Below, in pieces: positions 1 to 64,000 of a stretch of DNA of 64,000 nt. The notes under the pieces are model-generated. The model searched no databases. It was not told the origin of the DNA and saw nothing but the letters and a program-made list of their open reading frames with translations. The DNA is from Modestobacter sp. VKM Ac-2985 (lineage in GTDB: Bacteria; Actinomycetota; Actinomycetes; Mycobacteriales; Geodermatophilaceae), in NCBI RefSeq assembly GCF_026967925.1, contig NZ_JAPVBI010000001.1:1387894-1451893 (forward strand), given 5' to 3'. The position numbers were made by a program, and so were the translations under genes. Each line of letters opens with the position of its first letter. The first letter of the stretch is position 1.

Positions 1-72
1 CTGCCGTGTGGCTCTGCCCTGCCGTGTGGCTCTGCCCTGCCGTGTGGCTCTGCCCTGCCGTGTGGCTCTGCC
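1..72. repeat. 18-bp tandem repeat, four copies
   Basis: Four head-to-tail copies of CTGCCGTGTGGCTCTGCC run from the first base of the window, followed by a partial unit (CTGCCCTG). The array is cut by the window edge, so the true copy number is unknown. It is a short minisatellite without spacers. Confidence 0.9.
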
Positions 73-425
73 CTGCCCTGACGCCGACCCGGGCGCTGAT
101 CGGCTGGCCTCATGGTGGCGCCGCCTATCGTCGCCGCGACTGACCGCGTTCAGCTCTGCCGGGTGTCCGTTGCCGGGTCCGAAACCGTCACGGTCCTTCT
201 CCACGCGCTGAGCGGTCGCAGGAACTGCCCCCGCACCCCTGCAAGACGGTCCTTTGAATGTCTAGATCGAAGATCGAAGATGGCCGCATCCCGTCAGGCG
301 CAGCCCTGCCAGCACCCCCTCGGCGACTCGCGACGCGGCCTTCCGGCTTCGACTCGCACGAGTGACGGCTCAGACGATTGCCGGCTCCCCGGTTGTACGG
401 TTTCGCTCCCTGACGAAGGAGCCTC
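73..425. other. Intergenic stretch upstream of lipoprotein gene
   Basis: No convincing gene is seen here; the short open frames are shadows without a ribosome-binding site. The last bases carry AAGGAG four bases before the ATG of the next gene, so the promoter of that gene presumably lies in this stretch. Confidence 0.5.
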
Positions 426-1337
426 ATGCGTCGCCGTATCGCAGCCGCCTACTGGCTATCTGCGTCGCTCTTGTTGACGGCGTGCTCGGGCACATCGGCT
501 GGCGAGACGTCGTCGTCCAGCTCGGCGCCCTACAGCCCCGGCCCCGTAGTGGCCTCCGCCTTAGCGGCTGAGCCAACTCCTGAGCCATTCCATGCAGCCG
601 GGTACCCCACGACGCAAGACGAGGACACTGCTTTCGTCAGCGAAGTCGCCGCACTCGACACCGTAAAGTCGCTGTTGACGGGACATCTATACACCCTGCC
701 GACCGACCTCGCGGAGAAAGCGCATCAGCTCGCGGCCCTAGGCCGCGATGTTTGTAGCAGCTACGGGGGCAGCAACATCGACGCAGTTGTGGCGACCGTT
801 GCGTCCAACGGCATCGACGCCATAGACGCGACCGCTTTCGTAGTCGCAGCGGCGGGCGTCTATTGTCCACAGAAGCTCGTCAGCCTGGGCGCCGGCCAAG
901 CCATGACCGGCGGCGTTGTAATTCAGCCCGTCATCCCGCAGTGCCCGCCGGAAGCCCCCATCGTTGTGACGGTCAGTCCAATGCAATTGACCGGACAGTC
1001 GAATGCCGAGATTTATGGCGATTTGTGGGATGAAGAGTTGGCCGACATACTCAGCGATGACGGAACCTATAGCGGCCGTTGGTCCTACACGCTCACCAAT
1101 ACATCCAACTATGACGTGATCGTGACTCTGGAAGACCGCGTGGTCTCCGAGAAGTACACACAGGACTGGGCCGCCGCCCAGGGAACGACGTCGAGCTCGA
1201 CGCACGCACCGTTTTACGTGCCTGCGCACCAGAGCATCACCGACGCTGGCACCATCTCTGGCGTCTACGCCTGGCAGTCAGCTGAGTACCGCATCGCTTC
1301 CTGGCTGCCTGTGCAATGCCAAGTCACAATCGGCTGA
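426..1337 (+). CDS. Putative secreted lipoprotein
   Basis: 303 aa. The N-terminus has two or three arginines, a hydrophobic stretch and a lipobox (LLTAC, Cys about residue 20), so it should be exported and lipid-anchored. A low-complexity Ser/Thr/Pro linker follows, then a globular part with several Cys residues. No family is recognised. The ATG at 426 is chosen because AAGGAG lies four bases upstream. The gene is followed after 4 bases by a small HTH gene in the same direction. Base composition is lower in G+C than the chromosomal genes to the right, in keeping with island cargo. Confidence 0.7.
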   Translation: MRRRIAAAYWLSASLLLTACSGTSAGETSSSSSAPYSPGPVVASALAAEPTPEPFHAAGYPTTQDEDTAFVSEVAALDTVKSLLTGHLYTLPTDLAEKAHQLAALGRDVCSSYGGSNIDAVVATVASNGIDAIDATAFVVAAAGVYCPQKLVSLGAGQAMTGGVVIQPVIPQCPPEAPIVVTVSPMQLTGQSNAEIYGDLWDEELADILSDDGTYSGRWSYTLTNTSNYDVIVTLEDRVVSEKYTQDWAAAQGTTSSSTHAPFYVPAHQSITDAGTISGVYAWQSAEYRIASWLPVQCQVTIG

Positions 1338-1341
1338 TGTC

Positions 1342-1623
1342 GTGCCCTACCCGCCAAGACCACAGTTACAGACGCTAAGTCAGTTCGTCGGCACTGCTGT
1401 CTCACGACCCGATCCCCGCGTGCAGGCGGAGGTCGAAGCCTTCGTGCGTGACGAGTACGCGGCAGGGCGGTCCCTTCGCGAGATTGCCGAACTGACAGGC
1501 CGATCACATTCGGCCGTCCGAAACATACTCGATAAGCACGGAGTTGAACGGCGACCGGTGGGAGCTACTGGTCTCGCCATTGGCCGGGACACAGAGGCGA
1601 TCAAGAATAAGCGCCCATCCTGA
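1342..1623 (+). CDS. Small helix-turn-helix protein
   Basis: 93 aa starting with GTG, four bases after the lipoprotein stop. The central part (about residues 30-62) reads as a resolvase/Hin-like HTH: a charged helix, then GRSLREIAELTGRSHSAV, then ILDKHGVERR. Short actinobacterial proteins with this layout are common and are annotated only as helix-turn-helix proteins. It may bind DNA and could regulate the neighbouring lipoprotein gene, but no target is visible. The C-terminus is unstructured. Confidence 0.6.
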   Translation: MPYPPRPQLQTLSQFVGTAVSRPDPRVQAEVEAFVRDEYAAGRSLREIAELTGRSHSAVRNILDKHGVERRPVGATGLAIGRDTEAIKNKRPS

Positions 1624-1735
1624 GTTCGGCCGACACAATCGTCCGACACTCCCACGCGCACGCCCTACCGCTGACCGAAATCGCAGGCTTGTCTGGCCAC
1701 TACAGACGGAGCAGCCGACCACGGAACGGCCATGG

Positions 1736-4700
1736 TCACCTCCACCAAGAGGTGCCGCCCACACGCAGCGTGTGACTGATCCGCCGCTCTCGGGTCGGAT
1801 TAGTGAACTCGTAGGCCACACCCTTGCTCTCGCACAGTTTTTGGAGAACTTCTTGATCGCTGTACGCCATGTGCGTGTACTCGATGTGCAGACGCGATAT
1901 AGGTAGACTGCTAAGTGCCATTCCATTGCTAAAAGCACTTCCGCTGACAACCAGCTCTTTTAGATTTGCGAAACCCGCGAGCGTAGAGGCGTCAAGCACT
2001 GTAGGACAGTCAACCAGGCTAAGACCGCGCAATGACGTGTTCCCATACCAGTCGTTCAATGACAAACTTCCGCAGTCATCCAGCTCTAGGATCTCCAGAT
2101 TAGGCAGTCCGCTGAGGTGGTCAAGCGAACTCAGATCCGGACAACTTGCGATCCGCAAACGCTTCAACGAAGGAATGGAACCAAGTTCGGCCAAGGTTCT
2201 CAACCCTCGCACGCCCTCAAGTTCTAAGTACTCAAGGTCAGTTTGCTGCAAGAACTGCCACGGGAGCGTCGCCCAGAGTTCTGCGGCGTCCGTCCAGGTT
2301 CCTACGGCAATGGAGAGAACCTTGAGTCGATCCACTGACTGCTCGAGAAGCCGAACTAGAACTGGAGTATCAACATGTCGCAGTTCCAACTTTGCAAGGC
2401 TCGGCCAAGACCCATCGAAATCATCCGCAAGATTAGAGCATGCCCTTAGCCGCAACACCCGAAGCGAATCTTGATGCGTCAGAGGCGCCAACCTTCTTAC
2501 CCGACGATTGTTCGTGAGCGTGAAGTGGGCTACCGGTGGACCATCTGCCAGGAACTCTAGTTGACCGACATCCTGCCCCAAGTCCCAGGTGACTGAATCC
2601 ACTCCTCCGACTGCGTTAGCCGCGACGCCTAGTTTAGAATCGCGAAGTATTAGACGTCGCGTGGTGTATGGCGCCTGATTGAGCACCCTAACCGCATATT
2701 CATCGGGGGGGAAATAGGACCACGCAGAGACCAAGGAATTCCAGCCTTCGGCCGTCTTTACCTCCGCAGCATAACGGGTGAGTTGCTCAAAGCCCCGCTC
2801 CGTGCCGATCGATCCGGCAAGGCTAATGCACCGCGCTAACTGTGCGGAAGACAAACGTCCCGTGTAAGACTCAAGGACCCCCATAACTTGCGCGCCATAT
2901 GAGGCCAGCGTCACCACTTCGTGGAGACTTCGTGGCGGAAAGATCGTCTGCACGTGTGAGAGAACACGTTGGCGCAAGTCTTCGCTGAGACCAGACTGCG
3001 CAGTCTCGAGACAGTCGAGCGCGAGCTGCTGTAGCTTTCGCTTAGTCTCACGCGACGCTGCATTTACTCTACGCCCCGCACGCCGGGTTTGATCCTCAGC
3101 GAGCTCCAATACTGAGGAGACAATCAGGTTTCGCTCGCCCGGTCGCGCATGACCGACCGCAAGGATTACGACTTCGCGCCAACTGTCGTTGAGCAGATTC
3201 TGTAGCACCTGCCCTATGCAGTCGCTTTCAACCGCCTCTTTCGCCGCCAGGTACTCCTGGAACGTTTTGTGCAGAAAATCAATATTCTTCAGGCCTACCC
3301 TTCGAAGCAGTCCTGACCGGATCAAGAGGTGTTTGAGTACCGACTCGGCCTCGCTGACCTCACGTCCGAGCGAGGGTAAAGCCTCACGGATCTTCTCCAG
3401 TACCGCGCCATAGTCAGCTTCCACGTGACCATTTATTACGTACCAGTAGGCAACCTTTTGGACGACCGTCAGTTGCTGTTCCGGGCTAAGCGATGCTTCC
3501 CTCGCCGCCGCTACTTGCCGCTGTTCGTCGCGCTCGGCCAACATCATATCCATAGCAATCCGGTACAGCTGCATTCGATTATGGGGAAGGCGACCCTTGC
3601 GATCCTTATGCAGGACGCACATCATTGCGCATAACAGAGGATTGTTGGCCAGCGACCGTAGTGTCGGCGTCGTGTCAAGCGCGGCTATCAGCCGAGGCTC
3701 GTATGTGCGCAGGGCCGTCTTCTCTTCATCGCTCGCATACTCGCTCGCGGCGTCGTGCCAATTGCTCACAAAGCTACGAATTCGACTGGGACTCATCGGA
3801 AGTATCTGCGCCGCCGTATAATTGCCCTTTTGAAGCCAGTCCGGTGGTACAGCCTCAGGCCGTGAGGTTATTACCCACCTATTAAGCGGATACGCGTCCG
3901 TCATCTCTTCGACCCATTTGCGAAGTCTTCCCCGGTCGGACTCCCGGAGTTCATCCACCCCATCAATCAGGATAAGGGCCTTGCCCGATTCGAGCAGCCG
4001 CTGCGTCCAGTCATGGGGTTTGTCGGCGGAGATTGTCCAGCTCTGCTGATCGACTAGTCCCTCGGGTCGGGGCAATGCGATTTGCGGCACCTGATCCAAT
4101 TGTCTGAGCATCAAAAGGATCGGAACCGTCGAGTTAAGGCGGATGTGCTGCGATTCAAAAGCCCGCTGGGCGCTTTGTAGTGCCAGCCATTGTAGGATTG
4201 TGGTCTTACCCGAGCCGGCTGGCCCGAGCAGTAAAAGCCGAGGATTTTGAGCTAGGACTTGCTCAACGGGGAGGCCCAAGGCCTCCACGTCATCTGACAT
4301 TCGCTGTCGCTCCCTAGATCCCTGGGTCACCGCTAGGGATACGTAAGACGATGCGACCGAATGACTCTCGTGCGATAGCGATGAAGGCAGGCCGAACAGC
4401 TCAATTCGCGCCTGCCTCCGCGCTATCTCCCGACGATAATTGAAGGTGAACTCCTCGGCTGCATCCTGACGCTGAATTTGCCCGATGTCCCGCTGAGGCC
4501 CACGATCAAGAGCTTCAGTGAGCTTGGAGATGATCAGCGTATCTCGGCGTAGTAGTTCGGCAGTCCCTCGTTGTTGGAACTCAGGAAGGGCTCCAACTGC
4601 ATCGACTACATATGCAATGCTCTCGCGGAGTAGGTGAACGAACAGCTGATGCGCTTCTTGACTTAGACCAGCGCTCAGGATCTTCGCTGAGTTGGACTTT

Positions 4701-5065
4701 AGTATATTGGAGGTTAGGCCGGGAATGCTGAGGTCAGCAGCGAGTATGTCGCGATCCGCCAGTCCAGCACCTTGGAGAACCACACCTGCTAAATCAACCG
4801 CGGCCAGACGCTCATTCTCGGGCACGCCTTTGAATTCATGCTCTAGAAGCGCCAGCACCCGCTGCGCCACATCGTCTGCCAGCTGATCGAACTGTCGGCC
4901 GACTTTCCGACCTTGCATTAGGTCAGCTCCGGACGCGACTGCCAACTCTGCAAGCGATAGGTCGCGGCGTTGGGTGTCTACCCGGTTCTTCAGCCAGCGA
5001 GTCCCGGATACCCGGGCAACCGTCATGCCGATTCGGAGTGCGGCGGCCTCGATACCGGGGAGCAT
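1736..5065 (-). CDS. NACHT-LRR NTPase, bacterial NLR-like (putative anti-phage defence)
   Basis: 1109 aa from the preferred ATG at 5065, which has AAAGGAG four bases upstream; a GTG at 5134 would add 23 residues. Order of domains: an alpha-helical N-terminal region (1-250) resembling NACHT N-terminal helical domains; NACHT NTPase with Walker A GPAGSGKT (about 281-288), Walker B LILIDGVDE (about 365-373) and sensor motif ITSRP (about 399); a helical winged region; and C-terminal leucine-rich repeats (about 860-1085) with units such as LKRLRIASCPDLSSL. This is the STAND/NLR architecture. NACHT proteins of bacteria (bNACHT) are known to protect against phages; which trigger this one senses through its LRRs is unknown. 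No separate effector domain is recognised; the N-terminal domain or the upstream membrane protein could act as effector. G+C is visibly below that of the flanking chromosome. Confidence 0.85.
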   Translation of the reverse strand: MLPGIEAAALRIGMTVARVSGTRWLKNRVDTQRRDLSLAELAVASGADLMQGRKVGRQFDQLADDVAQRVLALLEHEFKGVPENERLAAVDLAGVVLQGAGLADRDILAADLSIPGLTSNILKSNSAKILSAGLSQEAHQLFVHLLRESIAYVVDAVGALPEFQQRGTAELLRRDTLIISKLTEALDRGPQRDIGQIQRQDAAEEFTFNYRREIARRQARIELFGLPSSLSHESHSVASSYVSLAVTQGSRERQRMSDDVEALGLPVEQVLAQNPRLLLLGPAGSGKTTILQWLALQSAQRAFESQHIRLNSTVPILLMLRQLDQVPQIALPRPEGLVDQQSWTISADKPHDWTQRLLESGKALILIDGVDELRESDRGRLRKWVEEMTDAYPLNRWVITSRPEAVPPDWLQKGNYTAAQILPMSPSRIRSFVSNWHDAASEYASDEEKTALRTYEPRLIAALDTTPTLRSLANNPLLCAMMCVLHKDRKGRLPHNRMQLYRIAMDMMLAERDEQRQVAAAREASLSPEQQLTVVQKVAYWYVINGHVEADYGAVLEKIREALPSLGREVSEAESVLKHLLIRSGLLRRVGLKNIDFLHKTFQEYLAAKEAVESDCIGQVLQNLLNDSWREVVILAVGHARPGERNLIVSSVLELAEDQTRRAGRRVNAASRETKRKLQQLALDCLETAQSGLSEDLRQRVLSHVQTIFPPRSLHEVVTLASYGAQVMGVLESYTGRLSSAQLARCISLAGSIGTERGFEQLTRYAAEVKTAEGWNSLVSAWSYFPPDEYAVRVLNQAPYTTRRLILRDSKLGVAANAVGGVDSVTWDLGQDVGQLEFLADGPPVAHFTLTNNRRVRRLAPLTHQDSLRVLRLRACSNLADDFDGSWPSLAKLELRHVDTPVLVRLLEQSVDRLKVLSIAVGTWTDAAELWATLPWQFLQQTDLEYLELEGVRGLRTLAELGSIPSLKRLRIASCPDLSSLDHLSGLPNLEILELDDCGSLSLNDWYGNTSLRGLSLVDCPTVLDASTLAGFANLKELVVSGSAFSNGMALSSLPISRLHIEYTHMAYSDQEVLQKLCESKGVAYEFTNPTRERRISHTLRVGGTSWWR

Positions 5066-5213
5066 GTGTCTCCTTTGAGCGGTCAGCGCGTGGAGTCTAG
5101 CGGCGAGGGAGTCTCGCCACCTCTCGACTTGCACGCAGCGGTGTAGCCACTCCTTCGCGAGGGCGCGCCCTTGTGCGACCGAGCCTAGGTCGGTCGAGAG
5201 CGGCGACGGATCG

Positions 5214-6053
5214 CTAGATGCCCGTAGGTTCGGCGTTGCCCACGCGTTCTGTTGGGTGCGTGTCCTGGCGAGGGGCTCCCCGGCGGTTTGCCTCCCGATC
5301 GCGCATGTAGTTCCTTAAGATTACTTCAACTGATACAGGGCCACTCCGCGTGTACACGCGCGTGCCGATGCGGTTAGGTAGGCGGCCTAACTCCGGCCAG
5401 GCTATGTCTTTAACCTCATGGAAGCCACGTTGATGTCCTCCGATTGCCTGGCGCAAAGCCCTGTCTAACTCTTGTGACGCTTCGAACAGGAGTTGATAGG
5501 CGGAGGCGTGCCGATCTTCTCGCGCGGTGTTTAGCAGCACAACGACCGCCGCAAGATACTGACCTGTGGCAGCGCTTCCCCGCCGGATTTCCGTCGTGAC
5601 ACTCGGAAAGGAACCCAATGCTGCGACGGTTTTTCTTAGGCGAGATAGGCGCTGACGCATGCCTAACATCAGTTCCTGCAGCTGCGAATCTTCTAGTGTT
5701 GACCAACGAGTCTCGTCGCCAAAAAGGAGTACGGGAGCGCGCAAGCCATCCAAGTCGCTAGCGAGATTGGGCGTGAGCTGCTCATACTCTTCCTGCAGCT
5801 TGTCCCGGCGAATGTCTGAGCGTTCGCGGTTATAAAGGTACACGGCACCCGCGACAGTCAACAGAGCGAAAACCCCTTGGAACATGCTGAGAACAACACT
5901 CATCCAGAATTCGTCGTCGCCCCAGGCCCGCCCATTCTCTCCCCATCCGCCTGTAGGCGCCTTGTTGATCAATGGTCCCACCTGGGTCACTAAGATCACC
6001 ACGGAGGCGAGAGCAAAGACTATGAGTAGCGCACGACGCCTCATCCGGGACAT
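5214..6053 (-). CDS. Two-TM membrane protein upstream of NACHT-LRR gene
   Basis: About 279 aa from the ATG at 6053; the open frame continues upstream to a TTG at 6218, which I consider less likely. Two hydrophobic helices (about residues 7-24 and 48-68) are followed by a soluble, charged, helical domain of about 200 residues that is probably cytoplasmic. No family is recognised. It lies 148 bp upstream of the NACHT-LRR gene on the same strand and has the same lower G+C, so the two may form one operon; a role as membrane effector or anchor of the NLR is inference only. Confidence 0.6.
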   Translation of the reverse strand: MSRMRRRALLIVFALASVVILVTQVGPLINKAPTGGWGENGRAWGDDEFWMSVVLSMFQGVFALLTVAGAVYLYNRERSDIRRDKLQEEYEQLTPNLASDLDGLRAPVLLFGDETRWSTLEDSQLQELMLGMRQRLSRLRKTVAALGSFPSVTTEIRRGSAATGQYLAAVVVLLNTAREDRHASAYQLLFEASQELDRALRQAIGGHQRGFHEVKDIAWPELGRLPNRIGTRVYTRSGPVSVEVILRNYMRDREANRRGAPRQDTHPTERVGNAEPTGI

Positions 6054-6729
6054 ATCGGGAACGCTAGCTCCGGACACTGACAGTTGCGGCGCAGAAACGC
6101 GGGCAGAACTACCGATAGAACCGCGTCGCGTCGCGCCGTGCTGTGCCCCGCTCGGCCAGAACGTTCTCGGCGGCCCGGCGACCCCGTCGTGGCGGAGGGG
6201 GGGGGGCGACTGCCCCAAAGGTCGTGCAACCCCCCACTGCCCCTCATGCGACAGATAGGCCGCCCCCCGTCAGGCTGACGGGAGCCAGGAAGCAGCCACC
6301 TAGTCGGTCCCTGGTCGTGCCATCGACCTGGGAGGGCGGCCTACTTAGGTGAGCCGACTGCTCTGCGGAGGCCGACATTTTCTCCGCTGGGCTTTCGGAG
6401 CTATGTGCCGAGGAGTCATGGTCTCGCGACCCCTATGGCAGGGGGGTATGACCCTTGAGTACCCGGTCTTGGTTACCGCCGGGTCTTAGCAGCCGAGGAC
6501 TCGCCACAGTTTCAAGGTGGCCCGATCGTTGCGTGGCCACCTACAAGCTCGGGCCCCCGCGGCTCACGCAAGGTACCGAGCCGATTACCTTGAGTGCGAG
6601 CGCGCAGGCTCCGGTCCCTACTGCCCAACCAGGGGCCCACGCGGTCACACCGAGCAAGCAGGCACGGGCCTTATCGTCTCGCGCACACGCAACGCCCATG
6701 TATCCGTGGTGCCGCTTCGCGGAGTCGCA
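6054..6729. other. Divergent intergenic region with a G10 tract
   Basis: About 680 bp between the minus-strand membrane protein and the plus-strand gene at 6730. It should hold both promoters. A run of ten G lies at 6197-6206 (C10 on the minus strand), inside the upstream extension of the membrane-protein frame. Open frames here lack ribosome-binding sites. The plus-strand frame of the next gene is open back to a GTG at 6517, so the gene could be longer than given. Confidence 0.5.
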
Positions 6730-7650
6730 GTGTGGGCAGGACACGGGGGCGATCGGTTGGCACAGTCGAGCGGGGAGCTGTGGTGGACGCGCCTCTGGAA
6801 TGGGGCGCTGGCGCATCCTGGGTGGACGGGTCTCGGAGTTCTCGTAGCCATAGGGGGCTTGACTGCAACGCTGGTTGCGGAACAAGGGGACTCAAACGAG
6901 ATTACCGACTCCGGCAATTGCAATGTGCAGGGCTCCGATAATGCCGTCCAGTGCGAGTTCACTGATCAGCCAAATTCGATTGGCGCAGTCGAACTAGAGA
7001 TCGATTGGGCTTACGGTGTTTGGTTCTTTGACGGTCCCCCTTCCGAATTACCGACTCCACCCGACTATCCCGCCTCGGAAGCCTATTACCACTGCGACGA
7101 CTGGGCGGAATGGCTTCGAGTAACCCCTGGCATTTACGCACTTGGGCCTGGGGGCACGCTGAGGATGGTGTCAGGCGTCGCGGACCAAGTGACCGTTACA
7201 AGCGTACGAGCGCAACCCTACGCTCGTGATGAGCTCCCGAGCGATGACTACACGCTCATTCGATGCAACTATGAGGCAGACGGTGGACCGGGTCTAATCA
7301 TTACAACGGATACGCGGACGCGCGAAACGACTCTGCGCGATAACTCCGGCGCTTCCCCCAATGAGGAGTTGCCCATGCCGCCAGCCGTTGCGAAGCTCAA
7401 CGGGATCGACTCCGAGGTGGCTGCCGTTGTCGTGCAGTCAGATAACTACCTCTACCAGGGCGCGATCATTGCCGAGTATGCCGTCAATGGCGAAAGCAGC
7501 ACGGTGTCTCTGGGCAACCCGGACGCGCCGTATCGATGGGTCGGTGGCGACGTGTCTGAACTCGTCAATTTCGGCGATGGGTGGGATTGGAACCCCATCG
7601 AGAACACTTGGGAGCAAGGCATCGATCTTGAGGCAATCTATCCGCGGTGA
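6730..7650 (+). CDS. Putative membrane-anchored exported protein
   Basis: 306 aa from a GTG at 6730 that has GGAG five bases upstream; GTG 6517 and TTG 6757 are alternatives. A single hydrophobic helix (about residues 25-46, GLGVLVAIGGLTATLV) acts as signal anchor. The remainder is an acidic domain rich in aromatic residues and Asp/Glu, probably outside the cell, with a few Cys. No family is recognised. It is convergent with the gene at 7717 and shares a strong bidirectional terminator with it. It belongs to the low-G+C island cargo. Confidence 0.55.
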   Translation: MWAGHGGDRLAQSSGELWWTRLWNGALAHPGWTGLGVLVAIGGLTATLVAEQGDSNEITDSGNCNVQGSDNAVQCEFTDQPNSIGAVELEIDWAYGVWFFDGPPSELPTPPDYPASEAYYHCDDWAEWLRVTPGIYALGPGGTLRMVSGVADQVTVTSVRAQPYARDELPSDDYTLIRCNYEADGGPGLIITTDTRTRETTLRDNSGASPNEELPMPPAVAKLNGIDSEVAAVVVQSDNYLYQGAIIAEYAVNGESSTVSLGNPDAPYRWVGGDVSELVNFGDGWDWNPIENTWEQGIDLEAIYPR

Positions 7651-7665
7651 GCTCGGCGCCGAGGA

Positions 7666-7701
7666 CCCAGCGGAGGGGTTCGCATAAGCCCCTCCGCTGG
7701 G
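7666..7701. terminator. Bidirectional terminator hairpin
   Basis: Perfect 13-bp stem CCCAGCGGAGGGG / CCCCTCCGCTGGG with a 10-nt loop, placed between two convergent genes. There is no long T tract, as is common in high-G+C bacteria. Confidence 0.75.
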
Positions 7702-7716
7702 CTGTCTCTCAGTCCG

Positions 7717-8784
7717 TCAGCCGATCCGGTACATCAAGCCCAGGTGTGCCGTGACGACGAATGGGTCCGCGTTCCCGAAACGTCGCCCGAGGTCGGGGAC
7801 GTCTACGGCCAAGTGGTCGATAGCGGCGACCCGGCCCAGGTCGTCGGCCATGTTGCCGACCTGCTTCCGAACAGCCTCCTTCATCATCTCGGCCACGGGC
7901 TGACCCATCAGCAGCTTGTCCGGCCACACCTTGCAGACAACCTCGACCGTCATGCGACGGTCACCCTTGCCCTGCGAATTGGTCAGCACCCTGTAGCTGA
8001 CGGTCTCAGACTCGGCCGCACCCTCAATGGGCTCGTACATCAGGCGCACGCCGTCCCGCTCACCGTAGAAGGTGACAGCGTTGCGGAGAACGTTCCGGAC
8101 GACATTGGCGTACCGGGAGACCTGCCCGTCAGTCGGCTCGGCGTCGAGCGTCGGAACGGCCATGAATGCGCGCGTGACGTTGACGGCGGTCGGGTCCTCG
8201 TAGTGGGGGCCGTGCTTCTGGCTGGGCCACGGGTCGATCTGAACGCTGTAGTTCCGCGCCCTGCACGCCTCCTGAATGGCCTCAGCGTTCAGCGGAGCAT
8301 GGAGAGCCCCCCGGTAGTAGGTCAGGAAGAGCTTGGCGGACAAGATGCCCGCCCTGTTCTCTCCCGCCTTCTCCTGCACGATGAACAGCACCGGGGAACC
8401 ATCGTCGTTGGGCCTGACGTCAGCCTTGACGGTCACGACCCTCACCAGCAGCTCACCGCCGTAGACGTCGGCCAGGACGTCGGCGAACAGGTCGGCAACC
8501 GTGGTGTCGTCGTTGATGAGCCCACGCTCGGCACGCTTGACGTAGTTCTCGCACCCGGTGACCAGGAGCGCGGCGACGTCCTGGGCGGCGTGGATGTCCC
8601 GCCACCGGCTCTGGTGGCTATCGAAGTCGGAGAGGCTGGCCCGTCCGCTGGTCAAGAACGCCCGCAGTTCCTCGACGGCGGTCTGGTGCTGGTCGTGCAG
8701 GGTCAATGCCTCGGCGTGGGTGCTCTGGGCCTCGGCCAATGCGAGCCGGGACAGTTCGGCGGGGGTCGGGATGGTGGTCGTCAT
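7717..8784 (-). CDS. Conserved hypothetical protein of mobile element
   Basis: 355 aa. The N-terminal third is helical and rich in Ala, Glu and His (likely coiled coil); the rest is a mixed alpha/beta domain with no motif I recognise. It follows the 628-bp repeat-rich region and is the last gene of the minus-strand module that starts with the excisionase-like genes. The ATG at 8784 has only a weak Shine-Dalgarno (GAGGAAGTACCG region). Its position next to a putative replication or control region suggests a function in maintenance or transfer of the element; this is inference from context only. Confidence 0.6.
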   Translation of the reverse strand: MTTTIPTPAELSRLALAEAQSTHAEALTLHDQHQTAVEELRAFLTSGRASLSDFDSHQSRWRDIHAAQDVAALLVTGCENYVKRAERGLINDDTTVADLFADVLADVYGGELLVRVVTVKADVRPNDDGSPVLFIVQEKAGENRAGILSAKLFLTYYRGALHAPLNAEAIQEACRARNYSVQIDPWPSQKHGPHYEDPTAVNVTRAFMAVPTLDAEPTDGQVSRYANVVRNVLRNAVTFYGERDGVRLMYEPIEGAAESETVSYRVLTNSQGKGDRRMTVEVVCKVWPDKLLMGQPVAEMMKEAVRKQVGNMADDLGRVAAIDHLAVDVPDLGRRFGNADPFVVTAHLGLMYRIG

Positions 8785-9077
8785 CGGTACTTCCTCACTG
8801 TTGATGGTCTTGCCCTGATGGGCGGTGGTGGTCGTCGCCTTTGCGGCGGCGGGATTGATGCCAGTAGTGCCAGCACTGGGGTTGGCAGTGGTCTTGGCCT
8901 TACGGCTCCGGCTGCTGGTCGCGTCGTGTCGATCTCTCCGGGATGCTTCTCGGGCACGGATTCCTCTCCTGGCCTGCCTGAAAACGGCAGGCGAAATAGA
9001 CCTGCGGTCAGGCAGGTGTCTGTAATTGGGATGTTGAGCAGCGGCGGAAGGACGAAGGCCGCTGCCCCTAGGTGTAG

Positions 9078-9211
9078 CTGGTCTAGCACTGAACAGGTCC
9101 GGCTAGGAGTTTGGTCGGGCTTCGCCCTCCCACCTGCCATTGCCCTGGTCTAGCACTGAGCAGGTCCGGCTAGGAGTTTGGTCGGGCTTCGCCCTCCCAC
9201 CTGCCATTGCC
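9078..9211. repeat. 67-bp tandem direct repeat, two copies
   Basis: Copies at 9078-9144 and 9145-9211 are identical apart from one base (GAACAGG against GAGCAGG). Each copy contains GGTCTAGCACTG, GGCTAGGAG and the small hairpin GGGCTTCGCCC. An inverted relative of GGTCTAGC (GCTAGACC) lies just beyond at 9217-9224. Confidence 0.9.
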
Positions 9212-9336
9212 ACTGCGCTAGACCTGGCTTGGCCTAGAGTTGTACCTGAATCTGCCTCCTTCCGCCGCTGCCTAGATGATCTAAGAGAGGGCAGGCCGGA
9301 AATCCCCCGGAATTGCAGGGATTTCCCGACTACCAC

Positions 9337-9407
9337 TTGGCCTGCAGAGCCAACCGACTTGGCCTCACGGGCCAAGTTTCGACTTACTCGTTGGCCGGTA
9401 GAGCCAA
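9337..9407. promoter_or_regulatory. Three 17-bp dyad-symmetric elements (iteron- or operator-like)
   Basis: Three related palindromes at 9337-9353, 9359-9375 and 9391-9407 share TTGGCC, four to five variable bases, then (A/G)GCCAA. Start-to-start distances are 22 and 32 bp. They sit directly downstream of the predicted winged-helix gene that ends at 9413, so that protein is a candidate ligand. Repeated dyads of this kind are seen at operators and at iteron-type origins. Confidence 0.7.
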
Positions 9408-9412
9408 TTTCG

Positions 9413-9793
9413 TCAGCCGTGGACAGCACACGGGTCTGACGACCCCCACGACTTCTGAAAGACGTGACGACTGAGGACCAGACAGCGCACCGTGGACTCG
9501 TCGGTGATGTAGCCGAGTCGCTTCGCGGCCTTGATGGCGTCCGACACGCTGTCTCGTCGGGCCGGTCGCACTTCATCCGTCGTGACGTCGATGGAGCCGA
9601 GCACGTCGGCCAGCTCGCCGGACCGGAAACGCGCATGACCATTCCGGTCGTGCTGTCCCATTGCGGCGAACAGCACTCGGACGGCGAGTGGAGTCACCGC
9701 ACCGTCCTTGGCCCACCGACTCATCTCCCGTTGGGCATAGGCCCCCCACTCCGAGCCGGTAGCGAAGGTGATGCCGCGTTGTGGCGGGCTCAC
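9413..9793 (-). CDS. Predicted winged-helix protein (possible replication or control protein)
   Basis: 126 aa with a GTG start that overlaps the previous stop by four bases (GTGA). Residues 30-95 look like a winged helix: LTPLAVRVLFAAM-like helix, a basic loop, ELADVLG recognition-type helix, then DSVSDAIKAAKRLGYI. The C-terminus contains two Cys. The layout recalls small plasmid replication or copy-control proteins, but I cannot name a family. It lies immediately before the repeat-rich hub, whose three dyads are plausible binding sites. Confidence 0.55.
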   Translation of the reverse strand: MSPPQRGITFATGSEWGAYAQREMSRWAKDGAVTPLAVRVLFAAMGQHDRNGHARFRSGELADVLGSIDVTTDEVRPARRDSVSDAIKAAKRLGYITDESTVRCLVLSRHVFQKSWGSSDPCAVHG

Positions 9794-10167
9794 CGTTGAG
9801 CCTTGGCCATGCGCGCGGCTGCCTCGGCGAAGGTCACCCGATCCCGGTCGCCCGCCTGCTCGATCACGGGCGATGCGTCCTCGCCGGTCTCCCTGAACAC
9901 CCGACGACGCGGGGTCGCCCTACCTCCGACCAGGGCATCGGAGGGGACGTAGGCCCGGGAGTGGACCGTCCACGTCCCGTCCCAACGGCGCTCGACCGAG
10001 ATGGGCACCGGGTGACCGTCGGATCCGAAGTCAGCCTCGATGCTGAACACGGCACCGACCGGTGCTCCCTCGACGTCGGCTCGGGTGAGCACCAGGTCAT
10101 GGCCGGGCAGGACGTCGACCCACCGAGTCAGGTTCCACGGACGGGCGTGTCCCTGATCGGCGGTCAT
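9790..10167 (-). CDS. Hypothetical protein of mobile-element operon
   Basis: 125 aa from the ATG at 10167, chosen because it forms an ATGA overlap with the upstream stop. The first 80 residues read as a beta-rich domain (DLVLTRADVEGAP, VFSIEADFGSDG), the rest is charged and helical. No family is recognised. All genes from 11,031 down to 9,413 are coupled by four-base overlaps, so it is translated as part of one operon with the excisionase-like genes. Confidence 0.6.
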   Translation of the reverse strand: MTADQGHARPWNLTRWVDVLPGHDLVLTRADVEGAPVGAVFSIEADFGSDGHPVPISVERRWDGTWTVHSRAYVPSDALVGGRATPRRRVFRETGEDASPVIEQAGDRDRVTFAEAAARMAKAQR

Positions 10168-10475
10168 GCGGCCCACTCTCCGCCCGTGAGTGACCGCCCG
10201 GGCTCTGCCGGGTCCGAGGGCATCGGGACGTCCGTGGCGGTCATTCCAGAGGCGCTGACGGGCTCACCCGTGCGCCAGCCATTCATGGCGGGAGTGGGCA
10301 GCGCGGCCACCTTCGTGCGACACGACCCGCACGGCGGGTGGACGACGCTGTACCCACACTGAGCCGCCCACGCGGCCTGGGCAGCGCAGGTGTGGCAGTC
10401 CAAGACGGCGAGCCACCGCCGCTTGACCTGATCCCACCGCTTCCCCTGTCGAGGTGACTCAGGTGCGCCCGTCAC
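10164..10475 (-). CDS. Small Cys-rich protein of mobile-element operon
   Basis: 103 aa with a GTG start in a GTGA overlap. The region about 26-53 has Cys residues spaced as CHTC, CGY and PPCGSC, suggesting a zinc-binding fold. The C-terminal 45 residues are Pro/Ser/Gly-rich and probably disordered. Similar small Cys-rich proteins occur beside excisionase and replication genes in actinobacterial integrative elements, but the function is unknown. Confidence 0.6.
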   Translation of the reverse strand: MTGAPESPRQGKRWDQVKRRWLAVLDCHTCAAQAAWAAQCGYSVVHPPCGSCRTKVAALPTPAMNGWRTGEPVSASGMTATDVPMPSDPAEPGRSLTGGEWAA

Positions 10476-10738
10476 AGGGCACCGTCGATCACGAACACGG
10501 TCGGACGCTCCGGGCCGGGCGCGAACACACTGCCGGTCGTCTCCATCCGGCCAGTCAGGATGAAGTCATCAACGTCGTAGATGTCGTAGAGAACGCGGCG
10601 ACCAACCCGGCAGTACGCCGGGCCGATCCCACGGCGACGCCAGGACCGGACCGTGGCCTCCGGCGTCCGGGTGCGGACGGCGACCTCTGCCGTGTCCAGC
10701 CACACGCGGACGGGTCCGGTGCTGTGCTGGGCGATCAC
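10472..10738 (-). CDS. Excisionase-like helix-turn-helix protein (second copy)
   Basis: 88 aa from the GTG at 10738, which forms a GTGA overlap with the upstream stop; a longer frame to 10828 is a shadow. The centre has the MerR/Xis-type pattern: WLDTAEVAVRTRTPEATV, then SWRRRGIGPAYCRVGRRVLY and DVDDFI. Proteins of this kind bind att or promoter DNA of integrative elements. Together with the preceding gene it forms a pair of adjacent related HTH proteins, suggesting duplication or heteromeric binding. Confidence 0.7.
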   Translation of the reverse strand: MIAQHSTGPVRVWLDTAEVAVRTRTPEATVRSWRRRGIGPAYCRVGRRVLYDIYDVDDFILTGRMETTGSVFAPGPERPTVFVIDGAL

Positions 10739-11031
10739 AGCTGACCCACCGGGTTGACGCGGTTGGCGGCCAGATAAGCCAGCAGGTCGACGCGGAGGTA
10801 GACCACGCGCCGCCCCACGTAGGACCACGCCGGACCACGGCGCTCCATACGCATCCGGGCGAGGGTTCCGGGACGGAGCCGGAGGTAGTTGTGCGCCTCC
10901 CGGTCGGACAGGACGTCGGTCGGTGCCGGGTCCGGGATCGTGGTGACGTAGTCGGTCGCCTCGCTCTGAGGCGCGGCGGGGACGAGCGCGATGCCGTCAT
11001 CGCGGGCGGGGGTGGTGTTGCTAGGGGACAC
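10735..11031 (-). CDS. Excisionase-like helix-turn-helix protein (first copy)
   Basis: 98 aa from the GTG at 11031, which has GGAGG six bases upstream; the longer frame to 11106 lacks a ribosome-binding site. After a disordered N-terminus of about 40 residues comes the Xis/HTH-17 pattern: LSDREAHNYLRLRPGTLARM, RRGPAWSYVGRRVVYLRVDL. It is the first gene of the overlapping minus-strand operon and the closest gene to the tRNA remnant, the usual position of an excisionase near an attachment site. No integrase accompanies it in the window. Confidence 0.7.
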   Translation of the reverse strand: MSPSNTTPARDDGIALVPAAPQSEATDYVTTIPDPAPTDVLSDREAHNYLRLRPGTLARMRMERRGPAWSYVGRRVVYLRVDLLAYLAANRVNPVGQL

Positions 11032-11093
11032 GGAGAGCCTCCACGGAGGTCGTGGAGGGTTCCCTACTGACGACGCGCTAGGCGGAGTCCACA

Positions 11094-11125
11094 GAGAACC
11101 CCCCAACTGAATGGGTGGGGTTCTC
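11094..11125. terminator. Inverted repeat upstream of the element operon
   Basis: GAGAACCCC and GGGGTTCTC form a 9-bp stem around a 14-nt loop. It lies 63 bp upstream of the first excisionase-like gene, so it may instead be an operator; the role is uncertain. Confidence 0.4.
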
Positions 11126-11657
11126 CGGGCCTGCTACGCCTTGCGCTCCCGCCGTGCTGCGCTTCGTAGTCATCCAGAGGTACTGCGGCTTTAGGGCACT
11201 TACACCGTCGACCGTGCTTGTGTGCAGCTCCACCCGGGCGGTTCAGGTGGGGTTGCTCTCGACGTGGACGACAATACACGTCCGATCACTGAACGTGGAA
11301 ATTTGATCACCTTCCGTCACGTGCGCCACAGCAATCCCGAACGCCTCAGGAGTCTCAACATCCCGGTTGGCGACGGCCCGACGTCTGCGGAACAGGGAGG
11401 CGGCTCGACGGCAGAGGGTGAGTGATGAGGGCTCGGGGAGCGACGTCCCCGCTTAGTGGCTGGGTGGCGGGACGACGGTGCCCGGTGGGATGGTGAGCCG
11501 TCCGGTGAGCCCACGCTCGGCTCACGTCTTACTGACGGAATTCCGGTCTAGCCGTACCCATGCCCGTTTGACTCCGTTGTTCCTCGATCGCGCGTACACG
11601 CAGGTCAGTGCCCAATGCGGTTGGACTGACGTTGATCGACCTGTCAGTCTCTAGGAT
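11126..11657. other. Non-coding junction between element operon and attachment site
   Basis: About 530 bp without a credible gene. The short open frames lack ribosome-binding sites and resemble nothing. This is where the promoter of the minus-strand operon and arm-type integrase sites would be expected; I did not identify individual sites. Confidence 0.4.
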
Positions 11658-11692
11658 TCGCAGGGTTATAGGTTCAAGTCCTATCGGGGGAG
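11658..11692 (+). other. tRNA 3' remnant (attachment site, right border of island)
   Basis: The sequence folds as the 3' part of a tRNA: a variable loop GGGTT, T-stem ATAGG, T-loop TTCAAGT, T-stem CCTAT, then acceptor strand CGGGGGA and discriminator G. Upstream there is no matching 5' acceptor strand (TCCCCCG expected) and no D-arm, so it is not a functional gene. The acceptor end resembles actinobacterial tRNA-Asn, but the anticodon part is not preserved and the identity is tentative. A terminator follows directly, as behind real tRNA genes. Confidence 0.7.
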
Positions 11693-11701
11693 CAGGCCAA
11701 G

Positions 11702-11735
11702 CCCTGACCAGCATTCTTCGCTGGTCGGGGTTTTC
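11702..11735 (+). terminator. Rho-independent terminator behind the tRNA remnant
   Basis: Stem CCCTGACCAGC / GCTGGTCGGGG (one G-T pair) with a 7-nt loop is followed by TTTTCTTGT. It is presumably the original terminator of the target tRNA gene. Confidence 0.85.
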
Positions 11736-11866
11736 TTGTCTCCTCCGCACGGCAGTTCGGGGCACTCGTCACCGGTGGCCGGAGGTGCGCTGTGGGCCGT
11801 CCACCGCTGCCGCTGGGCGGTGACTCACGGCGGGCTCTCCGTCTCGGAGGCGCTTAGGCTCGCGGC

Positions 11867-12844
11867 ATGGCGTCCAACCGCAAGCCACTGGACGACCTCC
11901 GCGAGACCGTCGGTCGCCTGAGCGATCAACTCCCGCGGCCCGGTCTGCGGGGCGTGGACGACCTGGTGAGTGACCTCTTCGGCGGCCGCCCGGGGCCAGC
12001 TCGGCCGCTGTCCGTGGTGCAGGCGGAGCTCGATGGGCTGGTCGGCCTGGTGGCGGTGAAGGAGCAGGTGCGGGCGCTCGTCGCCTTCCTCCAGGTGCAG
12101 GCGCGCCGCAAGGCGCACGGGCTGCCCGAGGCGGCGACGTCCCAGCACCTGGTGTTCCTCGGGAACCCGGGCACGGGCAAGACCACGGTGGCGCGGCTCC
12201 TGGCCGAGATGTACCGGGCGGTCGGCTTGCTGCAGAAGGGCCACCTGGTGGAGGTCGATCGGGCCGCTCTGGTCGGGCAGTACGTCGGTGCGACCGCGAT
12301 CAAGACCGACCGCGTGATCCGCCGGGCGCTCGACGGCGTCCTGTTCATCGACGAGGCGTACTCGCTGTCCCCGGAGGGCGACGGCCGGCTGGACTTCGGG
12401 CCGGAGGCGATCGAGGTCCTGCTCAAGCGCATGGAGGACCACCGCCACCGTCTGGTGGTGATCGTGGCCGGCTATCCCCGGCTGATGGAGCAGTTCCTGC
12501 TCTCGAACCCCGGCCTCCGCTCACGGTTCGCCCGCGAGATCGAGTTCCCCGACTACTCGACGGACGAGCTCGAAGCGATCTTCACCAACGTCCTGGCTCA
12601 GCACGAGTACGTGCTCGAGGCTGGCGCCGAGGTGACGCTCCGCCGCACCCTCGGCGGCCTCACCTCGGATCAGGAGTCCGGTAACGCGCGCTTCGCTCGC
12701 ACGCTGTTCGAGCAGGCCCTCAACCGCCAGGCGCTGCGGCTGACGAGCGAGGACGGCCGCAGTGTGGATGCGCTCGACCGTGCCGACGTGTCGACGCTCA
12801 CCGCGAGCGACATCGCCGAGGCTGCGCACACGCTGGGCGAGTAG
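11867..12844 (+). CDS. CbbX/SpoVK-type AAA ATPase
   Basis: 325 aa. A classical AAA domain starts about residue 60: Walker [10 protein letters not shown] (about 99-107), Walker [11 protein letters not shown] (about 159-168), a conserved [15 protein letters not shown] segment and the second-region motif [13 protein letters not shown]. This matches the CbbX/SpoVK family (also related to EccA ATPases of type VII secretion). Members remodel protein complexes; the substrate here is unknown, as no RuBisCO or ESX gene is near. The N-terminal 55 residues are a short specific extension. It is the first chromosomal gene right of the island border and lies 73 bp before the UvrA-like gene. Confidence 0.85.
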
Positions 12845-12917
12845 CCGACGCACGGAGCCGGAACGCATCAGTGTCGATGCCCCGCGCGGGGCCCCAGCGG
12901 CAGCCGGCGTCAGGCTG

Positions 12918-15452
12918 GTGACCGTGATCGACGAGCACGGCCCTGCTGCCGTCCACCAGGCAGATCACTTCGTCCGGGTCCGCGGTGCACGCGAGCACAA
13001 CCTGCGCAACGTCGACGTCGAGGTGCCCCGGGACGCGATGGTCGTCTTCACCGGCGTCTCCGGCTCCGGGAAGTCGTCGCTGGCCTTCGGCACGATCTAC
13101 GCGGAGGCGCAGCGCCGGTACTTCGAGTCCGTCGCCCCGTACGCCCGCCGGCTCATCCAGCAGGTCGGAGCTCCGGCCGTCGACGAGATCACCGGGCTGC
13201 CGCCCGCCGTGGCGCTGCAGCAGAGCCGGGGCGCGCCCAGCAGCCGCTCCACCGTCGGCACCGTGACGACGCTGTCCAACTCGCTGCGCATGCTGTTCTC
13301 CCGCGCCGGCACGTACCCGCCCGGGACGACCGAGCGGCTGGACTCCGACGCCTTCTCGCCGAACACCTCCGTAGGGGCCTGCCGGGAGTGCTCCGGCCTC
13401 GGTCGGGTCCACCTGGTCACCGAGGCCTCCCTCGTGCCCGACCCGTCGCTGAGCATCCGGGACGGCGCGATCGCCTCCTGGCCCGGCGCCTGGCACGGCA
13501 AGAACCTGCGCGACATCCTGGTCGAGCTCGGCCACGACATCGACCGGCCGTGGCGGGACCTGCCTCAGGCCGAGCGCGACTGGATCCTCTTCACCGACGA
13601 GCAGCCCGAGGTCACCGTGCACCCGGTCCGCGGGGTGGGCCAGGTGCAGCGGGACTACCAGGGCAGGTACACCGGCGCGCGGGCCCTGGTGCTGCACACC
13701 CTGGCGAACTCCAAGAGCCCGACCCTGCGCCAGCGGGTCCTGCGCCACGTCCGCACCTCGCCCTGCCCGGTGTGCGGCGGCAGCCGGCTCCGTCCCGAGT
13801 CGCTGGCCGTCACCTTCGCCGGCAAGAGCATCGCCGAGCTGGCCGGGCTGCCGCTGACCGCGCTGGTCGAGACGTTCCGGGTGGCCGCGCAGGCTCCCGG
13901 CACCACCGCCGCGTGGGCCGCGGCGGATTCGGGGGAGACCACCGACGTCGCGGTGCGCATCGCCGCCGACCTCGTCGCCCGGATCGAGGTGCTCACCCGG
14001 CTGGGCCTGGGCTACCTCAGCCTGGACCGGACCACGCCGACGCTCTCCCCGGGCGAACTGCAGCGGCTGCGGATCGCCACCCAACTGCGGTCCGGGCTGT
14101 TCGGCGTGGTCTACGTGCTGGACGAGCCGTCGGCGGGGCTGCACCCGGCCGACGCCGAGCCGCTGCTGGAGGTGCTCGACCAGCTCACTGCGGCCGGCAA
14201 CTCGTTGTTCGTGATCGAGCACGACATGGCGCTGGCCCGCCGGGCGGACTGGATCGTCGACGTCGGCCCGCACGCCGGGGAGCGGGGCGGCCGGGTGCTG
14301 TACAGCGGTCCGGTCGCCGACCTGGCCGAGGTCGAGGAGTCGGTGACCCGGCGCTTCCTCTTCGATCGGACACCCGTGCCGAGCCGGCCGCGGCGGCAGC
14401 CCTCCGGGCAGCTGCGGCTGCGCGGCATCGACCGGCACAACCTGCGCGACGTGGACGCCGACGTCCCGCTGGGCGTCTTCACCGCGGTCACTGGCGTCTC
14501 CGGCTCGGGGAAGTCGACCCTGGTCAGCCAGGTGCTCACCGACGTCGTCGCCCGGCAGGTCGGCTCACCTGCGACGGCCGACGCTGACGACCCTGCCGCC
14601 GACTCCGACGACGATGTCCAGGACACCGAGGGGGCGGCGATGCGGGCCGAGGGGCTGGACGCCGTCGACCGCCTGGTGCGGGTCGACCAGAAGCCCATCG
14701 GGCGCACGCCGCGGTCGAACCTGGCCACCTACACCGGGCTCTTCGACGCGGTGCGCAAGCTGTTCGCGGGCACCGACGAGGCGCGGGCGCGCGGCTACAG
14801 CGCCGGGCGGTTCTCCTTCAACGTGGCCGAGGGGCGCTGCCCGACCTGCCAGGGCGAGGGGTTCGTCACCGTCGAGCTGCTGTTCCTGCCCAGCACCTAC
14901 TCGCCCTGCCCCACGTGCGCCGGTGCGCGGTACGACCCGGAGACCCTGCAGGTGACCCACCGCGGCAAGAACATCGCCGAGGTGCTCGACCTGACCGTCG
15001 AGGCGGCGGCGGACTTCCTCGCCGACCTGCCCTCGGTGGCCACCAGCCTGCGGGTGCTGCAGGAGGTGGGCCTGGGCTACCTGCGCCTCGGCCAGCCGGC
15101 AACGGAGCTGTCCGGTGGTGAGGCGCAGCGGGTGAAGCTGGCCAGCGAACTGCAGCGGGCCCGCCGCGGGCACACCCTCTACGTCCTGGACGAGCCGACC
15201 ACTGGGCTGCACCCCGCCGACGTGGAGCTGCTGGTGCGCCACCTGCACCAGCTCGTCGACGCCGGCAACACCGTGGTGGTGGTCGAGCACGACATGGACG
15301 TCGTCGCGGGCGCCGACTGGGTCATCGACCTGGGCCCCGGGGCGGGCGACCAGGGCGGTCGCATCGTGGCCGCCGGCCCTCCCGAGCGGGTCGCCGCCGC
15401 CGCGGAGAGCCGGACGGCCCGCTTCCTGGCCCCCCGGCTGCCGGCGTCCTGA
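12918..15452 (+). CDS. UvrA-like excinuclease ABC subunit A paralogue
   Basis: About 844 aa; start at GTG 12918 (GTG 12924 is equally possible), because UvrA similarity begins shortly after ([17 protein letters not shown]). Two ABC ATPase modules are present, each with Walker A GVSGSGKS and Walker [15 protein letters not shown]. The signature of the first half is altered to LSPGELQR, the second is standard LSGGEAQR. Zinc-finger cysteines are present ([28 protein letters not shown]). The protein is shorter than housekeeping UvrA (about 950 aa) and lacks a clear UvrB-binding insertion, like the UvrA2 group associated with drug or damage tolerance. A substrate is not deducible. Confidence 0.85.
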
Positions 15453-15681
15453 CCCCCGCCCTCCGCTCCTCGTCGTGCGGGCCACGACCGTCATGGCGAC
15501 TCGCGGGTGAAGTGCTCCTGCTCAGGTCGGAGAACCGGGCCGGGGCCATCCCTCGTGCCGCGCCAGGACGACGCGCGAGCGCCACCGACCCCTTGTGACC
15601 CGTGGCACAGTTCCCGCCAGATCGCTGCGTCGTCCCACGATGTTGCGGTCGGCTGCCGTCCGCATCCGAGAGAGGAACTCG

Positions 15682-17478
15682 ATGACCCTGTCAGCACCGC
15701 AGGAATCGACCCCTGCTGAGCCCGCCGTGACCACCGACGTCCTGGTCGTGGGCTCCGGCCCGGCCGGGGCGTCGGCAGCGCTGCTCCTCGCCACGTACGG
15801 GACGTCGACGCTCCTGGTCACCAAGTACGGCCGGCTGTCCGACACCCCCCGAGCGCACATCACCAACCAGCGCACGATGGAGGTGATGCGGGACGTGGGC
15901 CTGGAGGAGCGGCTCATGCGCGAGGCGACGCCCTGGGAGTCCATGGGCAACACGACCTTCTGCACCAGCCTCGCGGGGGAGGAGCTCGGCCGGATCCCCT
16001 CCTGGGGCACCGACACGGTGCGGCACGCCGACTACGAGCTGCAGAGCCCGACCTCGATGCTGGACGCCCCGCAGACGATCACCGAGCCGATCCTGGTCCA
16101 GGCCGCGCAGGAACGCGGGGCGCGGGTCCGGTTCGACACGAGCTACGTCTCGCACGTCCAGGACGACGACGGCGTCACGACGACCCTGCAGGACCGGCTG
16201 ACCGGCCTCCAGTACACCGTCCGGTCGAAGTACCTGGTCGGGGCCGACGGCGCGCGCAGCCAGGTGGCCGCGGACCTCGACCTGCCGTTCGAAGGGCCGG
16301 GCGCGGTCGGTGGCGCGCTGAGCATCGTCTTCGAGGCCGACCTCTCCCGGTTCGTGGCCCACCGGCCCTCGGTCCTCTACTGGATGCTGCAGCCGGGGGC
16401 CGAGCGCGAGGGCGTCGGGCTGGGCGTGCTCCGCATGATCAAGCCCTGGAACGAGTGGATGCTCATGTGGGGCTACGAGGTCGCCGGCGGCCCACCCGAC
16501 CTCAGCGACGAGGTCGTCCGCGAGCTGGCGGTCGCGCTCGTCGGCAGCGACGACTTCGAGATGCGGGTGAAGTCCCGCTCCCCGTGGACGGTGAACCACC
16601 ACTTCGCCACCACCATCGCCCGCGGGCGGGTCTTCTGCGCCGGCGACGCGATCCACCGCCACCCACCGACCAACGGCCTGGGCTCGAACACCTCCATCCA
16701 GGACTCCTACAACCTGGCCTGGAAGCTGGCCCACGTGGTGGCCGGGACAGCGGACCCGTCGCTGCTGGACAGCTACGACGCCGAGCGGGCACCGATCGCC
16801 CGGCAGGTCGTCGAGCGGGCCAACCAGAGCATCGCGGACACCGGCCGGATCCTCAGCGCGCTCGACCTGGAGCACACCGAGGCAGCGGCACTGGAGCGCC
16901 AGCTCGCGCTCTGGAAGTCGCCGGGACCGGAGGGCGAGAAGATCCGCACGGCGCTCCGGGAGGCGATCGCCTACAAGGCGCACGAGTTCGACGCCCACGG
17001 GGTCGAGCACAACCAGCGCTACGCCAGTTCGGCGGTCGTCGGCGACGGGACGTCGATGCCGGAGTACCGCCGGGACCCGGTGCTCTACGCCCAGCCGACC
17101 ACCTGGCCCGGCGCCAAGCTCCCGCACACCTGGGTGACCCGGGACGGGCACCGCATCTCCACCCTCGACCTGGTGGGCCGGGGACGGTTCAGCCTGGTGA
17201 CCGGCATCGGCGGTGAGGCGTGGCTGGCCGCAGCCCGCACGCTCGGCGACGAGCTCGGGCTGCCGATCACCCCCGTCTCGATCGGGCCGGGTCAGCCCGT
17301 CGAGGACCCGTACGGCACGTGGGCCGACCTGCGGGAGATCGAGGACGGCGGCGTCCTGCTCGTCCGGCCGGACGGGTACGTCGCCGCCCGCTACCCGTCC
17401 ACGCCGCCGTCGGAGCAGCAGGCCTCCGACTGGCTGGCGGGTGCGCTGCGCACCGTGCTCGGCCGCCAGGAGGGCTGA
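15682..17478 (+). CDS. FAD-dependent class A aromatic monooxygenase
   Basis: 598 aa from the ATG at 15682 preceded by GAGAGGAA. The Rossmann motif VVGSGPAGASAA lies near residue 24, the GADGARS motif near 187, and the FAD-ribityl motif GDAIHRHPPTNGLG near 320. These define a PheA/TfdB-type flavoprotein hydroxylase (2,4-dichlorophenol monooxygenase-like). The last 170 residues form the usual C-terminal thioredoxin-like domain. It would use NAD(P)H and O2 to hydroxylate a phenolic substrate; which one is not visible. No ring-cleavage gene is adjacent. It is convergent with ctlX across a perfect hairpin. Confidence 0.85.
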   Translation: MTLSAPQESTPAEPAVTTDVLVVGSGPAGASAALLLATYGTSTLLVTKYGRLSDTPRAHITNQRTMEVMRDVGLEERLMREATPWESMGNTTFCTSLAGEELGRIPSWGTDTVRHADYELQSPTSMLDAPQTITEPILVQAAQERGARVRFDTSYVSHVQDDDGVTTTLQDRLTGLQYTVRSKYLVGADGARSQVAADLDLPFEGPGAVGGALSIVFEADLSRFVAHRPSVLYWMLQPGAEREGVGLGVLRMIKPWNEWMLMWGYEVAGGPPDLSDEVVRELAVALVGSDDFEMRVKSRSPWTVNHHFATTIARGRVFCAGDAIHRHPPTNGLGSNTSIQDSYNLAWKLAHVVAGTADPSLLDSYDAERAPIARQVVERANQSIADTGRILSALDLEHTEAAALERQLALWKSPGPEGEKIRTALREAIAYKAHEFDAHGVEHNQRYASSAVVGDGTSMPEYRRDPVLYAQPTTWPGAKLPHTWVTRDGHRISTLDLVGRGRFSLVTGIGGEAWLAAARTLGDELGLPITPVSIGPGQPVEDPYGTWADLREIEDGGVLLVRPDGYVAARYPSTPPSEQQASDWLAGALRTVLGRQEG

Positions 17479-17490
17479 ACCCGCGCGTGC

Positions 17491-17531
17491 CCCGGTCGTC
17501 CGCAGGAGCAACGAGCCTGCGGACGACCGGG
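17491..17531. terminator. Perfect 16-bp hairpin, bidirectional terminator
   Basis: CCCGGTCGTCCGCAGG and its exact reverse complement flank a 9-nt loop between the convergent monooxygenase and ctlX genes. There is no T tract. Confidence 0.8.
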
Positions 17532-18524
17532 TCAGGGGGCGACGGGCACCCGCACCAGGTCCGGGACCGAGCCGAACAGCGGCACGAGTGCGAGGTCTGC
17601 CGCTCGTGGGGTGAGGTGCACCCCGGCGATCATGCAGCGCACCGACCCGCCCGCCAGCTCGACCGTCGGCACGGCCACCGGCAGCAGCTGGGTGGTCGCC
17701 TCGATCCGCCGGCGCTGGGCCGGGGTGAGGCTGGCGGCGGCACGGGCGGAGAGCGCCAGCACCGGTCCGTCGCGGCCGGTCAGCTCGATGGCGTTGCCGG
17801 CGAACTCGCGGACCTGGTGCTCGGAGAGCTCGACGACGTCCCGCCCCGTGGCGGTGAGCCGGTCGACCACCCGGGCCCGGTCGACGGGCGTGCTGATCAT
17901 CCCGAGGCCGACGAGCGCCACCGCGCTGCCGACCGACATGAGCACGTTGGTGTGGTAGACCGCCCGGCCCTCGGCGTCGGCCGTGTCGAACAGCAGTGCC
18001 TCGTAGCCGAAGGTCGCGCAGAACCGCGCCAGCGCCCGGGGATGTGCCCGGTGGGAGCGGGAGACGTAGGCGACCCGCTCCCGGTGGTCGAGCACCATGG
18101 CGCCGGTCGACTCGAGGAACAGCCCGTCCCGCTCCATGTCGGAGAAGTCCACGACCTGCGTCACGCGGTAGCGGTCCTCGAGCAGTTGCACCACGTCGGC
18201 GCGTCGTTCGCTGCGCCGGTTGACGGCGAACATCGGGTAGAGGGCGACCCGCCCGTCGGGGTGGGTCGACAGCCAGTTGTTCGGGAAGACGCTGTCCGGG
18301 CGGTCCTGTGTGTGGTCGTCGAAGAGGTGCACGACCACCCCCGCCGCCTCCAGCGCCTCGGCCAGCCGGGTCACCTCGTCCCGCGCCCGGGCGGCGACAC
18401 CGACGGCGTCCGGCCCGGCGGGCAGCGACTGGAAGGCGTTGTCGACCCGGGTCAGCTCGTTGGGCCGGAAGTGGTGCGGGCGGATGAGCACGACGGCACC
18501 CGGTGCCTGTGCGGGCGCCGCCAT
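17532..18524 (-). CDS. ctlX: CtlX-family amidinotransferase/dihydrolase (citrulline or arginine-type hydrolase)
   Basis: 330 aa. Features of the guanidine-modifying superfamily: SVFPNNW (about 91-97), the ESTGAMVLDH segment, YHTNVLM, and a C-terminal catalytic Cys in SVRCMIAG (about residue 296), with His residues preceding. This pattern is that of the CtlX group, annotated as citrulline-utilisation hydrolase. It would hydrolyse a ureido or guanidino compound in the cytoplasm. The ATG overlaps the stop of a 27-codon leader ORF (TGATG). An Lrp-family regulator is divergent, which fits amino-acid-responsive control. Confidence 0.85.
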   Translation of the reverse strand: MAAPAQAPGAVVLIRPHHFRPNELTRVDNAFQSLPAGPDAVGVAARARDEVTRLAEALEAAGVVVHLFDDHTQDRPDSVFPNNWLSTHPDGRVALYPMFAVNRRSERRADVVQLLEDRYRVTQVVDFSDMERDGLFLESTGAMVLDHRERVAYVSRSHRAHPRALARFCATFGYEALLFDTADAEGRAVYHTNVLMSVGSAVALVGLGMISTPVDRARVVDRLTATGRDVVELSEHQVREFAGNAIELTGRDGPVLALSARAAASLTPAQRRRIEATTQLLPVAVPTVELAGGSVRCMIAGVHLTPRAADLALVPLFGSVPDLVRVPVAP

Positions 18525-18607
18525 CAGGCTCCGACCGGGACGACGACGGCGATCGGTGCGGCGGAGAGCCGGCGGATCGTGGTGCGTACGTCGACGAGCG
18601 CAGTCAT
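18524..18607 (-). CDS. 27-aa leader ORF coupled to ctlX
   Basis: The ORF starts at ATG 18607 with AGGAAGG five bases upstream, the best ribosome-binding site in the area, and ends with TGA at 18526-18524 sharing its A with the ctlX ATG. The peptide reads MTALVDVRTTIRR then a hydrophobic Pro/Val tail. ctlX itself has only GGAG inside this ORF, so its translation probably depends on termination here. It could be a regulatory leader peptide or simply a small protein. Confidence 0.5.
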   Translation of the reverse strand: MTALVDVRTTIRRLSAAPIAVVVPVGA

Positions 18608-18729
18608 CCGAGCCTTCCTGTCAGCGGTACCTCAAGGCTAGGAACGGACGATGTGCATCCGCAACGAACGTTCAGTGCGATCCTGTGTGCTGGGATGAGC
18701 AGTATTGACGCTGGGATTGGACTTTCTGC

Positions 18730-19161
18730 ATGGCTGCGCTCACCGACCTCGATCGCCGGCTGCTCGCCGTCCTGCGCGAGGACGGTCGGGCGCCCGTCGC
18801 CGAGATCGCCCGCCGGCTCGGGGTCACCCGGGCCACGGTGACCAGCCGGATGGACCGGTTGGTGGGCGAGGGCGTCATCGTCGGCTTCACCGTGCGGGTG
18901 CGGGAGGACGCGGTCGCCGGTGAGGTCCGGGCGGTCACGCTGATCGAGGTGGAGGGCCGCTCGACGGACGCGGTGATCCGCCGGCTGCGGGGCTTCACCG
19001 AGATCGACGCGCTGCACTCCACCAACGGCGGCTGGGACCTCGTCGCCGAGGTCCGCACCCGTGACCTGATGGAGTTCGACCGGCTGCTCGGCCGCATCCG
19101 GTCGATCGACGGCGTCCTCAACAGCGAGACCAGCCTGCTGCTGTCCTCCGTGCTGCGCTGA
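18730..19161 (+). CDS. Lrp/AsnC-family transcriptional regulator
   Basis: 143 aa. The N-terminal HTH reads LTDLDRRLLAVLREDGRAP, EIARRLGVTRATVTSRMDRL; the rest is the Lrp/AsnC effector-binding (RAM) domain with the typical GGWDLVAEV strand. Members bind amino acids and control transport or catabolism genes. The divergent ctlX leader and gene, 122 bp away, are the likely target. Confidence 0.9.
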   Translation: MAALTDLDRRLLAVLREDGRAPVAEIARRLGVTRATVTSRMDRLVGEGVIVGFTVRVREDAVAGEVRAVTLIEVEGRSTDAVIRRLRGFTEIDALHSTNGGWDLVAEVRTRDLMEFDRLLGRIRSIDGVLNSETSLLLSSVLR

Positions 19162-19175
19162 CCCCGGCCGGCGCA

Positions 19176-20807
19176 TCAGTCCTCGGTCAGCCAGACGGCG
19201 GTGTTCGGCGGCAGGGCGATGCTGCCGGCCGAGGCGTGCACCCGGGTGGCCGAGGCGAGCAGCACCTGACCGCGGGAGCGGACCAGCACCGTGGTCGCGC
19301 CCATGTTGACCACGCAGCGCACCGTCTCCTCCTCCCCGACACAGCGGACGGTCAGGACGTCGCCGCGGGTGCTCACCGTCGCCTCGCCGGAGCCCAGCGC
19401 CGGGTGGGCGGCACGCAGAGCCAGGGCCCGCCGGTAGAGGGTCAGCATCGAGCCGCCGTCCCGGGTCTGCCCGGAGACCGCGTAGCCGCTCCACTCGGCC
19501 GGGATGGGCAGCCACGGCTGGGCCGCGCCGTCGGGGGAGAAGCCGACGCCGTCCGAGTCGTTCCACGGCATCGGCACCCGGCAGCCGTCGCGGCCGGCGC
19601 GCTCGCCGCCGCTGCGGAAGAAGATCGGGTCGGTCTTCGCCTCGTCCGGCACCACGGCCTGGGGCAGCCCCAGCTCGTCGCCCGCGTACAGGTACGCCGA
19701 CCCCGGCAGTGCCAGCATCAGCAGCGCGGCGGCCCGGGCGCGGGCGGTGCCCAGGGCGCCGCCGCCGAAGCGGGTGACCTGCCGGTCCTTGTCGTGGTTG
19801 CCGAGCACCCAGGAGACCGGGGCGCCGACCTGACCGAAGGCGTCGAGCGCGCTCTGCACCCCATCGGCGAAGGCCGCGGTGTCCCACGGTGACTTGAGCA
19901 GCCGGAAGGAGAAGGACTGGTGCATCTCGTCGGGCCGGGAGTACAGCGCGACCTGCTCCAGGTCGGCCAGGCAGACCTCGCCGACCAGCATGGTGTCCGG
20001 GTACTCGTCGCAGACCGACCGCCACTGGCGCCACACGTCGTGCACCTCGGGCTGGTTCCAGGTCATCGCCTGCTCGGGCCCGTGGCCGAACAGGGTGGGG
20101 GAGTAGGCGCCCGGGTTGTCCCGCAGCCCGGCGTCCTTGAACAGGCCGTAGGCGACGTCGACCCGGAACCCGCTGACCCCACGGTCGAGCCAGAACCGGA
20201 GCGTCTTCTCGAAGTCGGCGGCGACCGCCGGGTCCCGCCAGTTCAGGTCCGGCTGCTCGGGGGCGAACAGGTGCAGGTACCAGCGGCCGTCCGGGGTGCG
20301 CGACCAGGCCGGGCCGCCGAAGAGCGAGCGCCAGTTGTTCGGCGGCTCCTCCGACGGCGGGGCGAAGTGGTACCGGGCGGCCTCGGGGGAGTCGGGGTCG
20401 GCGAGTGCGGCCTGGAACCAGGGGTGCTGGTCAGAGGTGTGGTTCGGGACGACGTCGAGGACGACGCGCAGCCCGAGCTGCCGGGCGTCGGCGACCAGGG
20501 CCTCCAGGTCGGCGACGTCGCCGTAGTCGGGGTCGACCGCCCGGTAGTCGCAGATGTCGTAGCCGCCGTCGGCCCCACCGGAGGGGTAGTGCGGGTTGAT
20601 CCAGAGGGCGTCGACGCCCAGCCAGGACAGGTAGGGCAACCGGGAGCGCAGGCCGGCCAGGTCGCCGATCCCGTCGCCGTTGCCGTCGGCGAAGGACCGC
20701 AGGTAGACCTGGTAGACCACGGCCGACCGCCACCAGGGCGACGGGGACCGCTGGGCCGCGACCTGCTGCTCGGTCGAGGTCCGCATCGTTGCGAGCCGAC
20801 GTGACAT
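19176..20807 (-). CDS. GH13 alpha-glucosidase (oligo-1,6-glucosidase type)
   Basis: 543 aa. GH13 motifs: VVLDVVPNHTS (region I, about 115-125), GFRVDVAYG with nucleophile Asp217, MLVGEVCL with acid/base Glu277, and LGNHDKD with Asp339. The DGNGDGIGDLAGL segment near residue 41 is a calcium-type loop of the oligo-1,6-glucosidase subfamily. There is no signal peptide, so it should act in the cytoplasm on alpha-glucosides such as maltose, isomaltose or trehalose-derived sugars. The gene stands alone, with no sugar transporter beside it; it is convergent with the Lrp gene. Confidence 0.9.
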   Translation of the reverse strand: MSRRLATMRTSTEQQVAAQRSPSPWWRSAVVYQVYLRSFADGNGDGIGDLAGLRSRLPYLSWLGVDALWINPHYPSGGADGGYDICDYRAVDPDYGDVADLEALVADARQLGLRVVLDVVPNHTSDQHPWFQAALADPDSPEAARYHFAPPSEEPPNNWRSLFGGPAWSRTPDGRWYLHLFAPEQPDLNWRDPAVAADFEKTLRFWLDRGVSGFRVDVAYGLFKDAGLRDNPGAYSPTLFGHGPEQAMTWNQPEVHDVWRQWRSVCDEYPDTMLVGEVCLADLEQVALYSRPDEMHQSFSFRLLKSPWDTAAFADGVQSALDAFGQVGAPVSWVLGNHDKDRQVTRFGGGALGTARARAAALLMLALPGSAYLYAGDELGLPQAVVPDEAKTDPIFFRSGGERAGRDGCRVPMPWNDSDGVGFSPDGAAQPWLPIPAEWSGYAVSGQTRDGGSMLTLYRRALALRAAHPALGSGEATVSTRGDVLTVRCVGEEETVRCVVNMGATTVLVRSRGQVLLASATRVHASAGSIALPPNTAVWLTED

Positions 20808-20922
20808 GTCCTCACCATCGGCAGCTCAGCCGGCGAACTGTGTGGCGCGCATCACGAAGGGCCACCGCGGTCTCTGGCGGATCTCGCCAACCCGGCGCGC
20901 CGGGGCCGGCCGGTCGGGGGGC

Positions 20923-21225
20923 TCAGTCCGATGGCGGGAGCAGGCGCGGGGCGAAGACCTCGTCGATCGGCCGCGGGCCGATGTACTGGCGGCAGCTGCA
21001 GGCGACCCAGGTGTGCCCGGCCCACTTGCCGCGCTTGGTGTAGGCGTCCCGGGCGATCTCGGAGTGGCACGTGCCCCGCTCGGGGTCGTGCTGGCTCAGC
21101 GGGTGGCCGCAGGCGCACACGGCCTGGGGCACCGGCGGGCCGGTCGGACGGCGACGCCCCAGCCGGCCGGCCGCGTAACCGACGGCGATCAGCAGTGCAC
21201 CCACACCCAGGCTCACCGGGTCCAC
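20923..21225 (-). CDS. Small membrane protein with Cys/His cluster
   Basis: 100 aa from a GTG. One N-terminal hydrophobic helix (about residues 5-22) is followed by an Arg/Pro linker and a soluble part with Cys and His residues arranged as CACGHPLSQHD, CHSE, CSCRQY, suggestive of a metal-binding fold. No family is recognised. GGAGGG lies upstream of the start. Confidence 0.6.
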   Translation of the reverse strand: MDPVSLGVGALLIAVGYAAGRLGRRRPTGPPVPQAVCACGHPLSQHDPERGTCHSEIARDAYTKRGKWAGHTWVACSCRQYIGPRPIDEVFAPRLLPPSD

Positions 21226-21322
21226 CGGGACACCCCCTCCAGTCGTCGTCGACGGTAGCGCGGGAGCCGGGACGGCGGGACACCCATGATTGGCCCTCTG
21301 TGACGCGGGGCACAGGAAGAGC

Positions 21323-21577
21323 GTGGACAGCTACGCCGTCGGATTCGCCCGGCCGGACCGTCGATCCTGGGCCCAGCCGGTCGACCAGCCCAAGTCCTGG
21401 CACGCCGTCGAGGCGCACCGGCCCGCCGAGGAGCTCGACGGGGAGGTGGAGCTCGCCGTCTGTGGGTCGATCGTGCAGATCTGGGGCTCGCAGCAGTGGC
21501 AGCGGATGAGCAGGGGCCGCGACACCTGTGCCGAGTGCCGGCGCCTCACGGCGCCGGCACTGCGACAGGTCGGCTAG
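21323..21577 (+). CDS. Small hypothetical protein with CxxC
   Basis: 84 aa from a GTG with AGGAAGA upstream. It starts VDSYAVGFARPDRRSW and has Cys in ELAVCGS and CAECRR. The layout is that of small actinobacterial proteins of unknown role that resemble a zinc ribbon half. Its end overlaps by four bases the end of the convergent acyl-CoA dehydrogenase gene. Confidence 0.5.
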   Translation: MDSYAVGFARPDRRSWAQPVDQPKSWHAVEAHRPAEELDGEVELAVCGSIVQIWGSQQWQRMSRGRDTCAECRRLTAPALRQVG

Positions 21578-22797
21578 ATCGACTGCGGGGTGTCCGCCGG
21601 CTTCCGCTCGGCGCGAGCGCTCCGACGACCGGTGATCGCCGAGATCCCGGTGATGTCCCGGCCCACGATGAGCGCCTGCACGTGGTCGGTGCCCTCGAAG
21701 GTGTAGATCGCCTCGATGTCGGCGTGGTGCCGGGCGATGTGGTGCTCGAGCAGGATCCCGTCGCCGCCGAACAGGTCCCGGGCGTCGGCCACGATCGCCC
21801 GGGCCTTCTTGCAGTTGTTCATCTTCGCCATCGAGGCCATGGCTGCGGTCATCCGACCCTCGTCGGCGAGCTTGCTCAACCGCCAGCTCAGCAGCCGCAT
21901 GCTGGTGATCTCGGCCAGCATCCGGGCCAGCTTCTCCTGCACCAGCTGGTAGCCGGCGATCGGCTGGCCGAACTGCTCACGCTGCATCGTGTGCTTCAGC
22001 GCCAGCTCGTAGGCGGCCTCCGCGATGCCCAGTGCCCGCCAGGCCACGGTGTACCGGGTGCGGTCCAGGACCACGGAGACGTCCTTGAACGAGCGGCAGT
22101 TGGCCAGCTTGTTCTCCGCCGGCACCCGAACCTCGTCCAGGGTGATCTCGGCCTGCCAGACCGCCCGCAGTGCGGTCTTCCCGGTCATCCGGGTGGCGGT
22201 CCAGCCGATCGAGCCCTTGGGGACGACGTACCCGCCGACCGCACCGTCGGAGTCCCGGGCCCAGATGAGCACCAGGTCGGCGATCGTGCCGTTGCCGATC
22301 CACTTCTTGGCGCCGTTGAGCACCCACTCGTCGCCGTCCCGGCGGGCGCTGGTCTCCAGGGCGACGGCGTCCGAGCCGTGCGCGGGCTCGGTGAGGCCGA
22401 ACGCGCCGATCAACTCCATCCGGGCCATCGCCGGCAGCCACCGCTCGCGCTGTTCCTCGTCGCCCAGCAGCTCGATCGACTGCATGGCCAGGAAGCTGTG
22501 CACCCCGTAGAAGGTGCCCAGGCTGCCGTCGGCGCGGGCCCACTCGGCGGCGACCAGCCCAGCGGCGACCGCGCTCATCCCGGGGGAGCCGTACCCGGCG
22601 ACGGTGCCGCCGGCGATGCCCAGCTCGGCCATCTTCGGGACCAGCTCGAACGGGAACTCGGCCCGCTCCCAGTAGTCGTTGATGATCGGCGTGACCTCGC
22701 GCGCGCAGAAGTCGCGGACCCGGTCCCGCAGCTCGATCTCCTCCGGCTCCAGGAGGTCGTCGAGGGCGTAGAAGTCAGAGGAAGCGTCGTTGCTCAC
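21574..22797 (-). CDS. Acyl-CoA dehydrogenase (glutaryl-CoA dehydrogenase-like)
   Basis: About 407 aa from the GTG at 22797; a start at 22824 would add nine residues. Family features: FGLTEPAHGSDA (FAD/substrate loop), WIGNGTIADLVLIWAR, REQFGQPIAGYQL and, near the C-terminus, YTFEGTDHVQALIVGRDITG carrying the catalytic Glu in the position used by glutaryl-CoA and related dehydrogenases. It oxidises a short-chain or dicarboxylic acyl-CoA and passes electrons to ETF. No CoA transferase or ligase gene is next to it, so the substrate remains open. Confidence 0.88.
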   Translation of the reverse strand: MSNDASSDFYALDDLLEPEEIELRDRVRDFCAREVTPIINDYWERAEFPFELVPKMAELGIAGGTVAGYGSPGMSAVAAGLVAAEWARADGSLGTFYGVHSFLAMQSIELLGDEEQRERWLPAMARMELIGAFGLTEPAHGSDAVALETSARRDGDEWVLNGAKKWIGNGTIADLVLIWARDSDGAVGGYVVPKGSIGWTATRMTGKTALRAVWQAEITLDEVRVPAENKLANCRSFKDVSVVLDRTRYTVAWRALGIAEAAYELALKHTMQREQFGQPIAGYQLVQEKLARMLAEITSMRLLSWRLSKLADEGRMTAAMASMAKMNNCKKARAIVADARDLFGGDGILLEHHIARHHADIEAIYTFEGTDHVQALIVGRDITGISAITGRRSARAERKPADTPQSI

Positions 22798-22838
22798 CGC
22801 TGCGAAGCTACCCCTGGCTGGCACTCGGTGCCGTGTGC

Positions 22839-23348
22839 TCAGCGCCGCTCCAGGGAGCCGCGCAGGAGGGCTGCCTGCCCAGCGTGCTGGAGGTCGTCAC
22901 CGACGACGCTGAGCAGCCGGACGCCGAGGGTCACCGGCGGGTCCCAGCGCTCGTCGACGACCCGGTCGAGGTCCGCGGCGGTCAGCGTGCCCACGAACTC
23001 GGCGGTCCGGCGGTGCACGTCGGCGTGGTAGCCGAGGAGCAGTTGCGGGTCGGTGACCTGGGTGCGTGCGACGTCGGTACTGCTGAACCCGTAGCCGATG
23101 GCGCCCGGGTCGAACGGCAGCCCGAACCGGTCGTGCCACCCGGCGTCGGTGTAGGCCTGCTCGGTCCCGGCGACCTCCGACACGTGGTCGTCCTGCACCC
23201 GGGTCAGGTGCCAGACCAGCCAGGCGATCGTGTTCGCGTCCGGGTCGATCCGGGCGGTCAGCAGCTCGGGGGCGATGCCCTCGACCGCCCCGCGGACGGC
23301 CTCCTCGACGTTGTCGAACGCAGTCAGCAGCAGGTCCTGGCTCTCCAT
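22839..23348 (-). CDS. DUF664/DinB-superfamily protein (mycothiol-dependent type)
   Basis: 169 aa. Four-helix DinB-like protein with metal-ligand histidines in TIAWLVWHLTRVQDDH (about 40-55) and in the C-terminal GDDLQHAGQAALLRG. This is the DUF664 group of actinobacteria, several of which are treated as mycothiol-dependent enzymes. The reaction catalysed here is unknown. The gene follows the acyl-CoA dehydrogenase tandemly on the same strand upstream. Confidence 0.8.
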   Translation of the reverse strand: MESQDLLLTAFDNVEEAVRGAVEGIAPELLTARIDPDANTIAWLVWHLTRVQDDHVSEVAGTEQAYTDAGWHDRFGLPFDPGAIGYGFSSTDVARTQVTDPQLLLGYHADVHRRTAEFVGTLTAADLDRVVDERWDPPVTLGVRLLSVVGDDLQHAGQAALLRGSLERR

Positions 23349-23378
23349 GATCGCCGGGCTACCCGAGCGCCCGGCGGA

Positions 23379-23492
23379 TCACTCGCCCGGCGGCTCGCTG
23401 GCCTCCTCCAGCTGCTCGACCTGCTCGGGGGTGGCCTGCTCCAGGGCGATGTCCCGGGGCTCAGGGAGGTCGTCGTCGGCCGGTGTCGTCAT
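23379..23492 (-). CDS. Short acidic ORF, 37 aa
   Basis: MTTPADDDLPEPRD followed by a Glu-rich helix ending EASEPPGE. It is too short for most gene callers. Codon positions are strongly G/C at the third base, as in real genes here, and it is flanked by genes without overlap. The ribosome-binding site is weak. It may be a small acidic protein; no homologue is known to me. Confidence 0.4.
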   Translation of the reverse strand: MTTPADDDLPEPRDIALEQATPEQVEQLEEASEPPGE

Positions 23493-23560
23493 GACGACAC
23501 CCTGACCCGACTCCGGGGCGCACGCTAGGTTGCCGGGGACATCGACCCGGCAGGAGGCCC

Positions 23561-24592
23561 GTGTTCACCCTGTTCTCGCGATTCTCGCGGGTGGTGCAGG
23601 CCCGGTTGCGCGGCTGGCGGCTGCCGCTGGCCGTCCTGGTCTTCGTCTTCGTGACGAGTTGGCCCGCGATGGCGCTGGTGGAGGGGGCCGACAGCGACAT
23701 CGTCGCGCCGGCCAACTACTGGTGGTACTTCGTCGTCACCTCCGCCACGGTCGGCTACGGCGACCTGTTCCCGGTCTCCGCCGCCGGCCACGTGGTCGGG
23801 GCCTACGTGATCATCGGTGGCATCGTCACGCTGACGTTGCTGTTCACCCGGCTGGCCGACTACCTGCAGTCGGTCCGCAGCCGGCGCCTGAAGGGTGTGG
23901 AAGAGCTGGACCTGACCGATCACGTCGTCGTGCTGGGGTACTTCCCGGGCCGCACCGAGCGGATGCTCTCCGAGCTGGCCGCCGAGGGGCGCAGCCGGGT
24001 CGCGCTGTGCGCCTGGGAGGACGTGCCGGAGGACCCGGTGCCGGAACGCACCGAGGTGTCCTTCGTCCGTGGCGACCTCAGCCACGCCGACGTCATGACC
24101 CGGGCCAACGTGGCCGCGGCCCGCGTGGTGGTGATCGACGGGCGGGACGACAACGAGACGCTGGCGGTCGCGGTCGCGGTGCACCACGCGGCCCCGGACG
24201 TGCACAAGGTGGCCGCGCTGCGCGACCTGGACCGCCGGGACAACCTCCGGTACGTCGACTCCCGGATCGCCTGCGTGCAGTGGCACATGCCCTTCCTCAT
24301 CACCGAGGAGGCGCTGGACCCCGGGCTCACCGACGTCTACGGCGACCTGATGAGCAGCCACGGCCACGGCAACACCTACTCGGTCCGGCTGCCTTCCGGG
24401 CACCGGCTGGGCACCTTCGGGGACTGCCAGATGCGCTTCGGGCAGGCCTTCGGCGCGACGGTGCTGGCGCTGCGCGGGCCCGACGGCCTGACGGTCAGCC
24501 CGGCCTGGGACACCCCGGTGGCCGACGGGACGACGCTCTACTACGTCGGCCGCCGCCGGATCGACGCCGGGGAACTGCTCGCCGCCCGCTGA
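23561..24592 (+). CDS. Potassium channel with RCK (TrkA-N) domain
   Basis: 343 aa. Two transmembrane helices (about 21-40 and 70-98) flank a pore loop with the K+ selectivity filter TVGYGD (63-68). After residue 110 an RCK/TrkA-N domain follows (DHVVVLGYFPGR, with its Rossmann-like repeats to about 240) and a C-terminal TrkA-C-like part. This is a Kch/MthK-type channel gated by cytoplasmic ligands. The start at GTG 23561 follows CAGGAGG. Confidence 0.88.
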   Translation: MFTLFSRFSRVVQARLRGWRLPLAVLVFVFVTSWPAMALVEGADSDIVAPANYWWYFVVTSATVGYGDLFPVSAAGHVVGAYVIIGGIVTLTLLFTRLADYLQSVRSRRLKGVEELDLTDHVVVLGYFPGRTERMLSELAAEGRSRVALCAWEDVPEDPVPERTEVSFVRGDLSHADVMTRANVAAARVVVIDGRDDNETLAVAVAVHHAAPDVHKVAALRDLDRRDNLRYVDSRIACVQWHMPFLITEEALDPGLTDVYGDLMSSHGHGNTYSVRLPSGHRLGTFGDCQMRFGQAFGATVLALRGPDGLTVSPAWDTPVADGTTLYYVGRRRIDAGELLAAR

Positions 24593-24667
24593 ACCGGCTG
24601 TTTGCGTCGGCCGAGCACCTCGTCGATGCTGGCCGCCCCGGACCGACCACAGCGAGGAGCGGGCTCG

Positions 24668-26179
24668 ATGCAGCAGTCGGCGACGCAGCGCACCGGCGGT
24701 CGGGCGGCGCGCTGGCAGGCCCGGATGGGGGCCGGCCTCGTCGGCTACCTGGTGTTCGTCGAGTTCACCAGCGGCGTCCTGCAGGGCTACTACATCCCGC
24801 TGCTCACCGACATCGCCCGGCACCTGGGGATCAACGACGCCGACGTCAACTGGCTCGAGGCCGGCCAGCTGATGCTCTCCGCGATCGCCGTCCCGGTGCT
24901 GGCCAAGCTCGGTGACCTGCACGGGCACCGCCGGATGCTGCTCTGGTCGGCGGTCGTCGTCGCGGTGGCCACCATCGTGCTGGCGTTCGCCCAGACGTTC
25001 CCGGTGTTCCTGCTGGCCTGGGCCGTGCAGGGCGTCTACGCGGCCTGGCTGCCGCTGCAGGTGGCGCTGATCTACAGCCGCTCCCGCGGGCTGCCGGACA
25101 CGGCGGCCCGCACCCGGCGGGCCACCGGCCTCATCGTCGCCGCGCTGCAGCTCGGCGCCATCGTGGGCGCGCTCAGCGGCGGGGTGATCGGCGGCCTGCT
25201 GGGCGACGCGCTCTGGCTGGTGCTGCTGGCCCCCGGCGTGCTCGTCGTCGGGGTGGTCGTGGTCGTCTGGCGGCTGGTGCCGGAGGGGACCGACCGGATG
25301 CAGGGGGTGGTCGACTCCGGCGGTGCCGCGCTGCTGACCGCGATCCTGCTGGTGGTCACCGGGGGGCTGACGTTCGTCCGGCTCAACGGTGAGCAGGCCT
25401 GGCCGTGGCTGGTGGTCGCGGCCGGCCTCCTCCTGGTGGTGCCGTTCGTGCGCTACGAGCTGCGGCAGCCCGACCCGCTGGTCGACTTCCGCGTGCTGCG
25501 CAGCTCGGCGATGTGGCCGGTGCAGCTGACCGCGGGGCTGTTCGGGGTCAGCGTGCTGGGCGCGCAGGGCCCGCTGTCCACGTTCGCCCGCACCGACCCG
25601 GACGTCTACGGCTACGGCCTCGGGCTGACGACCAGCTCGGTGTCGCTGGTCATCGGCGCCTACGTGATCTCCATGCTGGTCGGTGCGAGCCAGTTCGCCC
25701 ACGCCTCGCGGCTCACCACGCCACGGCTGACCCTGATCGGTGCCGCGTCCCTGGTCGCCACCGGCTACCTGCTGCTGGTGCCCTTCCACGACCAGCTCGG
25801 CCAGGTGCTGGCCGGCATGACGATCGCCGGTCTGGGCTCCGGGGCGCTCGTCGCGGCCCTGCCCGCCGCCGCCGCAGCGGCCGCCCCGGCCGGCCGCACC
25901 GCCGTCGCCACCGGGCTCACCAACACCACCAAGGTCATCGGCGGCATGTTCGCCTCCTCGGTGTTCGCCCTGGTCCTCGCCGCCGGCGCGCCCGTGCTGG
26001 CCGGCGGGGTGGCGGGCACCGCCGGGTCGCTCACCGGGTACGTGACGGTCTGGACCATCTGCGGCAGCACGGCGCTGGTCGCCGCCGTCGCGCTCGTGTT
26101 CGTCCCGCGGCTGGCCTTCGCCGACCCCGCGCAGACCGAGGACCGCACCGTTGCGGCCCGGGAGGAGACAACTGGATGA
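24668..26179 (+). CDS. MFS transporter (DHA2-like exporter)
   Basis: 503 aa from the ATG at 24668 with GAGGAG upstream. At least twelve, probably fourteen, hydrophobic helices are visible. The loop after helix 2 has the MFS signature variant GDLHGHRRMLL. N-terminal and C-terminal halves match EmrB/QacA-type drug exporters. Substrate unknown. The stop overlaps the start of the M20 peptidase gene (ATGA), so the two are translated together; a peptidase-exporter pair may handle a peptide or amidated compound (inference). Confidence 0.8.
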   Translation: MQQSATQRTGGRAARWQARMGAGLVGYLVFVEFTSGVLQGYYIPLLTDIARHLGINDADVNWLEAGQLMLSAIAVPVLAKLGDLHGHRRMLLWSAVVVAVATIVLAFAQTFPVFLLAWAVQGVYAAWLPLQVALIYSRSRGLPDTAARTRRATGLIVAALQLGAIVGALSGGVIGGLLGDALWLVLLAPGVLVVGVVVVVWRLVPEGTDRMQGVVDSGGAALLTAILLVVTGGLTFVRLNGEQAWPWLVVAAGLLLVVPFVRYELRQPDPLVDFRVLRSSAMWPVQLTAGLFGVSVLGAQGPLSTFARTDPDVYGYGLGLTTSSVSLVIGAYVISMLVGASQFAHASRLTTPRLTLIGAASLVATGYLLLVPFHDQLGQVLAGMTIAGLGSGALVAALPAAAAAAAPAGRTAVATGLTNTTKVIGGMFASSVFALVLAAGAPVLAGGVAGTAGSLTGYVTVWTICGSTALVAAVALVFVPRLAFADPAQTEDRTVAAREETTG

Positions 26180-27612
26180 AGCGGACCCTGCTCACCACCG
26201 GAGCCGCCGTGGGAGCCGGCGCCGCCCTCACCCGGGTGCGCCGCTTCCGGCCACCGGCCCACCCGGAGGTGCCGCCCGCAGACGTCGCCGCCGTCGACGC
26301 CTGCCGTGCCGCCGACCACCTCGCGCAGCTGATCCGCATCCCGACGGTCTCCCGGCGCGACCCCGAGCAGGCCGACCAGTCGGTCTTCACCACCTTCCGG
26401 GAGCGGCTGGCCGAGCTCTACCCGCACACCCACCGGGAGCTGGAGCTGGAGCTGCTGGGCACCGGGGCACTGCTGTTCCGGTGGCGCAGCGGCAGCGACG
26501 CCCCGCCCCTGGTGCTGATGGCGCACTACGACGTCGTCCCGGCCGACGGCCAGGCGTGGACGCACGACCCGTTCGCGGGGGAGGTCATCGACGGCGTCGT
26601 GCACGGTCGGGGCGCCATCGACGACAAGGGCGCCCTGGTCGCCGTCCTGGAGGCGGTGGAGTCGCTGCTGCACGAGGGCTTCCGCCCGGCTCGGGACGTC
26701 TACCTCTCCTTCGGCAATGACGAGGAGGTGGCCGGCACCGGCGCACGGACGGCGGCCGAGACCCTCGCCGCACGGGGGATCACCCCCTGGGCGGTCGTCG
26801 ACGAGGGCGGCGCCGTGGTCACCGGCGTCTTCCCCGGCGTCCCCGGACCGATCGCCGTCGTCGGCATCGCCGAGAAGGGGGTCGTCGACCTCGAGCTGAC
26901 CACCGAGGACGCCGGTGGGCACGCGTCGTCGCCGGTCCGCGGCGGCGCACCTGCCCGGCTGGCCCGAGCAGTGGTCCGCCTGGACGAGGACGCCTTCCCG
27001 GCCCGGGTCAGCGACGTGGTGCTGGCGCTCGTCGACACCGTCGGCCGGCACGCCTCGGCCGGGTACCGCGCGCTGTACGCGCATGCCGCGCTGCTGCGGC
27101 CGGCGCTGGCCCCCCTGCTGTCCCGCGCCGGCCGGGAGGCCAGCGCCCTGGTCCGGACGACGGTGGCGATCACCCAGCTGGAGGGCAGCCGGGCACCCAA
27201 CGTGCTCGCGACCCGGGCCCGCGCGGTGGCCAACGTCCGGGTGGTGCTCGGGGAGACGGCCGAGTCGGCGATCGACCGCATCCGCCGGGTCGTCGACGAC
27301 CCGAGCGTGCGGCTGTTGGCGACTCGCGCCGACGACCCGTCGCCGGTGTCCCGGACCGACAACGAGGCCTGGGCGACGCTGACCGCGGCGATCCGGGCGG
27401 CGCACCCGGGGGCCACGGTGACCCCGTACCTGATGGTGCAGGCCAGCGACGCGCGGCACTTCGCGACGATCAGCGACAGCGTCTACCGCTTCATGCCCTT
27501 CGACCTCAGCTCGGCGCAGCTCGCGTCCCTGCACGCCGCCGACGAGCACCTCACGGTGGCGGCGCTGGCGCGCGGGGTGGCGTTCTACCGGGAGCTGCTG
27601 CAGCGGTCGTGA
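26176..27612 (+). CDS. M20-family metallopeptidase (PM20D1/carboxypeptidase-like)
   Basis: 478 aa. Metal-binding motifs: MAHYDVVPADGQAWTHDPF (His/Asp), GRGAIDDKG, FGNDEEVAGTG (catalytic Glu pair) and near the C-terminus a His in SDARHFA. The dimerisation domain lies between (about 225-330). The N-terminus has a short Arg/Ala-rich hydrophobic helix which may anchor it in the membrane. It cleaves peptide or N-acyl bonds using two zinc ions. It is coupled to the MFS exporter by an ATGA overlap, and its 3' end overlaps the convergent small gene by 62 bp. Confidence 0.85.
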   Translation: MKRTLLTTGAAVGAGAALTRVRRFRPPAHPEVPPADVAAVDACRAADHLAQLIRIPTVSRRDPEQADQSVFTTFRERLAELYPHTHRELELELLGTGALLFRWRSGSDAPPLVLMAHYDVVPADGQAWTHDPFAGEVIDGVVHGRGAIDDKGALVAVLEAVESLLHEGFRPARDVYLSFGNDEEVAGTGARTAAETLAARGITPWAVVDEGGAVVTGVFPGVPGPIAVVGIAEKGVVDLELTTEDAGGHASSPVRGGAPARLARAVVRLDEDAFPARVSDVVLALVDTVGRHASAGYRALYAHAALLRPALAPLLSRAGREASALVRTTVAITQLEGSRAPNVLATRARAVANVRVVLGETAESAIDRIRRVVDDPSVRLLATRADDPSPVSRTDNEAWATLTAAIRAAHPGATVTPYLMVQASDARHFATISDSVYRFMPFDLSSAQLASLHAADEHLTVAALARGVAFYRELLQRS

Positions 27613-28018
27613 CCTGCTCCAGCTCGGCCACGGCCAGCTCGGCCTCCACGGCGGCGACCGCGGCGGCAGGAGCGGGCAGCCAGCCCGAGGCCAGCACCGC
27701 CCCGTCGCAGATCAGCGACTCGACCACGATCCCGGCCCGCACCGAGCGCCACAGCGCCGCACCCCGCAGCCCGCGGCGGCGCCCGTCGCTCAGCAGGGCC
27801 GGGACCAGCCACACCCAGTTCGTCGGCGAGACGACCTCGACGGCGACGTCGCGGGGGAGCGCCGCGCGCAGCGCCCGGTAGACCGCGCCGACGTCGTCGA
27901 CCGGGGGCACGTGCCGGTGCCCGCCGCCGGAGTCGAAGGGACGGGTGGCGCCGCTGCAGCAGCCGCCTCCGCCCGCGGCGGCGCGCGGTCCCCGGACGAG
28001 GACGACCCGGTGCCTCAT
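27551..28018 (-). CDS. Small CstA-associated protein with CC motif
   Basis: 155 aa. The ATG overlaps the cstA stop (ATGA), so both are translated together. Near residue 18 it has GGGGCCSG, adjacent Cys residues in a Gly-rich loop, followed by a compact domain of about 90 residues and a Pro/Ala-rich tail. CstA genes are often followed by small partner proteins; this one is not the usual YbdD type as far as I can tell. The Cys pair suggests a redox or metal role (inference). Its last 62 bp overlap the M20 gene on the other strand. Confidence 0.65.
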   Translation of the reverse strand: MRHRVVLVRGPRAAAGGGGCCSGATRPFDSGGGHRHVPPVDDVGAVYRALRAALPRDVAVEVVSPTNWVWLVPALLSDGRRRGLRGAALWRSVRAGIVVESLICDGAVLASGWLPAPAAAVAAVEAELAVAELEQVTTAAAAPGRTPPRAPAPPP

Positions 28019-29811
28019 CGCGGTTCGTCGCGCGAGGTCTGGCCCAGCTCCGTCTCGTCGGTGGGGGACGTCGGGTTGGCCCGGGCGACGGCCGGATCGG
28101 AGGTGGGCCGCGCCTCGGCGCCGGGCTGCGGACGCTCCCGGAACGCCGTGCGCAGCGCCATGGCGGCCTCGACCATCAGCCAGATCGCCAAGATGAAGAT
28201 CAGCGCGTCCAGCGGGGCGAGCACCCAGTTGTCGGCCTCGACGAAGCGCTGCAGGTTGACGACGAGCGCCCAGGAGGTCATCGCCAGCAGGAAGACCAGC
28301 GGGATGAGCACGGCCAGCGGGTTGCGGCCCTGGCGGGTCACCCACACCGCGATGACCGACAGTGCCAGCCCCGCGGTCAGCTGGTTCGTCGTCCCGAACA
28401 GCTGCCAGAGGACGCCGAAGGTGTAACCGGCCTCCCCGCCGCCGGGCAGCAGCGCCATCGCCATCGGGATGAGCACCGCGACGGTGGTGGCGAGGGTGAG
28501 GTTCCGGGCCAGCGCCCGGACCTTGATGATCTCGCCGATCTCCTGCACGACGTAGCGCTGCAGCCGCACGCCGGTGTCCATCGTGGTCGCGGCGAAGCTG
28601 ATCACGACGACCGCGGCGAAGATGGTGGCCAGGTCCAGCGGGACGCCGATGTTGTTGGCGAACACCGCGACGCCGTTGACGAAGTTGCTGGTGGCGCCCC
28701 CGGAGGCGGTGGCGAAGTCGGGGTAGAGCGCCTGCCACTCGGCCTGGGAGGCGGCCACGCCCGCGGTGGCGGCGAGCACGGCGCCGGTGGCCAGCGAGCC
28801 CTCGCCGACCGCGCCCATGTAGCCCACGTAGCGGGCGTCGGGTTCGGTGTCGAGCTGCTTGGACGTCGTCCCCGAGGAGACGAGGGAGTGGAACCCGGAG
28901 ATCGCGCCGCAGGCGATGGTGATGAACAGGAACGGGAAGAAGCTGGGCGCGCCCTCCGGGACGTCGTTCACCAGCGGCGCCTGGATGGTGTTCATCCCGA
29001 CGATCACGCCGACGGCGATGACGGCGAGGGCGATGAAGAGCTGGTGGCTGTTGATGTAGTCACGCGGCTGCAGCAGCACCCACACCGGGATGCGCGAGGC
29101 GATCCAGGTGTAGGCGAACAGCAGCACGACCCAGACGTTGCGGGTCTGCTCGACCCCGAGCGCCTCGGCCAGGCCGTCGAGCTCGATCGGGAAGGCGTTG
29201 CCGACCAGGATCAGGGCGTAGAGCACGATCACGCCGACGATCGAGGGGATCAGCGCCGAGGAGCGGGTCCGGTAGATGTACTGGCCGATCGCCATGGCCA
29301 GCGGGATCTCGACCACGATCGGGATGACCGCGCCGGGGTTGGCCACGAACAGGTTGCCGATGACCACCGCGAAGACGGCGTTCACCAGGGTCAGCAGGAA
29401 GAAGATGATCGCCAGGAACAGCATCCGGGCCCGCCCGTTGACCACCTCTCCGGCCAGCGTCCCGATGCTCTTGGCCTTGTGCCGCACCGACACCACGAGC
29501 GACCCGAAGTCGTGCACGCCGGCGGCGAAGATCGTGCCGAGCACGATCCAGGCCAGCGCCGGCCCCCAGCCCCAGAAGACGGCGATCGCCGGGCCGACGA
29601 TCGGTGCGGCGCCGGCCACCGAGGTGAAGTGGTGGCCGAACAGCACGTGCTTGTTGGTCGGCACGTAGTCGACGCCGTCGTTGAACTCGTGCGCCGGCGT
29701 CCGGAAGGCCGGGTCCAGCACGTAGACGTTGCGCGCCAGGTAGCTCGAGTAGTACCGGTAGCCGAGGAAGAACAGCACCCCGACGACGGCGGCCACGGCG
29801 AATGCGGGCAC
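28015..29811 (-). CDS. cstA: Carbon starvation protein A (peptide/pyruvate transporter)
   Basis: 598 aa from a GTG. About sixteen hydrophobic helices. CstA family signatures: LDPAFRTPAHEFNDGVDYVP near the N-terminus, then HHFTSVAGAAPIVGPAIAVFWGWGPALAW, and FHSLVSSGTTSKQL. The family takes up peptides or pyruvate under starvation; which one applies here is not visible. No BtsSR or YpdAB-type two-component genes are nearby. It forms a two-gene operon with the CC-motif protein and is divergent from the gene at 29875 with only 63 bp between. Confidence 0.92.
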   Translation of the reverse strand: MPAFAVAAVVGVLFFLGYRYYSSYLARNVYVLDPAFRTPAHEFNDGVDYVPTNKHVLFGHHFTSVAGAAPIVGPAIAVFWGWGPALAWIVLGTIFAAGVHDFGSLVVSVRHKAKSIGTLAGEVVNGRARMLFLAIIFFLLTLVNAVFAVVIGNLFVANPGAVIPIVVEIPLAMAIGQYIYRTRSSALIPSIVGVIVLYALILVGNAFPIELDGLAEALGVEQTRNVWVVLLFAYTWIASRIPVWVLLQPRDYINSHQLFIALAVIAVGVIVGMNTIQAPLVNDVPEGAPSFFPFLFITIACGAISGFHSLVSSGTTSKQLDTEPDARYVGYMGAVGEGSLATGAVLAATAGVAASQAEWQALYPDFATASGGATSNFVNGVAVFANNIGVPLDLATIFAAVVVISFAATTMDTGVRLQRYVVQEIGEIIKVRALARNLTLATTVAVLIPMAMALLPGGGEAGYTFGVLWQLFGTTNQLTAGLALSVIAVWVTRQGRNPLAVLIPLVFLLAMTSWALVVNLQRFVEADNWVLAPLDALIFILAIWLMVEAAMALRTAFRERPQPGAEARPTSDPAVARANPTSPTDETELGQTSRDEPR

Positions 29812-29874
29812 GGTCGACCCCCCACGTCCTGGGCGGCCGGACGACCACCGCAGGGCGAAGGGTAGACAGTTGCT

Positions 29875-30657
29875 GTGACCAGCACCACAGCACTGAGCAC
29901 CGCGGTCCGGGCCGCCGGGGTGGCCGAGCTCCTGTGGCGGTCCGACGGCCGGTCACCGGGCGCGCTCGGCGTGGTGCCGCTGTGGCTGGGGGACCGGCCG
30001 GCGGTGGCGCTGCCCTGGGCCCAGGTCGAGGCGGCGCACGCGGCCGCCGCGGGAGGCGAGGCCGCGCTGGTGCTGTCGGACCCGCGGCTGGCCGGGCCGG
30101 GCTGGCAGCCGCTGGTGGCCACCGGCCGGCTGACCCTGGTCGAGGACGGCGACGGCAGCCTGTTCACCGAGCAGCTGCTGGACCAGGAGCTGCGCAAGCA
30201 CCCGCCGTCCCGGGCACTCGCCGACTCACCCATGCTGCGCCGGGAGCACTGGTGGTACCTGCCGCGGCTGGTCCTGCTGCTCGATCCACTCGACGTCGTC
30301 CCCGGCGGGCGGCGGGACGGCCCGGCCGACGCGGTGCTCGCGGTCGACGACGACGGGCTGCACGTGCGCACCGTCCGGGTCACCGACTGGGACGCCGACC
30401 CCCTCGAGGTGACCGGTGCGCCGCCCGGTGCCCGCGGGCCGGCCGTGCTGGTCGGTCAGGAGATCTCCGTGCCCGACGCGGAGCGGTGGACGGTGCACGT
30501 GACCAGCGGTCACTGTGCCGACGGCCGGCTCACCGGGGTGCGACCGGCCGAGCGCCGGGCGCTGGAGCCGGTACCGGGCCTGCGTGTGCGGGTGCGGCGG
30601 CAACGGGCGCTGGAACGCGGCTGCCGCCAGGCGCTGCGGGCGGCCGGTCATCGGTGA
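29875..30657 (+). CDS. Conserved hypothetical protein
   Basis: 260 aa from a GTG. Soluble, no signal peptide. The first 90 residues (WRSDGRSPGALGVVPLWLGD, ALPWAQVEAAHAA) recall the flavin-reductase/pyridoxamine-oxidase split-barrel proteins of actinobacteria, but the match is not strong enough to name. The C-terminus is Arg-rich. Divergent from cstA. Confidence 0.55.
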   Translation: MTSTTALSTAVRAAGVAELLWRSDGRSPGALGVVPLWLGDRPAVALPWAQVEAAHAAAAGGEAALVLSDPRLAGPGWQPLVATGRLTLVEDGDGSLFTEQLLDQELRKHPPSRALADSPMLRREHWWYLPRLVLLLDPLDVVPGGRRDGPADAVLAVDDDGLHVRTVRVTDWDADPLEVTGAPPGARGPAVLVGQEISVPDAERWTVHVTSGHCADGRLTGVRPAERRALEPVPGLRVRVRRQRALERGCRQALRAAGHR

Positions 30658-30673
30658 CCGCAGGCGCGGGGGG

Positions 30674-31216
30674 TCAGCCGGTGCTGGGTGCGTCGGTTCT
30701 GGGTGCGTCGGTGCTGGGTGCGTCGGTGCTGGGTGCGTGGGCCGTGGGCACCGGCGGAGGGTCGGGCAGCAGGGTGCTGAGCATCCGGGCGCTCATCTCC
30801 ACCAGCGGCAGGTGGCGGGTCAGGGCGCGGGGCTGTGCGCGGGAGGCCACGCCGCACAGGGTGCCGAACACCGCACCGTCCCGGGTGACCAGCGGGACGC
30901 CGATGTAGGCGGCGACCCGCTCGGCGTGCCCGGTCATCAGGTCGCGGTAGGCCGGGGTGGCGGCGGCGACCGTGGCGACCCGGGGGCCGACGCCGCTCAC
31001 CATCGAGTGGCAGAAGCTCTGCTCCCAGGGCACCACCGTGCCCTGCGGGATGACCTCCTGGGGATGGGAGAACAGCACCACCTGCGCCGGTTCCTGGAGG
31101 TGGGTGACCATCCAGACGTCCAGGCCGACGGTGCGGTGCAGGAAGGCGAGGGAGGCGCGGGCAGCCGCCGTCCAGTTCTCGAACGGGACGACGTCGTCCA
31201 CGACGAGCTGGACCAT
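30674..31216 (-). CDS. GAF-domain protein with repeat tail
   Basis: 180 aa. Residues about 14-150 form a GAF domain (FLHRTVGLDVWMVTHL, VPWEQSFCHSMV, AAYIGVPLVTRDGAVFGTLC), a sensor fold binding small ligands or chromophores. The last 20 residues are four repeats of a Asp-Ala-Pro-Ser-Thr-like pentapeptide encoded by a 15-bp tandem repeat. No output domain is attached, so it may act as a stand-alone sensor or partner. It is convergent with the preceding gene. Confidence 0.75.
   Translation of the reverse strand: MVQLVVDDVVPFENWTAAARASLAFLHRTVGLDVWMVTHLQEPAQVVLFSHPQEVIPQGTVVPWEQSFCHSMVSGVGPRVATVAAATPAYRDLMTGHAERVAAYIGVPLVTRDGAVFGTLCGVASRAQPRALTRHLPLVEMSARMLSTLLPDPPPVPTAHAPSTDAPSTDAPRTDAPSTG
30680..30739. 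repeat. 15-bp tandem repeat, four copies, inside GAF gene
   Basis: Four units of GGTGCTGGGTGCGTC (units two and four differ by one base each) encode the repeated C-terminal pentapeptide of the GAF protein. Being a multiple of three, copy-number change would not shift the frame. Confidence 0.9.
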
Positions 31217-31359
31217 GCCCCGATGATCCGCCTCGTCCGGCAGGCAACCACCGTCCGCAGACGACGCAGATCCGGTACCGGCGCGACCTCGCCTACGCGT
31301 GATCGTCCGCTTACTCCTAGCGACGGTCGGGGGGCTGCGGTGTCGGTACCGTGCAGGCC

Positions 31360-31818
31360 ATGGCCACGAGCAGGTCCGGTGAGCCCGGGACCACCGATGC
31401 GCCGGTCCGGCCCGGGCTCCCGCGCTGGCTCTGGTACGCGATGGGCGGCGCGCTGCCCGCGCGGCACGCCAGCTGGGTGCTGCACGACACCACGACCGCG
31501 AGCTGGGGCTGGCGGCACGTGCTGCGGGCAGGGGTGCAGATGGCGGTGCCGATCGCGCTGGTGCTCCTGTTCGTCCCCGGCCCGTTCTGGATCCGCGGCA
31601 TGACCGCCCTCGGCGGGCTGCTGCTCGGGCTGATCTTCTCCCTCGCCTACATGACCGAGACGACCGAGAACCGGGTGAAGAAGGCCGGGTACCCGGTCGG
31701 CACCGCGCAGACGGTCCGCGACCGCGCGCAGGTCGGCCGGGACGCCCAGCAGGCCGCGCGGCGGCGGGCGGCCGCGGAGAAGCGGGCCGCCCGGTACCGG
31801 GAGCGTCAGGGCCGCTGA
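31360..31818 (+). CDS. DUF5313-like membrane protein
   Basis: 152 aa from the ATG at 31360. Two transmembrane helices (about 55-72 and 78-98) follow a segment RWLWYAMGGALPARHASWVLHD typical of the DUF5313 proteins of actinobacteria; the C-terminal 50 residues are a highly charged helix rich in Ala/Arg. Function unknown. Its end overlaps the convergent gene by 13 bp. Confidence 0.7.
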   Translation: MATSRSGEPGTTDAPVRPGLPRWLWYAMGGALPARHASWVLHDTTTASWGWRHVLRAGVQMAVPIALVLLFVPGPFWIRGMTALGGLLLGLIFSLAYMTETTENRVKKAGYPVGTAQTVRDRAQVGRDAQQAARRRAAAEKRAARYRERQGR

Positions 31819-32210
31819 GCCCCCGGGGCGTCGAACCAGGCGACCTGCTCGGGCAGCGCGGTGAAGGGGTTCGCCCACTCCGAGGGGGTGCCGGTGATCG
31901 GCTGTGCGTCGGTGACCACGACGAACGGCGTCCCCGGGTAGACGGCGAGCACCCGGGTGGGGGAGGAGAACTCCTCGGTGCGCTCGATCAGCTCCCCGCG
32001 GCGCAGCTGCTGGGTGGTGCGGCGGCCGCGCAGCTCCTCACCGACCGCGGCGACCCACTCGGTGCCGTCCTGGGTGAAGACGATCCACCGCACCCGCCGC
32101 CCGGGCGGCGCCGGCTCGCAGCCGGCGAACTCGGCCAGCGCGTCGTAGAGCCGCTCGGCCTGCTCGTCGTCGCTGGCTCGCGGCAGGAAGAAGGCCACCA
32201 TGGCCACCAT
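31806..32210 (-). CDS. Conserved hypothetical protein
   Basis: 134 aa; ATG 32210 or ATG 32201. A soluble alpha/beta protein with WIVFTQDGTEWVAAVGEEL and FVVVTDAQPITG strands. No family is recognised with confidence. It is convergent and slightly overlapping with the DUF5313-like gene. Confidence 0.6.
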   Translation of the reverse strand: MVAMVAFFLPRASDDEQAERLYDALAEFAGCEPAPPGRRVRWIVFTQDGTEWVAAVGEELRGRRTTQQLRRGELIERTEEFSSPTRVLAVYPGTPFVVVTDAQPITGTPSEWANPFTALPEQVAWFDAPGAQRP

Positions 32211-32250
32211 CCTGGCGGCAGGCGCCGACAGTCATGCGCCGTGGTCCCGG

Positions 32251-32643
32251 TCAGCCTCCGCCGCTGCTCCGGAGCACGTCGAGGTTCCCCGCCCGAGCTG
32301 CCTCGAGGCGGAGGCGCTCGAGCTCGGCCTGCACAGAGGACAGCTCGGCGGAGGAGCGCAGCAGCTGGATGAGCGCGCCGGCGCTGTCCGCCCGGGCGGC
32401 GCGGGCGAGGGAGTCGATCAGCTCCCGCAGCGAACCGCTGCGCTCACCGTGGTCGAGCAGGCGCGCGACGCCGTTGGCCGTGGTGCGCACGTCCTGGACG
32501 AGGAACGGCAGCTGGCGCACGGTGTAGCCGATCAGCACGAGCAGGTCGAACGGGAGGCGGACGAGCGCGACGACGGCCGGGATCAGCCCGAACGTCGGTG
32601 GCGGGGGCCGGTCGGCGGGACCCAGGTCGTCATCGGGTGTCAT
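32251..32643 (-). CDS. Hypothetical protein with amphipathic/hydrophobic helix
   Basis: 130 aa from the ATG at 32643, which has AGGAG upstream. One hydrophobic segment (about 20-45) is followed by a helical, coiled-coil-like C-terminal half (LRELIDSLARAARADS, SVQAELERLRLEAARAG). No family recognised. It lies between two other small minus-strand genes. Confidence 0.6.
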   Translation of the reverse strand: MTPDDDLGPADRPPPPTFGLIPAVVALVRLPFDLLVLIGYTVRQLPFLVQDVRTTANGVARLLDHGERSGSLRELIDSLARAARADSAGALIQLLRSSAELSSVQAELERLRLEAARAGNLDVLRSSGGG

Positions 32644-32741
32644 GGCTGGCTCCTGGGTGGTCGTGGTGCGGCCTGCGCTGAGCCGGCACCTGGCGGGGAT
32701 GTTAAGGAGGAGCCGCTGGGCTCGCATCCTCGTTCGCCGGG

Positions 32742-33221
32742 CTACCCCAGCCGACGGCGGAGCAGCTCGTCCTCCTTGCGCAGCACCACGGCGACCAGCT
32801 CCCGCACCGCCCCCTCCGCCTGCCGGCCGATCAGCGGGGCGTCGACCGCGGCGTCGCCGGTGACCGTCGAGCGGGTGCCCGCACCCTCGGGGAGCAGCCG
32901 TCGCTCACCGGTGACCTGGACGGTCCGGCCGAAGACCTCGGCCCGCACGTCCAGGTCGGTGCGGTGGCCGCCGGCGCCGTCGGGGGCCCAGTCGCTGTGC
33001 TCGACGACCGAGACCGACGAGCCGACGAAGCGGGCGAACACCGGCGGGATGCCCTCGGTGGGCGCGGCCAGCCGCGTGGTGGTGCTCGTGCCGGTCACGG
33101 TCAGCTCGTGGACCTGGGCGCCCAGGGCGTCGGCACGGTCGCGCAGGAACTGCTCGTCGGTGAGGAGCGCGAGGACGGCGTCCGGGGTGGCGGAGTAGGT
33201 GCTGGCGGAGTCGATGGGCAC
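32742..33221 (-). CDS. DUF2505 domain protein
   Basis: 159 aa. It follows the DUF2505 pattern: YSATPDAVLALLTDEQFLRD at the start, a central beta-sheet part (DLDVRAEVFGRTVQVTGE) and a C-terminal amphipathic helix with LIGRQAEGAVREL. The fold is SRPBCC/START-like, probably a small-molecule or lipid-binding cavity. Role unknown. It is divergent from the siderophore operon. Confidence 0.8.
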   Translation of the reverse strand: MPIDSASTYSATPDAVLALLTDEQFLRDRADALGAQVHELTVTGTSTTTRLAAPTEGIPPVFARFVGSSVSVVEHSDWAPDGAGGHRTDLDVRAEVFGRTVQVTGERRLLPEGAGTRSTVTGDAAVDAPLIGRQAEGAVRELVAVVLRKEDELLRRRLG

Positions 33222-33300
33222 GCCCCCATCGTCGGCGGTGCGGGCCGTCCGCGCCCTGCGAACCCCCCGGTGATCGACAACCGACCAAGCACACCCTAAG

Positions 33301-33319
33301 TTGTGTTAGCCAAACCTCA
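33301..33319 (+). promoter_or_regulatory. IdeR/DtxR-type iron box
   Basis: TTGTGTTAGCCAAACCTCA matches the actinobacterial iron box TTAGGTTAGSCTAACCTAA at about 15 of 19 positions and lies 45 bp before the ATG of the siderophore-binding lipoprotein. It predicts repression by IdeR/DmdR with iron. Confidence 0.8.
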
Positions 33320-33363
33320 GCTGCTCGCCGGGCGAGCGCTGCACCACCACCTGGAAGGACCCC

Positions 33364-34389
33364 ATGCGTCGCGCCTCGAGACTCCTCGCAGTCTCCACAG
33401 CAGCCCTGCTCACCGGCGGCCTCGCCGCCTGCTCGTCGTCCTCGGCGGGCGAGGGGGAGACGGAGGCCGCCGCCGACTTCACCCCGATCACCGTCGAGCA
33501 CGCCTTCGGGACGACCACGATCGACGCCGAGCCCGAGCGGGTGGCCACGGTCAACTGGGCCAACCACGAGGTGCCGCTGGCCCTCGGCGTCGTCCCGGTC
33601 GGCATGGCCGCCGCCAACTTCGGGGACGACGACGGCGACGGCATGCTGCCGTGGGTCTCCGAGCGGCTCGAGGAGCTGGGCGGCGAGACCCCGGTGCTGT
33701 TCGACGAGACCGACGGCATCGACTTCGAGGCGGTCGCCGACACCGACCCCGACGTCATCCTCGCCGCCTACTCGGGGCTGACCCAGGAGGACTACGACAC
33801 GCTGAGCGAGATCGCTCCGGTCGTGGCCTACCCGGAGGCCCCGTGGGCGACGCCGTGGCGGGAGATGATCGAGGTCAACGCCGCGGGCATGGGCATGGCC
33901 GAGGAGGGTGACGAGCTCATCGCCGACATCGAGCAGGACATCACCGACACCGTCGCCGAGCACCCCGAGCTCGAGGGCAAGTCCACGATGTTCCTCACCC
34001 ACGTGGACACGTCCGACCTGAGCGAGGTCAGCTACTACACCCCGTTCGACACCCGCAGCGCCTTCTTCACCGACCTCGGGCTGTCCACCCCGTCCAGCGT
34101 GGCGGCGGCCTCCACCGACAGTGAGCAGTTCTCCGGGACGGTCAGCGCCGAGCAGGTCGACGTCTTCGACGACGTCGACATCATCGTGACCTACGGCGGC
34201 CAGGAGCTGGTCGACGCGCTGAACGCCGACCCGCTGCTGTCGCAGATCCCGGCGGTCGCGAACGGTGCGATCGTGCTGCTCCCGGACACCCCGCTGGGCA
34301 CGGCGGCGAACCCGACGCCGCTGGCCATCTCCTGGGTGCTCGAGGACTACGTCGCCATGCTCGCCGAGGCTGCTGACAAGGCAGCATGA
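33364..34389 (+). CDS. Iron-siderophore ABC transporter, substrate-binding lipoprotein
   Basis: 341 aa. Signal peptide with lipobox GLAAC (Cys about 23). The rest is a class III periplasmic-binding fold of the FepB/FhuD/FecB type: ITVEHAFGTTTIDAEPERVA at the start, two lobes and a long linking helix. It captures ferric siderophore outside the membrane and passes it to the two permeases that follow. An iron box precedes it. The stop overlaps the next start (ATGA). Confidence 0.92.
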   Translation: MRRASRLLAVSTAALLTGGLAACSSSSAGEGETEAAADFTPITVEHAFGTTTIDAEPERVATVNWANHEVPLALGVVPVGMAAANFGDDDGDGMLPWVSERLEELGGETPVLFDETDGIDFEAVADTDPDVILAAYSGLTQEDYDTLSEIAPVVAYPEAPWATPWREMIEVNAAGMGMAEEGDELIADIEQDITDTVAEHPELEGKSTMFLTHVDTSDLSEVSYYTPFDTRSAFFTDLGLSTPSSVAAASTDSEQFSGTVSAEQVDVFDDVDIIVTYGGQELVDALNADPLLSQIPAVANGAIVLLPDTPLGTAANPTPLAISWVLEDYVAMLAEAADKAA

Positions 34390-35429
34390 CCTCGGTCCGG
34401 CCTGCCCCGGCCCCGGACGCCGCCCCCGCGCGGCGCCCGGGGCCGGTCCGGTTCCTCTGGCTGCTGGTCGTGGTCGGGCTGCTGGTCGCCCTGATGGGCG
34501 CCTCCGTCGCGATCGGCTCCCGGGACGTCGGCTGGTCGGAGATCCTGGCGGCCCTCGGTGGCTCCGCGGAGACCATGGGCGAGGCCGCGGTGACCAAGCG
34601 GATCCCGCGCACGGTCCTGGCGGTCGTCGTCGGCGCCGCGCTGGGGCTCTCCGGTGCGGTCATGCAGGGCGTCACCCGCAACCCGCTGGCCGACCCCGGG
34701 GTGCTCGGGATCAACATGGGCGCCTCGCTCGCGGTGGTCGCCGGCATCGCCTGGTTCGGCCTGTTCTCCGCGACCGCCATCGTCTGGACGGCGATCGTCG
34801 GCGCCGCGGTCGCTGCGGTCTTCGTCTACGCCGTGGGCTCGCTGGGCCGGGGCGGGGCGACGCCGCTCAAACTGGCCCTGGCCGGGGCGGCCACCTCGGC
34901 CGCGCTCACCTCCTTCATCACCGCGATCGCCCTGCCCCGCGGGGACATCGTGGAGAACGTCGTGTCCTGGGAGATCGGCGGCGTCGGTGGCGCCACCTTC
35001 ACCGGCATCGGCACCGTGGCGCCGTTCCTCCTCGTGGGCCTCGCCGTGAGCCTGGTGTCCGCGCGCAGCCTGAACTCACTCGCCCTGGGCGACGAGCTCG
35101 CCGCCGGCCTGGGGGAGCGCGTGGCGCTGGCCCGGGGTGTGGCCGCGCTGGGCTCCGTCCTGCTCTGCGGCGCCGCCACCGCGGTCGCCGGGCCGATCGG
35201 GTTCGTCGGGCTCGTCGTCCCGCACCTGTGCCGGCTCCTGGTGGGCGTGGACCACCGGTGGCTGCTGCCCTTCTCCGCGATCGTCGGCGCCTGCCTGCTG
35301 ACCGGCGCCGACGTGCTCGGCCGCATCGTGGCCCGCCCGACCGAGCTGGACGTCGGCATCCTCACCGCCCTCATCGGGGCTCCGTTCTTCATCGCGATCG
35401 TCCGCCGGCAGAAGGTGCGCGAACTGTGA
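34386..35429 (+). CDS. Iron-siderophore ABC transporter permease (FecCD type)
   Basis: 347 aa with about nine to ten transmembrane helices. FecCD signatures: [40 protein letters not shown] and [19 protein letters not shown]. It forms one half of the membrane channel with the following paralogue. Four-base overlaps on both sides show tight translational coupling. Confidence 0.93.
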
Positions 35430-36478
35430 CCGCCGTCGTCTCGCCACCGCCCTCGACCGTCGACACCGTCGCCCGCGGGCGGGTCCGCCGTGCCTCCCGC
35501 CGGCGCCTGGTGATCACCGTGCTCGCGGTCGCCGTCGTCGTCGCCTTCGCGGTGACGCTGATGGTCGGGCGGACCTTCTACCCGCCGGGGGACGTGCTCC
35601 GCGTCGTCCTGGGCTCCGACGTGCCCGGCGCCTCGTTCACGGTCGGGCGGTTGCGGCTGCCGCGCGCCGTCCTGGCGGTGGTGGCCGGGCTCAGCTTCGG
35701 CCTGGCCGGCGTCACGTTCCAGACGATGCTGCGCAACCCGCTGGCCAGCCCCGACGTCATCGGCATCACCTCGGGGGCCAGCGCCGCGGCGGCCTTCGCG
35801 ATCGTGATCCTCGGCTGGTCCGGTACGGCGGTGTCGGTCACCGCCATCGTGGCGGCGCTCGGGGTGGCGCTGCTGATCTACACGCTGGCGTTCAAGGACG
35901 GCGTCGCCGGGACCCGGCTGATCCTGATCGGCATCGGCGTCGCCGCCATGTGCAAGAGCATCACCTCCTACGTGCTGTCGAAGGCCGGTGCCTGGGACTT
36001 CGCGGAAGCGCTGCGCTGGCTGACCGGCAGCCTCAACGGCAGCACCTGGGAGGCCACCGTGCCGACCCTGATCGCGCTGCTGGTGTTCGGGCCGGTGCTG
36101 TTGGGGCAGACCCGGAACCTCTCCGCGCTGCAGCTCGGCGACGACACCGCCTCCGCACTGGGGGTCCGTGTCGAGCGCACCCGGGTGATCGCGATCGTCG
36201 CCGCGGTGGGCCTGATCGCCTTCGCCACCGCCGCCTGTGGTCCGATCGCGTTCGTGTCCTTCCTGGCGGGCCCGATCGCGGCCCGGCTCGTGGGGCCGAA
36301 CGGCTCGCTGCTCGTGCCGGCCGCCCTGGTGGGGGCCCTGCTCGTGCTCGTGGCCGACCTGTGCGGCCAGTACGCGTTCGGCACCCGCTACCCGGTCGGC
36401 GTGGTCACCGGGGTGCTCGGGGCGCCGTACCTCATCTACCTGATCGTCCGCAGCAACCGCACCGGAGGCTCCCTGTGA
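35426..36478 (+). CDS. Iron-siderophore ABC transporter permease (second FecCD subunit)
   Basis: 350 aa from the GTG at 35426 (GTGA overlap with the first permease). Same family: [59 protein letters not shown]. Together with the preceding subunit it makes a heterodimeric channel. The longer open frame upstream is a shadow. Confidence 0.93.
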
Positions 36479-37311
36479 CCGCCATCCACTCCCTGGCAGC
36501 CGAGGACCTCACGCTGGCCTACGGCGACCGCACCGTGATCGAGGGGCTGGACCTGCTCGTGCCGCCGGGGCGGATCACCGCGGTCGTCGGGGCGAACGCC
36601 TGCGGGAAGTCGACGCTGCTGCGGTCGATGTCGCGGCTGCTGGCCCCGCGCGGCGGGCGGGTGCTGCTCGACGGCAAGGCGGTCCACCGGCTGCCGGCCA
36701 AGGAGCTGGCCCGGACGCTGGGCTTGCTGCCGCAGTCGCCGATCGCGCCGGAGGGGATCACGGTCGCCGACCTCGTCGGCCGGGGACGGCACCCGCACCA
36801 GCGGGTGTTCTCCCGGTGGAGCGCGGCGGACGACGCCGCGGTGGCGGCCGCGCTCGACGCGACCGAGACGACGCCGCTGGCCGACCGGGCCGTCGACGAG
36901 CTCTCCGGTGGGCAGCGCCAGCGGGTGTGGATCGCCATGGCGCTGGCCCAGCAGACGGACGTGCTGCTGCTGGACGAGCCGACGACCTTCCTCGACGTGG
37001 CCCACCAGATCGAGGTGCTCGACCTGCTGACCGACCTGAACCGGGCCCGCGGGACGACGATCGTGATGGTGCTGCACGACCTGAACCTCGCCGCCCGGTA
37101 CGCCGACCACCTGGTCGCGCTGTCCGGCGGCCGGATCCACGCGGCGGGGGAGCCGGCGGACGTGCTGACCGAGGAGTGCGTGCGGGCGGTGTTCGGCCTG
37201 GAGAGCCAGGTGATCGTCGACCCGACCTCGGGCAAGCCGCTGATGCTGCCGATGGGCCGCCACCACACCGCCCCGCGGGCCGACGTCCTGCAGGGCACTC
37301 CCGGGAGCTGA
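36475..37311 (+). CDS. Iron-siderophore ABC transporter ATP-binding protein
   Basis: 278 aa from the GTG at 36475 (GTGA overlap). Walker [10 protein letters not shown] (about residue 38), the variant typical of siderophore ATPases; signature [17 protein letters not shown]; Walker [12 protein letters not shown]; switch His in [11 protein letters not shown]. It powers uptake through the two permeases and closes the four-gene operon. Confidence 0.94.
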
Positions 37312-37347
37312 CCCGCCGGGCTCGTCGGTGGGCAGGGGCGGCGGTCG

Positions 37348-38439
37348 TCAGCGGTTGGTGGAGAGCACGACGTCGTCGACGTAGGTGATCCCGGTGGCGG
37401 CCTGCGAGTCGCGGTACTGGCCGATCTTCAGGTAGGACCCGGAGTCCATCATCGTGCGGCCGTACTGCCAGCCGGCGCGCTGCACCCCGTCGACCCACGC
37501 CTCGGCGCCGCCGGTGGCCGGGTCGTTGGACATCACGAAGTGCACGTTGACGTCGAACCACTCGCCGAGCTGGAACTCGCCGGCGGGCACCAGGACCTGG
37601 CTCTTGCCCTCCATGCCGACGCGGAACAGCAGGTCGTTGTCGTCGGACAGGCCGAGGGTGATGGCGGGGGAGGAGATCCCGGTGTGCCACTGGGTCAGGA
37701 TGTAGAACCGGCCGTTCTGCTCCTGCTGCATGGACGGGTCGACCATGAGCCGCTGCTGGAACCAGCCCTCGAACCCCTCGGTGAGGGCGGTGGCCGACCT
37801 GTCGGCGGAGGAGGGGGACAGCTCGGAGCGCTCTCCGCCCGCGGACCGGTCGCCCTGGCGCAGCTCGAACCGGGCGACCCGGTTCCCGTCGATGGTGGGG
37901 AAGGTCGTGCGGGTGGGCGAGCCCTCGGCCGCCCACCCGGGGCACAGGCTGGACGACGCCGCGGTCTCGTGGTTCTGGACGTGCACCCACACGCCGCAGT
38001 CCAGGCCGCGCTCGAAGTCGTCGGACCAGAGCACGGTGTTCCCGGCGGGCCCACGGCCACCGGTGGCCGGCTGCGGTTCGACGGTCGGCTCCGGCGCTGG
38101 CTCGGGGGTCGGCTCTGGTGTCGGCTCGGGAGTCGGTGTCGGTGTCGGCTCCGGCTCCGGTGTCGCGGTGGGTGTGGCGATGGGCGCCGGAGACGACGTG
38201 GCGGGAGGCGGCTCCTCCACGGGTGCGCTGGTGGTGGGCGCGGGCGACTCGGTGGCCTTGGGCTTCTTGTTGGCTTGGCCGCGCGAGGCCGCGGTGGTGA
38301 CCTGGACGTCGGACTCAGCGCTGCTGACGGCGGTCGGACGTTCCTCGCGGGCGGCGTTCGCGACGGTGGAGCCGGTGAGCAGGGTGGCCAGCGCGAGCGT
38401 GCCGGCGACGGCAGCCCGGCGGGTGGGGGAGAGCGACAT
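37348..38439 (-). CDS. Secreted heparin-lyase-like protein with Pro-rich linker
   Basis: 363 aa from the ATG at 38439 preceded by GGGGGGT. A signal peptide (about 1-30, cleavage after NAA) is followed by a Lys/Ser region and a low-complexity linker of PEPTPTPEP-type repeats (about 70-115). The C-terminal domain (about 130-363) has the jelly-roll pattern of polysaccharide-lyase family (heparin lyase I type): VLWSDDFERGLDCGVW, GNRVARFELRQGD, GERSELSPSS, FYILTQWHTG. It would bind or cleave an acidic polysaccharide outside the cell; catalytic identity is not proven. Confidence 0.75.
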   Translation of the reverse strand: MSLSPTRRAAVAGTLALATLLTGSTVANAAREERPTAVSSAESDVQVTTAASRGQANKKPKATESPAPTTSAPVEEPPPATSSPAPIATPTATPEPEPTPTPTPEPTPEPTPEPAPEPTVEPQPATGGRGPAGNTVLWSDDFERGLDCGVWVHVQNHETAASSSLCPGWAAEGSPTRTTFPTIDGNRVARFELRQGDRSAGGERSELSPSSADRSATALTEGFEGWFQQRLMVDPSMQQEQNGRFYILTQWHTGISSPAITLGLSDDNDLLFRVGMEGKSQVLVPAGEFQLGEWFDVNVHFVMSNDPATGGAEAWVDGVQRAGWQYGRTMMDSGSYLKIGQYRDSQAATGITYVDDVVLSTNR

Positions 38440-38688
38440 CGGGGGGTCCTGTTCAGGCGTGGAGGCGAGCCACGCCCGGACGGGTGGCGATAGAGGTATC
38501 GGCTGGGTCCGGGAGGAAACGGAGCCCCCGTCGGGGTGAGACGGTGACGGGCGCGGGACCGTTCGGTGCCGGTCCACACCGATGACGGGGGTCGGGCGCC
38601 ATGTCGGCAAGCTGGGGCGGCCCGTGCTCGCCGAGGAGCATCACGAGCAGCAGGAACGGCATGTCGTCCCACACCTGAGGAGCGCGCC

Positions 38689-39180
38689 ATGAAGCACACC
38701 AACTCGATCGAGATCGCCCTGCCGCGGGAGGGCGTGGCCCAGCTGCTCGCCGACCCGGCACACTTCCCGAAGTGGCTGCGGGGCCTGGTGCTGCACGAAC
38801 CGCTGAGTGGGACACACGGGCAGCTCGGGACCACGTCGCGGGTCGTGATGCAGTCGGGTCAGCGGGAGATCGAGGTCACCGAGACGATCACACGCCGGGA
38901 TCCGGCAGACCTGCACGGGATCCCCGAGGGGATCGTCGTCCACTTCGGCCGCGAGATCGTCGGCGCGGGAATGTGGAGCGTCGTGCGCGATCGGCTGACC
39001 GAAGCCGATCCAAGGACGACGCTCTGGGAGAGCGAGAGCGAGTACCGGTTCAGCGGTCTGCTGATGCGACTGGTCGGGCTGCTCATGCCCGGCTCTTTCC
39101 GCAAGCAGTCGCAACAGCACATGCAGGACTTCAAGGAGTTCGCCGAACGGGGCAAGGACGTCCGCGAAGGGCAGAACTGA
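38689..39180 (+). CDS. SRPBCC-family protein
   Basis: 163 aa from the ATG at 38689 with GAGGAG upstream. Typical polyketide-cyclase/START-like pattern: N-terminal strand NSIEIALPREGVAQLLADPA, central sheet with EVTETITRRD, C-terminal helix MQDFKEFAERGKDV. Such proteins bind hydrophobic ligands; the role is unknown. It is the last chromosomal gene before the prophage border. Confidence 0.8.
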   Translation: MKHTNSIEIALPREGVAQLLADPAHFPKWLRGLVLHEPLSGTHGQLGTTSRVVMQSGQREIEVTETITRRDPADLHGIPEGIVVHFGREIVGAGMWSVVRDRLTEADPRTTLWESESEYRFSGLLMRLVGLLMPGSFRKQSQQHMQDFKEFAERGKDVREGQN

Positions 39181-39271
39181 TCTGCCGCAGTCAGCAACGA
39201 AGACCTTCGACGGCGTTCAGCGGCTGCTCGGCGCGCCCGGTCACGGGATCCCGTACCCGCGTACTGCCTGG

Positions 39272-39316
39272 TGGTGGGGCGGGTGGGGCTCGAACCCACG
39301 ACCCAGGGATTATGAG
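39272..39316 (-). other. tRNA-Met(CAT) 3' half (attachment site, left border of prophage)
   Basis: On the minus strand the sequence reads anticodon loop CTCATAA (39,316-39,310), anticodon stem TCCCT, variable loop GGGTC, T-arm GTGGG-TTCGAGC-CCCAC, acceptor strand CCGCCCC, discriminator A and CCA (39,274-39,272). The expected 5' acceptor strand GGGGCGG and the D-arm are missing to the right. The 5' part has therefore been replaced by other DNA exactly in the anticodon region, the usual crossover point of tyrosine integrases. The intact tRNA should lie at the far prophage end. Confidence 0.8.
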
Positions 39317-39496
39317 TCGCCCGGCCGGCCGTGCAGGCCCGTCCAGATCGGTGCGAGATCCCCGCCGTTCCGGGCTTCCTGCGGCCCGGGCCGTCCAGGA
39401 TCGTCCGGTGCTGTGCGCGCTTGGTGCTACCGCTGCTGCTACCACTGGCGGCCAGCGGGCCGGTTCTGTCGGTACCCCGGTCTACCGTCGCCCGCC

Positions 39497-39733
39497 GTGC
39501 CTGACCTGACCGCTGAAGAGCTCTCCGTCCTCGACTTCGAGGACCAGTGGTGGCGACACCGGGGGGCGAAGGACGAGGCGATCGAACGGCTCTTCGGTAC
39601 GACTCCCGTGCGTCACTACCAGCGCGTCACTGCCCTGCTCGATCGTCCCGAGGCGCTCGCCGCCCGGCCCGTCGTCGTTGGCCGGCTTCGGCGCCTGCGC
39701 GAGCGGCGGCGTCGCTCGATCGGGTCTAGGTAG
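39497..39733 (+). CDS. DUF3263 protein
   Basis: 78 aa from a GTG. Clear DUF3263 pattern: LSVLDFEDQWWRHRGAKDEA, IERLFGTTPVRHYQRVTAL, LLDRPEALAARP. It is a small HTH-like protein common in actinobacteria and their phages; it may bind DNA. It is the first gene inside the prophage border. Confidence 0.85.
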   Translation: MPDLTAEELSVLDFEDQWWRHRGAKDEAIERLFGTTPVRHYQRVTALLDRPEALAARPVVVGRLRRLRERRRRSIGSR

Positions 39734-39798
39734 GGCAGTAGAGGCACGGGCGGGGAAGCGGCCGGTACCGTCCGGCCATCACGCACGGGGGAGAACGC

Positions 39799-40386
39799 AT
39801 GAAGCGCACAGCAGTGACCTTGACCGCCGTCGGTCTGCTTGGCCTGGCCGGCTGCGGCTCCGGCGAGGACGAGGAGAGCGTCGCCGAGGCCAGTTCGGCG
39901 CCGGCCACCACGTCCACGGCGGCGGCCACGTCCAGTACGCCCAGGTCGACCGCATCGTCGACACCCACCCCGGCCTCCACGTCGGCGCTTTCGCCGGAAG
40001 CTGAACAGGCGCTCGTGCGGACGATCTTCGGACAGGTGTTCACCAACAACCAGGAGGCCCTGTCCAACGAGTTGGTCAAGTCCAACTCGTTGGTCGAGGC
40101 GCAGACGGAGTTCCGGTTCGACCCGGAGGCGCTCAGCCTTGTGCTGGGCGTGACGTCGACGTACAGCACCGACACTTACGTGCCCGAGCTGGCCTACGAC
40201 CTGGCGGCGGGGTTCGCCCCAGTGTTCTGGGGGCCGGAGGGCACGGATTCGGTGCGGCCGGAGTCGTTGCCGTCGTTCTCGACGACGGTGGATGCGCTGA
40301 CGTACGTGTGTGATGGGCCGACGATGGTGGCCCTGCAGGACCGCGAGCTGAGCCAGGAGATGTTCGTCGAGCGCTGCTCCGTCTGA
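39799..40386 (+). CDS. Phage-encoded lipoprotein (putative lysogenic-conversion protein)
   Basis: 195 aa. Signal peptide with lipobox LAGC (Cys about 17), then a Ser/Thr/Ala-rich linker of about 45 residues and a small globular domain with two Cys near the C-terminus (TYVCDGP, ERCSV), which could form a disulphide. No family named. As it is transcribed away from the late genes and next to the attachment site, it is likely expressed in the lysogen; surface lipoproteins in this position often exclude superinfecting phages (inference). Confidence 0.65.
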   Translation: MKRTAVTLTAVGLLGLAGCGSGEDEESVAEASSAPATTSTAAATSSTPRSTASSTPTPASTSALSPEAEQALVRTIFGQVFTNNQEALSNELVKSNSLVEAQTEFRFDPEALSLVLGVTSTYSTDTYVPELAYDLAAGFAPVFWGPEGTDSVRPESLPSFSTTVDALTYVCDGPTMVALQDRELSQEMFVERCSV

Positions 40387-40403
40387 CCGCGCGAACGCAC
40401 GAA

Positions 40404-40440
40404 GGCCCCGCCCGCCAGCTGGATGCTGACGGACGGGGCT
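40404..40440. terminator. Terminator hairpin behind lipoprotein gene
   Basis: GGCCCCGCCCG pairs with CGGACGGGGCT (ten of eleven positions, one G-T) around a 15-nt loop, 17 bp behind the lipoprotein stop. Confidence 0.6.
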
Positions 40441-40661
40441 CCGTTGTGTCGGTGGCGCTGCAGCGGCCGGCTACCGGACCGCGGGGCGGGATGACGTAGC
40501 CGGGTGGCGGGTGACCTCGCCGACGGGGCCAGCCTGCCGAACGACTGGGCTTGAGCGAGGACAGTGTCCACAGGCAGCAGCCCTGTCCACAGCCACAGAC
40601 CCTGTCGCCCAACCCGCGCGCGGGGCGACGACACGACCCCCGTGGTACAGACTCCCCGAGC

Positions 40662-40958
40662 ATGAGCAAGTTCCGCGTGACGGTGCAGGTCGACATCGAG
40701 ATCGACGAGACGGACGAGCAGACGAAGGCCACTGCCGCAGAAGCCATCCACGCACTGCGGCAGCAGTACGAGGGTCGTGATGTCCAGAACGTCTCTTCGC
40801 GAGGCGAGTCCCCAGAGGTGGCCATCCACGGGCTGGTGCAGCATCCGCCGGTCGTTGCGACCGGCCTGGTGCTCGGTGCCGTCTTCCGCGGGGTGCAGTC
40901 GACGCCCTGCGGCATCTTGCTGGAGAACCTGCACGCCGAGAGCGAGCCGAGAAGCTGA
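40662..40958 (+). CDS. Small hypothetical prophage protein
   Basis: 98 aa from the ATG at 40662; the frame is open upstream to 40551 but without ribosome-binding site. It starts MSKFRVTVQVDIEIDETDEQ and is acidic with a short beta-strand pattern and one Cys. No family recognised. It ends 37 bp before the convergent end of the first fibre gene. Confidence 0.55.
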   Translation: MSKFRVTVQVDIEIDETDEQTKATAAEAIHALRQQYEGRDVQNVSSRGESPEVAIHGLVQHPPVVATGLVLGAVFRGVQSTPCGILLENLHAESEPRS

Positions 40959-40994
40959 ACGGTCGCCCTGCCGGCTCGTAGCGCCCCCTTCGGG

Positions 40995-43900
40995 TCAGGC
41001 CAGAGCTGTGACCGCGAAGTCGTCGTAGGCGTTGCCGGTCCCGTTGCCGGCGGCCCACAGGCCGTGTCGCGTGGCGGTCTGGTTGAACGTCGAGGTGACC
41101 GGCGTCTGGGCGGTGCCGTTGACGTAGGGGGTGATGGTGGACCCGGACAGTTCGACCCGCAGCGTCGCGGGAAGTCCGGGGGTGGTCGCGGCGATGGAGG
41201 CCAGCTGGGAGCCGCCGCCGTTCTCGATGCGGAACAGCTCGTAGTTGTTGGCCGCGTTGCCGCCGTACCGCAGGAGCAGGTAGTTCTCGGCGTCGGTCAT
41301 GCGGAAGCAGATGCCGGACTCACCCGCGCCGAGGGTGACGGTCGCCTCGACCGCGCAGTCCGCGACACCAGCCTCCACCGTCGCGTGCCGGAACTGACCG
41401 GTCGCCGATCCGGTGCCGAGGTACTCGGCGGCGTTGGCGTCAATGCCCCAGTCGCCCTTGGTGGTCCAGGCTCCACCGGTCGGTGCGCTGCCGAGGGACG
41501 CCGAATTGGCGCGGGTGAAGTCGTCCTCGGCGTAGATGGTCGGCCCGGTCGGCTCAGGCTCGGGCTCCGGTTCGACCGGCGGTGCGGTGGACGTGGTGGT
41601 GGCCGTTGCCAGGTAGCCCTCGACGAGGGAGTCCGCGACCCACTCCATCCCAGCGCCGGAGGGGTGGATCTGGTCGTACATGAGTCCCTCGGTCGCAGTG
41701 AAGGTCCGGGAGCGGCGTCCGAACACCTTGTCCTGGGAGTTCCAGACCGCGCAGCGCTCCCACCGGTTGGTGAGCTGTAGGTAGGCGTTGCGCATCGTGT
41801 TGCTGTACTGCTGGGCCTGCGCGCTGGTGATGGATCCGTCGCCGCCGTCGGTGCAGATCGAGTTCGGGATTCGCAGGATCAGGTCGACGTTGGGCAGGTC
41901 GGCCCGGATGGCGTCGATCTCGGTGATCATCCGGGACACGAGGGTGCTCGTGGTGGCCCCGAAGCGGACGTCGTTGATGCCCATGCTGTAGACGATCAGG
42001 TCGGGGCTGAAGGTGGTGACCGGTCCGCCGACCGTCGCCTCAGCCCAGTAGCCCTCCGAGGTGTGCCCGGCGATGCCGAACATCTCGACGTTGGCGGCGA
42101 CGACTCCGGCCAGGGCGCCGCTGGTCGCGGCGTGGACGTTGACGAGCTGCGTCTTGAGCTGCCCGATCTCCTGGAAGCCGGGGTCGGACGTGGAGTCCCC
42201 GAGGAAGGCCACCTTCGCGGTCTCGGGGGCGGTGCCGAGCTTGGCCGCCCAGTTCGGCAGAGCGGCGGCGACCGTGCCACCGCTGCTGATCGGCTGACCG
42301 TTGACCGTCGGCGCGCTGGCGAAGTCGACGTCGCCCAGGTTGAGCGTGGCGGCGTTCTGCACAGCGGCAACAGCGTCCGCATCGCTGTAGCCGGTCGACG
42401 CGGACGGGTCCAGTACGGACTGGTTGCCCTCAGCTTCCACGATCAGCGTCTGGGACTGGGGGTCCTGCTCGCCCCGGTGGTACAGGTCCTGGTTGTAGTA
42501 GCTGTTCGGCGGGACGTCGCCGGACATCCACTCGCCGGTGCCCCAGAAGGTGACGCCGATCCCGGCGGCGTTGAGGAGGTCCAGGGCGAGCTGCCCGAGG
42601 GCGTTCCACTCGGCGGTGGACTCGTCGTTGGGCCAGCCCATCTCGCCGATGAACCCGCGCTGGTTGTGGGTGCTCAGCCAGGTGATGAAGTTGTTGGCGT
42701 CGGCGGTGACGCGCTGGGTGATGCCACCGGACCAGCCGGCGTCGATGTCCTTCTGGTTCTCCCCGGCGTACGTCTTGCCGTTCTCGTAGGTACCCGACCG
42801 GTCGGAGTCGAGGTACATGTGCGCTTCGTAGACGATGTTGTTGGCGGGGTCGGTGATCCAGGGGTCGCCGTTGTTCTGCTGCCAGCCCCAGACGCCGCTC
42901 CAGGCGTCTCCGGCGACGAAGATGGGGCGGGTGTCGCCGGTGTCCCGGATGGCGGTGACGGCTGCCTGACTGTGGGTCTTCCAGGTGTCGGTGCCGGGCA
43001 GGTCGTGGGGTTCGTTCATGAGGCCGTAGGCGGCGGCTGCGGGCTGGTTGGCGAACTCGGTGGCGAGGCGGGACCACACGTCAGCGAACTGGGCGGGGGT
43101 GATGCCGGCGCCCATGACCACCTGAGTGTCGTCGGCCAGCCAGCGGCGCCCGTAGTTCTTCATGTCCAGCAGCACGAGCAGCCCGGAGTTGGCGGCGCGC
43201 TGCACGGCGTCCTTGAGCTCGGCGAGCTTGGTGGCGTCCAGGGCGCCGCCCATGACGGGCTGCACGCGCTCCCACAGGAAGTCGATGCGCACGATGGTGT
43301 GGCCGCGGGAGGCGATGTAGTCGTAGAACGCCTGCGAGTTGAAGTGGTAGTCGGTCTCGACGGTGCCGGGGACGCGGGTCGCGTCTTCGGGTGAGCCGCC
43401 ACCACCGGCGGTGTTGACGCCGCGCAGGTAGGTGTAGTCGTCGAAGGTGAGGGCGCCGGTAGGCGTGGATCCGAAGGGGACGCCGTTGACGGTGGGCGCC
43501 GCGCGGAAGTCGACGGTGCCTAGCGACAGGGAGGTGGCGGCCTCGACGGCGCCTACGGCCGCCGCGTCGGTGTAGGCGGCCGGGATGGCGAGCCCGTCGA
43601 CGACCGCCTTGACCCCGGCGGGCGTGACCGCGCGGCTCGTGTCGGTGCCGGTCGTCGTCTCGGTGTTGGTGGCAAGCTCGACGATGCCCTTGGTCGTGGT
43701 CGAGGCGTCCGACACCGCCGCGCCGCCGTCCGTGCCGATCGGCACGCCGGCCACCGTGGGCGCCTGGGTGAAGTCCCACGCTCCCGTCGGGGCGACGGTC
43801 GCCTCGGTCTCGACCGCTGCGACAGAGGCCGCCTTCAGCGCCGTTCCGGTGTCGGTGGCGTCGTCAGCGACGAGCGCGGCGATGCCAGCGTCGTCCAGAC

Positions 43901-44093
43901 CGCTTCCGGCCTCGCCGATCTTCGCGTAGCGGGCGTCTCCGAGCGCGGGGGTGAGGTACTTGGCGGTCGGGGCCGGCGTGACCCCGTCGACCAGGAGCCA
44001 CCCGACCGCCGCGTGGTCGTCGACCGACGCCACGGACACCGAGGCGCGGGCGTTCCCGAGCTGCGGGTGGTACATGAGCACGAACTGCGACAC
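40995..44093 (-). CDS. Multi-domain tail fibre with GH5 glycosidase and SGNH esterase
   Basis: 1032 aa. Residues 1-215 are a repetitive fibre stalk with LGDARYAKIG and (V)DFxxAPTVxGxPI motifs. Residues about 218-535 are a GH5-like glycoside hydrolase: acid/base Glu361 in LMNEPHD and nucleophile Glu483 in GEMGWPND. A second fibre linker (568-606) repeats the first one (174-212). Residues about 615-830 are an SGNH/GDSL esterase: GDST (632-635), GIND (705-708), DQIHP (807-811). A Pro/Glu linker and a C-terminal laminin-G/concanavalin-like sugar-binding domain (855-1032) follow. It probably degrades and deacylates a host surface polysaccharide. It is the last gene of the late operon. Confidence 0.85.
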   Translation of the reverse strand: MSQFVLMYHPQLGNARASVSVASVDDHAAVGWLLVDGVTPAPTAKYLTPALGDARYAKIGEAGSGLDDAGIAALVADDATDTGTALKAASVAAVETEATVAPTGAWDFTQAPTVAGVPIGTDGGAAVSDASTTTKGIVELATNTETTTGTDTSRAVTPAGVKAVVDGLAIPAAYTDAAAVGAVEAATSLSLGTVDFRAAPTVNGVPFGSTPTGALTFDDYTYLRGVNTAGGGGSPEDATRVPGTVETDYHFNSQAFYDYIASRGHTIVRIDFLWERVQPVMGGALDATKLAELKDAVQRAANSGLLVLLDMKNYGRRWLADDTQVVMGAGITPAQFADVWSRLATEFANQPAAAAYGLMNEPHDLPGTDTWKTHSQAAVTAIRDTGDTRPIFVAGDAWSGVWGWQQNNGDPWITDPANNIVYEAHMYLDSDRSGTYENGKTYAGENQKDIDAGWSGGITQRVTADANNFITWLSTHNQRGFIGEMGWPNDESTAEWNALGQLALDLLNAAGIGVTFWGTGEWMSGDVPPNSYYNQDLYHRGEQDPQSQTLIVEAEGNQSVLDPSASTGYSDADAVAAVQNAATLNLGDVDFASAPTVNGQPISSGGTVAAALPNWAAKLGTAPETAKVAFLGDSTSDPGFQEIGQLKTQLVNVHAATSGALAGVVAANVEMFGIAGHTSEGYWAEATVGGPVTTFSPDLIVYSMGINDVRFGATTSTLVSRMITEIDAIRADLPNVDLILRIPNSICTDGGDGSITSAQAQQYSNTMRNAYLQLTNRWERCAVWNSQDKVFGRRSRTFTATEGLMYDQIHPSGAGMEWVADSLVEGYLATATTTSTAPPVEPEPEPEPTGPTIYAEDDFTRANSASLGSAPTGGAWTTKGDWGIDANAAEYLGTGSATGQFRHATVEAGVADCAVEATVTLGAGESGICFRMTDAENYLLLRYGGNAANNYELFRIENGGGSQLASIAATTPGLPATLRVELSGSTITPYVNGTAQTPVTSTFNQTATRHGLWAAGNGTGNAYDDFAVTALA

Positions 44094-44161
44094 GGGATGC
44101 TCCTAGGTCAGACGGAATGGGCCGTCCACCCGGGTGGGTGTCGGCTCCTGTGAGCGGTGGG

Positions 44162-47100
44162 CTAGGCCGGTGTCACGTGCTCGGTGATCTCCCGGTCCAT
44201 GACGGCACCGAACTGGCCGTCGCGGTAGTGGTCCTCGCCCGCGACCAGGTGCAGCTGAGTGGTGAACCCGGCGGCGGTGTACCAGTCGTAACCGGCCTTC
44301 ACGCCGTAGATCGACGCCTGGTCGGTCCACGCGGGGTCCTGGTCGCCGGTGTCCCACACGTAGGGCACCGCGGCCTTGTGGGCCGCGGTGTGCTGAGCGG
44401 TGACCTTCGGGGAGCCGCCGTAGGAGATGGCGACCGCAACACCGTCGTCCATGATCTGCGAGGCGTGCGCGGGGCCGAAGAACTCGGTGAGCCACTGCGC
44501 GCCGCTGCTGTAGCCGCCGAGCACGACCCGGGTCAGGTCGATGTTGTACAGCTCGTAGGTGCGGTCGATGATGGACCGGGACCACGCGATCTTCTGCGCG
44601 ACCGTGGTGCCGTCGTTGGAGTTCATGTACCAGCCGACGCCGCCACCGTCGGGGAGTTCGTCGCCGGGGGCCATCGGGGTGACGAGCAGCAGGTTGTGCT
44701 TCTTCGCCACCGCGACCAGACCGTTCGCCCCGGCGAGCAGGTAGCTCGAGGTCGGGTTGTTCAGCCCGAACTCTCCGGACCCGTCGCAGTAGACCAGCAG
44801 GCCGACCGGGCGCGTCCAGTCCAGGCCCGCGGCGAACACGTGCCCGGTGGAGGCGGTTCCTGCGGCGTCGGTGTGGGTCACGAACATCTGGTCGGAGAAC
44901 GAGCCACCCGCGCCACCCGTGGTCGTAGTCGTCGTCGGCTCCGTGATGACCGGATCACCCACGTATCCGGGGGACACGTAGCCGACCCCGACCGACCCGG
45001 CGGGCACAAAGTCACCGGCCGGCGGGATGCCGTTGTTGATGACCCCACTGGTCTGCGGGCGGGTCGGCCACGTCGCCTGGCCGGAGCCGTTGATGACTGC
45101 CGCATTGGTCGAGTTGGTGATGCCGGGCCACACGGACTGCCCGAACGGTCGGGTGCCGCGCGGCCGGATCCACACCTGGTCGAAGACGATGGGCTGGAGC
45201 TCGGCGGGCTCCATCCAGAAGTAGTAGCCGCCACCGTCAGTCGGGGTCAGGTCGTTGCCGATCAGGTTGACCCGCCGCAGCGTGACCTTGTCGATGACGA
45301 AGGTGTTGGTGAGCTCGAACTTGATGCCCTGGTAGTTGCTCGAGCCGGTGAGCTTGTCGAACCGCAGCTCCTTGACGCCCAGCCACGTCTGGAAGATGTC
45401 GGCGTGGTTGCCGGTCTGGGTGCCACGGAAGTCGGCGGCCCGCACGTTCTGGATCTGCACGATCGTGTTCGGCCCGTTGACGGTGATCGCGTCGGCCTCG
45501 GTGCCCACGCCGCTGCGACCGTTGCCGTCCAGGAGCACGCCCTCGATGTGCAGGATGCCGCTGATGTTGGTGGCGTAGATGCACCGCTGGTCGACCCCGC
45601 CGAGCTGGGAGACGGGCTGAGCCTTGATGTGGCCGCCCATGATGACGACGTTGCGGAACCCGGACACGGTGATGGGTGCGGCGACCGTGCTGGGCAGGAT
45701 GATCCGCACGTCGCCGGAACCGCTGATGGTGGTGAGCGACGTGGATGCGGTGACGGTGCGGGTCGGGTAGGTCTCCCACCCGGACGGCGGCGCCCAGGTG
45801 AGCTGCTCGGGGGAGGGCGTCGGGTTGGTCGGCTGGGTGGGGGTGCTGGTGTCGGCGCCCCACACCTGCGTTGAGCCCAGCCACACGGAGAGCACCGGCG
45901 TGGAGCCGATGTAGATGCCGACGATCTGTGCGAGCCCCAGGTGCAGGTTCTGCACGTCGGCGCCGGTGGGATCGGTCGGGTCCGGCTCCGGCTGCGGGTC
46001 CGGGGCGGCGGAGGCGAAGGTGACGGACTCGGTGATCCGCGCCGTGGAGGGAGCGGAGAAGCCGGTGAAGTTGTAGGTGACGGCGGTGTCGGTGAAGGCG
46101 ATGTCCAGCTGCCCGTACTGCTGGGCGGTGACACCGGTACCCGGGTAGGGGCCGGCGGTGTAGGGCCCGCCCTTGTGGCTGGTGGAGTTGTAGAGGGGCG
46201 CGGCCTGGAAGACGGGCACGTTCCCGGGGGACGTGGAGCCGTCGTTGGCGGCGAGGGCGTGCATGTCCCCGGCGATGATGGCTGCGGGGGTGCCGCAGTT
46301 CTTGATCCGGGACGCGATCTCGTTGCGCTCGACGGGGGTCCCCAGCCAGCCGTCTTCGCCCGCGTCGAGTCCACCGGCCCACACGGATCCCTGGACGATG
46401 ACGATCGCCCGGTCGGGGCAGTTGTCGAGCTCGTTGTACAGCCACGCCTTCTGGGTGGCGCCGAGGACCGTGGAGCCGGGGGTGGCGAAGGAGCGGGTGT
46501 CGAGCAGGATGTAGCGGACGCCCTTCCAGGAGAACGCCTCGTAGCAGCCGCGCCCGGTCGGGAGGCTGCCGGTGGCGAACATCTCCCGGTGCATGGCGTT
46601 CCAGTTCGTCCACCCGGTCGGGGTGGAGGAGTAGGTGCCGTCGTTGGTGTGCGCGTCGTGGTCATCGGGGACGTAGCCGAAGATCGGCGTGTTGCGCAGC
46701 AGGTTCCGCAGATCAGCGGCACGCACCTGGGTGCGGACGGACCCACGGAAGGACTCGACGGTCTGCGAGGCGCCGTCGCGGTAGTACAGGTCGCCGGTGA
46801 TGAACGCGAGGTCGGCGCCCCGGGTCGCCATGCCCACCGTGGCCGAGGAACTCGACCCGTTGAGGCAGGACCCGAACACGAGTCGGTGGTCCATTGAGTT
46901 GACGGAGCCGGTCGAGAACGTGCCGACCTGCCCGGTCCAGGTGACGACACCGTTGGAGTCGGCCAGCCCGAGCCGGTAGAAGTAGTCCGTCAGCGGCGCC
47001 AGCCCGGAGACCTCAGGGTGTGCCCAGCCGACACCGCCGCGCACGACAGCACTGCTGGCCGAGCCAGTCACGAGACCGGTGGTGAAGCTGGTGTCGGTCG

Positions 47101-48136
47101 CGGCCTGGATGCGGACGCTGGTGGTGTTGCCGCACTCGACGGCCGCGGAGAAGCGGGTAGGGGTGGCGCGCCCGTTGATGGCGTGCAGGAGTGATGGGGT
47201 GAGCGCCGTGCCGCCACCGCTGGTGGCGGTCACCGTGGCGGTGACGTCGTCGCTGCTGGTGCCGACCGCGTTGGTGGCGGAGTACCGGACGACGTACGTC
47301 CCGGTCGTGACCACCTGGAACGAGAGGGTCGCCGAGTTGCCGATGACCTGACCGGCGCCGATCGGTCCGGACAGGATCGTCCAAGAGCGGGCGGTGATCT
47401 CGGAGCCGTTGTCGTTCTCTGTGGCGGTGCGGGAGAACGTCTCACCGGACACAAGGGTCGTGTCGGCACCGGCGTTGACGGTGGGCGCGGCGGGGCCGGT
47501 GGGTGCGTCGGAGGCAGCGCGAAGGGCCACCGCGACCCCGGCCATCGGCAGGGACGCGGTGCAGGTGAAGGTGCGGGTGGGGGTGGAGCCGGCGGTGGGC
47601 TGGGAGGTGGCGAAGATGAACCCGCGCCGGCCGGTCGCGGTCGCGTCGTCGTCCTTGCCGACGAGGGCGACCCCGGCGGGTGGGGTGAGGGTGCGGGTCG
47701 CCCCGGTGGACTGCACGCCGAGGCCGTAGAGGATGACGGTGCTGGCGGTGACCGTGCTCAGCGCGGGGGCGGTGATGGTGGTGGCGGCGCCGCCGGTGAC
47801 GAAGCTGATCCCGGCCGCGTCGAGCGGGTTGGTCGGGTCGATGCCGGAGACGCGCGCAATCTGCACGGAGTGACCGCCCAAGGGCAGGCCGCTGAACGTG
47901 TAGGAGGCGGGCTCGGAGGTGGTGGCCTGCCGGATGAACAGGGCGACGGAGACGGTGCCCTCGAAGCTGGTGGCGATCCGCGTCCAGCCGGTCTGGGTGG
48001 GGATGGCGGAGGCCATCTCGGCGGACACCTGGGCGAGCAGGTGCTCACCAGCAGCGGTGCCGCCAGGGACGAGGCCGGTGACGGAGTTGCCGGCGTTCTC
48101 GGCGGTGGTCGGGGAGCCCTGGAGTGCGATGGCCAT
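44162..48136 (-). CDS. Giant tail fibre with PhoD-like phosphoesterase, beta-helix and alpha/beta-hydrolase
   Basis: 1324 aa. Order: a beta-rich phage domain (1-210); a PKD-like domain (217-303); a fibronectin-like piece (310-410); a PhoD-like metallophosphoesterase (415-710) with FGSC (421-424), ITGDLYY (446-452), DDHDAH (491-496) and AGDMHA (622-627); a Pro-rich linker; a parallel beta-helix-like region (790-1010); a Thr-rich linker; and an alpha/beta-hydrolase esterase (1080-1324) with nucleophile elbow GYSSG (Ser1210), Asp near 1262-1265 and His1303. It would carry phosphodiesterase and esterase activity at the virion tip. The region up to 710 could be a complete fibre in other phages. 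Five bases separate it from the upstream fibre gene. Confidence 0.8.
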   Translation of the reverse strand: MAIALQGSPTTAENAGNSVTGLVPGGTAAGEHLLAQVSAEMASAIPTQTGWTRIATSFEGTVSVALFIRQATTSEPASYTFSGLPLGGHSVQIARVSGIDPTNPLDAAGISFVTGGAATTITAPALSTVTASTVILYGLGVQSTGATRTLTPPAGVALVGKDDDATATGRRGFIFATSQPTAGSTPTRTFTCTASLPMAGVAVALRAASDAPTGPAAPTVNAGADTTLVSGETFSRTATENDNGSEITARSWTILSGPIGAGQVIGNSATLSFQVVTTGTYVVRYSATNAVGTSSDDVTATVTATSGGGTALTPSLLHAINGRATPTRFSAAVECGNTTSVRIQAATDTSFTTGLVTGSASSAVVRGGVGWAHPEVSGLAPLTDYFYRLGLADSNGVVTWTGQVGTFSTGSVNSMDHRLVFGSCLNGSSSSATVGMATRGADLAFITGDLYYRDGASQTVESFRGSVRTQVRAADLRNLLRNTPIFGYVPDDHDAHTNDGTYSSTPTGWTNWNAMHREMFATGSLPTGRGCYEAFSWKGVRYILLDTRSFATPGSTVLGATQKAWLYNELDNCPDRAIVIVQGSVWAGGLDAGEDGWLGTPVERNEIASRIKNCGTPAAIIAGDMHALAANDGSTSPGNVPVFQAAPLYNSTSHKGGPYTAGPYPGTGVTAQQYGQLDIAFTDTAVTYNFTGFSAPSTARITESVTFASAAPDPQPEPDPTDPTGADVQNLHLGLAQIVGIYIGSTPVLSVWLGSTQVWGADTSTPTQPTNPTPSPEQLTWAPPSGWETYPTRTVTASTSLTTISGSGDVRIILPSTVAAPITVSGFRNVVIMGGHIKAQPVSQLGGVDQRCIYATNISGILHIEGVLLDGNGRSGVGTEADAITVNGPNTIVQIQNVRAADFRGTQTGNHADIFQTWLGVKELRFDKLTGSSNYQGIKFELTNTFVIDKVTLRRVNLIGNDLTPTDGGGYYFWMEPAELQPIVFDQVWIRPRGTRPFGQSVWPGITNSTNAAVINGSGQATWPTRPQTSGVINNGIPPAGDFVPAGSVGVGYVSPGYVGDPVITEPTTTTTTGGAGGSFSDQMFVTHTDAAGTASTGHVFAAGLDWTRPVGLLVYCDGSGEFGLNNPTSSYLLAGANGLVAVAKKHNLLLVTPMAPGDELPDGGGVGWYMNSNDGTTVAQKIAWSRSIIDRTYELYNIDLTRVVLGGYSSGAQWLTEFFGPAHASQIMDDGVAVAISYGGSPKVTAQHTAAHKAAVPYVWDTGDQDPAWTDQASIYGVKAGYDWYTAAGFTTQLHLVAGEDHYRDGQFGAVMDREITEHVTPA

Positions 48137-48140
48137 CCGG

Positions 48141-48698
48141 TCAGCCCTGGATCACGTAGAGGGTGGCGGCGTCCTTCGTGGCGAGGGCGTCGTAGTTGGC
48201 CTGGCTGATCTTGCGGATGTTGAGGATGCCGTCGCCGATGACGTTGCCGCCGCCGAGCGCGGACGGGGGAACAGCCCACACGCCGTCGCCCCGGTAGAAG
48301 GTCGTGTTGTTGCGCGTGCCGGAGCCCTGGAGGGCGGTGGGCCCGTGGGTGTGGTTCGCGTCGGCCTTGCCGAGGGACGCAGCTGCGGCGGACTCGGCGG
48401 CGGACTGCGCTGCCTGCGCGGCCTGCTGTGCGTCGATGGCAGCCGTCAGGGACTCGTTCGACACGGCCGGCAGCAGCACCGACCCGAAGTCGAGGATGCC
48501 GTCGGGGATGTCGGCCTTGAACGCCTGGTGCGCGCCCTTCGGCCCGACGACGATGTTGGGCAGCGCGGACCCGTTGAGGTCGTAGACGGGGACGGTGGCG
48601 CCGCCGGCGACGACGCGCAGCACCCCGGTGGCGCCGATCGCGAAGTCCCCGGTGGACTCCACGAGGACGGCCGAGGGGGAGAAAGTGAAGTCGGGCAT
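48141..48698 (-). CDS. Tail fibre or minor tail protein
   Basis: 185 aa. N-terminal beta-domain, then an Ala/Gln-rich coiled coil (AAIDAQQAAQAAQSAAESAA) and fibre motifs KADANHTHG and FYRGDGVWAVP, ending in TKDAATLYVIQG. These are standard pieces of siphovirus fibres, so it is probably an adaptor on which the two giant fibres are mounted. Confidence 0.75.
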   Translation of the reverse strand: MPDFTFSPSAVLVESTGDFAIGATGVLRVVAGGATVPVYDLNGSALPNIVVGPKGAHQAFKADIPDGILDFGSVLLPAVSNESLTAAIDAQQAAQAAQSAAESAAAASLGKADANHTHGPTALQGSGTRNNTTFYRGDGVWAVPPSALGGGNVIGDGILNIRKISQANYDALATKDAATLYVIQG

Positions 48699-48776
48699 GG
48701 GGGAGCTCCTCAGCAGGCGGTAGCGAGGCGGTCAGCGGTTCGATCGGGCGCCTGCAGGGGCGCCGGCGAGCACGGC

Positions 48777-49094
48777 TCAGGAGGCCGGCTTCTGCTCGTT
48801 GGGCACCCGGTAGATACCGAGGACGGTGGCGAGCGCCAGGACGCCGGTCACGATGGCCTCGGTCTGGTCGTCGAGTACACCGGCGGCGACGAGGGTCGCC
48901 CCGAAGCCCAGGCCGGCGACGATGGCCTTGCGGACCCGCGCGAGGCGGGGCGGCCGCGGTGCGGCGTGGTCGGGCTCGCCCGGGGTCTGGGGTGCGATCT
49001 GGTACGACGGCACTGCGGGCTCCTCTGAGGCGGTCACGGTGGGGCGCGGCGGCATGGGCAGGTAGTCGCGGAACAGCGGCCCCTGAGCGGTCAC
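48777..49094 (-). CDS. Small two-helix membrane protein, holin candidate
   Basis: 105 aa from a GTG that overlaps the previous stop (GTGA). A disordered Pro-rich N-terminal half is followed by two hydrophobic helices (about 59-75 and 80-98: VAGLGFGATLVAAGVL, ALATVLGIYRVP). This is the pattern of many actinophage holins. Third of three membrane proteins behind the endolysin. Confidence 0.65.
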   Translation of the reverse strand: MTAQGPLFRDYLPMPPRPTVTASEEPAVPSYQIAPQTPGEPDHAAPRPPRLARVRKAIVAGLGFGATLVAAGVLDDQTEAIVTGVLALATVLGIYRVPNEQKPAS

Positions 49095-49453
49095 GGCTTG
49101 GGCTCGTCGAGCTCGTACGTGGACGGGTGTGGGGTCAGCGCCGGCGGATCCGGCAGCTTGGCGACGTCCCCGCCGGCCAGCGCGGTGTGGAGCACGAGGG
49201 AGTCCCAGCGGCGGTGCTCGGCGTCGCACATCTCCCGGGCCCGCCGGTACCGGCGCCCAGACTCGCGCTCATCGCGGAGCTCCTTCTCGACGGCGTCGAG
49301 CTTCTTCTCCAGCCGGTTGATCCAGTCCTCGACGGACTCATCGACGCGGGAGCCGACGCGGTCTCGGAGCTTCACCAGCAGCACGATCAGCAGCACCATC
49401 ACGGCGACGCCGGGACCGAACTGGGTGAACAGGGCGACGGTCTCAGTCCCCAC
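49091..49453 (-). CDS. Single-TM phage membrane protein with coiled coil
   Basis: 120 aa. An N-terminal hydrophobic helix (about 12-28, PGVAVMVLLIVLLVKL) is followed by a long charged coiled coil (32-85) and a Pro-rich tail. Such one-helix proteins act as holins, antiholins or spanin-like partners in actinophages; the exact role is open. It overlaps its upstream neighbour by 11 bp. Confidence 0.65.
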   Translation of the reverse strand: MGTETVALFTQFGPGVAVMVLLIVLLVKLRDRVGSRVDESVEDWINRLEKKLDAVEKELRDERESGRRYRRAREMCDAEHRRWDSLVLHTALAGGDVAKLPDPPALTPHPSTYELDEPKP

Positions 49454-49913
49454 GGGGTGGCTTCACCTTCCTCGGCCGCGGGCCGACGTAGAGGCCCACG
49501 CACACCAGGTGAATGGCGGCCGCAGCCAGCGGCGGCATCACCACCCCGAGCCCCCGACCACTGCCCCCCACGGCGTCAGCGAGGGCCAGCACGTAGGAGA
49601 CGTGCACCCCGGCGCCGAAGACGTGGGAGATGAGGACCGGCCAGCGGGAGTGGACGACGGCGTTGAGGGCGACCACACCCAGGACAGAGGCGATGGCCAA
49701 GGCTGCGAACAACCCGCCCCACACGGCGAACCCGGCGACCTCCACCCCGCGGGTGATGCCGTCCGATGACACCGACCGGGTCAGGTAGTCCTGTGCCCGG
49801 CCGGCGGCCCCGATGACGAGGGACAGGGTCAGCCCGGGCGCCACCCACGAAGGGGCTGGCACTGGGAAGGTGCGGGCGAACCAGCTGATCTCGTGGCCGC
49901 CGTGCAGGGTCAC
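49443..49913 (-). CDS. Four-TM phage membrane protein
   Basis: About 156 aa from the GTG at 49913, just behind the endolysin stop; a GTG at 49949 would add twelve residues and overlap the endolysin gene. Four hydrophobic helices (about 22-40, 57-85, 92-115, 124-145). It resembles the four-TM membrane proteins found in lysis cassettes of mycobacterial and related phages. A holin or lysis-regulator role is inferred from position. Confidence 0.6.
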   Translation of the reverse strand: MTLHGGHEISWFARTFPVPAPSWVAPGLTLSLVIGAAGRAQDYLTRSVSSDGITRGVEVAGFAVWGGLFAALAIASVLGVVALNAVVHSRWPVLISHVFGAGVHVSYVLALADAVGGSGRGLGVVMPPLAAAAIHLVCVGLYVGPRPRKVKPPRGD

Positions 49914-49914
49914 C

Positions 49915-50880
49915 TCAGGAGACGGGCCCGGTGACGGGGTTGCCGTCACGGGCGCGGCGGTCCTGCTCGTCGGTGACTGCCGTCGCCACCGCAGCCAGGT
50001 CGGCGTCGGAGAGGGTGGCGGTGGCCTTCGTGAGCAGCGGTGCCAGCGAGACGGCCAGCGCCTCCTCGTCGATATCGGCGCCCGGCCGGCCCACGAGCTC
50101 CTGCACCATGTTGATCAGGGCCACGGTGTGCACGTACACGTCGCCGAGGACCCCGCGGGCCTCACGCGGCTGCCCGCTGTTCCGCTCGATGATCAGCGGG
50201 TTGCCGTTCAGGTCGTCCCAGACGGCGATCGGGCCGCGCCGGACGAAGTTCAGCAGCTCGGCCTTCTCGCTGTCGCTCATGGTGGCCATGAAGTCCTCCT
50301 CGAGGTCGCCGGCCAGGGCGGCACGGCAGTGGGTGATGAACTCGTCGAACGGGAACAGGTTGGGAGCGGCGACGCCGGGGTCGCTGCGTCGATCGGGGTC
50401 GCGGTCGCCGTGGAAGCAGAAGCCGGACATGCCCGCGTCGGACTGGGCCTTGGTGATGTGGCGCAGCTCGGTGGTCGGGTAGCCGTGGGCGCGGCGCCAC
50501 GCCTGCTGGGCGGCGAACGCACAGGCGCCGTTGCGGAGGAACGCGGCCCGCTTCTCCGGGGTCATGCGCCGCCAGTCGGAGGTGGCGCAGGCGAAGGAGA
50601 TCGACAGCGCCCAGTTGTTGGACCCGGTGCCGTCATGGAACGCGCCCGACTCGTACGGGACGAGGTTGACCACCGAGTCGGAGTCCACGAGGTCGTGGTA
50701 GCTCCCGGCGGTGCTGCGGGTGCGGATGAACTCGGCGACGTTCTCCGCGCCGGTGTCCGGACCCACCGAGTCCATGATCGATTCGGAGGTGTGCAGGACG
50801 GTGCAGCCGGTGAGCGGTTTGTTGCGGGTGGCGTAGAACTGCCGGACCTTCGGCGGGTTCGCGATGAGGTAGGCCGTCAT
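49915..50880 (-). CDS. N-acetylmuramoyl-L-alanine amidase endolysin
   Basis: 321 aa from the ATG at 50880 with AGGAGG six bases upstream. Residues about 1-175 form an amidase_2/PGRP-like zinc amidase: TVLHTSES (first His), SYHDLVDSDSVVNLVPYES, LRHITKAQ, FCFHGDRD (second and third His). The remaining part is helical, acidic at the end and may bind the cell wall. It lyses the host peptidoglycan at the end of infection, and is followed by three membrane-protein genes. Confidence 0.88.
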   Translation of the reverse strand: MTAYLIANPPKVRQFYATRNKPLTGCTVLHTSESIMDSVGPDTGAENVAEFIRTRSTAGSYHDLVDSDSVVNLVPYESGAFHDGTGSNNWALSISFACATSDWRRMTPEKRAAFLRNGACAFAAQQAWRRAHGYPTTELRHITKAQSDAGMSGFCFHGDRDPDRRSDPGVAAPNLFPFDEFITHCRAALAGDLEEDFMATMSDSEKAELLNFVRRGPIAVWDDLNGNPLIIERNSGQPREARGVLGDVYVHTVALINMVQELVGRPGADIDEEALAVSLAPLLTKATATLSDADLAAVATAVTDEQDRRARDGNPVTGPVS

Positions 50881-50945
50881 CGGTTGCCTCCTGGGCATGG
50901 GTCCGACCCGGCCACCGGCTGGTGGTCGGGTGCTGAGGGGGTGGG

Positions 50946-51950
50946 CTACTTCGGCCAGACGTGAGCGGTGGAGAACGCCAGCCGTGGCTCTGCGACGACC
51001 TCGGAGGTGCCGGACAGCTGCCGCATGATCGGCTGGAAGTTGAAGGCGTCGGAGCTGCCGGAGTCGATGCGCGCGTGCGCGGTCACGGTGCGGGGCTCTG
51101 CGATGCTGCCGTCGTTGCGGGAGCGGGCGTGCCGGGTCGTGGGGCCGCTCGGGTCGCCGGTGGCCGCGAACCCGATCTCGCTGCCGGCCTGGACGACGAC
51201 GTAGCACTGCGCGGTGATCTCCCCGCGGAACGGGACCCCGGGCCCGAAGGGCTGACTGATCCGCACCGAGGAGTGCAGTCCTCGGGGGGAGTTCTGCTCG
51301 AGGGGGCCGCCGATGTCCGGGGCGCACAGCGTGTCGATCTGTTCCATGCCCCGGTCGGGGATCCAGGTGGGCACCCCGGAGGTGTCGAGCTCGCGCACGT
51401 AGGTGAGCTGCCCACGGCGAACCAGGGTGCCCAGTGGCGACGACGTGGGCAGCAGGGCGCCGAGAGGGAGGTTGAGGAGGGGGGCGAGCCGCGGGTAGAG
51501 GCGGCGCACTGTGGCCTGCGAGAGCGCCTCGTCGGCCTTCCGTGTGACCGCCCAGAGCGGGAGGTCTTCTACGCCGGGGGCGGATGAGTCGTAGGCCGGG
51601 AACCCGGCAGAGGTCCCGGTGACGATCGCCAAGCGGCAAGGCCCGGGCGCGTCGTTGTTGGCCGGGTCGTAGCGGACCACGACGAGATCGGTGCGAGTGC
51701 TGCCGGGGGCTTCTGGGATGACGATGCTCTCCAGCTGACCTGCGGGGATCTTGTGGGAGAACCCGGCGACGCGGGACAGCGAGTCCTGGGTGGGTGAGCC
51801 GATCAGCGCGACGTTGGAGTCGGGCGGCAGGTTGATGTTGTAGGACGTGCCGTCGAGGTCGCCGACCACGCCGGGCTCGTCGCCGAACAGGTCCCGCCAC
51901 GCTGCGTCGGTGAACTGCTCGTTCACGAGGGGTGCGGACACCTGCGTCAT
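50946..51950 (-). CDS. Minor tail/baseplate protein
   Basis: 334 aa from the ATG at 51950 with AGGAG upstream, directly behind the stop of the Gp37-like gene. Actinophage tail pattern: NEQFTDAAWRDLFGDEPGVV at the start and TDLVVVRYDPANNDAPGPCR in the centre; the C-terminal part is beta-rich. It probably sits at the tail tip and links the hub to the fibres. Confidence 0.75.
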   Translation of the reverse strand: MTQVSAPLVNEQFTDAAWRDLFGDEPGVVGDLDGTSYNINLPPDSNVALIGSPTQDSLSRVAGFSHKIPAGQLESIVIPEAPGSTRTDLVVVRYDPANNDAPGPCRLAIVTGTSAGFPAYDSSAPGVEDLPLWAVTRKADEALSQATVRRLYPRLAPLLNLPLGALLPTSSPLGTLVRRGQLTYVRELDTSGVPTWIPDRGMEQIDTLCAPDIGGPLEQNSPRGLHSSVRISQPFGPGVPFRGEITAQCYVVVQAGSEIGFAATGDPSGPTTRHARSRNDGSIAEPRTVTAHARIDSGSSDAFNFQPIMRQLSGTSEVVAEPRLAFSTAHVWPK

Positions 51951-51951
51951 T

Positions 51952-53148
51952 TCATGTGCTCCTCTGGATCGCGGTGACGGCCCGCAGAGCGCGCGCGGTC
52001 TGCTGCTGGGTTCGGGTGGCGGGCGCGTCGGGTGTGCCGATGACGACGGCGACCCGTTCGGTGGCCTGGCCCTGCTCGACGGTGACCGTGGTGGTGGCCT
52101 CGCGGATCTTGTCCGCGGCGGGGTCGAGGCCGGGCAGGTCGTAGCCGACGATGTCGCCGACCCGCACGTCCCGCCGGTACTCGAGGTCGGGGCCCAGGGT
52201 GGGTACGAAGGCGACCCGGGTGGGGCCCTTGCCGGCGTCGCGTGCCTCTTGGCCGGCGCGGGTGGCTTCGGCGAGCTTGTCGGTGGAGTCGGGGTCGACG
52301 CTCCGCTGGTCGACGAAGGTCTCGACGACCGCGGACCACAGTGCTTCGGCTGCGGTGTCGCGGAGCTCGAGGAACTCGCGGGCTGCGAGTTCCCCGCCGA
52401 GGCCGACCATGGGGCGGGTGGAGGTGGGCCGGGAGAGGTCGTAGTCCCATTCGGTGATGAGTCCGGCGGCGGTGGTGTCGGCGGTGCCGAAGCGGACGTC
52501 GTTGGACAGGTCGCGGATGGCGTCGATGGTGAGGTCGAGCCAGGCGCCGTCGACGTCTTCGGTGTGGCGGACGTTGACCCGCAGGTTCCCAGCTTCGGCC
52601 AGGGAGGTGACGAGGACGCCGAGGTTGTCGAGCCGCCCGGACACCTGGGTGGTGCCGCCGCGGCCAAGGGATGCGGGCAGCCGCAGTCGGGAGAGGCGGC
52701 GGTCGGCGAGCGCCCCGGGTCCGATGTGGCCGTTGACGTAGCCGAGGATGAGGGCTTCGACGGTGCCGGTGCGCAGGTCGTAGGCAGCGGGGAAGGTGCT
52801 GATCGCCGCGCTGAGTGCCTGGCTGGGGGTGGGGCGGACGATGCGGTCACCGAGCGGCCCGAGATCGGAGGTGAAGGCGAGGGTCATCGTCTCCACGGAC
52901 CGGTTGTCGACGACGGCGCCGGACCGGTTGATGCCCGCGACCTGCCCGGAGGTGATCTGTTCGCCGTCGCGGTCGAGGATGCAGCCCATGCCCGGCTGGA
53001 ACACCGAGAGTGCAGAAGCGGGGCCGGTGATCGTCCATGAGTCGGGGGGTCCGTACCGCTCGACGAGCACCAGACTGGACCAGCCCGACACGGGGTCGTA
53101 GCTGCGCGACAGGTTGGCGTTGCGTGGGTGGATCTGCCAGTCGCTCAC
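51952..53148 (-). CDS. ReqiPepy6 Gp37-like tail protein (tail-hub)
   Basis: 398 aa from a GTG in a GTGA overlap. It matches the Gp37-like family of actinobacterial siphoviruses: DPVSGWSSLVLVERYGPPDSW near the start, VDNRSVETMTLAF, and a C-terminal part with DVRVGDIVGYDLPG. These proteins form the baseplate hub at the end of the tail tube. The long overlapping frames on other strands are shadows. Confidence 0.85.
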   Translation of the reverse strand: MSDWQIHPRNANLSRSYDPVSGWSSLVLVERYGPPDSWTITGPASALSVFQPGMGCILDRDGEQITSGQVAGINRSGAVVDNRSVETMTLAFTSDLGPLGDRIVRPTPSQALSAAISTFPAAYDLRTGTVEALILGYVNGHIGPGALADRRLSRLRLPASLGRGGTTQVSGRLDNLGVLVTSLAEAGNLRVNVRHTEDVDGAWLDLTIDAIRDLSNDVRFGTADTTAAGLITEWDYDLSRPTSTRPMVGLGGELAAREFLELRDTAAEALWSAVVETFVDQRSVDPDSTDKLAEATRAGQEARDAGKGPTRVAFVPTLGPDLEYRRDVRVGDIVGYDLPGLDPAADKIREATTTVTVEQGQATERVAVVIGTPDAPATRTQQQTARALRAVTAIQRST

Positions 53149-54194
53149 CAGATCGACCGGTGCAGTTCTCGCCACCGGATGCGGACCCGGGTCTCCTCTG
53201 TGCCACCAGGGGCAGACACGTCGAGCACGTTCACCCCCGGGTAGAACGGGCGGAGAGTGGAGCCGCGGGCCACGCGGCCGGCGGCAAGCTGCCCGTCCAT
53301 GCGGATCGACCGGGCACGCGGATCCGTGACGAGCCGCAGCGTCGAACCAGCGGGCACGCCCGTCGGGATGCTCACCGACCAGGACTGCCCACCGAAGAAC
53401 GGCGGCAGCGTGGAGTCCTCCAGGCGCAATGTGCCCGTGAAGCTGTCCATCGGGCCCACGAGCTCCACGGTCGGGTACACCGGGACCTCGCTGGTCACCT
53501 GCACCCGCATGTTCTCGCCGATCACCGCGGACGAGGCGATCGCCCCGGGCCACAGCGCGTTGGTGCCGCCGACAGACCCCAGGAACGGGCCAGCACCCCC
53601 GGCGGTGGCGAACTCCACGAGCCGGTCCTTGCGGGCGGCGGCGAACGGCTGGCAGGCCGTGGCGGTCAGGCCGATCTTGCGCCAGTACACGCCGGACACG
53701 TCCCGCCCACTGGAGCCTTCCAACCCGCCCGTGTAGACGACGGTCAGTTCCCGTTCGCCCCGCGACGTGCCGCCCACGATCCGGAACTCCCCGCGGAGAG
53801 GATCGACCAGGTCGCGGATCCCGGACAGTAGGTCCAGGTGTGCGATCAGTGTCGGGGCCTGCACCAGCACCGGCACGAACACCGGCCGTTCCTGCGCCCG
53901 CACATCCTGCAGCACCGATCCGGCGACACCGGGCACGGCACTGGTGACCACGTCCATGGGTGGCATCTCCAGGCCGGTGGTGCCGGACTGTGCGCGCCAA
54001 CCCGTGGCGCCGTCGAGGGGGATGGAGCGCTGCCCGTCCAGGGACTCCAGGGTCAGCTTGCGTCGCTCCTGGAAGGGGCGGACAGGCCGGACGCCGGGCC
54101 TGCTCGGCTGGATCGGTGCGCCGGGCTGATTCGGCTGATCCGGCTGATCCGGTGTTGGGGTGGGGGTTGAGGGGGCGAGGAAGTAGGTGCTCAA
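53145..54194 (-). CDS. Distal tail protein (Dit-like minor tail protein)
   Basis: 349 aa. After a Pro/Gln/Asp-rich N-terminus of about 35 residues the sequence follows the siphovirus distal-tail (Dit-like) pattern: RRKLTLESLDGQRSIPLDG, PMDVVTSAVPGVAGSVLQD, and a beta-sandwich with VGPMDSFTGTLRLED. The Pro/Gln/Asp repeats (DQPDQPNQPG) are unusual at this position. It lies directly behind the tape measure gene, the standard place. Confidence 0.8.
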   Translation of the reverse strand: MSTYFLAPSTPTPTPDQPDQPNQPGAPIQPSRPGVRPVRPFQERRKLTLESLDGQRSIPLDGATGWRAQSGTTGLEMPPMDVVTSAVPGVAGSVLQDVRAQERPVFVPVLVQAPTLIAHLDLLSGIRDLVDPLRGEFRIVGGTSRGERELTVVYTGGLEGSSGRDVSGVYWRKIGLTATACQPFAAARKDRLVEFATAGGAGPFLGSVGGTNALWPGAIASSAVIGENMRVQVTSEVPVYPTVELVGPMDSFTGTLRLEDSTLPPFFGGQSWSVSIPTGVPAGSTLRLVTDPRARSIRMDGQLAAGRVARGSTLRPFYPGVNVLDVSAPGGTEETRVRIRWRELHRSIW

Positions 54195-54204
54195 CCCCGC
54201 CCCC

Positions 54205-57200
54205 TCACCATGCTGGCGCCAGTGCGTCCTGTTGCTGCTGGCGGGTGACTACGGCCCGTGCGATAGCGTCCGCCCCCAGTCCTCGTGCGTCGACTGCGAT
54301 GGACGTCTGCCGGCCCGCGTGCCTGGCGACGATCGCGCCGAGGCGCTCGTAGTCCAGACCCATGCCGCCACCCATGCCGTAGCCGGGCATCGCAGCGGGT
54401 GCGGTGCCCGTCGGGTACACCGTGGCCGGTGCCTCGAAGCGGGCGATCTCCGGACCACGCTCCCCAACCAGGAAGTCCTGGCCGGGCCACACGGGGCCGC
54501 CGTTGGCGCGGGCAGCCACGTGCACGTGGTCCTCGTGGTCCGCCTGCACACCCGCGCTGTACGGGTAGGCGGCGCCGTTCTTGATGTTCGAGCGGTCGCC
54601 GCGAGGGCCGATCAGCTCAGCCAGGGTGGAGCCGTACTTGTCGTGCCACCAGCGCTTGATGTCGCGGAGCTGCGGCTTCGAGTTCCCAGGCCAACCGAAG
54701 TCGGCTGCCAGCCCACGCCCGTGATACCCGGGGTCACCCGGGCGGTAGGCCGAGGTGAGGACAGCGCCCGGGAACGCGGCCTTGCCGGTGTTCCAGATGG
54801 CCTGCCACCCGCCGCCTGCCAGCTGTCCGGCACCCAGCGCCCCGACGTTGGCGTCCATCCACGCCCGGACCTCGTCGAAGCCCTTCTGCATGGTGGCGTC
54901 ACCCGCAGTGGAGATCGGCATCCTGTACGGGGCGGTGGACGACGGTCGGGGCACGTCGGCAGCAGTGACGAACCCGCCGTCGGCGTACCCGTTGTTGGCG
55001 AACTCCTCGATCCGGGCGATGCCCAACCGGGAGGTCTCCTCCTTGGTGAGCACGTACTCGCCGCGGTGCACGATGCCGGCGGGCTCCAGCTTGTCGCCGT
55101 CGCCCGTGTAGCCGCCGACGTCGTAGTTGGCGCCACCTGCCATGCCACCGCCGCGCGCGCGCAGCGTCACAGCCCGCTTGCCGAGGCCCTCGAGGAGGGG
55201 GTTGATGCCGGCGGCCAGCTCGACCCCGTACTGCGAGGCGATGCCCCGCACGGTGTCGACACCGAGACCCAGCTCAGCTGCGATGCCCTCCGCTGTGCCC
55301 TTCGCACCGGCGGCACCCACGGCGGCCATGACCCGCATCTGCGTGTCCAGCTCGGCGGCAGCATCGGACCCACCGCGGCGGGCATCCTCGGCCATGGCCG
55401 TGGCCATGCGGTTGAAGTCCTCGTCGGTGGCGCTCGCCATCGCCGCCGTCTGCGAGGCACCCTCCGCGCCCATGGCGGCGAACGCCTGCCCCACCTCCAG
55501 GCCACCGCGCTGGGTGATCCGGACGATGTTCTCCCGCCAGGCATCCTGGTCGAGGATCTGCTGCTCGAGCTCGGCGGCCCACTCGTCGAGGGAGACGGTG
55601 GCCTCGGTGACGTAGTCCTTCCACGAGTCCGAGGAGTCCTCGGTCGCGTCCGCGGTGGCCTGCGCCTGAGCCTGCTCGGCCTCGGTCTTCTCCTGCAGCT
55701 GCCCCTTGTAGAGGCTGAGCGGCTCGACGAAGGACTCGCCGACCTTCTGCAGTTCACCGCGCCAGTCCTCGATCGCCTTGGTGGCGGACTCGATCTGCTC
55801 CTCGGTCATCCTGGAGGTGTCGCCGAGGAAGGCGAGGGCGTCCGTGCCGGCGGCGACCGCGCCCGGCAGGGGAGCGAGCTGGGTGGAGAACTCGCCGGTG
55901 GCAGCAGCGACCCGCATGAACTCGGTCTGCGTGACCTGCAGGGAGCCGGCCAGGTTGATGCCGTGGGCGTCGGCGAACTCGACGACCTGCTCGCGGGTGG
56001 CCTTGTAGTGCCCGGCCAGGACGTTGATGTTCTGCCCGTACCGTTCCTCGACCTCTTCGAGCTCCGCCAGCTTGTCCTGGTACAGCTGCAGGGACTCGCG
56101 GGCGTCCTGCACCTCACCGGTGACGGGGATGAACGCCTGCTCGAACCAGTTGCGGTTCTCCTTCGACCAGGACTCGACGTGCGGGCCGAGCTCGTCGACC
56201 TTGTCGCGCAGCTCGTCGAGGGAGCTCGTGGTGTTGGCGAACATGGCTTCGTTGCCGTCGGCCTCGTCGATGGCGTCACCCATCGCGGCGATGCTCTCCC
56301 GCGCGTCGTCGCCGGCGTTGCTGAACTTGATGATCTCGGTGATGCCGTAGGTGATGGCTGCGATCGCGGCGAACGGGGCCGCAGCGGTGAGCAGCCCGAG
56401 CATGGCGGTCCGGGCGGCACGAGTGGCGATGGTGAACGTGGTCGTGGCGCCAGTCGCCATGCCCATGCCCGTGACGACGCCGGTCAGGCGCCCGGCGAGG
56501 CCCGTGAACATGGTGTCCAGGGGGCCGCGGAGGGCGGTGAACCCGACGAACGCGGCCAGCGCGATCTGCACCGGGCCCGGCAGGCCGGCGAAGAACCCGA
56601 CGACGTCAGCCCCGGTCTCCACCAGGAACGTCATCATCTGCACGAGCTCGCGCAGGGCGCCCTGGGTGCCGTCGCCGATGGTGGTCATGGTGGCGTCGAA
56701 GGCGCCACCCAGCTTCTCGATGTCGCCCTTGAGGTTGTCCTGCAGGGTGGCGGCGTACTCGGAGGCGTAGCCGGCGTCGTTGACGTTGTTCGCCCACTCC
56801 TGGACCCCGGCCGAGCCCTCCTTGTAGAGCACGGAGGCGGCGCGCACGGCGTCGGACCCGAAGATGGTCTTGAGGGTGGCGTTCTGCTGCTCGACGGTCA
56901 GGCCGGCGAGGCCCTCCTTGAGCTGGCCGGCGACGGAGTCCAGGCCAACGAAGTTGCCTTGCGCGTCGTAGGCGGAGAAGCCGATGGCTTCCATCGCCTC
57001 AGCAGCAGCCACGGAGTTCGGGTTCAGGGCCTGCAGCATCGTCTTGAAGCTGGTGCCGGCGTCGGAGCCGGTGAGGCCGTTGGAGGCGAACATGGCGAGC
57101 GCCCCGGCGGTGTCCTCGATGGACAGGCCGGCCTGGTCGGCGACGAGCGCGGACTGGTTGAGGGCAGCGCCCATGTCGTGCACGGAGCCCTGCGCCTTGC

Positions 57201-58008
57201 CCGCGCCGGCGGCGAGGAGGTCGGCGACGTGGGACATCTGGTCGCCCTCGAGGTTGAACACCGAGAGGGCGGTGGCGCCGAGTTCGGCGGCGTCCGCGAC
57301 CTCCATCTGCCCGGCCGCGGCCAGGTCGAGGGCGCCCTTGAGTCCGCCGTTGATAATGTCGGTGGTGGTGACGCCGGCCTTCGCCATCTCGGTGATGCCC
57401 TGCGCGGCCTCTTCGCCGGAGTACTTGGTGTCGGCGCCGAGGGTGATGGCGGTTTCGCGGAGGGCCTGCATGTCGGTGTCTGTGGCACCGGAGGCGGCCT
57501 GCACCTCGGACATGGCCGCACCGAACTCCGCGCCCCGGAAGGCGGCGTAGCCGAGGCCGAGACCGACGGCTCCGAGGCCGGCGGTGAGTGGCGTGAGGCT
57601 GGTGCCGAGCATCCCGTTGGAGGTGGCGAGCCCGTTGATGGCGGACTGCTGGATGCGGGCGGAGGTGCTGACAGAGGTGGCGGCCTGCGAGTGGGCGCGG
57701 GACTGCGTGGCGGCGGAGGTGCTCGCCGAGGTGGCGGCGGTGGTGTTGGCGGCGACGACGCGACCGGAGGCTGCGGCCTGCGTGGCAGCGCCCGCCGAAG
57801 CCGCGGTGGACGCCTTCCCGGCGGCAGCCGCAGAGGTGGCGGCGTTGGTCTGCTGCACCCGCGCGGAGACCGTGGAGGCGGCAGCAGCCTTCTCGTTGGC
57901 CCCGGTGACCGTGGTGTTGAACGCGGCGACGTTGGCGCCGGCCTTGCCGAGGACGGGGGACAGCAGGTCGCGACCGACGAGGACCGTCTCCAAAGTCCTG
58001 GTCGCCAC
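54205..58008 (-). CDS. Tail tape measure protein with M15-type peptidase domain
   Basis: 1267 aa. Ala/Thr-rich N-terminal helical part, TP901-type core (about 140-480, with SGATDTDMQALRETAI and AALNQSALVADQAG), two or three hydrophobic helices (about 480-560), long coiled-coil segments, and near residues 1040-1165 a zinc peptidase-like domain with SAYRPGD, YHGRGLAADFGW and HEDHVHV. The last resembles M15/VanY D,D-carboxypeptidases. Its length would set a tail near 190 nm at the usual 1.5 Angstrom per residue (estimate from family knowledge). The peptidase part should open peptidoglycan during DNA entry. Confidence 0.88.
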   Translation of the reverse strand: MATRTLETVLVGRDLLSPVLGKAGANVAAFNTTVTGANEKAAAASTVSARVQQTNAATSAAAAGKASTAASAGAATQAAASGRVVAANTTAATSASTSAATQSRAHSQAATSVSTSARIQQSAINGLATSNGMLGTSLTPLTAGLGAVGLGLGYAAFRGAEFGAAMSEVQAASGATDTDMQALRETAITLGADTKYSGEEAAQGITEMAKAGVTTTDIINGGLKGALDLAAAGQMEVADAAELGATALSVFNLEGDQMSHVADLLAAGAGKAQGSVHDMGAALNQSALVADQAGLSIEDTAGALAMFASNGLTGSDAGTSFKTMLQALNPNSVAAAEAMEAIGFSAYDAQGNFVGLDSVAGQLKEGLAGLTVEQQNATLKTIFGSDAVRAASVLYKEGSAGVQEWANNVNDAGYASEYAATLQDNLKGDIEKLGGAFDATMTTIGDGTQGALRELVQMMTFLVETGADVVGFFAGLPGPVQIALAAFVGFTALRGPLDTMFTGLAGRLTGVVTGMGMATGATTTFTIATRAARTAMLGLLTAAAPFAAIAAITYGITEIIKFSNAGDDARESIAAMGDAIDEADGNEAMFANTTSSLDELRDKVDELGPHVESWSKENRNWFEQAFIPVTGEVQDARESLQLYQDKLAELEEVEERYGQNINVLAGHYKATREQVVEFADAHGINLAGSLQVTQTEFMRVAAATGEFSTQLAPLPGAVAAGTDALAFLGDTSRMTEEQIESATKAIEDWRGELQKVGESFVEPLSLYKGQLQEKTEAEQAQAQATADATEDSSDSWKDYVTEATVSLDEWAAELEQQILDQDAWRENIVRITQRGGLEVGQAFAAMGAEGASQTAAMASATDEDFNRMATAMAEDARRGGSDAAAELDTQMRVMAAVGAAGAKGTAEGIAAELGLGVDTVRGIASQYGVELAAGINPLLEGLGKRAVTLRARGGGMAGGANYDVGGYTGDGDKLEPAGIVHRGEYVLTKEETSRLGIARIEEFANNGYADGGFVTAADVPRPSSTAPYRMPISTAGDATMQKGFDEVRAWMDANVGALGAGQLAGGGWQAIWNTGKAAFPGAVLTSAYRPGDPGYHGRGLAADFGWPGNSKPQLRDIKRWWHDKYGSTLAELIGPRGDRSNIKNGAAYPYSAGVQADHEDHVHVAARANGGPVWPGQDFLVGERGPEIARFEAPATVYPTGTAPAAMPGYGMGGGMGLDYERLGAIVARHAGRQTSIAVDARGLGADAIARAVVTRQQQQDALAPAW

Positions 58009-58022
58009 CTGCCACCTCCGTC

Positions 58023-58369
58023 TCAGTCGTCGTCGTCCTCGGCGGTGCGGGGGCGCAGGTGCGGCATGAAGCCGGGGATGGGCCGGCCGTCCCCGTCCTT
58101 CGGGAGCGCCTGCTGGTGCTCACCGAGGAGGGCGTGCCCCCGGCAGTACGTGGTGTCGGCGACGTAGGCGTCCCGGTCGCCGCCCTGCTTGGGGTCCCAC
58201 TCGTCGTGGCGGGTGCCGCAGGAGCAGGTGGCCCGGTCGTCACGCATCCAGGCGAGGGCGTAGCCGCGGGCGAGGGGGGACCACTCCGTCCAGGCGTCGT
58301 ACGAGATGCCCTTCGGGACGATGTAGTCCAGCTCCTCCTTTAGCCGCGGGTCCGCCCGGAGCTGAAAAC
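58023..58369 (-). CDS. Tail assembly chaperone T extension (expressed by -1 frameshift)
   Basis: About 113 codons in the -1 frame relative to the gene that ends at 58340, without ATG or GTG of their own near the overlap. The sequence has the actinophage T-type pattern: YDAWTEWSPLARGYALAW, CSCGTRHDEWDP, YVADTTYCRGH. It should be made only as a fusion G-T of about 304 aa that helps load the tail tube on the tape measure. The frame is open upstream to 58433. Confidence 0.75.
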
Positions 58370-58936
58370 CAGGCTCGCCGTGTCGACCGCCCGCTCGTGG
58401 AGGTCCATGCAGGCGCCGACGAGGAGGTTCCACTCGGGTTCGGTCCAGGTCTCGCGGAAGCCCTGGGCGTCTTCGAGGGTGACGTCGGGGTCGACGACGC
58501 AGTGGGCGACGATGCGGGGGCCGAAGTCGGCCTGGTTCCAGCGGGCCTTGGCCTTCTCGTCGGCCCCGTCGCGGACGCGCTTGTGGTCCTCGTCGGTCGG
58601 CGGGAACTCCGCCTTCAGCGCGGCGTACGCCAGGGGCGCCATGGCCCGGATCTTGAGCTTCACGATGCCGGCGCCCTCGTCGGCGGCGGGCTCGAGCTCG
58701 TCGGCGCGGAACTGCGCTTCGTCGACGTATGCCTGGAGCTCGCTGAGGGTGACGTCGGGCTCGGAGCGGCGGCGGGCGAGGCGCAGCTGGTCCTGCGCGG
58801 CGGTGAGAAGCTGCCGGGCGTAGGCGTACTCCTCGACGGCCTCGTGGTCGAGGACGACAGAGTGGGTGCCCTCGCGGGGCTTCTTGCCCTTGAGCAGGGA
58901 CAGCTTGTTGGCGGTGCCGTTCTTGGTGCTGGTCAC
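58340..58936 (-). CDS. Tail assembly chaperone G
   Basis: 198 aa. Helical protein with NKLSLLKGKKPREGTHSVVL at the start, a Glu-rich middle, and at the end WNLLVGACMDLHERAVDTAS, the usual place where the frameshift occurs. It lies between the tail tube and tape measure genes, the conserved location of the chaperone pair. The stop codon TAA lies 22 bases behind the slip sequence GGTTTTC. Confidence 0.82.
   Translation of the reverse strand: MTSTKNGTANKLSLLKGKKPREGTHSVVLDHEAVEEYAYARQLLTAAQDQLRLARRRSEPDVTLSELQAYVDEAQFRADELEPAADEGAGIVKLKIRAMAPLAYAALKAEFPPTDEDHKRVRDGADEKAKARWNQADFGPRIVAHCVVDPDVTLEDAQGFRETWTEPEWNLLVGACMDLHERAVDTASLVFSSGRTRG
58364..58370 (-). promoter_or_regulatory. Putative -1 ribosomal frameshift site
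   Basis: GGTTTTC in frame G|GTT|TTC is the only homopolymer run in the 94-bp overlap of the two chaperone frames. A -1 slip of the tRNA-Phe from TTC to TTT leads into the T frame. An AAAGGAGG sequence overlapping the G stop lies just downstream and may influence pausing. Confidence 0.6.
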
Positions 58937-59015
58937 GTGGTGCTCCTAGTCGCGTAGGGGGTGACCTCGGGTCGGCTGCGCGACCAACCGACCCGAGGCC
59001 AGATCAGGGGATGGG

Positions 59016-59483
59016 TCAGACCGCGGCCGGCGGCACGACGGCGTTCTGCACGGGTTCCTCGTTGACGGAGAACCCGACCATGAACTGCGCGGCGGTGGAC
59101 AGGTCGATCTGGTCGTTGACGCCGAGGCAGGCCACGTCCCACACCTCGCACCGCTTGCCGGGCACGTCGCCGTAGGGCAGGTACACGATGAACAGCTGCG
59201 TGTCCTTGGCGAGGACGTCGCGGATGACGGTGGCCTCGTCGTCGTCCCAGAAGGTGATGCTCGGGTCCGAGACGGTGTCGTCGCCCGGCACGGAGGACAC
59301 GAAGCGCGAGTCCAGGTCAGGGGTGGGCATCGTGGAGCCGGTGAGGCTGAACCCCGTGACGGCCGCGATGTCGGTGAGGGGGGTGCCGGCGGCCATCTCG
59401 GCGCGGGAGGGCCCGGTGAGCGGGTCGGCGACGAGGGGGCAGGCGATGAACTTGGTGGTCTTCTTGCGGTTGAACCGGGACAT
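59016..59483 (-). CDS. Major tail (tube) protein
   Basis: 155 aa. Pattern of siphovirus tube proteins: VADPLTGPSRAEMAAGTPLTD, SVPGDDTVSDPSITFWDDDE, and TQLFIVYLPYGDVPG. It polymerises around the tape measure. It is preceded by the connector cluster and followed by the chaperone pair, the conserved order. Confidence 0.85.
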   Translation of the reverse strand: MSRFNRKKTTKFIACPLVADPLTGPSRAEMAAGTPLTDIAAVTGFSLTGSTMPTPDLDSRFVSSVPGDDTVSDPSITFWDDDEATVIRDVLAKDTQLFIVYLPYGDVPGKRCEVWDVACLGVNDQIDLSTAAQFMVGFSVNEEPVQNAVVPPAAV

Positions 59484-59486
59484 GGG

Positions 59487-59807
59487 TCAGGACTCCCTGG
59501 AGGTGGTCTTGGCCGGGGTCTCCGGCTTCGGGGTGGGGTTGTAGTGCTCGGCGAGCTCGTCACGGGTCATGGTCATGGCGGTCTCGTAGTCCAGGCCGCC
59601 GTGCTCGTTGGGGAGGGCGACGGCGTACGTCTTCCACTCGGCGGCGGTCGCCGACTTGTTCGGCTGCTCCAGCTTCGGAGCGGGCGCCGCGGCCGGGTCG
59701 GTGTCGCGGCCGGTGAGGACCCAGCCGCGGGCGGCGTAGGTGGGCAGGGTGTGCTCGGGGATCACCTGGGTGCCCTCGACACTGGGATGGCTGATCACGA
59801 AGGACAC
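59487..59807 (-). CDS. Hypothetical structural-region protein
   Basis: 106 aa. It starts MSFVISHPSVEGTQVIPEHT and has a short alpha/beta part followed by a Pro/Lys/Thr tail. Such small proteins with the ISHP...GWVLTG pattern lie between tail terminator and tube genes in actinophages; role unknown. Three bases separate it from the tube gene. Confidence 0.65.
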   Translation of the reverse strand: MSFVISHPSVEGTQVIPEHTLPTYAARGWVLTGRDTDPAAAPAPKLEQPNKSATAAEWKTYAVALPNEHGGLDYETAMTMTRDELAEHYNPTPKPETPAKTTSRES

Positions 59808-59816
59808 GGGGGCTCC

Positions 59817-60272
59817 TCAGGCGGGGGTGATGGTCAGGTAGTAGCGGGAGGGCAGGGAGAAGACGGCCGACGGCGCGGTGCCCGAGCGGTCGATGCCGGC
59901 CATGGTCCGGTCGGCGCTGCGATCGATGCACAGCCATCCGGCGGGCATCGACAGGCCGTACACCCAGCCGGCGCCGTCCCTGCCGAGCAGCCTGTCGCGC
60001 CCGACGCGGGCCGCCGCCTCGCACTGGTTGCGCCGGTTGGACACCGTGGTCAGCTGGTAGGCCACCGTCACAGTGCGCGCGTCGCCGTCCATGTCGGGAG
60101 TGACGTCGCTGGAGCCGCCGGGGATGCGGTACAGCAGGAAGTAGGGGTACGCCGGCCGCGCCGGGCTGCCCGTGTACTCCCCGTCATAGGTGTCACGGCC
60201 GGTGGACCTGATCAGCTCCACGACCGCTGTCGTGACCAGGTCCAGCGGGGCGGAGTACACCGGGGCAGTCAC
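59817..60272 (-). CDS. Tail terminator/completion protein
   Basis: 151 aa from the GTG at 60272 (alternatives exist upstream). N-terminal helix LDLVTTAVVELIRSTG and then a beta-sheet domain with YPYFLLYRIPGG and VTVAYQLTTVSNRRNQCEAA, as in siphovirus tail-terminator proteins (U-like, DUF3168-type fold). It caps the finished tail tube. Assignment by position and fold pattern. Confidence 0.65.
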   Translation of the reverse strand: MTAPVYSAPLDLVTTAVVELIRSTGRDTYDGEYTGSPARPAYPYFLLYRIPGGSSDVTPDMDGDARTVTVAYQLTTVSNRRNQCEAAARVGRDRLLGRDGAGWVYGLSMPAGWLCIDRSADRTMAGIDRSGTAPSAVFSLPSRYYLTITPA

Positions 60273-60297
60273 CGCTGCCCCCGCGCGATCGGGCGGT

Positions 60298-60720
60298 TCA
60301 CCATCGGATGGCCTGCGCGGCGGCCCGGTCCATCGCCGCGACGAACAGCGGCTCGATCGCGTCACTGGCCGGACCCATGTGCGGATACGGCGGCTGGTTG
60401 TAGTCGCGGCCGAGGGAGTCCGTGCCCACGAACCCCCACTCGAGGCGGTGGGCTTGCGGTTCGTCGGTGCCGACGGAGCGGGCGATCTCCTCGGGCCCGT
60501 CGCCGTCGACGGGCTCGACGTCCCAGGAGGCCAGGTACTCGCCGGTCAGGTCCTCGGGGCCCGGTCGGCCGGTGGCGTTGGCCCGTACGGCGGCGACCAG
60601 CGCTTCAGCGGTGGTGTCGACCACGGTCTCGATGACGAGCGGGGTGCGGGCGGCGGCGGCCTGCAGCTCGGCGATCAGGCCGGAGGCTCCGTTGACCCGC
60701 CAGTCGTTGCGGACACCCAT
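60298..60720 (-). CDS. HK97 Gp10-like head-tail joining/minor tail protein
   Basis: 140 aa from the ATG at 60720. Helical start (GLIAELQAAAARTPLVIETV) and a C-terminal part with RLEWGFVGTDSLGRDYNQPPYPHM, the hallmark of HK97-gp10-type proteins. It overlaps the upstream gene by 46 bp. Confidence 0.75.
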   Translation of the reverse strand: MGVRNDWRVNGASGLIAELQAAAARTPLVIETVVDTTAEALVAAVRANATGRPGPEDLTGEYLASWDVEPVDGDGPEEIARSVGTDEPQAHRLEWGFVGTDSLGRDYNQPPYPHMGPASDAIEPLFVAAMDRAAAQAIRW

Positions 60721-61127
60721 GAAGACCCCCGGAGCAGGTAGCGGCGGTAGGTGGCGTACGTGCGTTCCTCTTCGCCGAGGACGACGAAGACGTCGCCGAC
60801 CAGACCCGGGGAGAACGCCGCGGCGGTGACGGTTACCAGGTCCCCAGGGCGCAGAGCTGCCCGATGCGGCAGCTTCACGGTCCGCTGGTTCGGCACACCG
60901 GACTGGTCGTCGATCGTGCGGTTGCTCAGCAGCGCTTGCGACGGATCGGCGATGGTGCACGGCCCGTCGTAGACCGCGGCAGCGGGGACGGCCGGGACGT
61001 AGCCGTCCGAGTCGAGCACCGGCGTGGGAGGCAGGTCAGCCGGTCGGGTGACCGTGCACCAGTCGGCCATCTGCCGCTCCACCTCGGCAGTGAGCACCGC
61101 CATCCCCGCGGCGTAGGGGCTGGTCAC
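60675..61127 (-). CDS. Head closure protein (DUF6093-like)
   Basis: 150 aa from a GTG in a GTGA overlap. ADWCTVTRPADLPPTPVLDS, then a small beta-barrel with RTVKLPHRAALRPGDLVTV and VGDVFVVLGEEERTYATYRR. This is the pattern of actinophage head-closure proteins. It connects the portal adaptor to the tail. Confidence 0.7.
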   Translation of the reverse strand: MTSPYAAGMAVLTAEVERQMADWCTVTRPADLPPTPVLDSDGYVPAVPAAAVYDGPCTIADPSQALLSNRTIDDQSGVPNQRTVKLPHRAALRPGDLVTVTAAAFSPGLVGDVFVVLGEEERTYATYRRYLLRGSSWVSATTGGSTEPPA

Positions 61128-61540
61128 CGCCAGCCCAACCGGTAGGGCACGGAGAACGACAGGTGCGGCTCGGCGCCCGCGGCCGCCGGCGACTCGCCGG
61201 TGAGCGTCTCCAGCTCGGTGGCCGACACGTACAGCTCACCGGTGGACACCGTGTTGTCCCGCGTGAAGGAGGCCTCATCGGAGCCGAACTGCCGGATGCC
61301 GTCGGGGTTGCGGAGCACCCGGAGCACCATCGCCTTGACGACGGCCTTGATGGTTGCGGGCAGCAGCAGCTCTGCCTCCACCCGCCGGGTCATCGCGGGC
61401 TGGTGCGGGCCGAGGAGCCCCCATGCGTCGTCGAGGAGGTCCTGGACGGTCACCTTCTCCAGGTCGGTGAGGGGGCGGAACCGCGCCTCGATGTCCGTGA
61501 CCTGCACCGGGTTGTCCACGATTCCGCCCCCTCCCGTCAC
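61124..61540 (-). CDS. Head-tail connector (Gp19/Gp15/Gp42 family)
   Basis: 138 aa from a GTG in a GTGA overlap. VTDIEARFRPLTDLEKVTVQ followed by DLLDDAWGLLGPH and AVVKAMVLRVLRNPDGIRQF is the family pattern. It forms the adaptor ring under the portal. Confidence 0.85.
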   Translation of the reverse strand: MTGGGGIVDNPVQVTDIEARFRPLTDLEKVTVQDLLDDAWGLLGPHQPAMTRRVEAELLLPATIKAVVKAMVLRVLRNPDGIRQFGSDEASFTRDNTVSTGELYVSATELETLTGESPAAAGAEPHLSFSVPYRLGWR

Positions 61541-61827
61541 TTCTCGGAGCTGCGGGCGTCGACCAGGGCGACGATGGCGTCCCGGTCGGCGTCCGCGGGG
61601 ACCTCGACGCCGAGGCCCTCCGCGTAGGTGCGCCACACGTCCTTGCCCGAGCCCGGACCGCCGCGGGGCGGCTCCTCCGGCGTCTCCGGCTCGTCGGCTG
61701 GCAGGTCGGACTCGCCCTGCCAGGCCACCGGGTTGGTGATCCTGGCCTTCAGCGCGGGCGTCTCTTCCGTCCCCGCCGGCAGGGTCTCCCCACCGACGAT
61801 CACGGTCAGCGCCAGGACCCGGGCCAT
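61537..61827 (-). CDS. Hypothetical phage protein
   Basis: 96 aa. A small N-terminal strand part (VLALTVIVGGETLPAG), an acidic Pro/Glu linker, and a C-terminal helix pair DVWRTYAEGLGVEVPADADR that looks like a HeH/LEM- or Rho-N-like mini-domain. It shares the A of a TGATG with the capsid stop. Role unknown. Confidence 0.65.
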   Translation of the reverse strand: MARVLALTVIVGGETLPAGTEETPALKARITNPVAWQGESDLPADEPETPEEPPRGGPGSGKDVWRTYAEGLGVEVPADADRDAIVALVDARSSEK

Positions 61828-62834
61828 CAGGCGGCCAGCCCGGACACCGTGACCATCACGTCGGTGTCCTGGATGACCGGCAGGCCGATCGCGGCGCCCT
61901 TGACCGCGCGCTGCACCGGGTTGTCCTGGCCGAGGGTCACGATCGTGAGCCCGGCGGCCTGCTCGGCGGTCAGGACGCGGTTCTCGACCTGCTGGACCGC
62001 CTCCTGGGTGACGCCGAGCTCGGTACGGCCGATCGGCACGTCCTCCGGCGGCAGGAAGGTCAGCCCACCCTCGGGGAACACCCGCTGGCGGGTGCCCTCG
62101 TACGTGGTCAGCGTCCGGTCGTAGGTGACGAGCGGCGGCAGGTTCCGCAGCGCGAGCTCCCCGGCGACGGTGGCGGCGCCGATGGGCTGCTGCGGGTACT
62201 TCCGGCGCAGGTGGAGGCCGAGCAGGCTGACCACCTTCCGGGTCGTCAGCATGACGCCGGCGTCGCTGCCGGCCGCGACGCCGTACACGGAGTGCCAGGC
62301 CTCGAGCTCCTCGAACGGGTCACCGTCGTAGCCGACCGCGTCCCAGGCGACCGGGGCAGCGAACTTCTGACTGTCCGGGACGCCGAAGTCGACCGGACGC
62401 ACGTTGCCGTCCTCCAGCTGGAGGGTGACGACGCCGGTCGACAGGGCCTGGCCGCGCATCTGCTCGAACGTGTTGTCCACGGCGAGCGCGACGCGGCGGG
62501 CGGCGACGGCCACCGAGGGCGCCAGGTCCACGCTGACGCCGGCGAGCCGGCGGGCGCGGGTCAGGTCGTCCTCGGTCAGGTACTCGATCGGGGTGACCGC
62601 GGGCAGGTCACCGCGGACGTCGATCACGCCGGGCCGACGGATCGGGGTGGCCGGCGCGTCGAGCGCACGGACGGGCACCACCTGGTCGAGCCGCTGCGAG
62701 CGGCCCAGCCGGTAGGACACGTCCTGCACGTTCACGTTGGGCAGGAAGCGGGCGAGGGTGTTGCGGGCGTCCCGCTGCTCGCGGGCCGCGAGGATGACGG
62801 CCTGGAGGTCGGGGACGAGGTCGACGATCTGCAT
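61827..62834 (-). CDS. Major capsid protein
   Basis: 335 aa. Pattern of the lambda gpE-like major capsid family of actinophages: RFLPNVNVQDVSYRLGRSQR near the start, RARRLAGVSVDLAPSVAVAA, VLTTRKVVSLLGLHL-like segment and RTELGVTQEAVQQV. Length fits the family. Preceded by the decoration protein and scaffold. Confidence 0.88.
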   Translation of the reverse strand: MQIVDLVPDLQAVILAAREQRDARNTLARFLPNVNVQDVSYRLGRSQRLDQVVPVRALDAPATPIRRPGVIDVRGDLPAVTPIEYLTEDDLTRARRLAGVSVDLAPSVAVAARRVALAVDNTFEQMRGQALSTGVVTLQLEDGNVRPVDFGVPDSQKFAAPVAWDAVGYDGDPFEELEAWHSVYGVAAGSDAGVMLTTRKVVSLLGLHLRRKYPQQPIGAATVAGELALRNLPPLVTYDRTLTTYEGTRQRVFPEGGLTFLPPEDVPIGRTELGVTQEAVQQVENRVLTAEQAAGLTIVTLGQDNPVQRAVKGAAIGLPVIQDTDVMVTVSGLAA

Positions 62835-62853
62835 GGTGGCTGGTCTCCCCGGC

Positions 62854-63219
62854 TCAGATGAAGGAGACGGCGGTCAGCGCCGTCTTGAAGGCGGCCGGGG
62901 CGGATCCCCCCGGCAGGAGGCGCTCGGTGATGGTCCCGGCGTGGAACACGCCCTCGAGGTACCGGCCGCCGGCCTGCACCTTGAGCTCGTTGATGAGGAA
63001 GCCGTCGGGCGTGGAGTCCGCGGTGGCCGCGGGGGCCCCGAGGCTGGTCGTGTTCACCTTGGCGATCGGCGTGCCCGAGGGCACGACACCGGTGGGGAAC
63101 GCGGCGAGCATCGCGTCGCCGTCGATCAGGCGGCCGTGGTTCTCGGACTTGAGGAGGTCACGGGCCCAGATGGGCTGGGTGCTGCTGTACGTGTTGCGGG
63201 TGGGCGCGAAGTCGGCCAC
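62854..63219 (-). CDS. Head decoration protein
   Basis: 121 aa. Beta-rich small protein: MADFAPTRNTYSSTQPIWAR, DGFLINELKVQAGGRYLEGV, and a C-terminal AAFKTALTAVSFI. Position between scaffold and capsid and size match lambda gpD-like decoration proteins. Confidence 0.75.
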   Translation of the reverse strand: MADFAPTRNTYSSTQPIWARDLLKSENHGRLIDGDAMLAAFPTGVVPSGTPIAKVNTTSLGAPAATADSTPDGFLINELKVQAGGRYLEGVFHAGTITERLLPGGSAPAAFKTALTAVSFI

Positions 63220-63277
63220 GGTGCTGCCTCTCTGGTCAGAACGGAATGGGTCGGCGTCGCGCCGGGGTGCTGCGGTA

Positions 63278-64000
63278 CTACTGGCTGGGCTGGCCGTCGT
63301 TCATCAGCGCCAGCTGCGCCTTGACGCGGTCCGCGAGCGAGGCGGCGCCGCCTCCGCCACCGCCGATCAGGGAGCCGTCCGGCGCACGACGCCGGTGGTC
63401 CACGGCCTTGCCCAGGTACGGCTTGCGCCCGAGGAGCTCTCCAAGGGCGGTGTCCACCTTCGCGGTGTCGACGCGCCCCTGGTCGTCGATCAGGGTGGTC
63501 AGGTCCAGCTGGCTGACGGCGTCGCCGGCGTCGTGGAACCGTTCACCGGCCGCGCGGGTCACGGCGTCGCGCACCTTCTGCGCGGCCTCGGTGGCCTCGC
63601 GCTGCTCGTCGCGCTCCCGGTACGGGGCCATCGCGGCCTCGATGCCGAGCCGGATCTGCTCCGCGACGTCCACCTGGTCGCCGGTGGCGGTCTTCGTCGC
63701 GTCCGTCTTCGGGGGGTCCTGCTTGGTGCTGGCCTTCGCCGCGGCCAGCGCCTGCTCTGCGGCGGTGCGGGCCTGCGCGGCCTCGTCGCGGGCGCGCTCG
63801 GCGGAGGAGCGGGCTTCCCGCTCCCGGACGATCGCGGCCTTGCCCGGGTCGCCCAGCGCGTTCCACGCGTCCTCGGGGACGCCGTCCGGCCGCTTGCTGA
63901 TGTCCGGGGCGTCGTCGGCGGCGCCGAGGATCGGCCAGATCGCACGGCCGTTCTTACGGAAGCCGATGGGGCGCAGCGGGTCGCCGGTGCGCGGGTGGGA
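63278..64000 (-). CDS. Capsid scaffold protein (5' end outside window)
   Basis: At least 240 residues; the frame is open to the window edge, where it reads LRPIGFRKNGRAIWPILGAA. This proline-glycine start, a long Ala/Glu/Arg coiled coil in the middle (REREARSSAERARDEAAQAR) and a basic C-terminal domain with YLGKAVDHRRR are typical of actinophage scaffolds. The internal GTG at 63673 gives a shorter frame but is not the start. It assembles the procapsid and is removed later. Confidence 0.75.
   Translation of the reverse strand, partial: SHPRTGDPLRPIGFRKNGRAIWPILGAADDAPDISKRPDGVPEDAWNALGDPGKAAIVREREARSSAERARDEAAQARTAAEQALAAAKASTKQDPPKTDATKTATGDQVDVAEQIRLGIEAAMAPYRERDEQREATEAAQKVRDAVTRAAGERFHDAGDAVSQLDLTTLIDDQGRVDTAKVDTALGELLGRKPYLGKAVDHRRRAPDGSLIGGGGGGAASLADRVKAQLALMNDGQPSQ

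Follow-up and report, generated by a model that had tools for sequence, protein, structure and literature searches.

The window, a stretch of 64,000 nucleotides analysed as a whole, contains a gene (44162..48136) that begins with ATG and encodes a fibre-like protein of 1324 aa; like every stranded feature of the window located below, it lies on the minus strand. The gene sits inside a prophage of 49.2 kb in a Modestobacter-like host, recognized by an integrase, a terminase, capsid genes, a tape measure and 48-bp att repeats. The attL repeat (39271..39318) corresponds to the 3' end of a tRNA-Met, and its second copy is found at L055:4437-4484 (C1:1476330-1476377). The fibre gene shares its strand and gene run with the tape measure (54205..57993), minor tail and endolysin genes, which places it in the tail module, and both fibre genes follow downstream of the endolysin gene, close to attL. 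Directly upstream is a small tail protein of 185 aa (48141..48698, PF24243), whose first 92 aa are 71% identical to the gene occupying the same slot in a Blastococcus prophage. The 1324-aa protein is predicted to be a tail fibre. Its neighbour is a second fibre of 1032 aa (40995..44093) with a GH5 domain (42540..43361; PF00150, 137.8 bits) and an SGNH (GDSL) domain (41643..42206; PF13472, 51 bits), for which an exact-short-peptide scan of viral contigs, a method that may miss distant relatives, found no relative.

A sequence-only reading of this gene had proposed that a PhoD-like phosphoesterase, a beta-helix and an alpha/beta-hydrolase are joined in one 1324-aa ORF, and Pfam, an AF2 model and alignments confirm this. 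Relatives beyond chance exist for both the hydrolase (E 7e-46 to 6e-25, self-match left out) and the beta-helix (E 2e-91 to 6e-34). Absent from that reading were an N-terminal domain, a PKD-like stretch, a tail-protein end motif and the neighbouring second multi-enzyme fibre. The N-terminal beta-rich domain (aa 1-209, 47510..48136) falls within the span of PHROG 13624 (aa 10-708), and IMG/VR locus L056 is 48% identical to fibre aa 16-303. The PKD/Ig-like stretch (aa 218-303, 47228..47485) corresponds to a weak Pfam match under the cut-off (PF22352, E 0.045). The motif IYIGSTPVLSVWLGSTQVWG (aa 741-760, 45857..45916) resembles the C-terminal ends of Microbacterium phage Pioneer3 gp38 and Fede gp46, and a Thr-rich linker visible in the sequence (aa 1059-1073, 44918..44962) joins the last two domains. 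Residues 1-760 are a known phage N-domain/PhoD module, behind which the beta-helix and the hydrolase, both modules of secreted-enzyme type, are placed.

The PhoD_N-like and PhoD phosphodiesterase domain (aa 310-712, 46001..47209) scores 35.6 bits with PF09423, above the cut-off of 27 and thus within the PhoD superfamily, while PhoD_N (PF16655) stays under its own cut-off. The AF2 model of aa 1-761 aligns with B. subtilis PhoD (2yeq) over 376 residues (Z 32.9, rmsd 2.8). The metal-site motifs are kept, as had been claimed: FGSC (421-424), GDLYY (448-452), PDDHDAHTND (490-499) and GDMHA (623-627). Motif mapping places C424, D449, Y452, D491, D492, N498, D499, D624 and H626 in the stretch 46256..46876. 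In the available portion of the work on B. subtilis PhoD (PMC4223295), the mutated Fe/Ca ligands are C180, D207, D265, D266, N271, N272 and D436, and Asp instead of Asn-272 is reported within the family. All of these ligand positions are present in the fibre (C424, D449, D491, D492, N498, D499 and D624), the N/D pair having been mapped by eye, with one extra residue before it. The NCBIfam equivalog AlkPhosPhoDBac gives 26.3 bits against a cut-off of 1000; the domain is PhoD-like, other than an AlkPhosPhoDBac enzyme. Used as a query, it found no relative in its own genome at E 1e-8. The two other own-genome members of the PhoD profile (C3:542677 and C2:1359026) both lie outside the exopolysaccharide (EPS) cluster described below.

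The right-handed beta-helix (aa 779-1058, 44963..45802) is recognized by its blastp relatives, its model, in which ten-residue blocks have a pLDDT of 64-97, and its fold. In VIA-align, the model matches a pectate lyase over 225 residues (Z 17.8, rmsd 3.3); further high-scoring rows are tailspikes, pectin and pectate lyases and polygalacturonases, among which lyase and hydrolase are not separable. Foldseek gave no match at E 0.001, probably because the model carried an unmodelled 264-residue tail. By blastp, the domain is 46-51% identical to secreted-looking chromosomal proteins of the host family. Seven of 58 kin genomes hold relatives of it, and its own genome has two tandem copies (C1:264092-266429). 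All 13 named loci with relatives belong to Geodermatophilaceae (Modestobacter, Blastococcus, Geodermatophilus). Within the flanks covered, EPS-type neighbours accompany the beta-helix genes in 11 of 13 further genomes, and are not clear for G022 and for Geodermatophilus YIM 151500. Pfam returned no match for P0003 at E 5 and none for one host relative at 0.01, and NCBIfam none for two host relatives at 0.1. In the tree, the fibre beta-helix falls outside the chromosomal proteins on a long branch of 1.7, so a recent copy from the present host is not supported. The domain is anciently diverged, which is compatible with transfer in either direction between phage and host. Four Cys found in all 11 chromosomal rows are missing from the fibre, which fits cytoplasmic assembly, and the polar stretches DQR, NHxD and FQxW are invariant across about 50% divergence.

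The C-terminal domain (aa 1074-1324, 44165..44917), delimited by blastp and alignment, is predicted to have an alpha/beta-hydrolase fold, with an AF2 pLDDT below 50 in this region. Its GYSSG elbow, previously noted as preserved, is indeed found at 1208-1212. S1210, D1262, D1267 and H1303 are identical in all five aligned rows, which gives a GxSxG nucleophile together with an Asp (D1262 or D1267) and a His. By blastp, the domain is 38-41% identical to secreted-looking host proteins. The esterase_phb profiles give one host relative 31 and 40.9 bits, below the cut-offs of 107.85 and 150, and the fibre hydrolase itself is not listed by these profiles at E 0.1. The own-genome relatives (C1:1238864 and C3:921298) lie outside the EPS cluster.

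This host EPS cluster encodes Bac_transf, Polysacc_synt_3, two glycosyltransferases, Acyl_transf_3, LytR_cpsA_psr and GH5 proteins, as well as a UDP-sugar dehydrogenase and a phytase. Genes that lack a Pfam call carry putative names, such as Wzx, Wzy, Wzz or dTDP-rhamnose genes, given by their look. With the cut-offs applied, the fibre N-domain, the beta-helix and the GH5 domain of the second fibre have their sole other own-genome matches inside one 21-kb stretch of this cluster, a co-location with a naive chance of about 8e-5, estimated after the fact. The GH5 domain is 54% identical over 344 aa to C1:276079-277110, and the only other match of the N-domain at E 0.01 is C1:255773-256363 (E 2e-8), a weak one at 27% identity. 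In kin genome G021, two GH5 matches lie 10-15 kb from beta-helix genes. The SGNH domain has no own-genome match at E 0.001; since the hydrolase, PhoD and SGNH matches are outside the cluster or absent, mirroring does not extend to three of the six domain types.

The related Blastococcus prophage shares four tail-tip and lysis genes at 52-73% identity, and its tape measure (34%) and capsid (29%) are only distant relatives. In the corresponding slot, the cargo consists of a PF14099 lyase together with an SGNH protein. Where relatives of this lyase lie in the Blastococcus host was a question fixed before searching, and the outcome agreed with mirroring: two relatives (57% and 40% identity, at C7:111885 and C7:141756) flank an EPS beta-helix gene (C7:125203), the closer relative (57%) lying about 7 kb beyond the assumed limits of the EPS cluster. 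Two prophages with related tail-tip genes therefore carry different cargo. A general rule can be put forward tentatively, at a little short of even odds: behind a conserved tail tip, temperate phages of Geodermatophilaceae may have an exchangeable slot that takes up relatives of enzymes from the host EPS locus. Fibre enzymes could then be predicted from the EPS cluster, and the EPS cluster from the fibre enzymes; the fibre described here would be one such assembly, with three predicted active sites. The pattern suggests that phages take their slime-cutting tools from the same toolbox that serves slime making.

For the locus itself, the reading we favour, with a probability of roughly 0.6, is a multi-enzyme EPS-degrading fibre of a temperate phage, whose cargo mirrors the host EPS locus; its activity, substrate, place in the virion, order of steps and fusion history are what we infer. 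The known phage N-domain/PhoD module (aa 1-760) would have been extended by a pectate-lyase-like beta-helix and an alpha/beta-hydrolase acting as an esterase. Both fibres together would strip and cut the host exopolysaccharide at adsorption, with the esterases taking off acyl groups, the beta-helix and GH5 domains cleaving the glycan chain and PhoD cleaving phosphodiester links. The fit of the cargo to host EPS would come from its kinship with enzymes that the host EPS locus encodes. The earlier idea of a teichoic-acid-like substrate can be sharpened to a host EPS-type glycan, from the place of the beta-helix and GH5 relatives in the cluster. As these relatives share it with LytR-CpsA-Psr, an acyltransferase and a UDP-sugar dehydrogenase, the likelier target would be a surface glycan that bears acyl groups and uronates and is possibly anchored through a phosphodiester.

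A fold by itself proves no function, and the fibre might bind a receptor rather than degrade it, with a lectin-like beta-helix and hydrolase, weak or lost catalysis and a purely structural PhoD domain. The host-side enzyme WceF, according to the available part of its description (PMC7949094), binds its own EPS, is agglutinated by EPS and cuts slowly, and for the catalytic residues of the present beta-helix a characterised relative near enough for mapping was sought without success. This account is nevertheless unlikely, given that every PhoD ligand position and the Ser/Asp/His set are kept and that the polar beta-helix stretches have not changed despite the divergence. Slightly less probable again is a coincidence of glycan-active folds, in which EPS clusters simply hold most secreted glycan enzymes and no substrate is common to both sides. 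Identities of at most 57% are old enough for a change of specificity, and the own-genome co-location was estimated naively and post hoc. Against this, it is specific families that match, three of them within the same 21 kb, and the search in Blastococcus gave the result expected under mirroring.

The least probable alternative is that the genes are lysogeny or lysis cargo for phosphate or carbon scavenging or for biofilm dispersal after lysis, freeing progeny or nutrients instead of serving entry. Their position behind the endolysin near attL would suit such a role, as would the phytase gene of the host cluster and the proposal, in the portion of the PhoD work available, that the B. subtilis enzyme releases phosphate from teichoic acids (PMC4223295). 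Phage contexts of PhoD genes point both ways: in Samisti12 and Elbi no annotated structural genes are close to it, and in Fede the neighbours of the gene lack annotation except for a terminase. In the other three of six contexts the phage-type gene lies within structural modules, namely in Microbacterium phages Pioneer3 and Phinky and in Thermobifida phage P1312, where a 'phosphodiesterase' gene directly follows the tail genes. The fibre also has no signal peptide by eye, and scavenging or dispersal and an entry role are mutually compatible.

The proposed EPS-degrading fibre combines known and new elements. The same domain order was sought in phage proteins and none was found: a search of 50,697 phage records at E 0.01 turned up nothing for the beta-helix or the hydrolase, and exact-short-peptide scans, which may miss distant relatives, found none for the full-length fibre in viral and genome contigs or for the beta-helix and hydrolase alignments in viral contigs. 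Among the matches listed from the open-licence literature, no title or abstract start described the architecture or EPS mirroring. Within these searches, the novelty claimed earlier holds for the combination; phage proteins of the N-domain/PhoD type are already known. PHROG 13624 ('hydrolase') and phosphatases or phosphoesterases of Streptomyces (Samisti12), Microbacterium and Thermobifida (P1312) phages share the PhoD domain and in part the N-domain, but lack a beta-helix or hydrolase match; seven such phage proteins of 650-1240 aa have other C-termini.

A close parallel is Pantoea stewartii WceF, a beta-helix enzyme of an EPS cluster, and the tailspike of phage phiEa1h, which in the available part of the report are structural and distant sequence relatives (about 25% identity) that cut the same EPS (PMC7949094). 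Both cases relate an EPS-cluster beta-helix to a phage protein. In the present one, the two sides are closer in sequence (43-51%), the phage gene belongs to a prophage carried by the very genome that has the EPS cluster, and the cargo, of predicted activity, is spread over two fibres with PhoD and an alpha/beta-hydrolase fused in. Klebsiella prophage receptor-binding enzymes likewise include beta-helix depolymerases and SGNH esterases as host-range enzymes of temperate phages, and the available text makes no mention of PhoD or a phosphodiesterase, a capsule-locus relation or lateral gene transfer (PMC13123978). Among folds near the beta-helix model are the capsule depolymerase VexL (6fi2, Z 16.4) and the biofilm polysaccharide lyase RbmB (9ozl, Z 14.7), functions given by their entry titles; unlike the fibre, both are cellular enzymes.

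The target glycan of a phage depolymerase is hard to foresee from its sequence. If the fibre and host EPS-locus enzymes share ancestry, each would help to identify the substrate of the other; the beta-helix family would gain a testable substrate, and a source of host-specific depolymerases would be hinted at. A single fibre would also show how a phage might tackle a coat's backbone as well as its acyl and phosphodiester bonds. A natural comparison is offered by the two prophages, whose tail tips are related and whose cargo differs. A related tape measure is also carried by IMG/VR locus L117.

The 1324-aa fibre-like protein predicted at 44162-48136 (-), an open reading frame with an ATG start, is carried by a prophage of 49,214 bases in total. 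Both of its ends are marked by a 48-bp sequence that repeats the 3' terminus of a tRNA-Met gene, one copy (attL) at window 39271-39318 and the other at C1:1476330-1476377 (C1 being a contig of the same assembly). This prophage also encodes an integrase, a large terminase, capsid E, a tape measure, Gp37-like and other tail genes, and an endolysin, and a second fibre with GH5 and SGNH domains lies directly downstream of the first (40995-44093 (-)). The evidence points to a Modestobacter-like host of the family Geodermatophilaceae. With a probability of roughly 60%, the protein is an exopolysaccharide (EPS)-degrading fibre whose cargo mirrors the EPS locus of its host.

The fibre opens with a beta-rich N-domain (aa 1-209), followed by a weak PKD-like stretch (aa 218-303), a PhoD_N-like region with the PhoD domain (aa 310-712), and the short motif IYIGSTPVLSVWLGSTQVWG (aa 741-760). 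A Pro/Thr-rich linker leads to a beta-helix (aa 779-1058), and a Thr/Gly-rich linker separates this from a C-terminal part (aa 1074-1324) that is assigned, on its sequence, to the alpha/beta-hydrolases. Confident structural models place the predicted PhoD part close to solved PhoD (Z 32.9) and the predicted beta-helix close to pectate lyases and tailspikes (Z up to 17.8). The PhoD metal motifs and GYSSG elbow named by the sequence-only reading are all present, and motif mapping finds a ligand-type residue at every position listed as mutated in B. subtilis PhoD, in keeping with a preserved metal site.

PHROG 13624 is matched almost end to end by aa 10-708 of the fibre, and tblastn gave matches in 80 of 50,697 phage records. 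None of the 80 covers 80% of the fibre, and the domain order that was to be sought in phage proteins was not recovered there; among the matches listed (60 rows), alignment is confined to aa 314-759 or 214-273. A 1240-aa IMG/VR protein shares the N-domain (48% identity) and PhoD (38%) and differs at its C-terminus. Pioneer3 gp38 and Fede gp46 end in VGSDQVWP or VYVGSTQVWP, a type of motif seen in two of the six aligned proteins; a like motif stands at aa 741-760 of the fibre, but the fibre continues beyond it. Because phage relatives match only the PhoD-side half, end near this motif or differ C-terminally, the simplest history would be that beta-helix and hydrolase were appended behind a PhoD phage protein. 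The phage PhoD gene lies inside a structural module in three of six contexts (P1312, Pioneer3, Phinky) and away from annotated structural genes in two (Samisti12, Elbi), while the neighbours in Fede are without annotation except a terminase; since genes of the fibre's type are near structural genes in 3/6 contexts only, confidence in the EPS-degrading reading is slightly reduced. Two IMG/VR open frames of 2014 aa (L058 and L059, about 120-6161) carry a phage-type PhoD domain near their end.

Neither the beta-helix nor the hydrolase has a match among the phage records at E 0.01. Beta-helix relatives (47-51% identity) are chromosomal proteins in 7/58 kin genomes, one of which (G029) is counted through two partial matches at contig ends alone, and form a tandem pair in the own genome; a collection-wide scan gave 13 loci, all Geodermatophilaceae (43-49%). 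Hydrolase relatives (38-46%) are chromosomal proteins in 11/58 kin genomes; the own genome adds two sites, of which C3:921298, on another contig, has an HGSNAT-type acetyltransferase gene two genes away and a glycosyltransferase within about 10 kb. One host relative of the hydrolase matches PHA/PHB depolymerase-type esterase models at a score below the cut-off. By eye, several of these chromosomal relatives carry a signal-like segment and a Pro/Ala-rich linker at their start, and the similarity of the fibre to one host hydrolase starts at the latter's N-terminal GGSGG stretch, behind a signal-like segment. Four cysteines kept in 11/11 named chromosomal beta-helix rows, and two kept in 4/4 chromosomal hydrolase rows, are missing from the fibre. 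In the tree, the fibre beta-helix falls outside the chromosomal proteins and on a long branch, so any transfer between phage and chromosome, whichever way it went, would be old.

The own-genome beta-helix pair sits within a polysaccharide cluster on C1 that holds Bac_transf, Polysacc_synt_3, glycosyltransferase (1/4-type and 28-type), Acyl_transf_3, LytR_cpsA_psr, GMC oxidoreductase, phytase and UDP-sugar dehydrogenase genes. Sugar-transferase, chain-length/polymerase-like or LytR-CpsA-Psr relatives of this cluster occur in the available flanks in 11 of 13 further beta-helix genomes, several loci of one genome being counted once. The flanks in G022 hold nothing from the cluster beyond a 35% ABC match, those in Geodermatophilus YIM 151500 hold N-domain and phytase-like genes alone, and those of the second beta-helix copy of Geodermatophilus DF01-2 (L037) hold no such EPS-type neighbour. 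The sole other own-genome match of the second fibre's GH5 (threshold E 1e-5) falls in the cluster at C1:276079-277110 (54% over 344 aa), as does that of the fibre N-domain (threshold E 0.01) at C1:255773-256363, which is weak (27%, E 2e-8). Calculated once the matches were known, the naive probability that two more domains would land within 21 kb of the beta-helix pair is ~8e-5. GH5 matches lie 10-15 kb from beta-helix genes in G021 (two matches), are weaker or partial in G006, G017, G025 and G049, and are absent from the remaining beta-helix-bearing kin genomes. Against co-location, however, the hydrolase relatives and both other own-genome members found by the PhoD profile sit outside the cluster, and a search with the second fibre's SGNH gave no hit in the own genome at E 0.001.

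Whether prophage cargo matches the EPS locus of its own host was also asked, as a question fixed before the search, of a prophage in a Blastococcus genome (G041) among the 58 kin genomes. Four of its tail-tip and lysis proteins are 52-73% identical to those of the window prophage, and its tape measure (34%) and capsid (29%) are only remotely similar. A PF14099 polysaccharide lyase and an SGNH protein are encoded behind its relative of the 48141-48698 gene, in which the first 92 aa are 71% identical, and the contig ends soon after; the fibre's PhoD has no match anywhere in G041. Elsewhere in G041 the lyase matches two sites at E 0.01, C7:111885-112613 (57%) and C7:141756-142457 (40%), which flank the host beta-helix gene C7:125203, one per side. 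Judged by gene order, the EPS cluster takes in the 40% relative and stops about 7 kb short of the 57% one. This is a single test, and its chance level, taken for the nearer match, comes to about 28 kb out of 4.6 Mb. A second prophage with other cargo thus agrees with cargo that mirrors the host locus.

At adsorption, both fibres would meet an EPS that is read as uronate-containing and acylated because the cluster holds UDP-sugar dehydrogenase and acyltransferase genes. This EPS is possibly anchored through a phosphodiester, presumably made by the LytR-CpsA-Psr protein of the cluster. The hydrolase and SGNH would take off acyl groups, the beta-helix and GH5 would cut the glycan chain, and PhoD would cut phosphodiester bonds, after which the phage could reach the wall. 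A beta-propeller phytase (PF02333) of the cluster, at L025:1411-2505 (the own-genome EPS region; C1:256411-257505), adjoins the protein with the fibre's N-domain and gives a further hint that the glycan has phosphate groups in it or close by. Glycan enzymes of the EPS cluster tend to be duplicated: the EPS region of G021 has tandem GH5 matches (C8:276284-278933), one with an internal stop codon, and beta-helix genes are likewise tandem in several Modestobacter-type genomes.

An EPS-locus beta-helix with a tailspike relative is already known from Pantoea WceF and phage phiEa1h, at about 25% identity in excerpts of PMC7949094, and excerpts of PMC13123978 describe SGNH and beta-helix enzymes of Klebsiella prophages that govern host range. 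Compared with the Pantoea pair as given in those excerpts, the fibre is closer to its chromosomal beta-helix relatives. The open-licence papers listed in the literature searches showed, by title or opening of the abstract, neither a closer phage-to-EPS-enzyme sequence relation, nor a match between fibre cargo and EPS locus, nor the PhoD/beta-helix/hydrolase order, in line with the initial view that this combination is not known from a described fibre.

Near the prophage end, 0.8 kb outside attL, lies a secreted-looking PF14099 polysaccharide lyase gene (window 37348-38439 (-)), which shows partial similarity (34% identity) to the fibre lyase of the Blastococcus prophage. The interval from attL to the second fibre holds two small genes in opposite orientation (39799-40958 (+)), one for a lipoprotein-like protein (195-aa ORF), which are possible lysogeny cargo. 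Further away, G+C is 56-65% up to window position 10,000 and 68-76% in the remainder; this stretch includes a 1132-aa ORF (1736-5134), small genes that look DNA-binding lie near 10472-11031, and window 1-11000 may be another integrated element.
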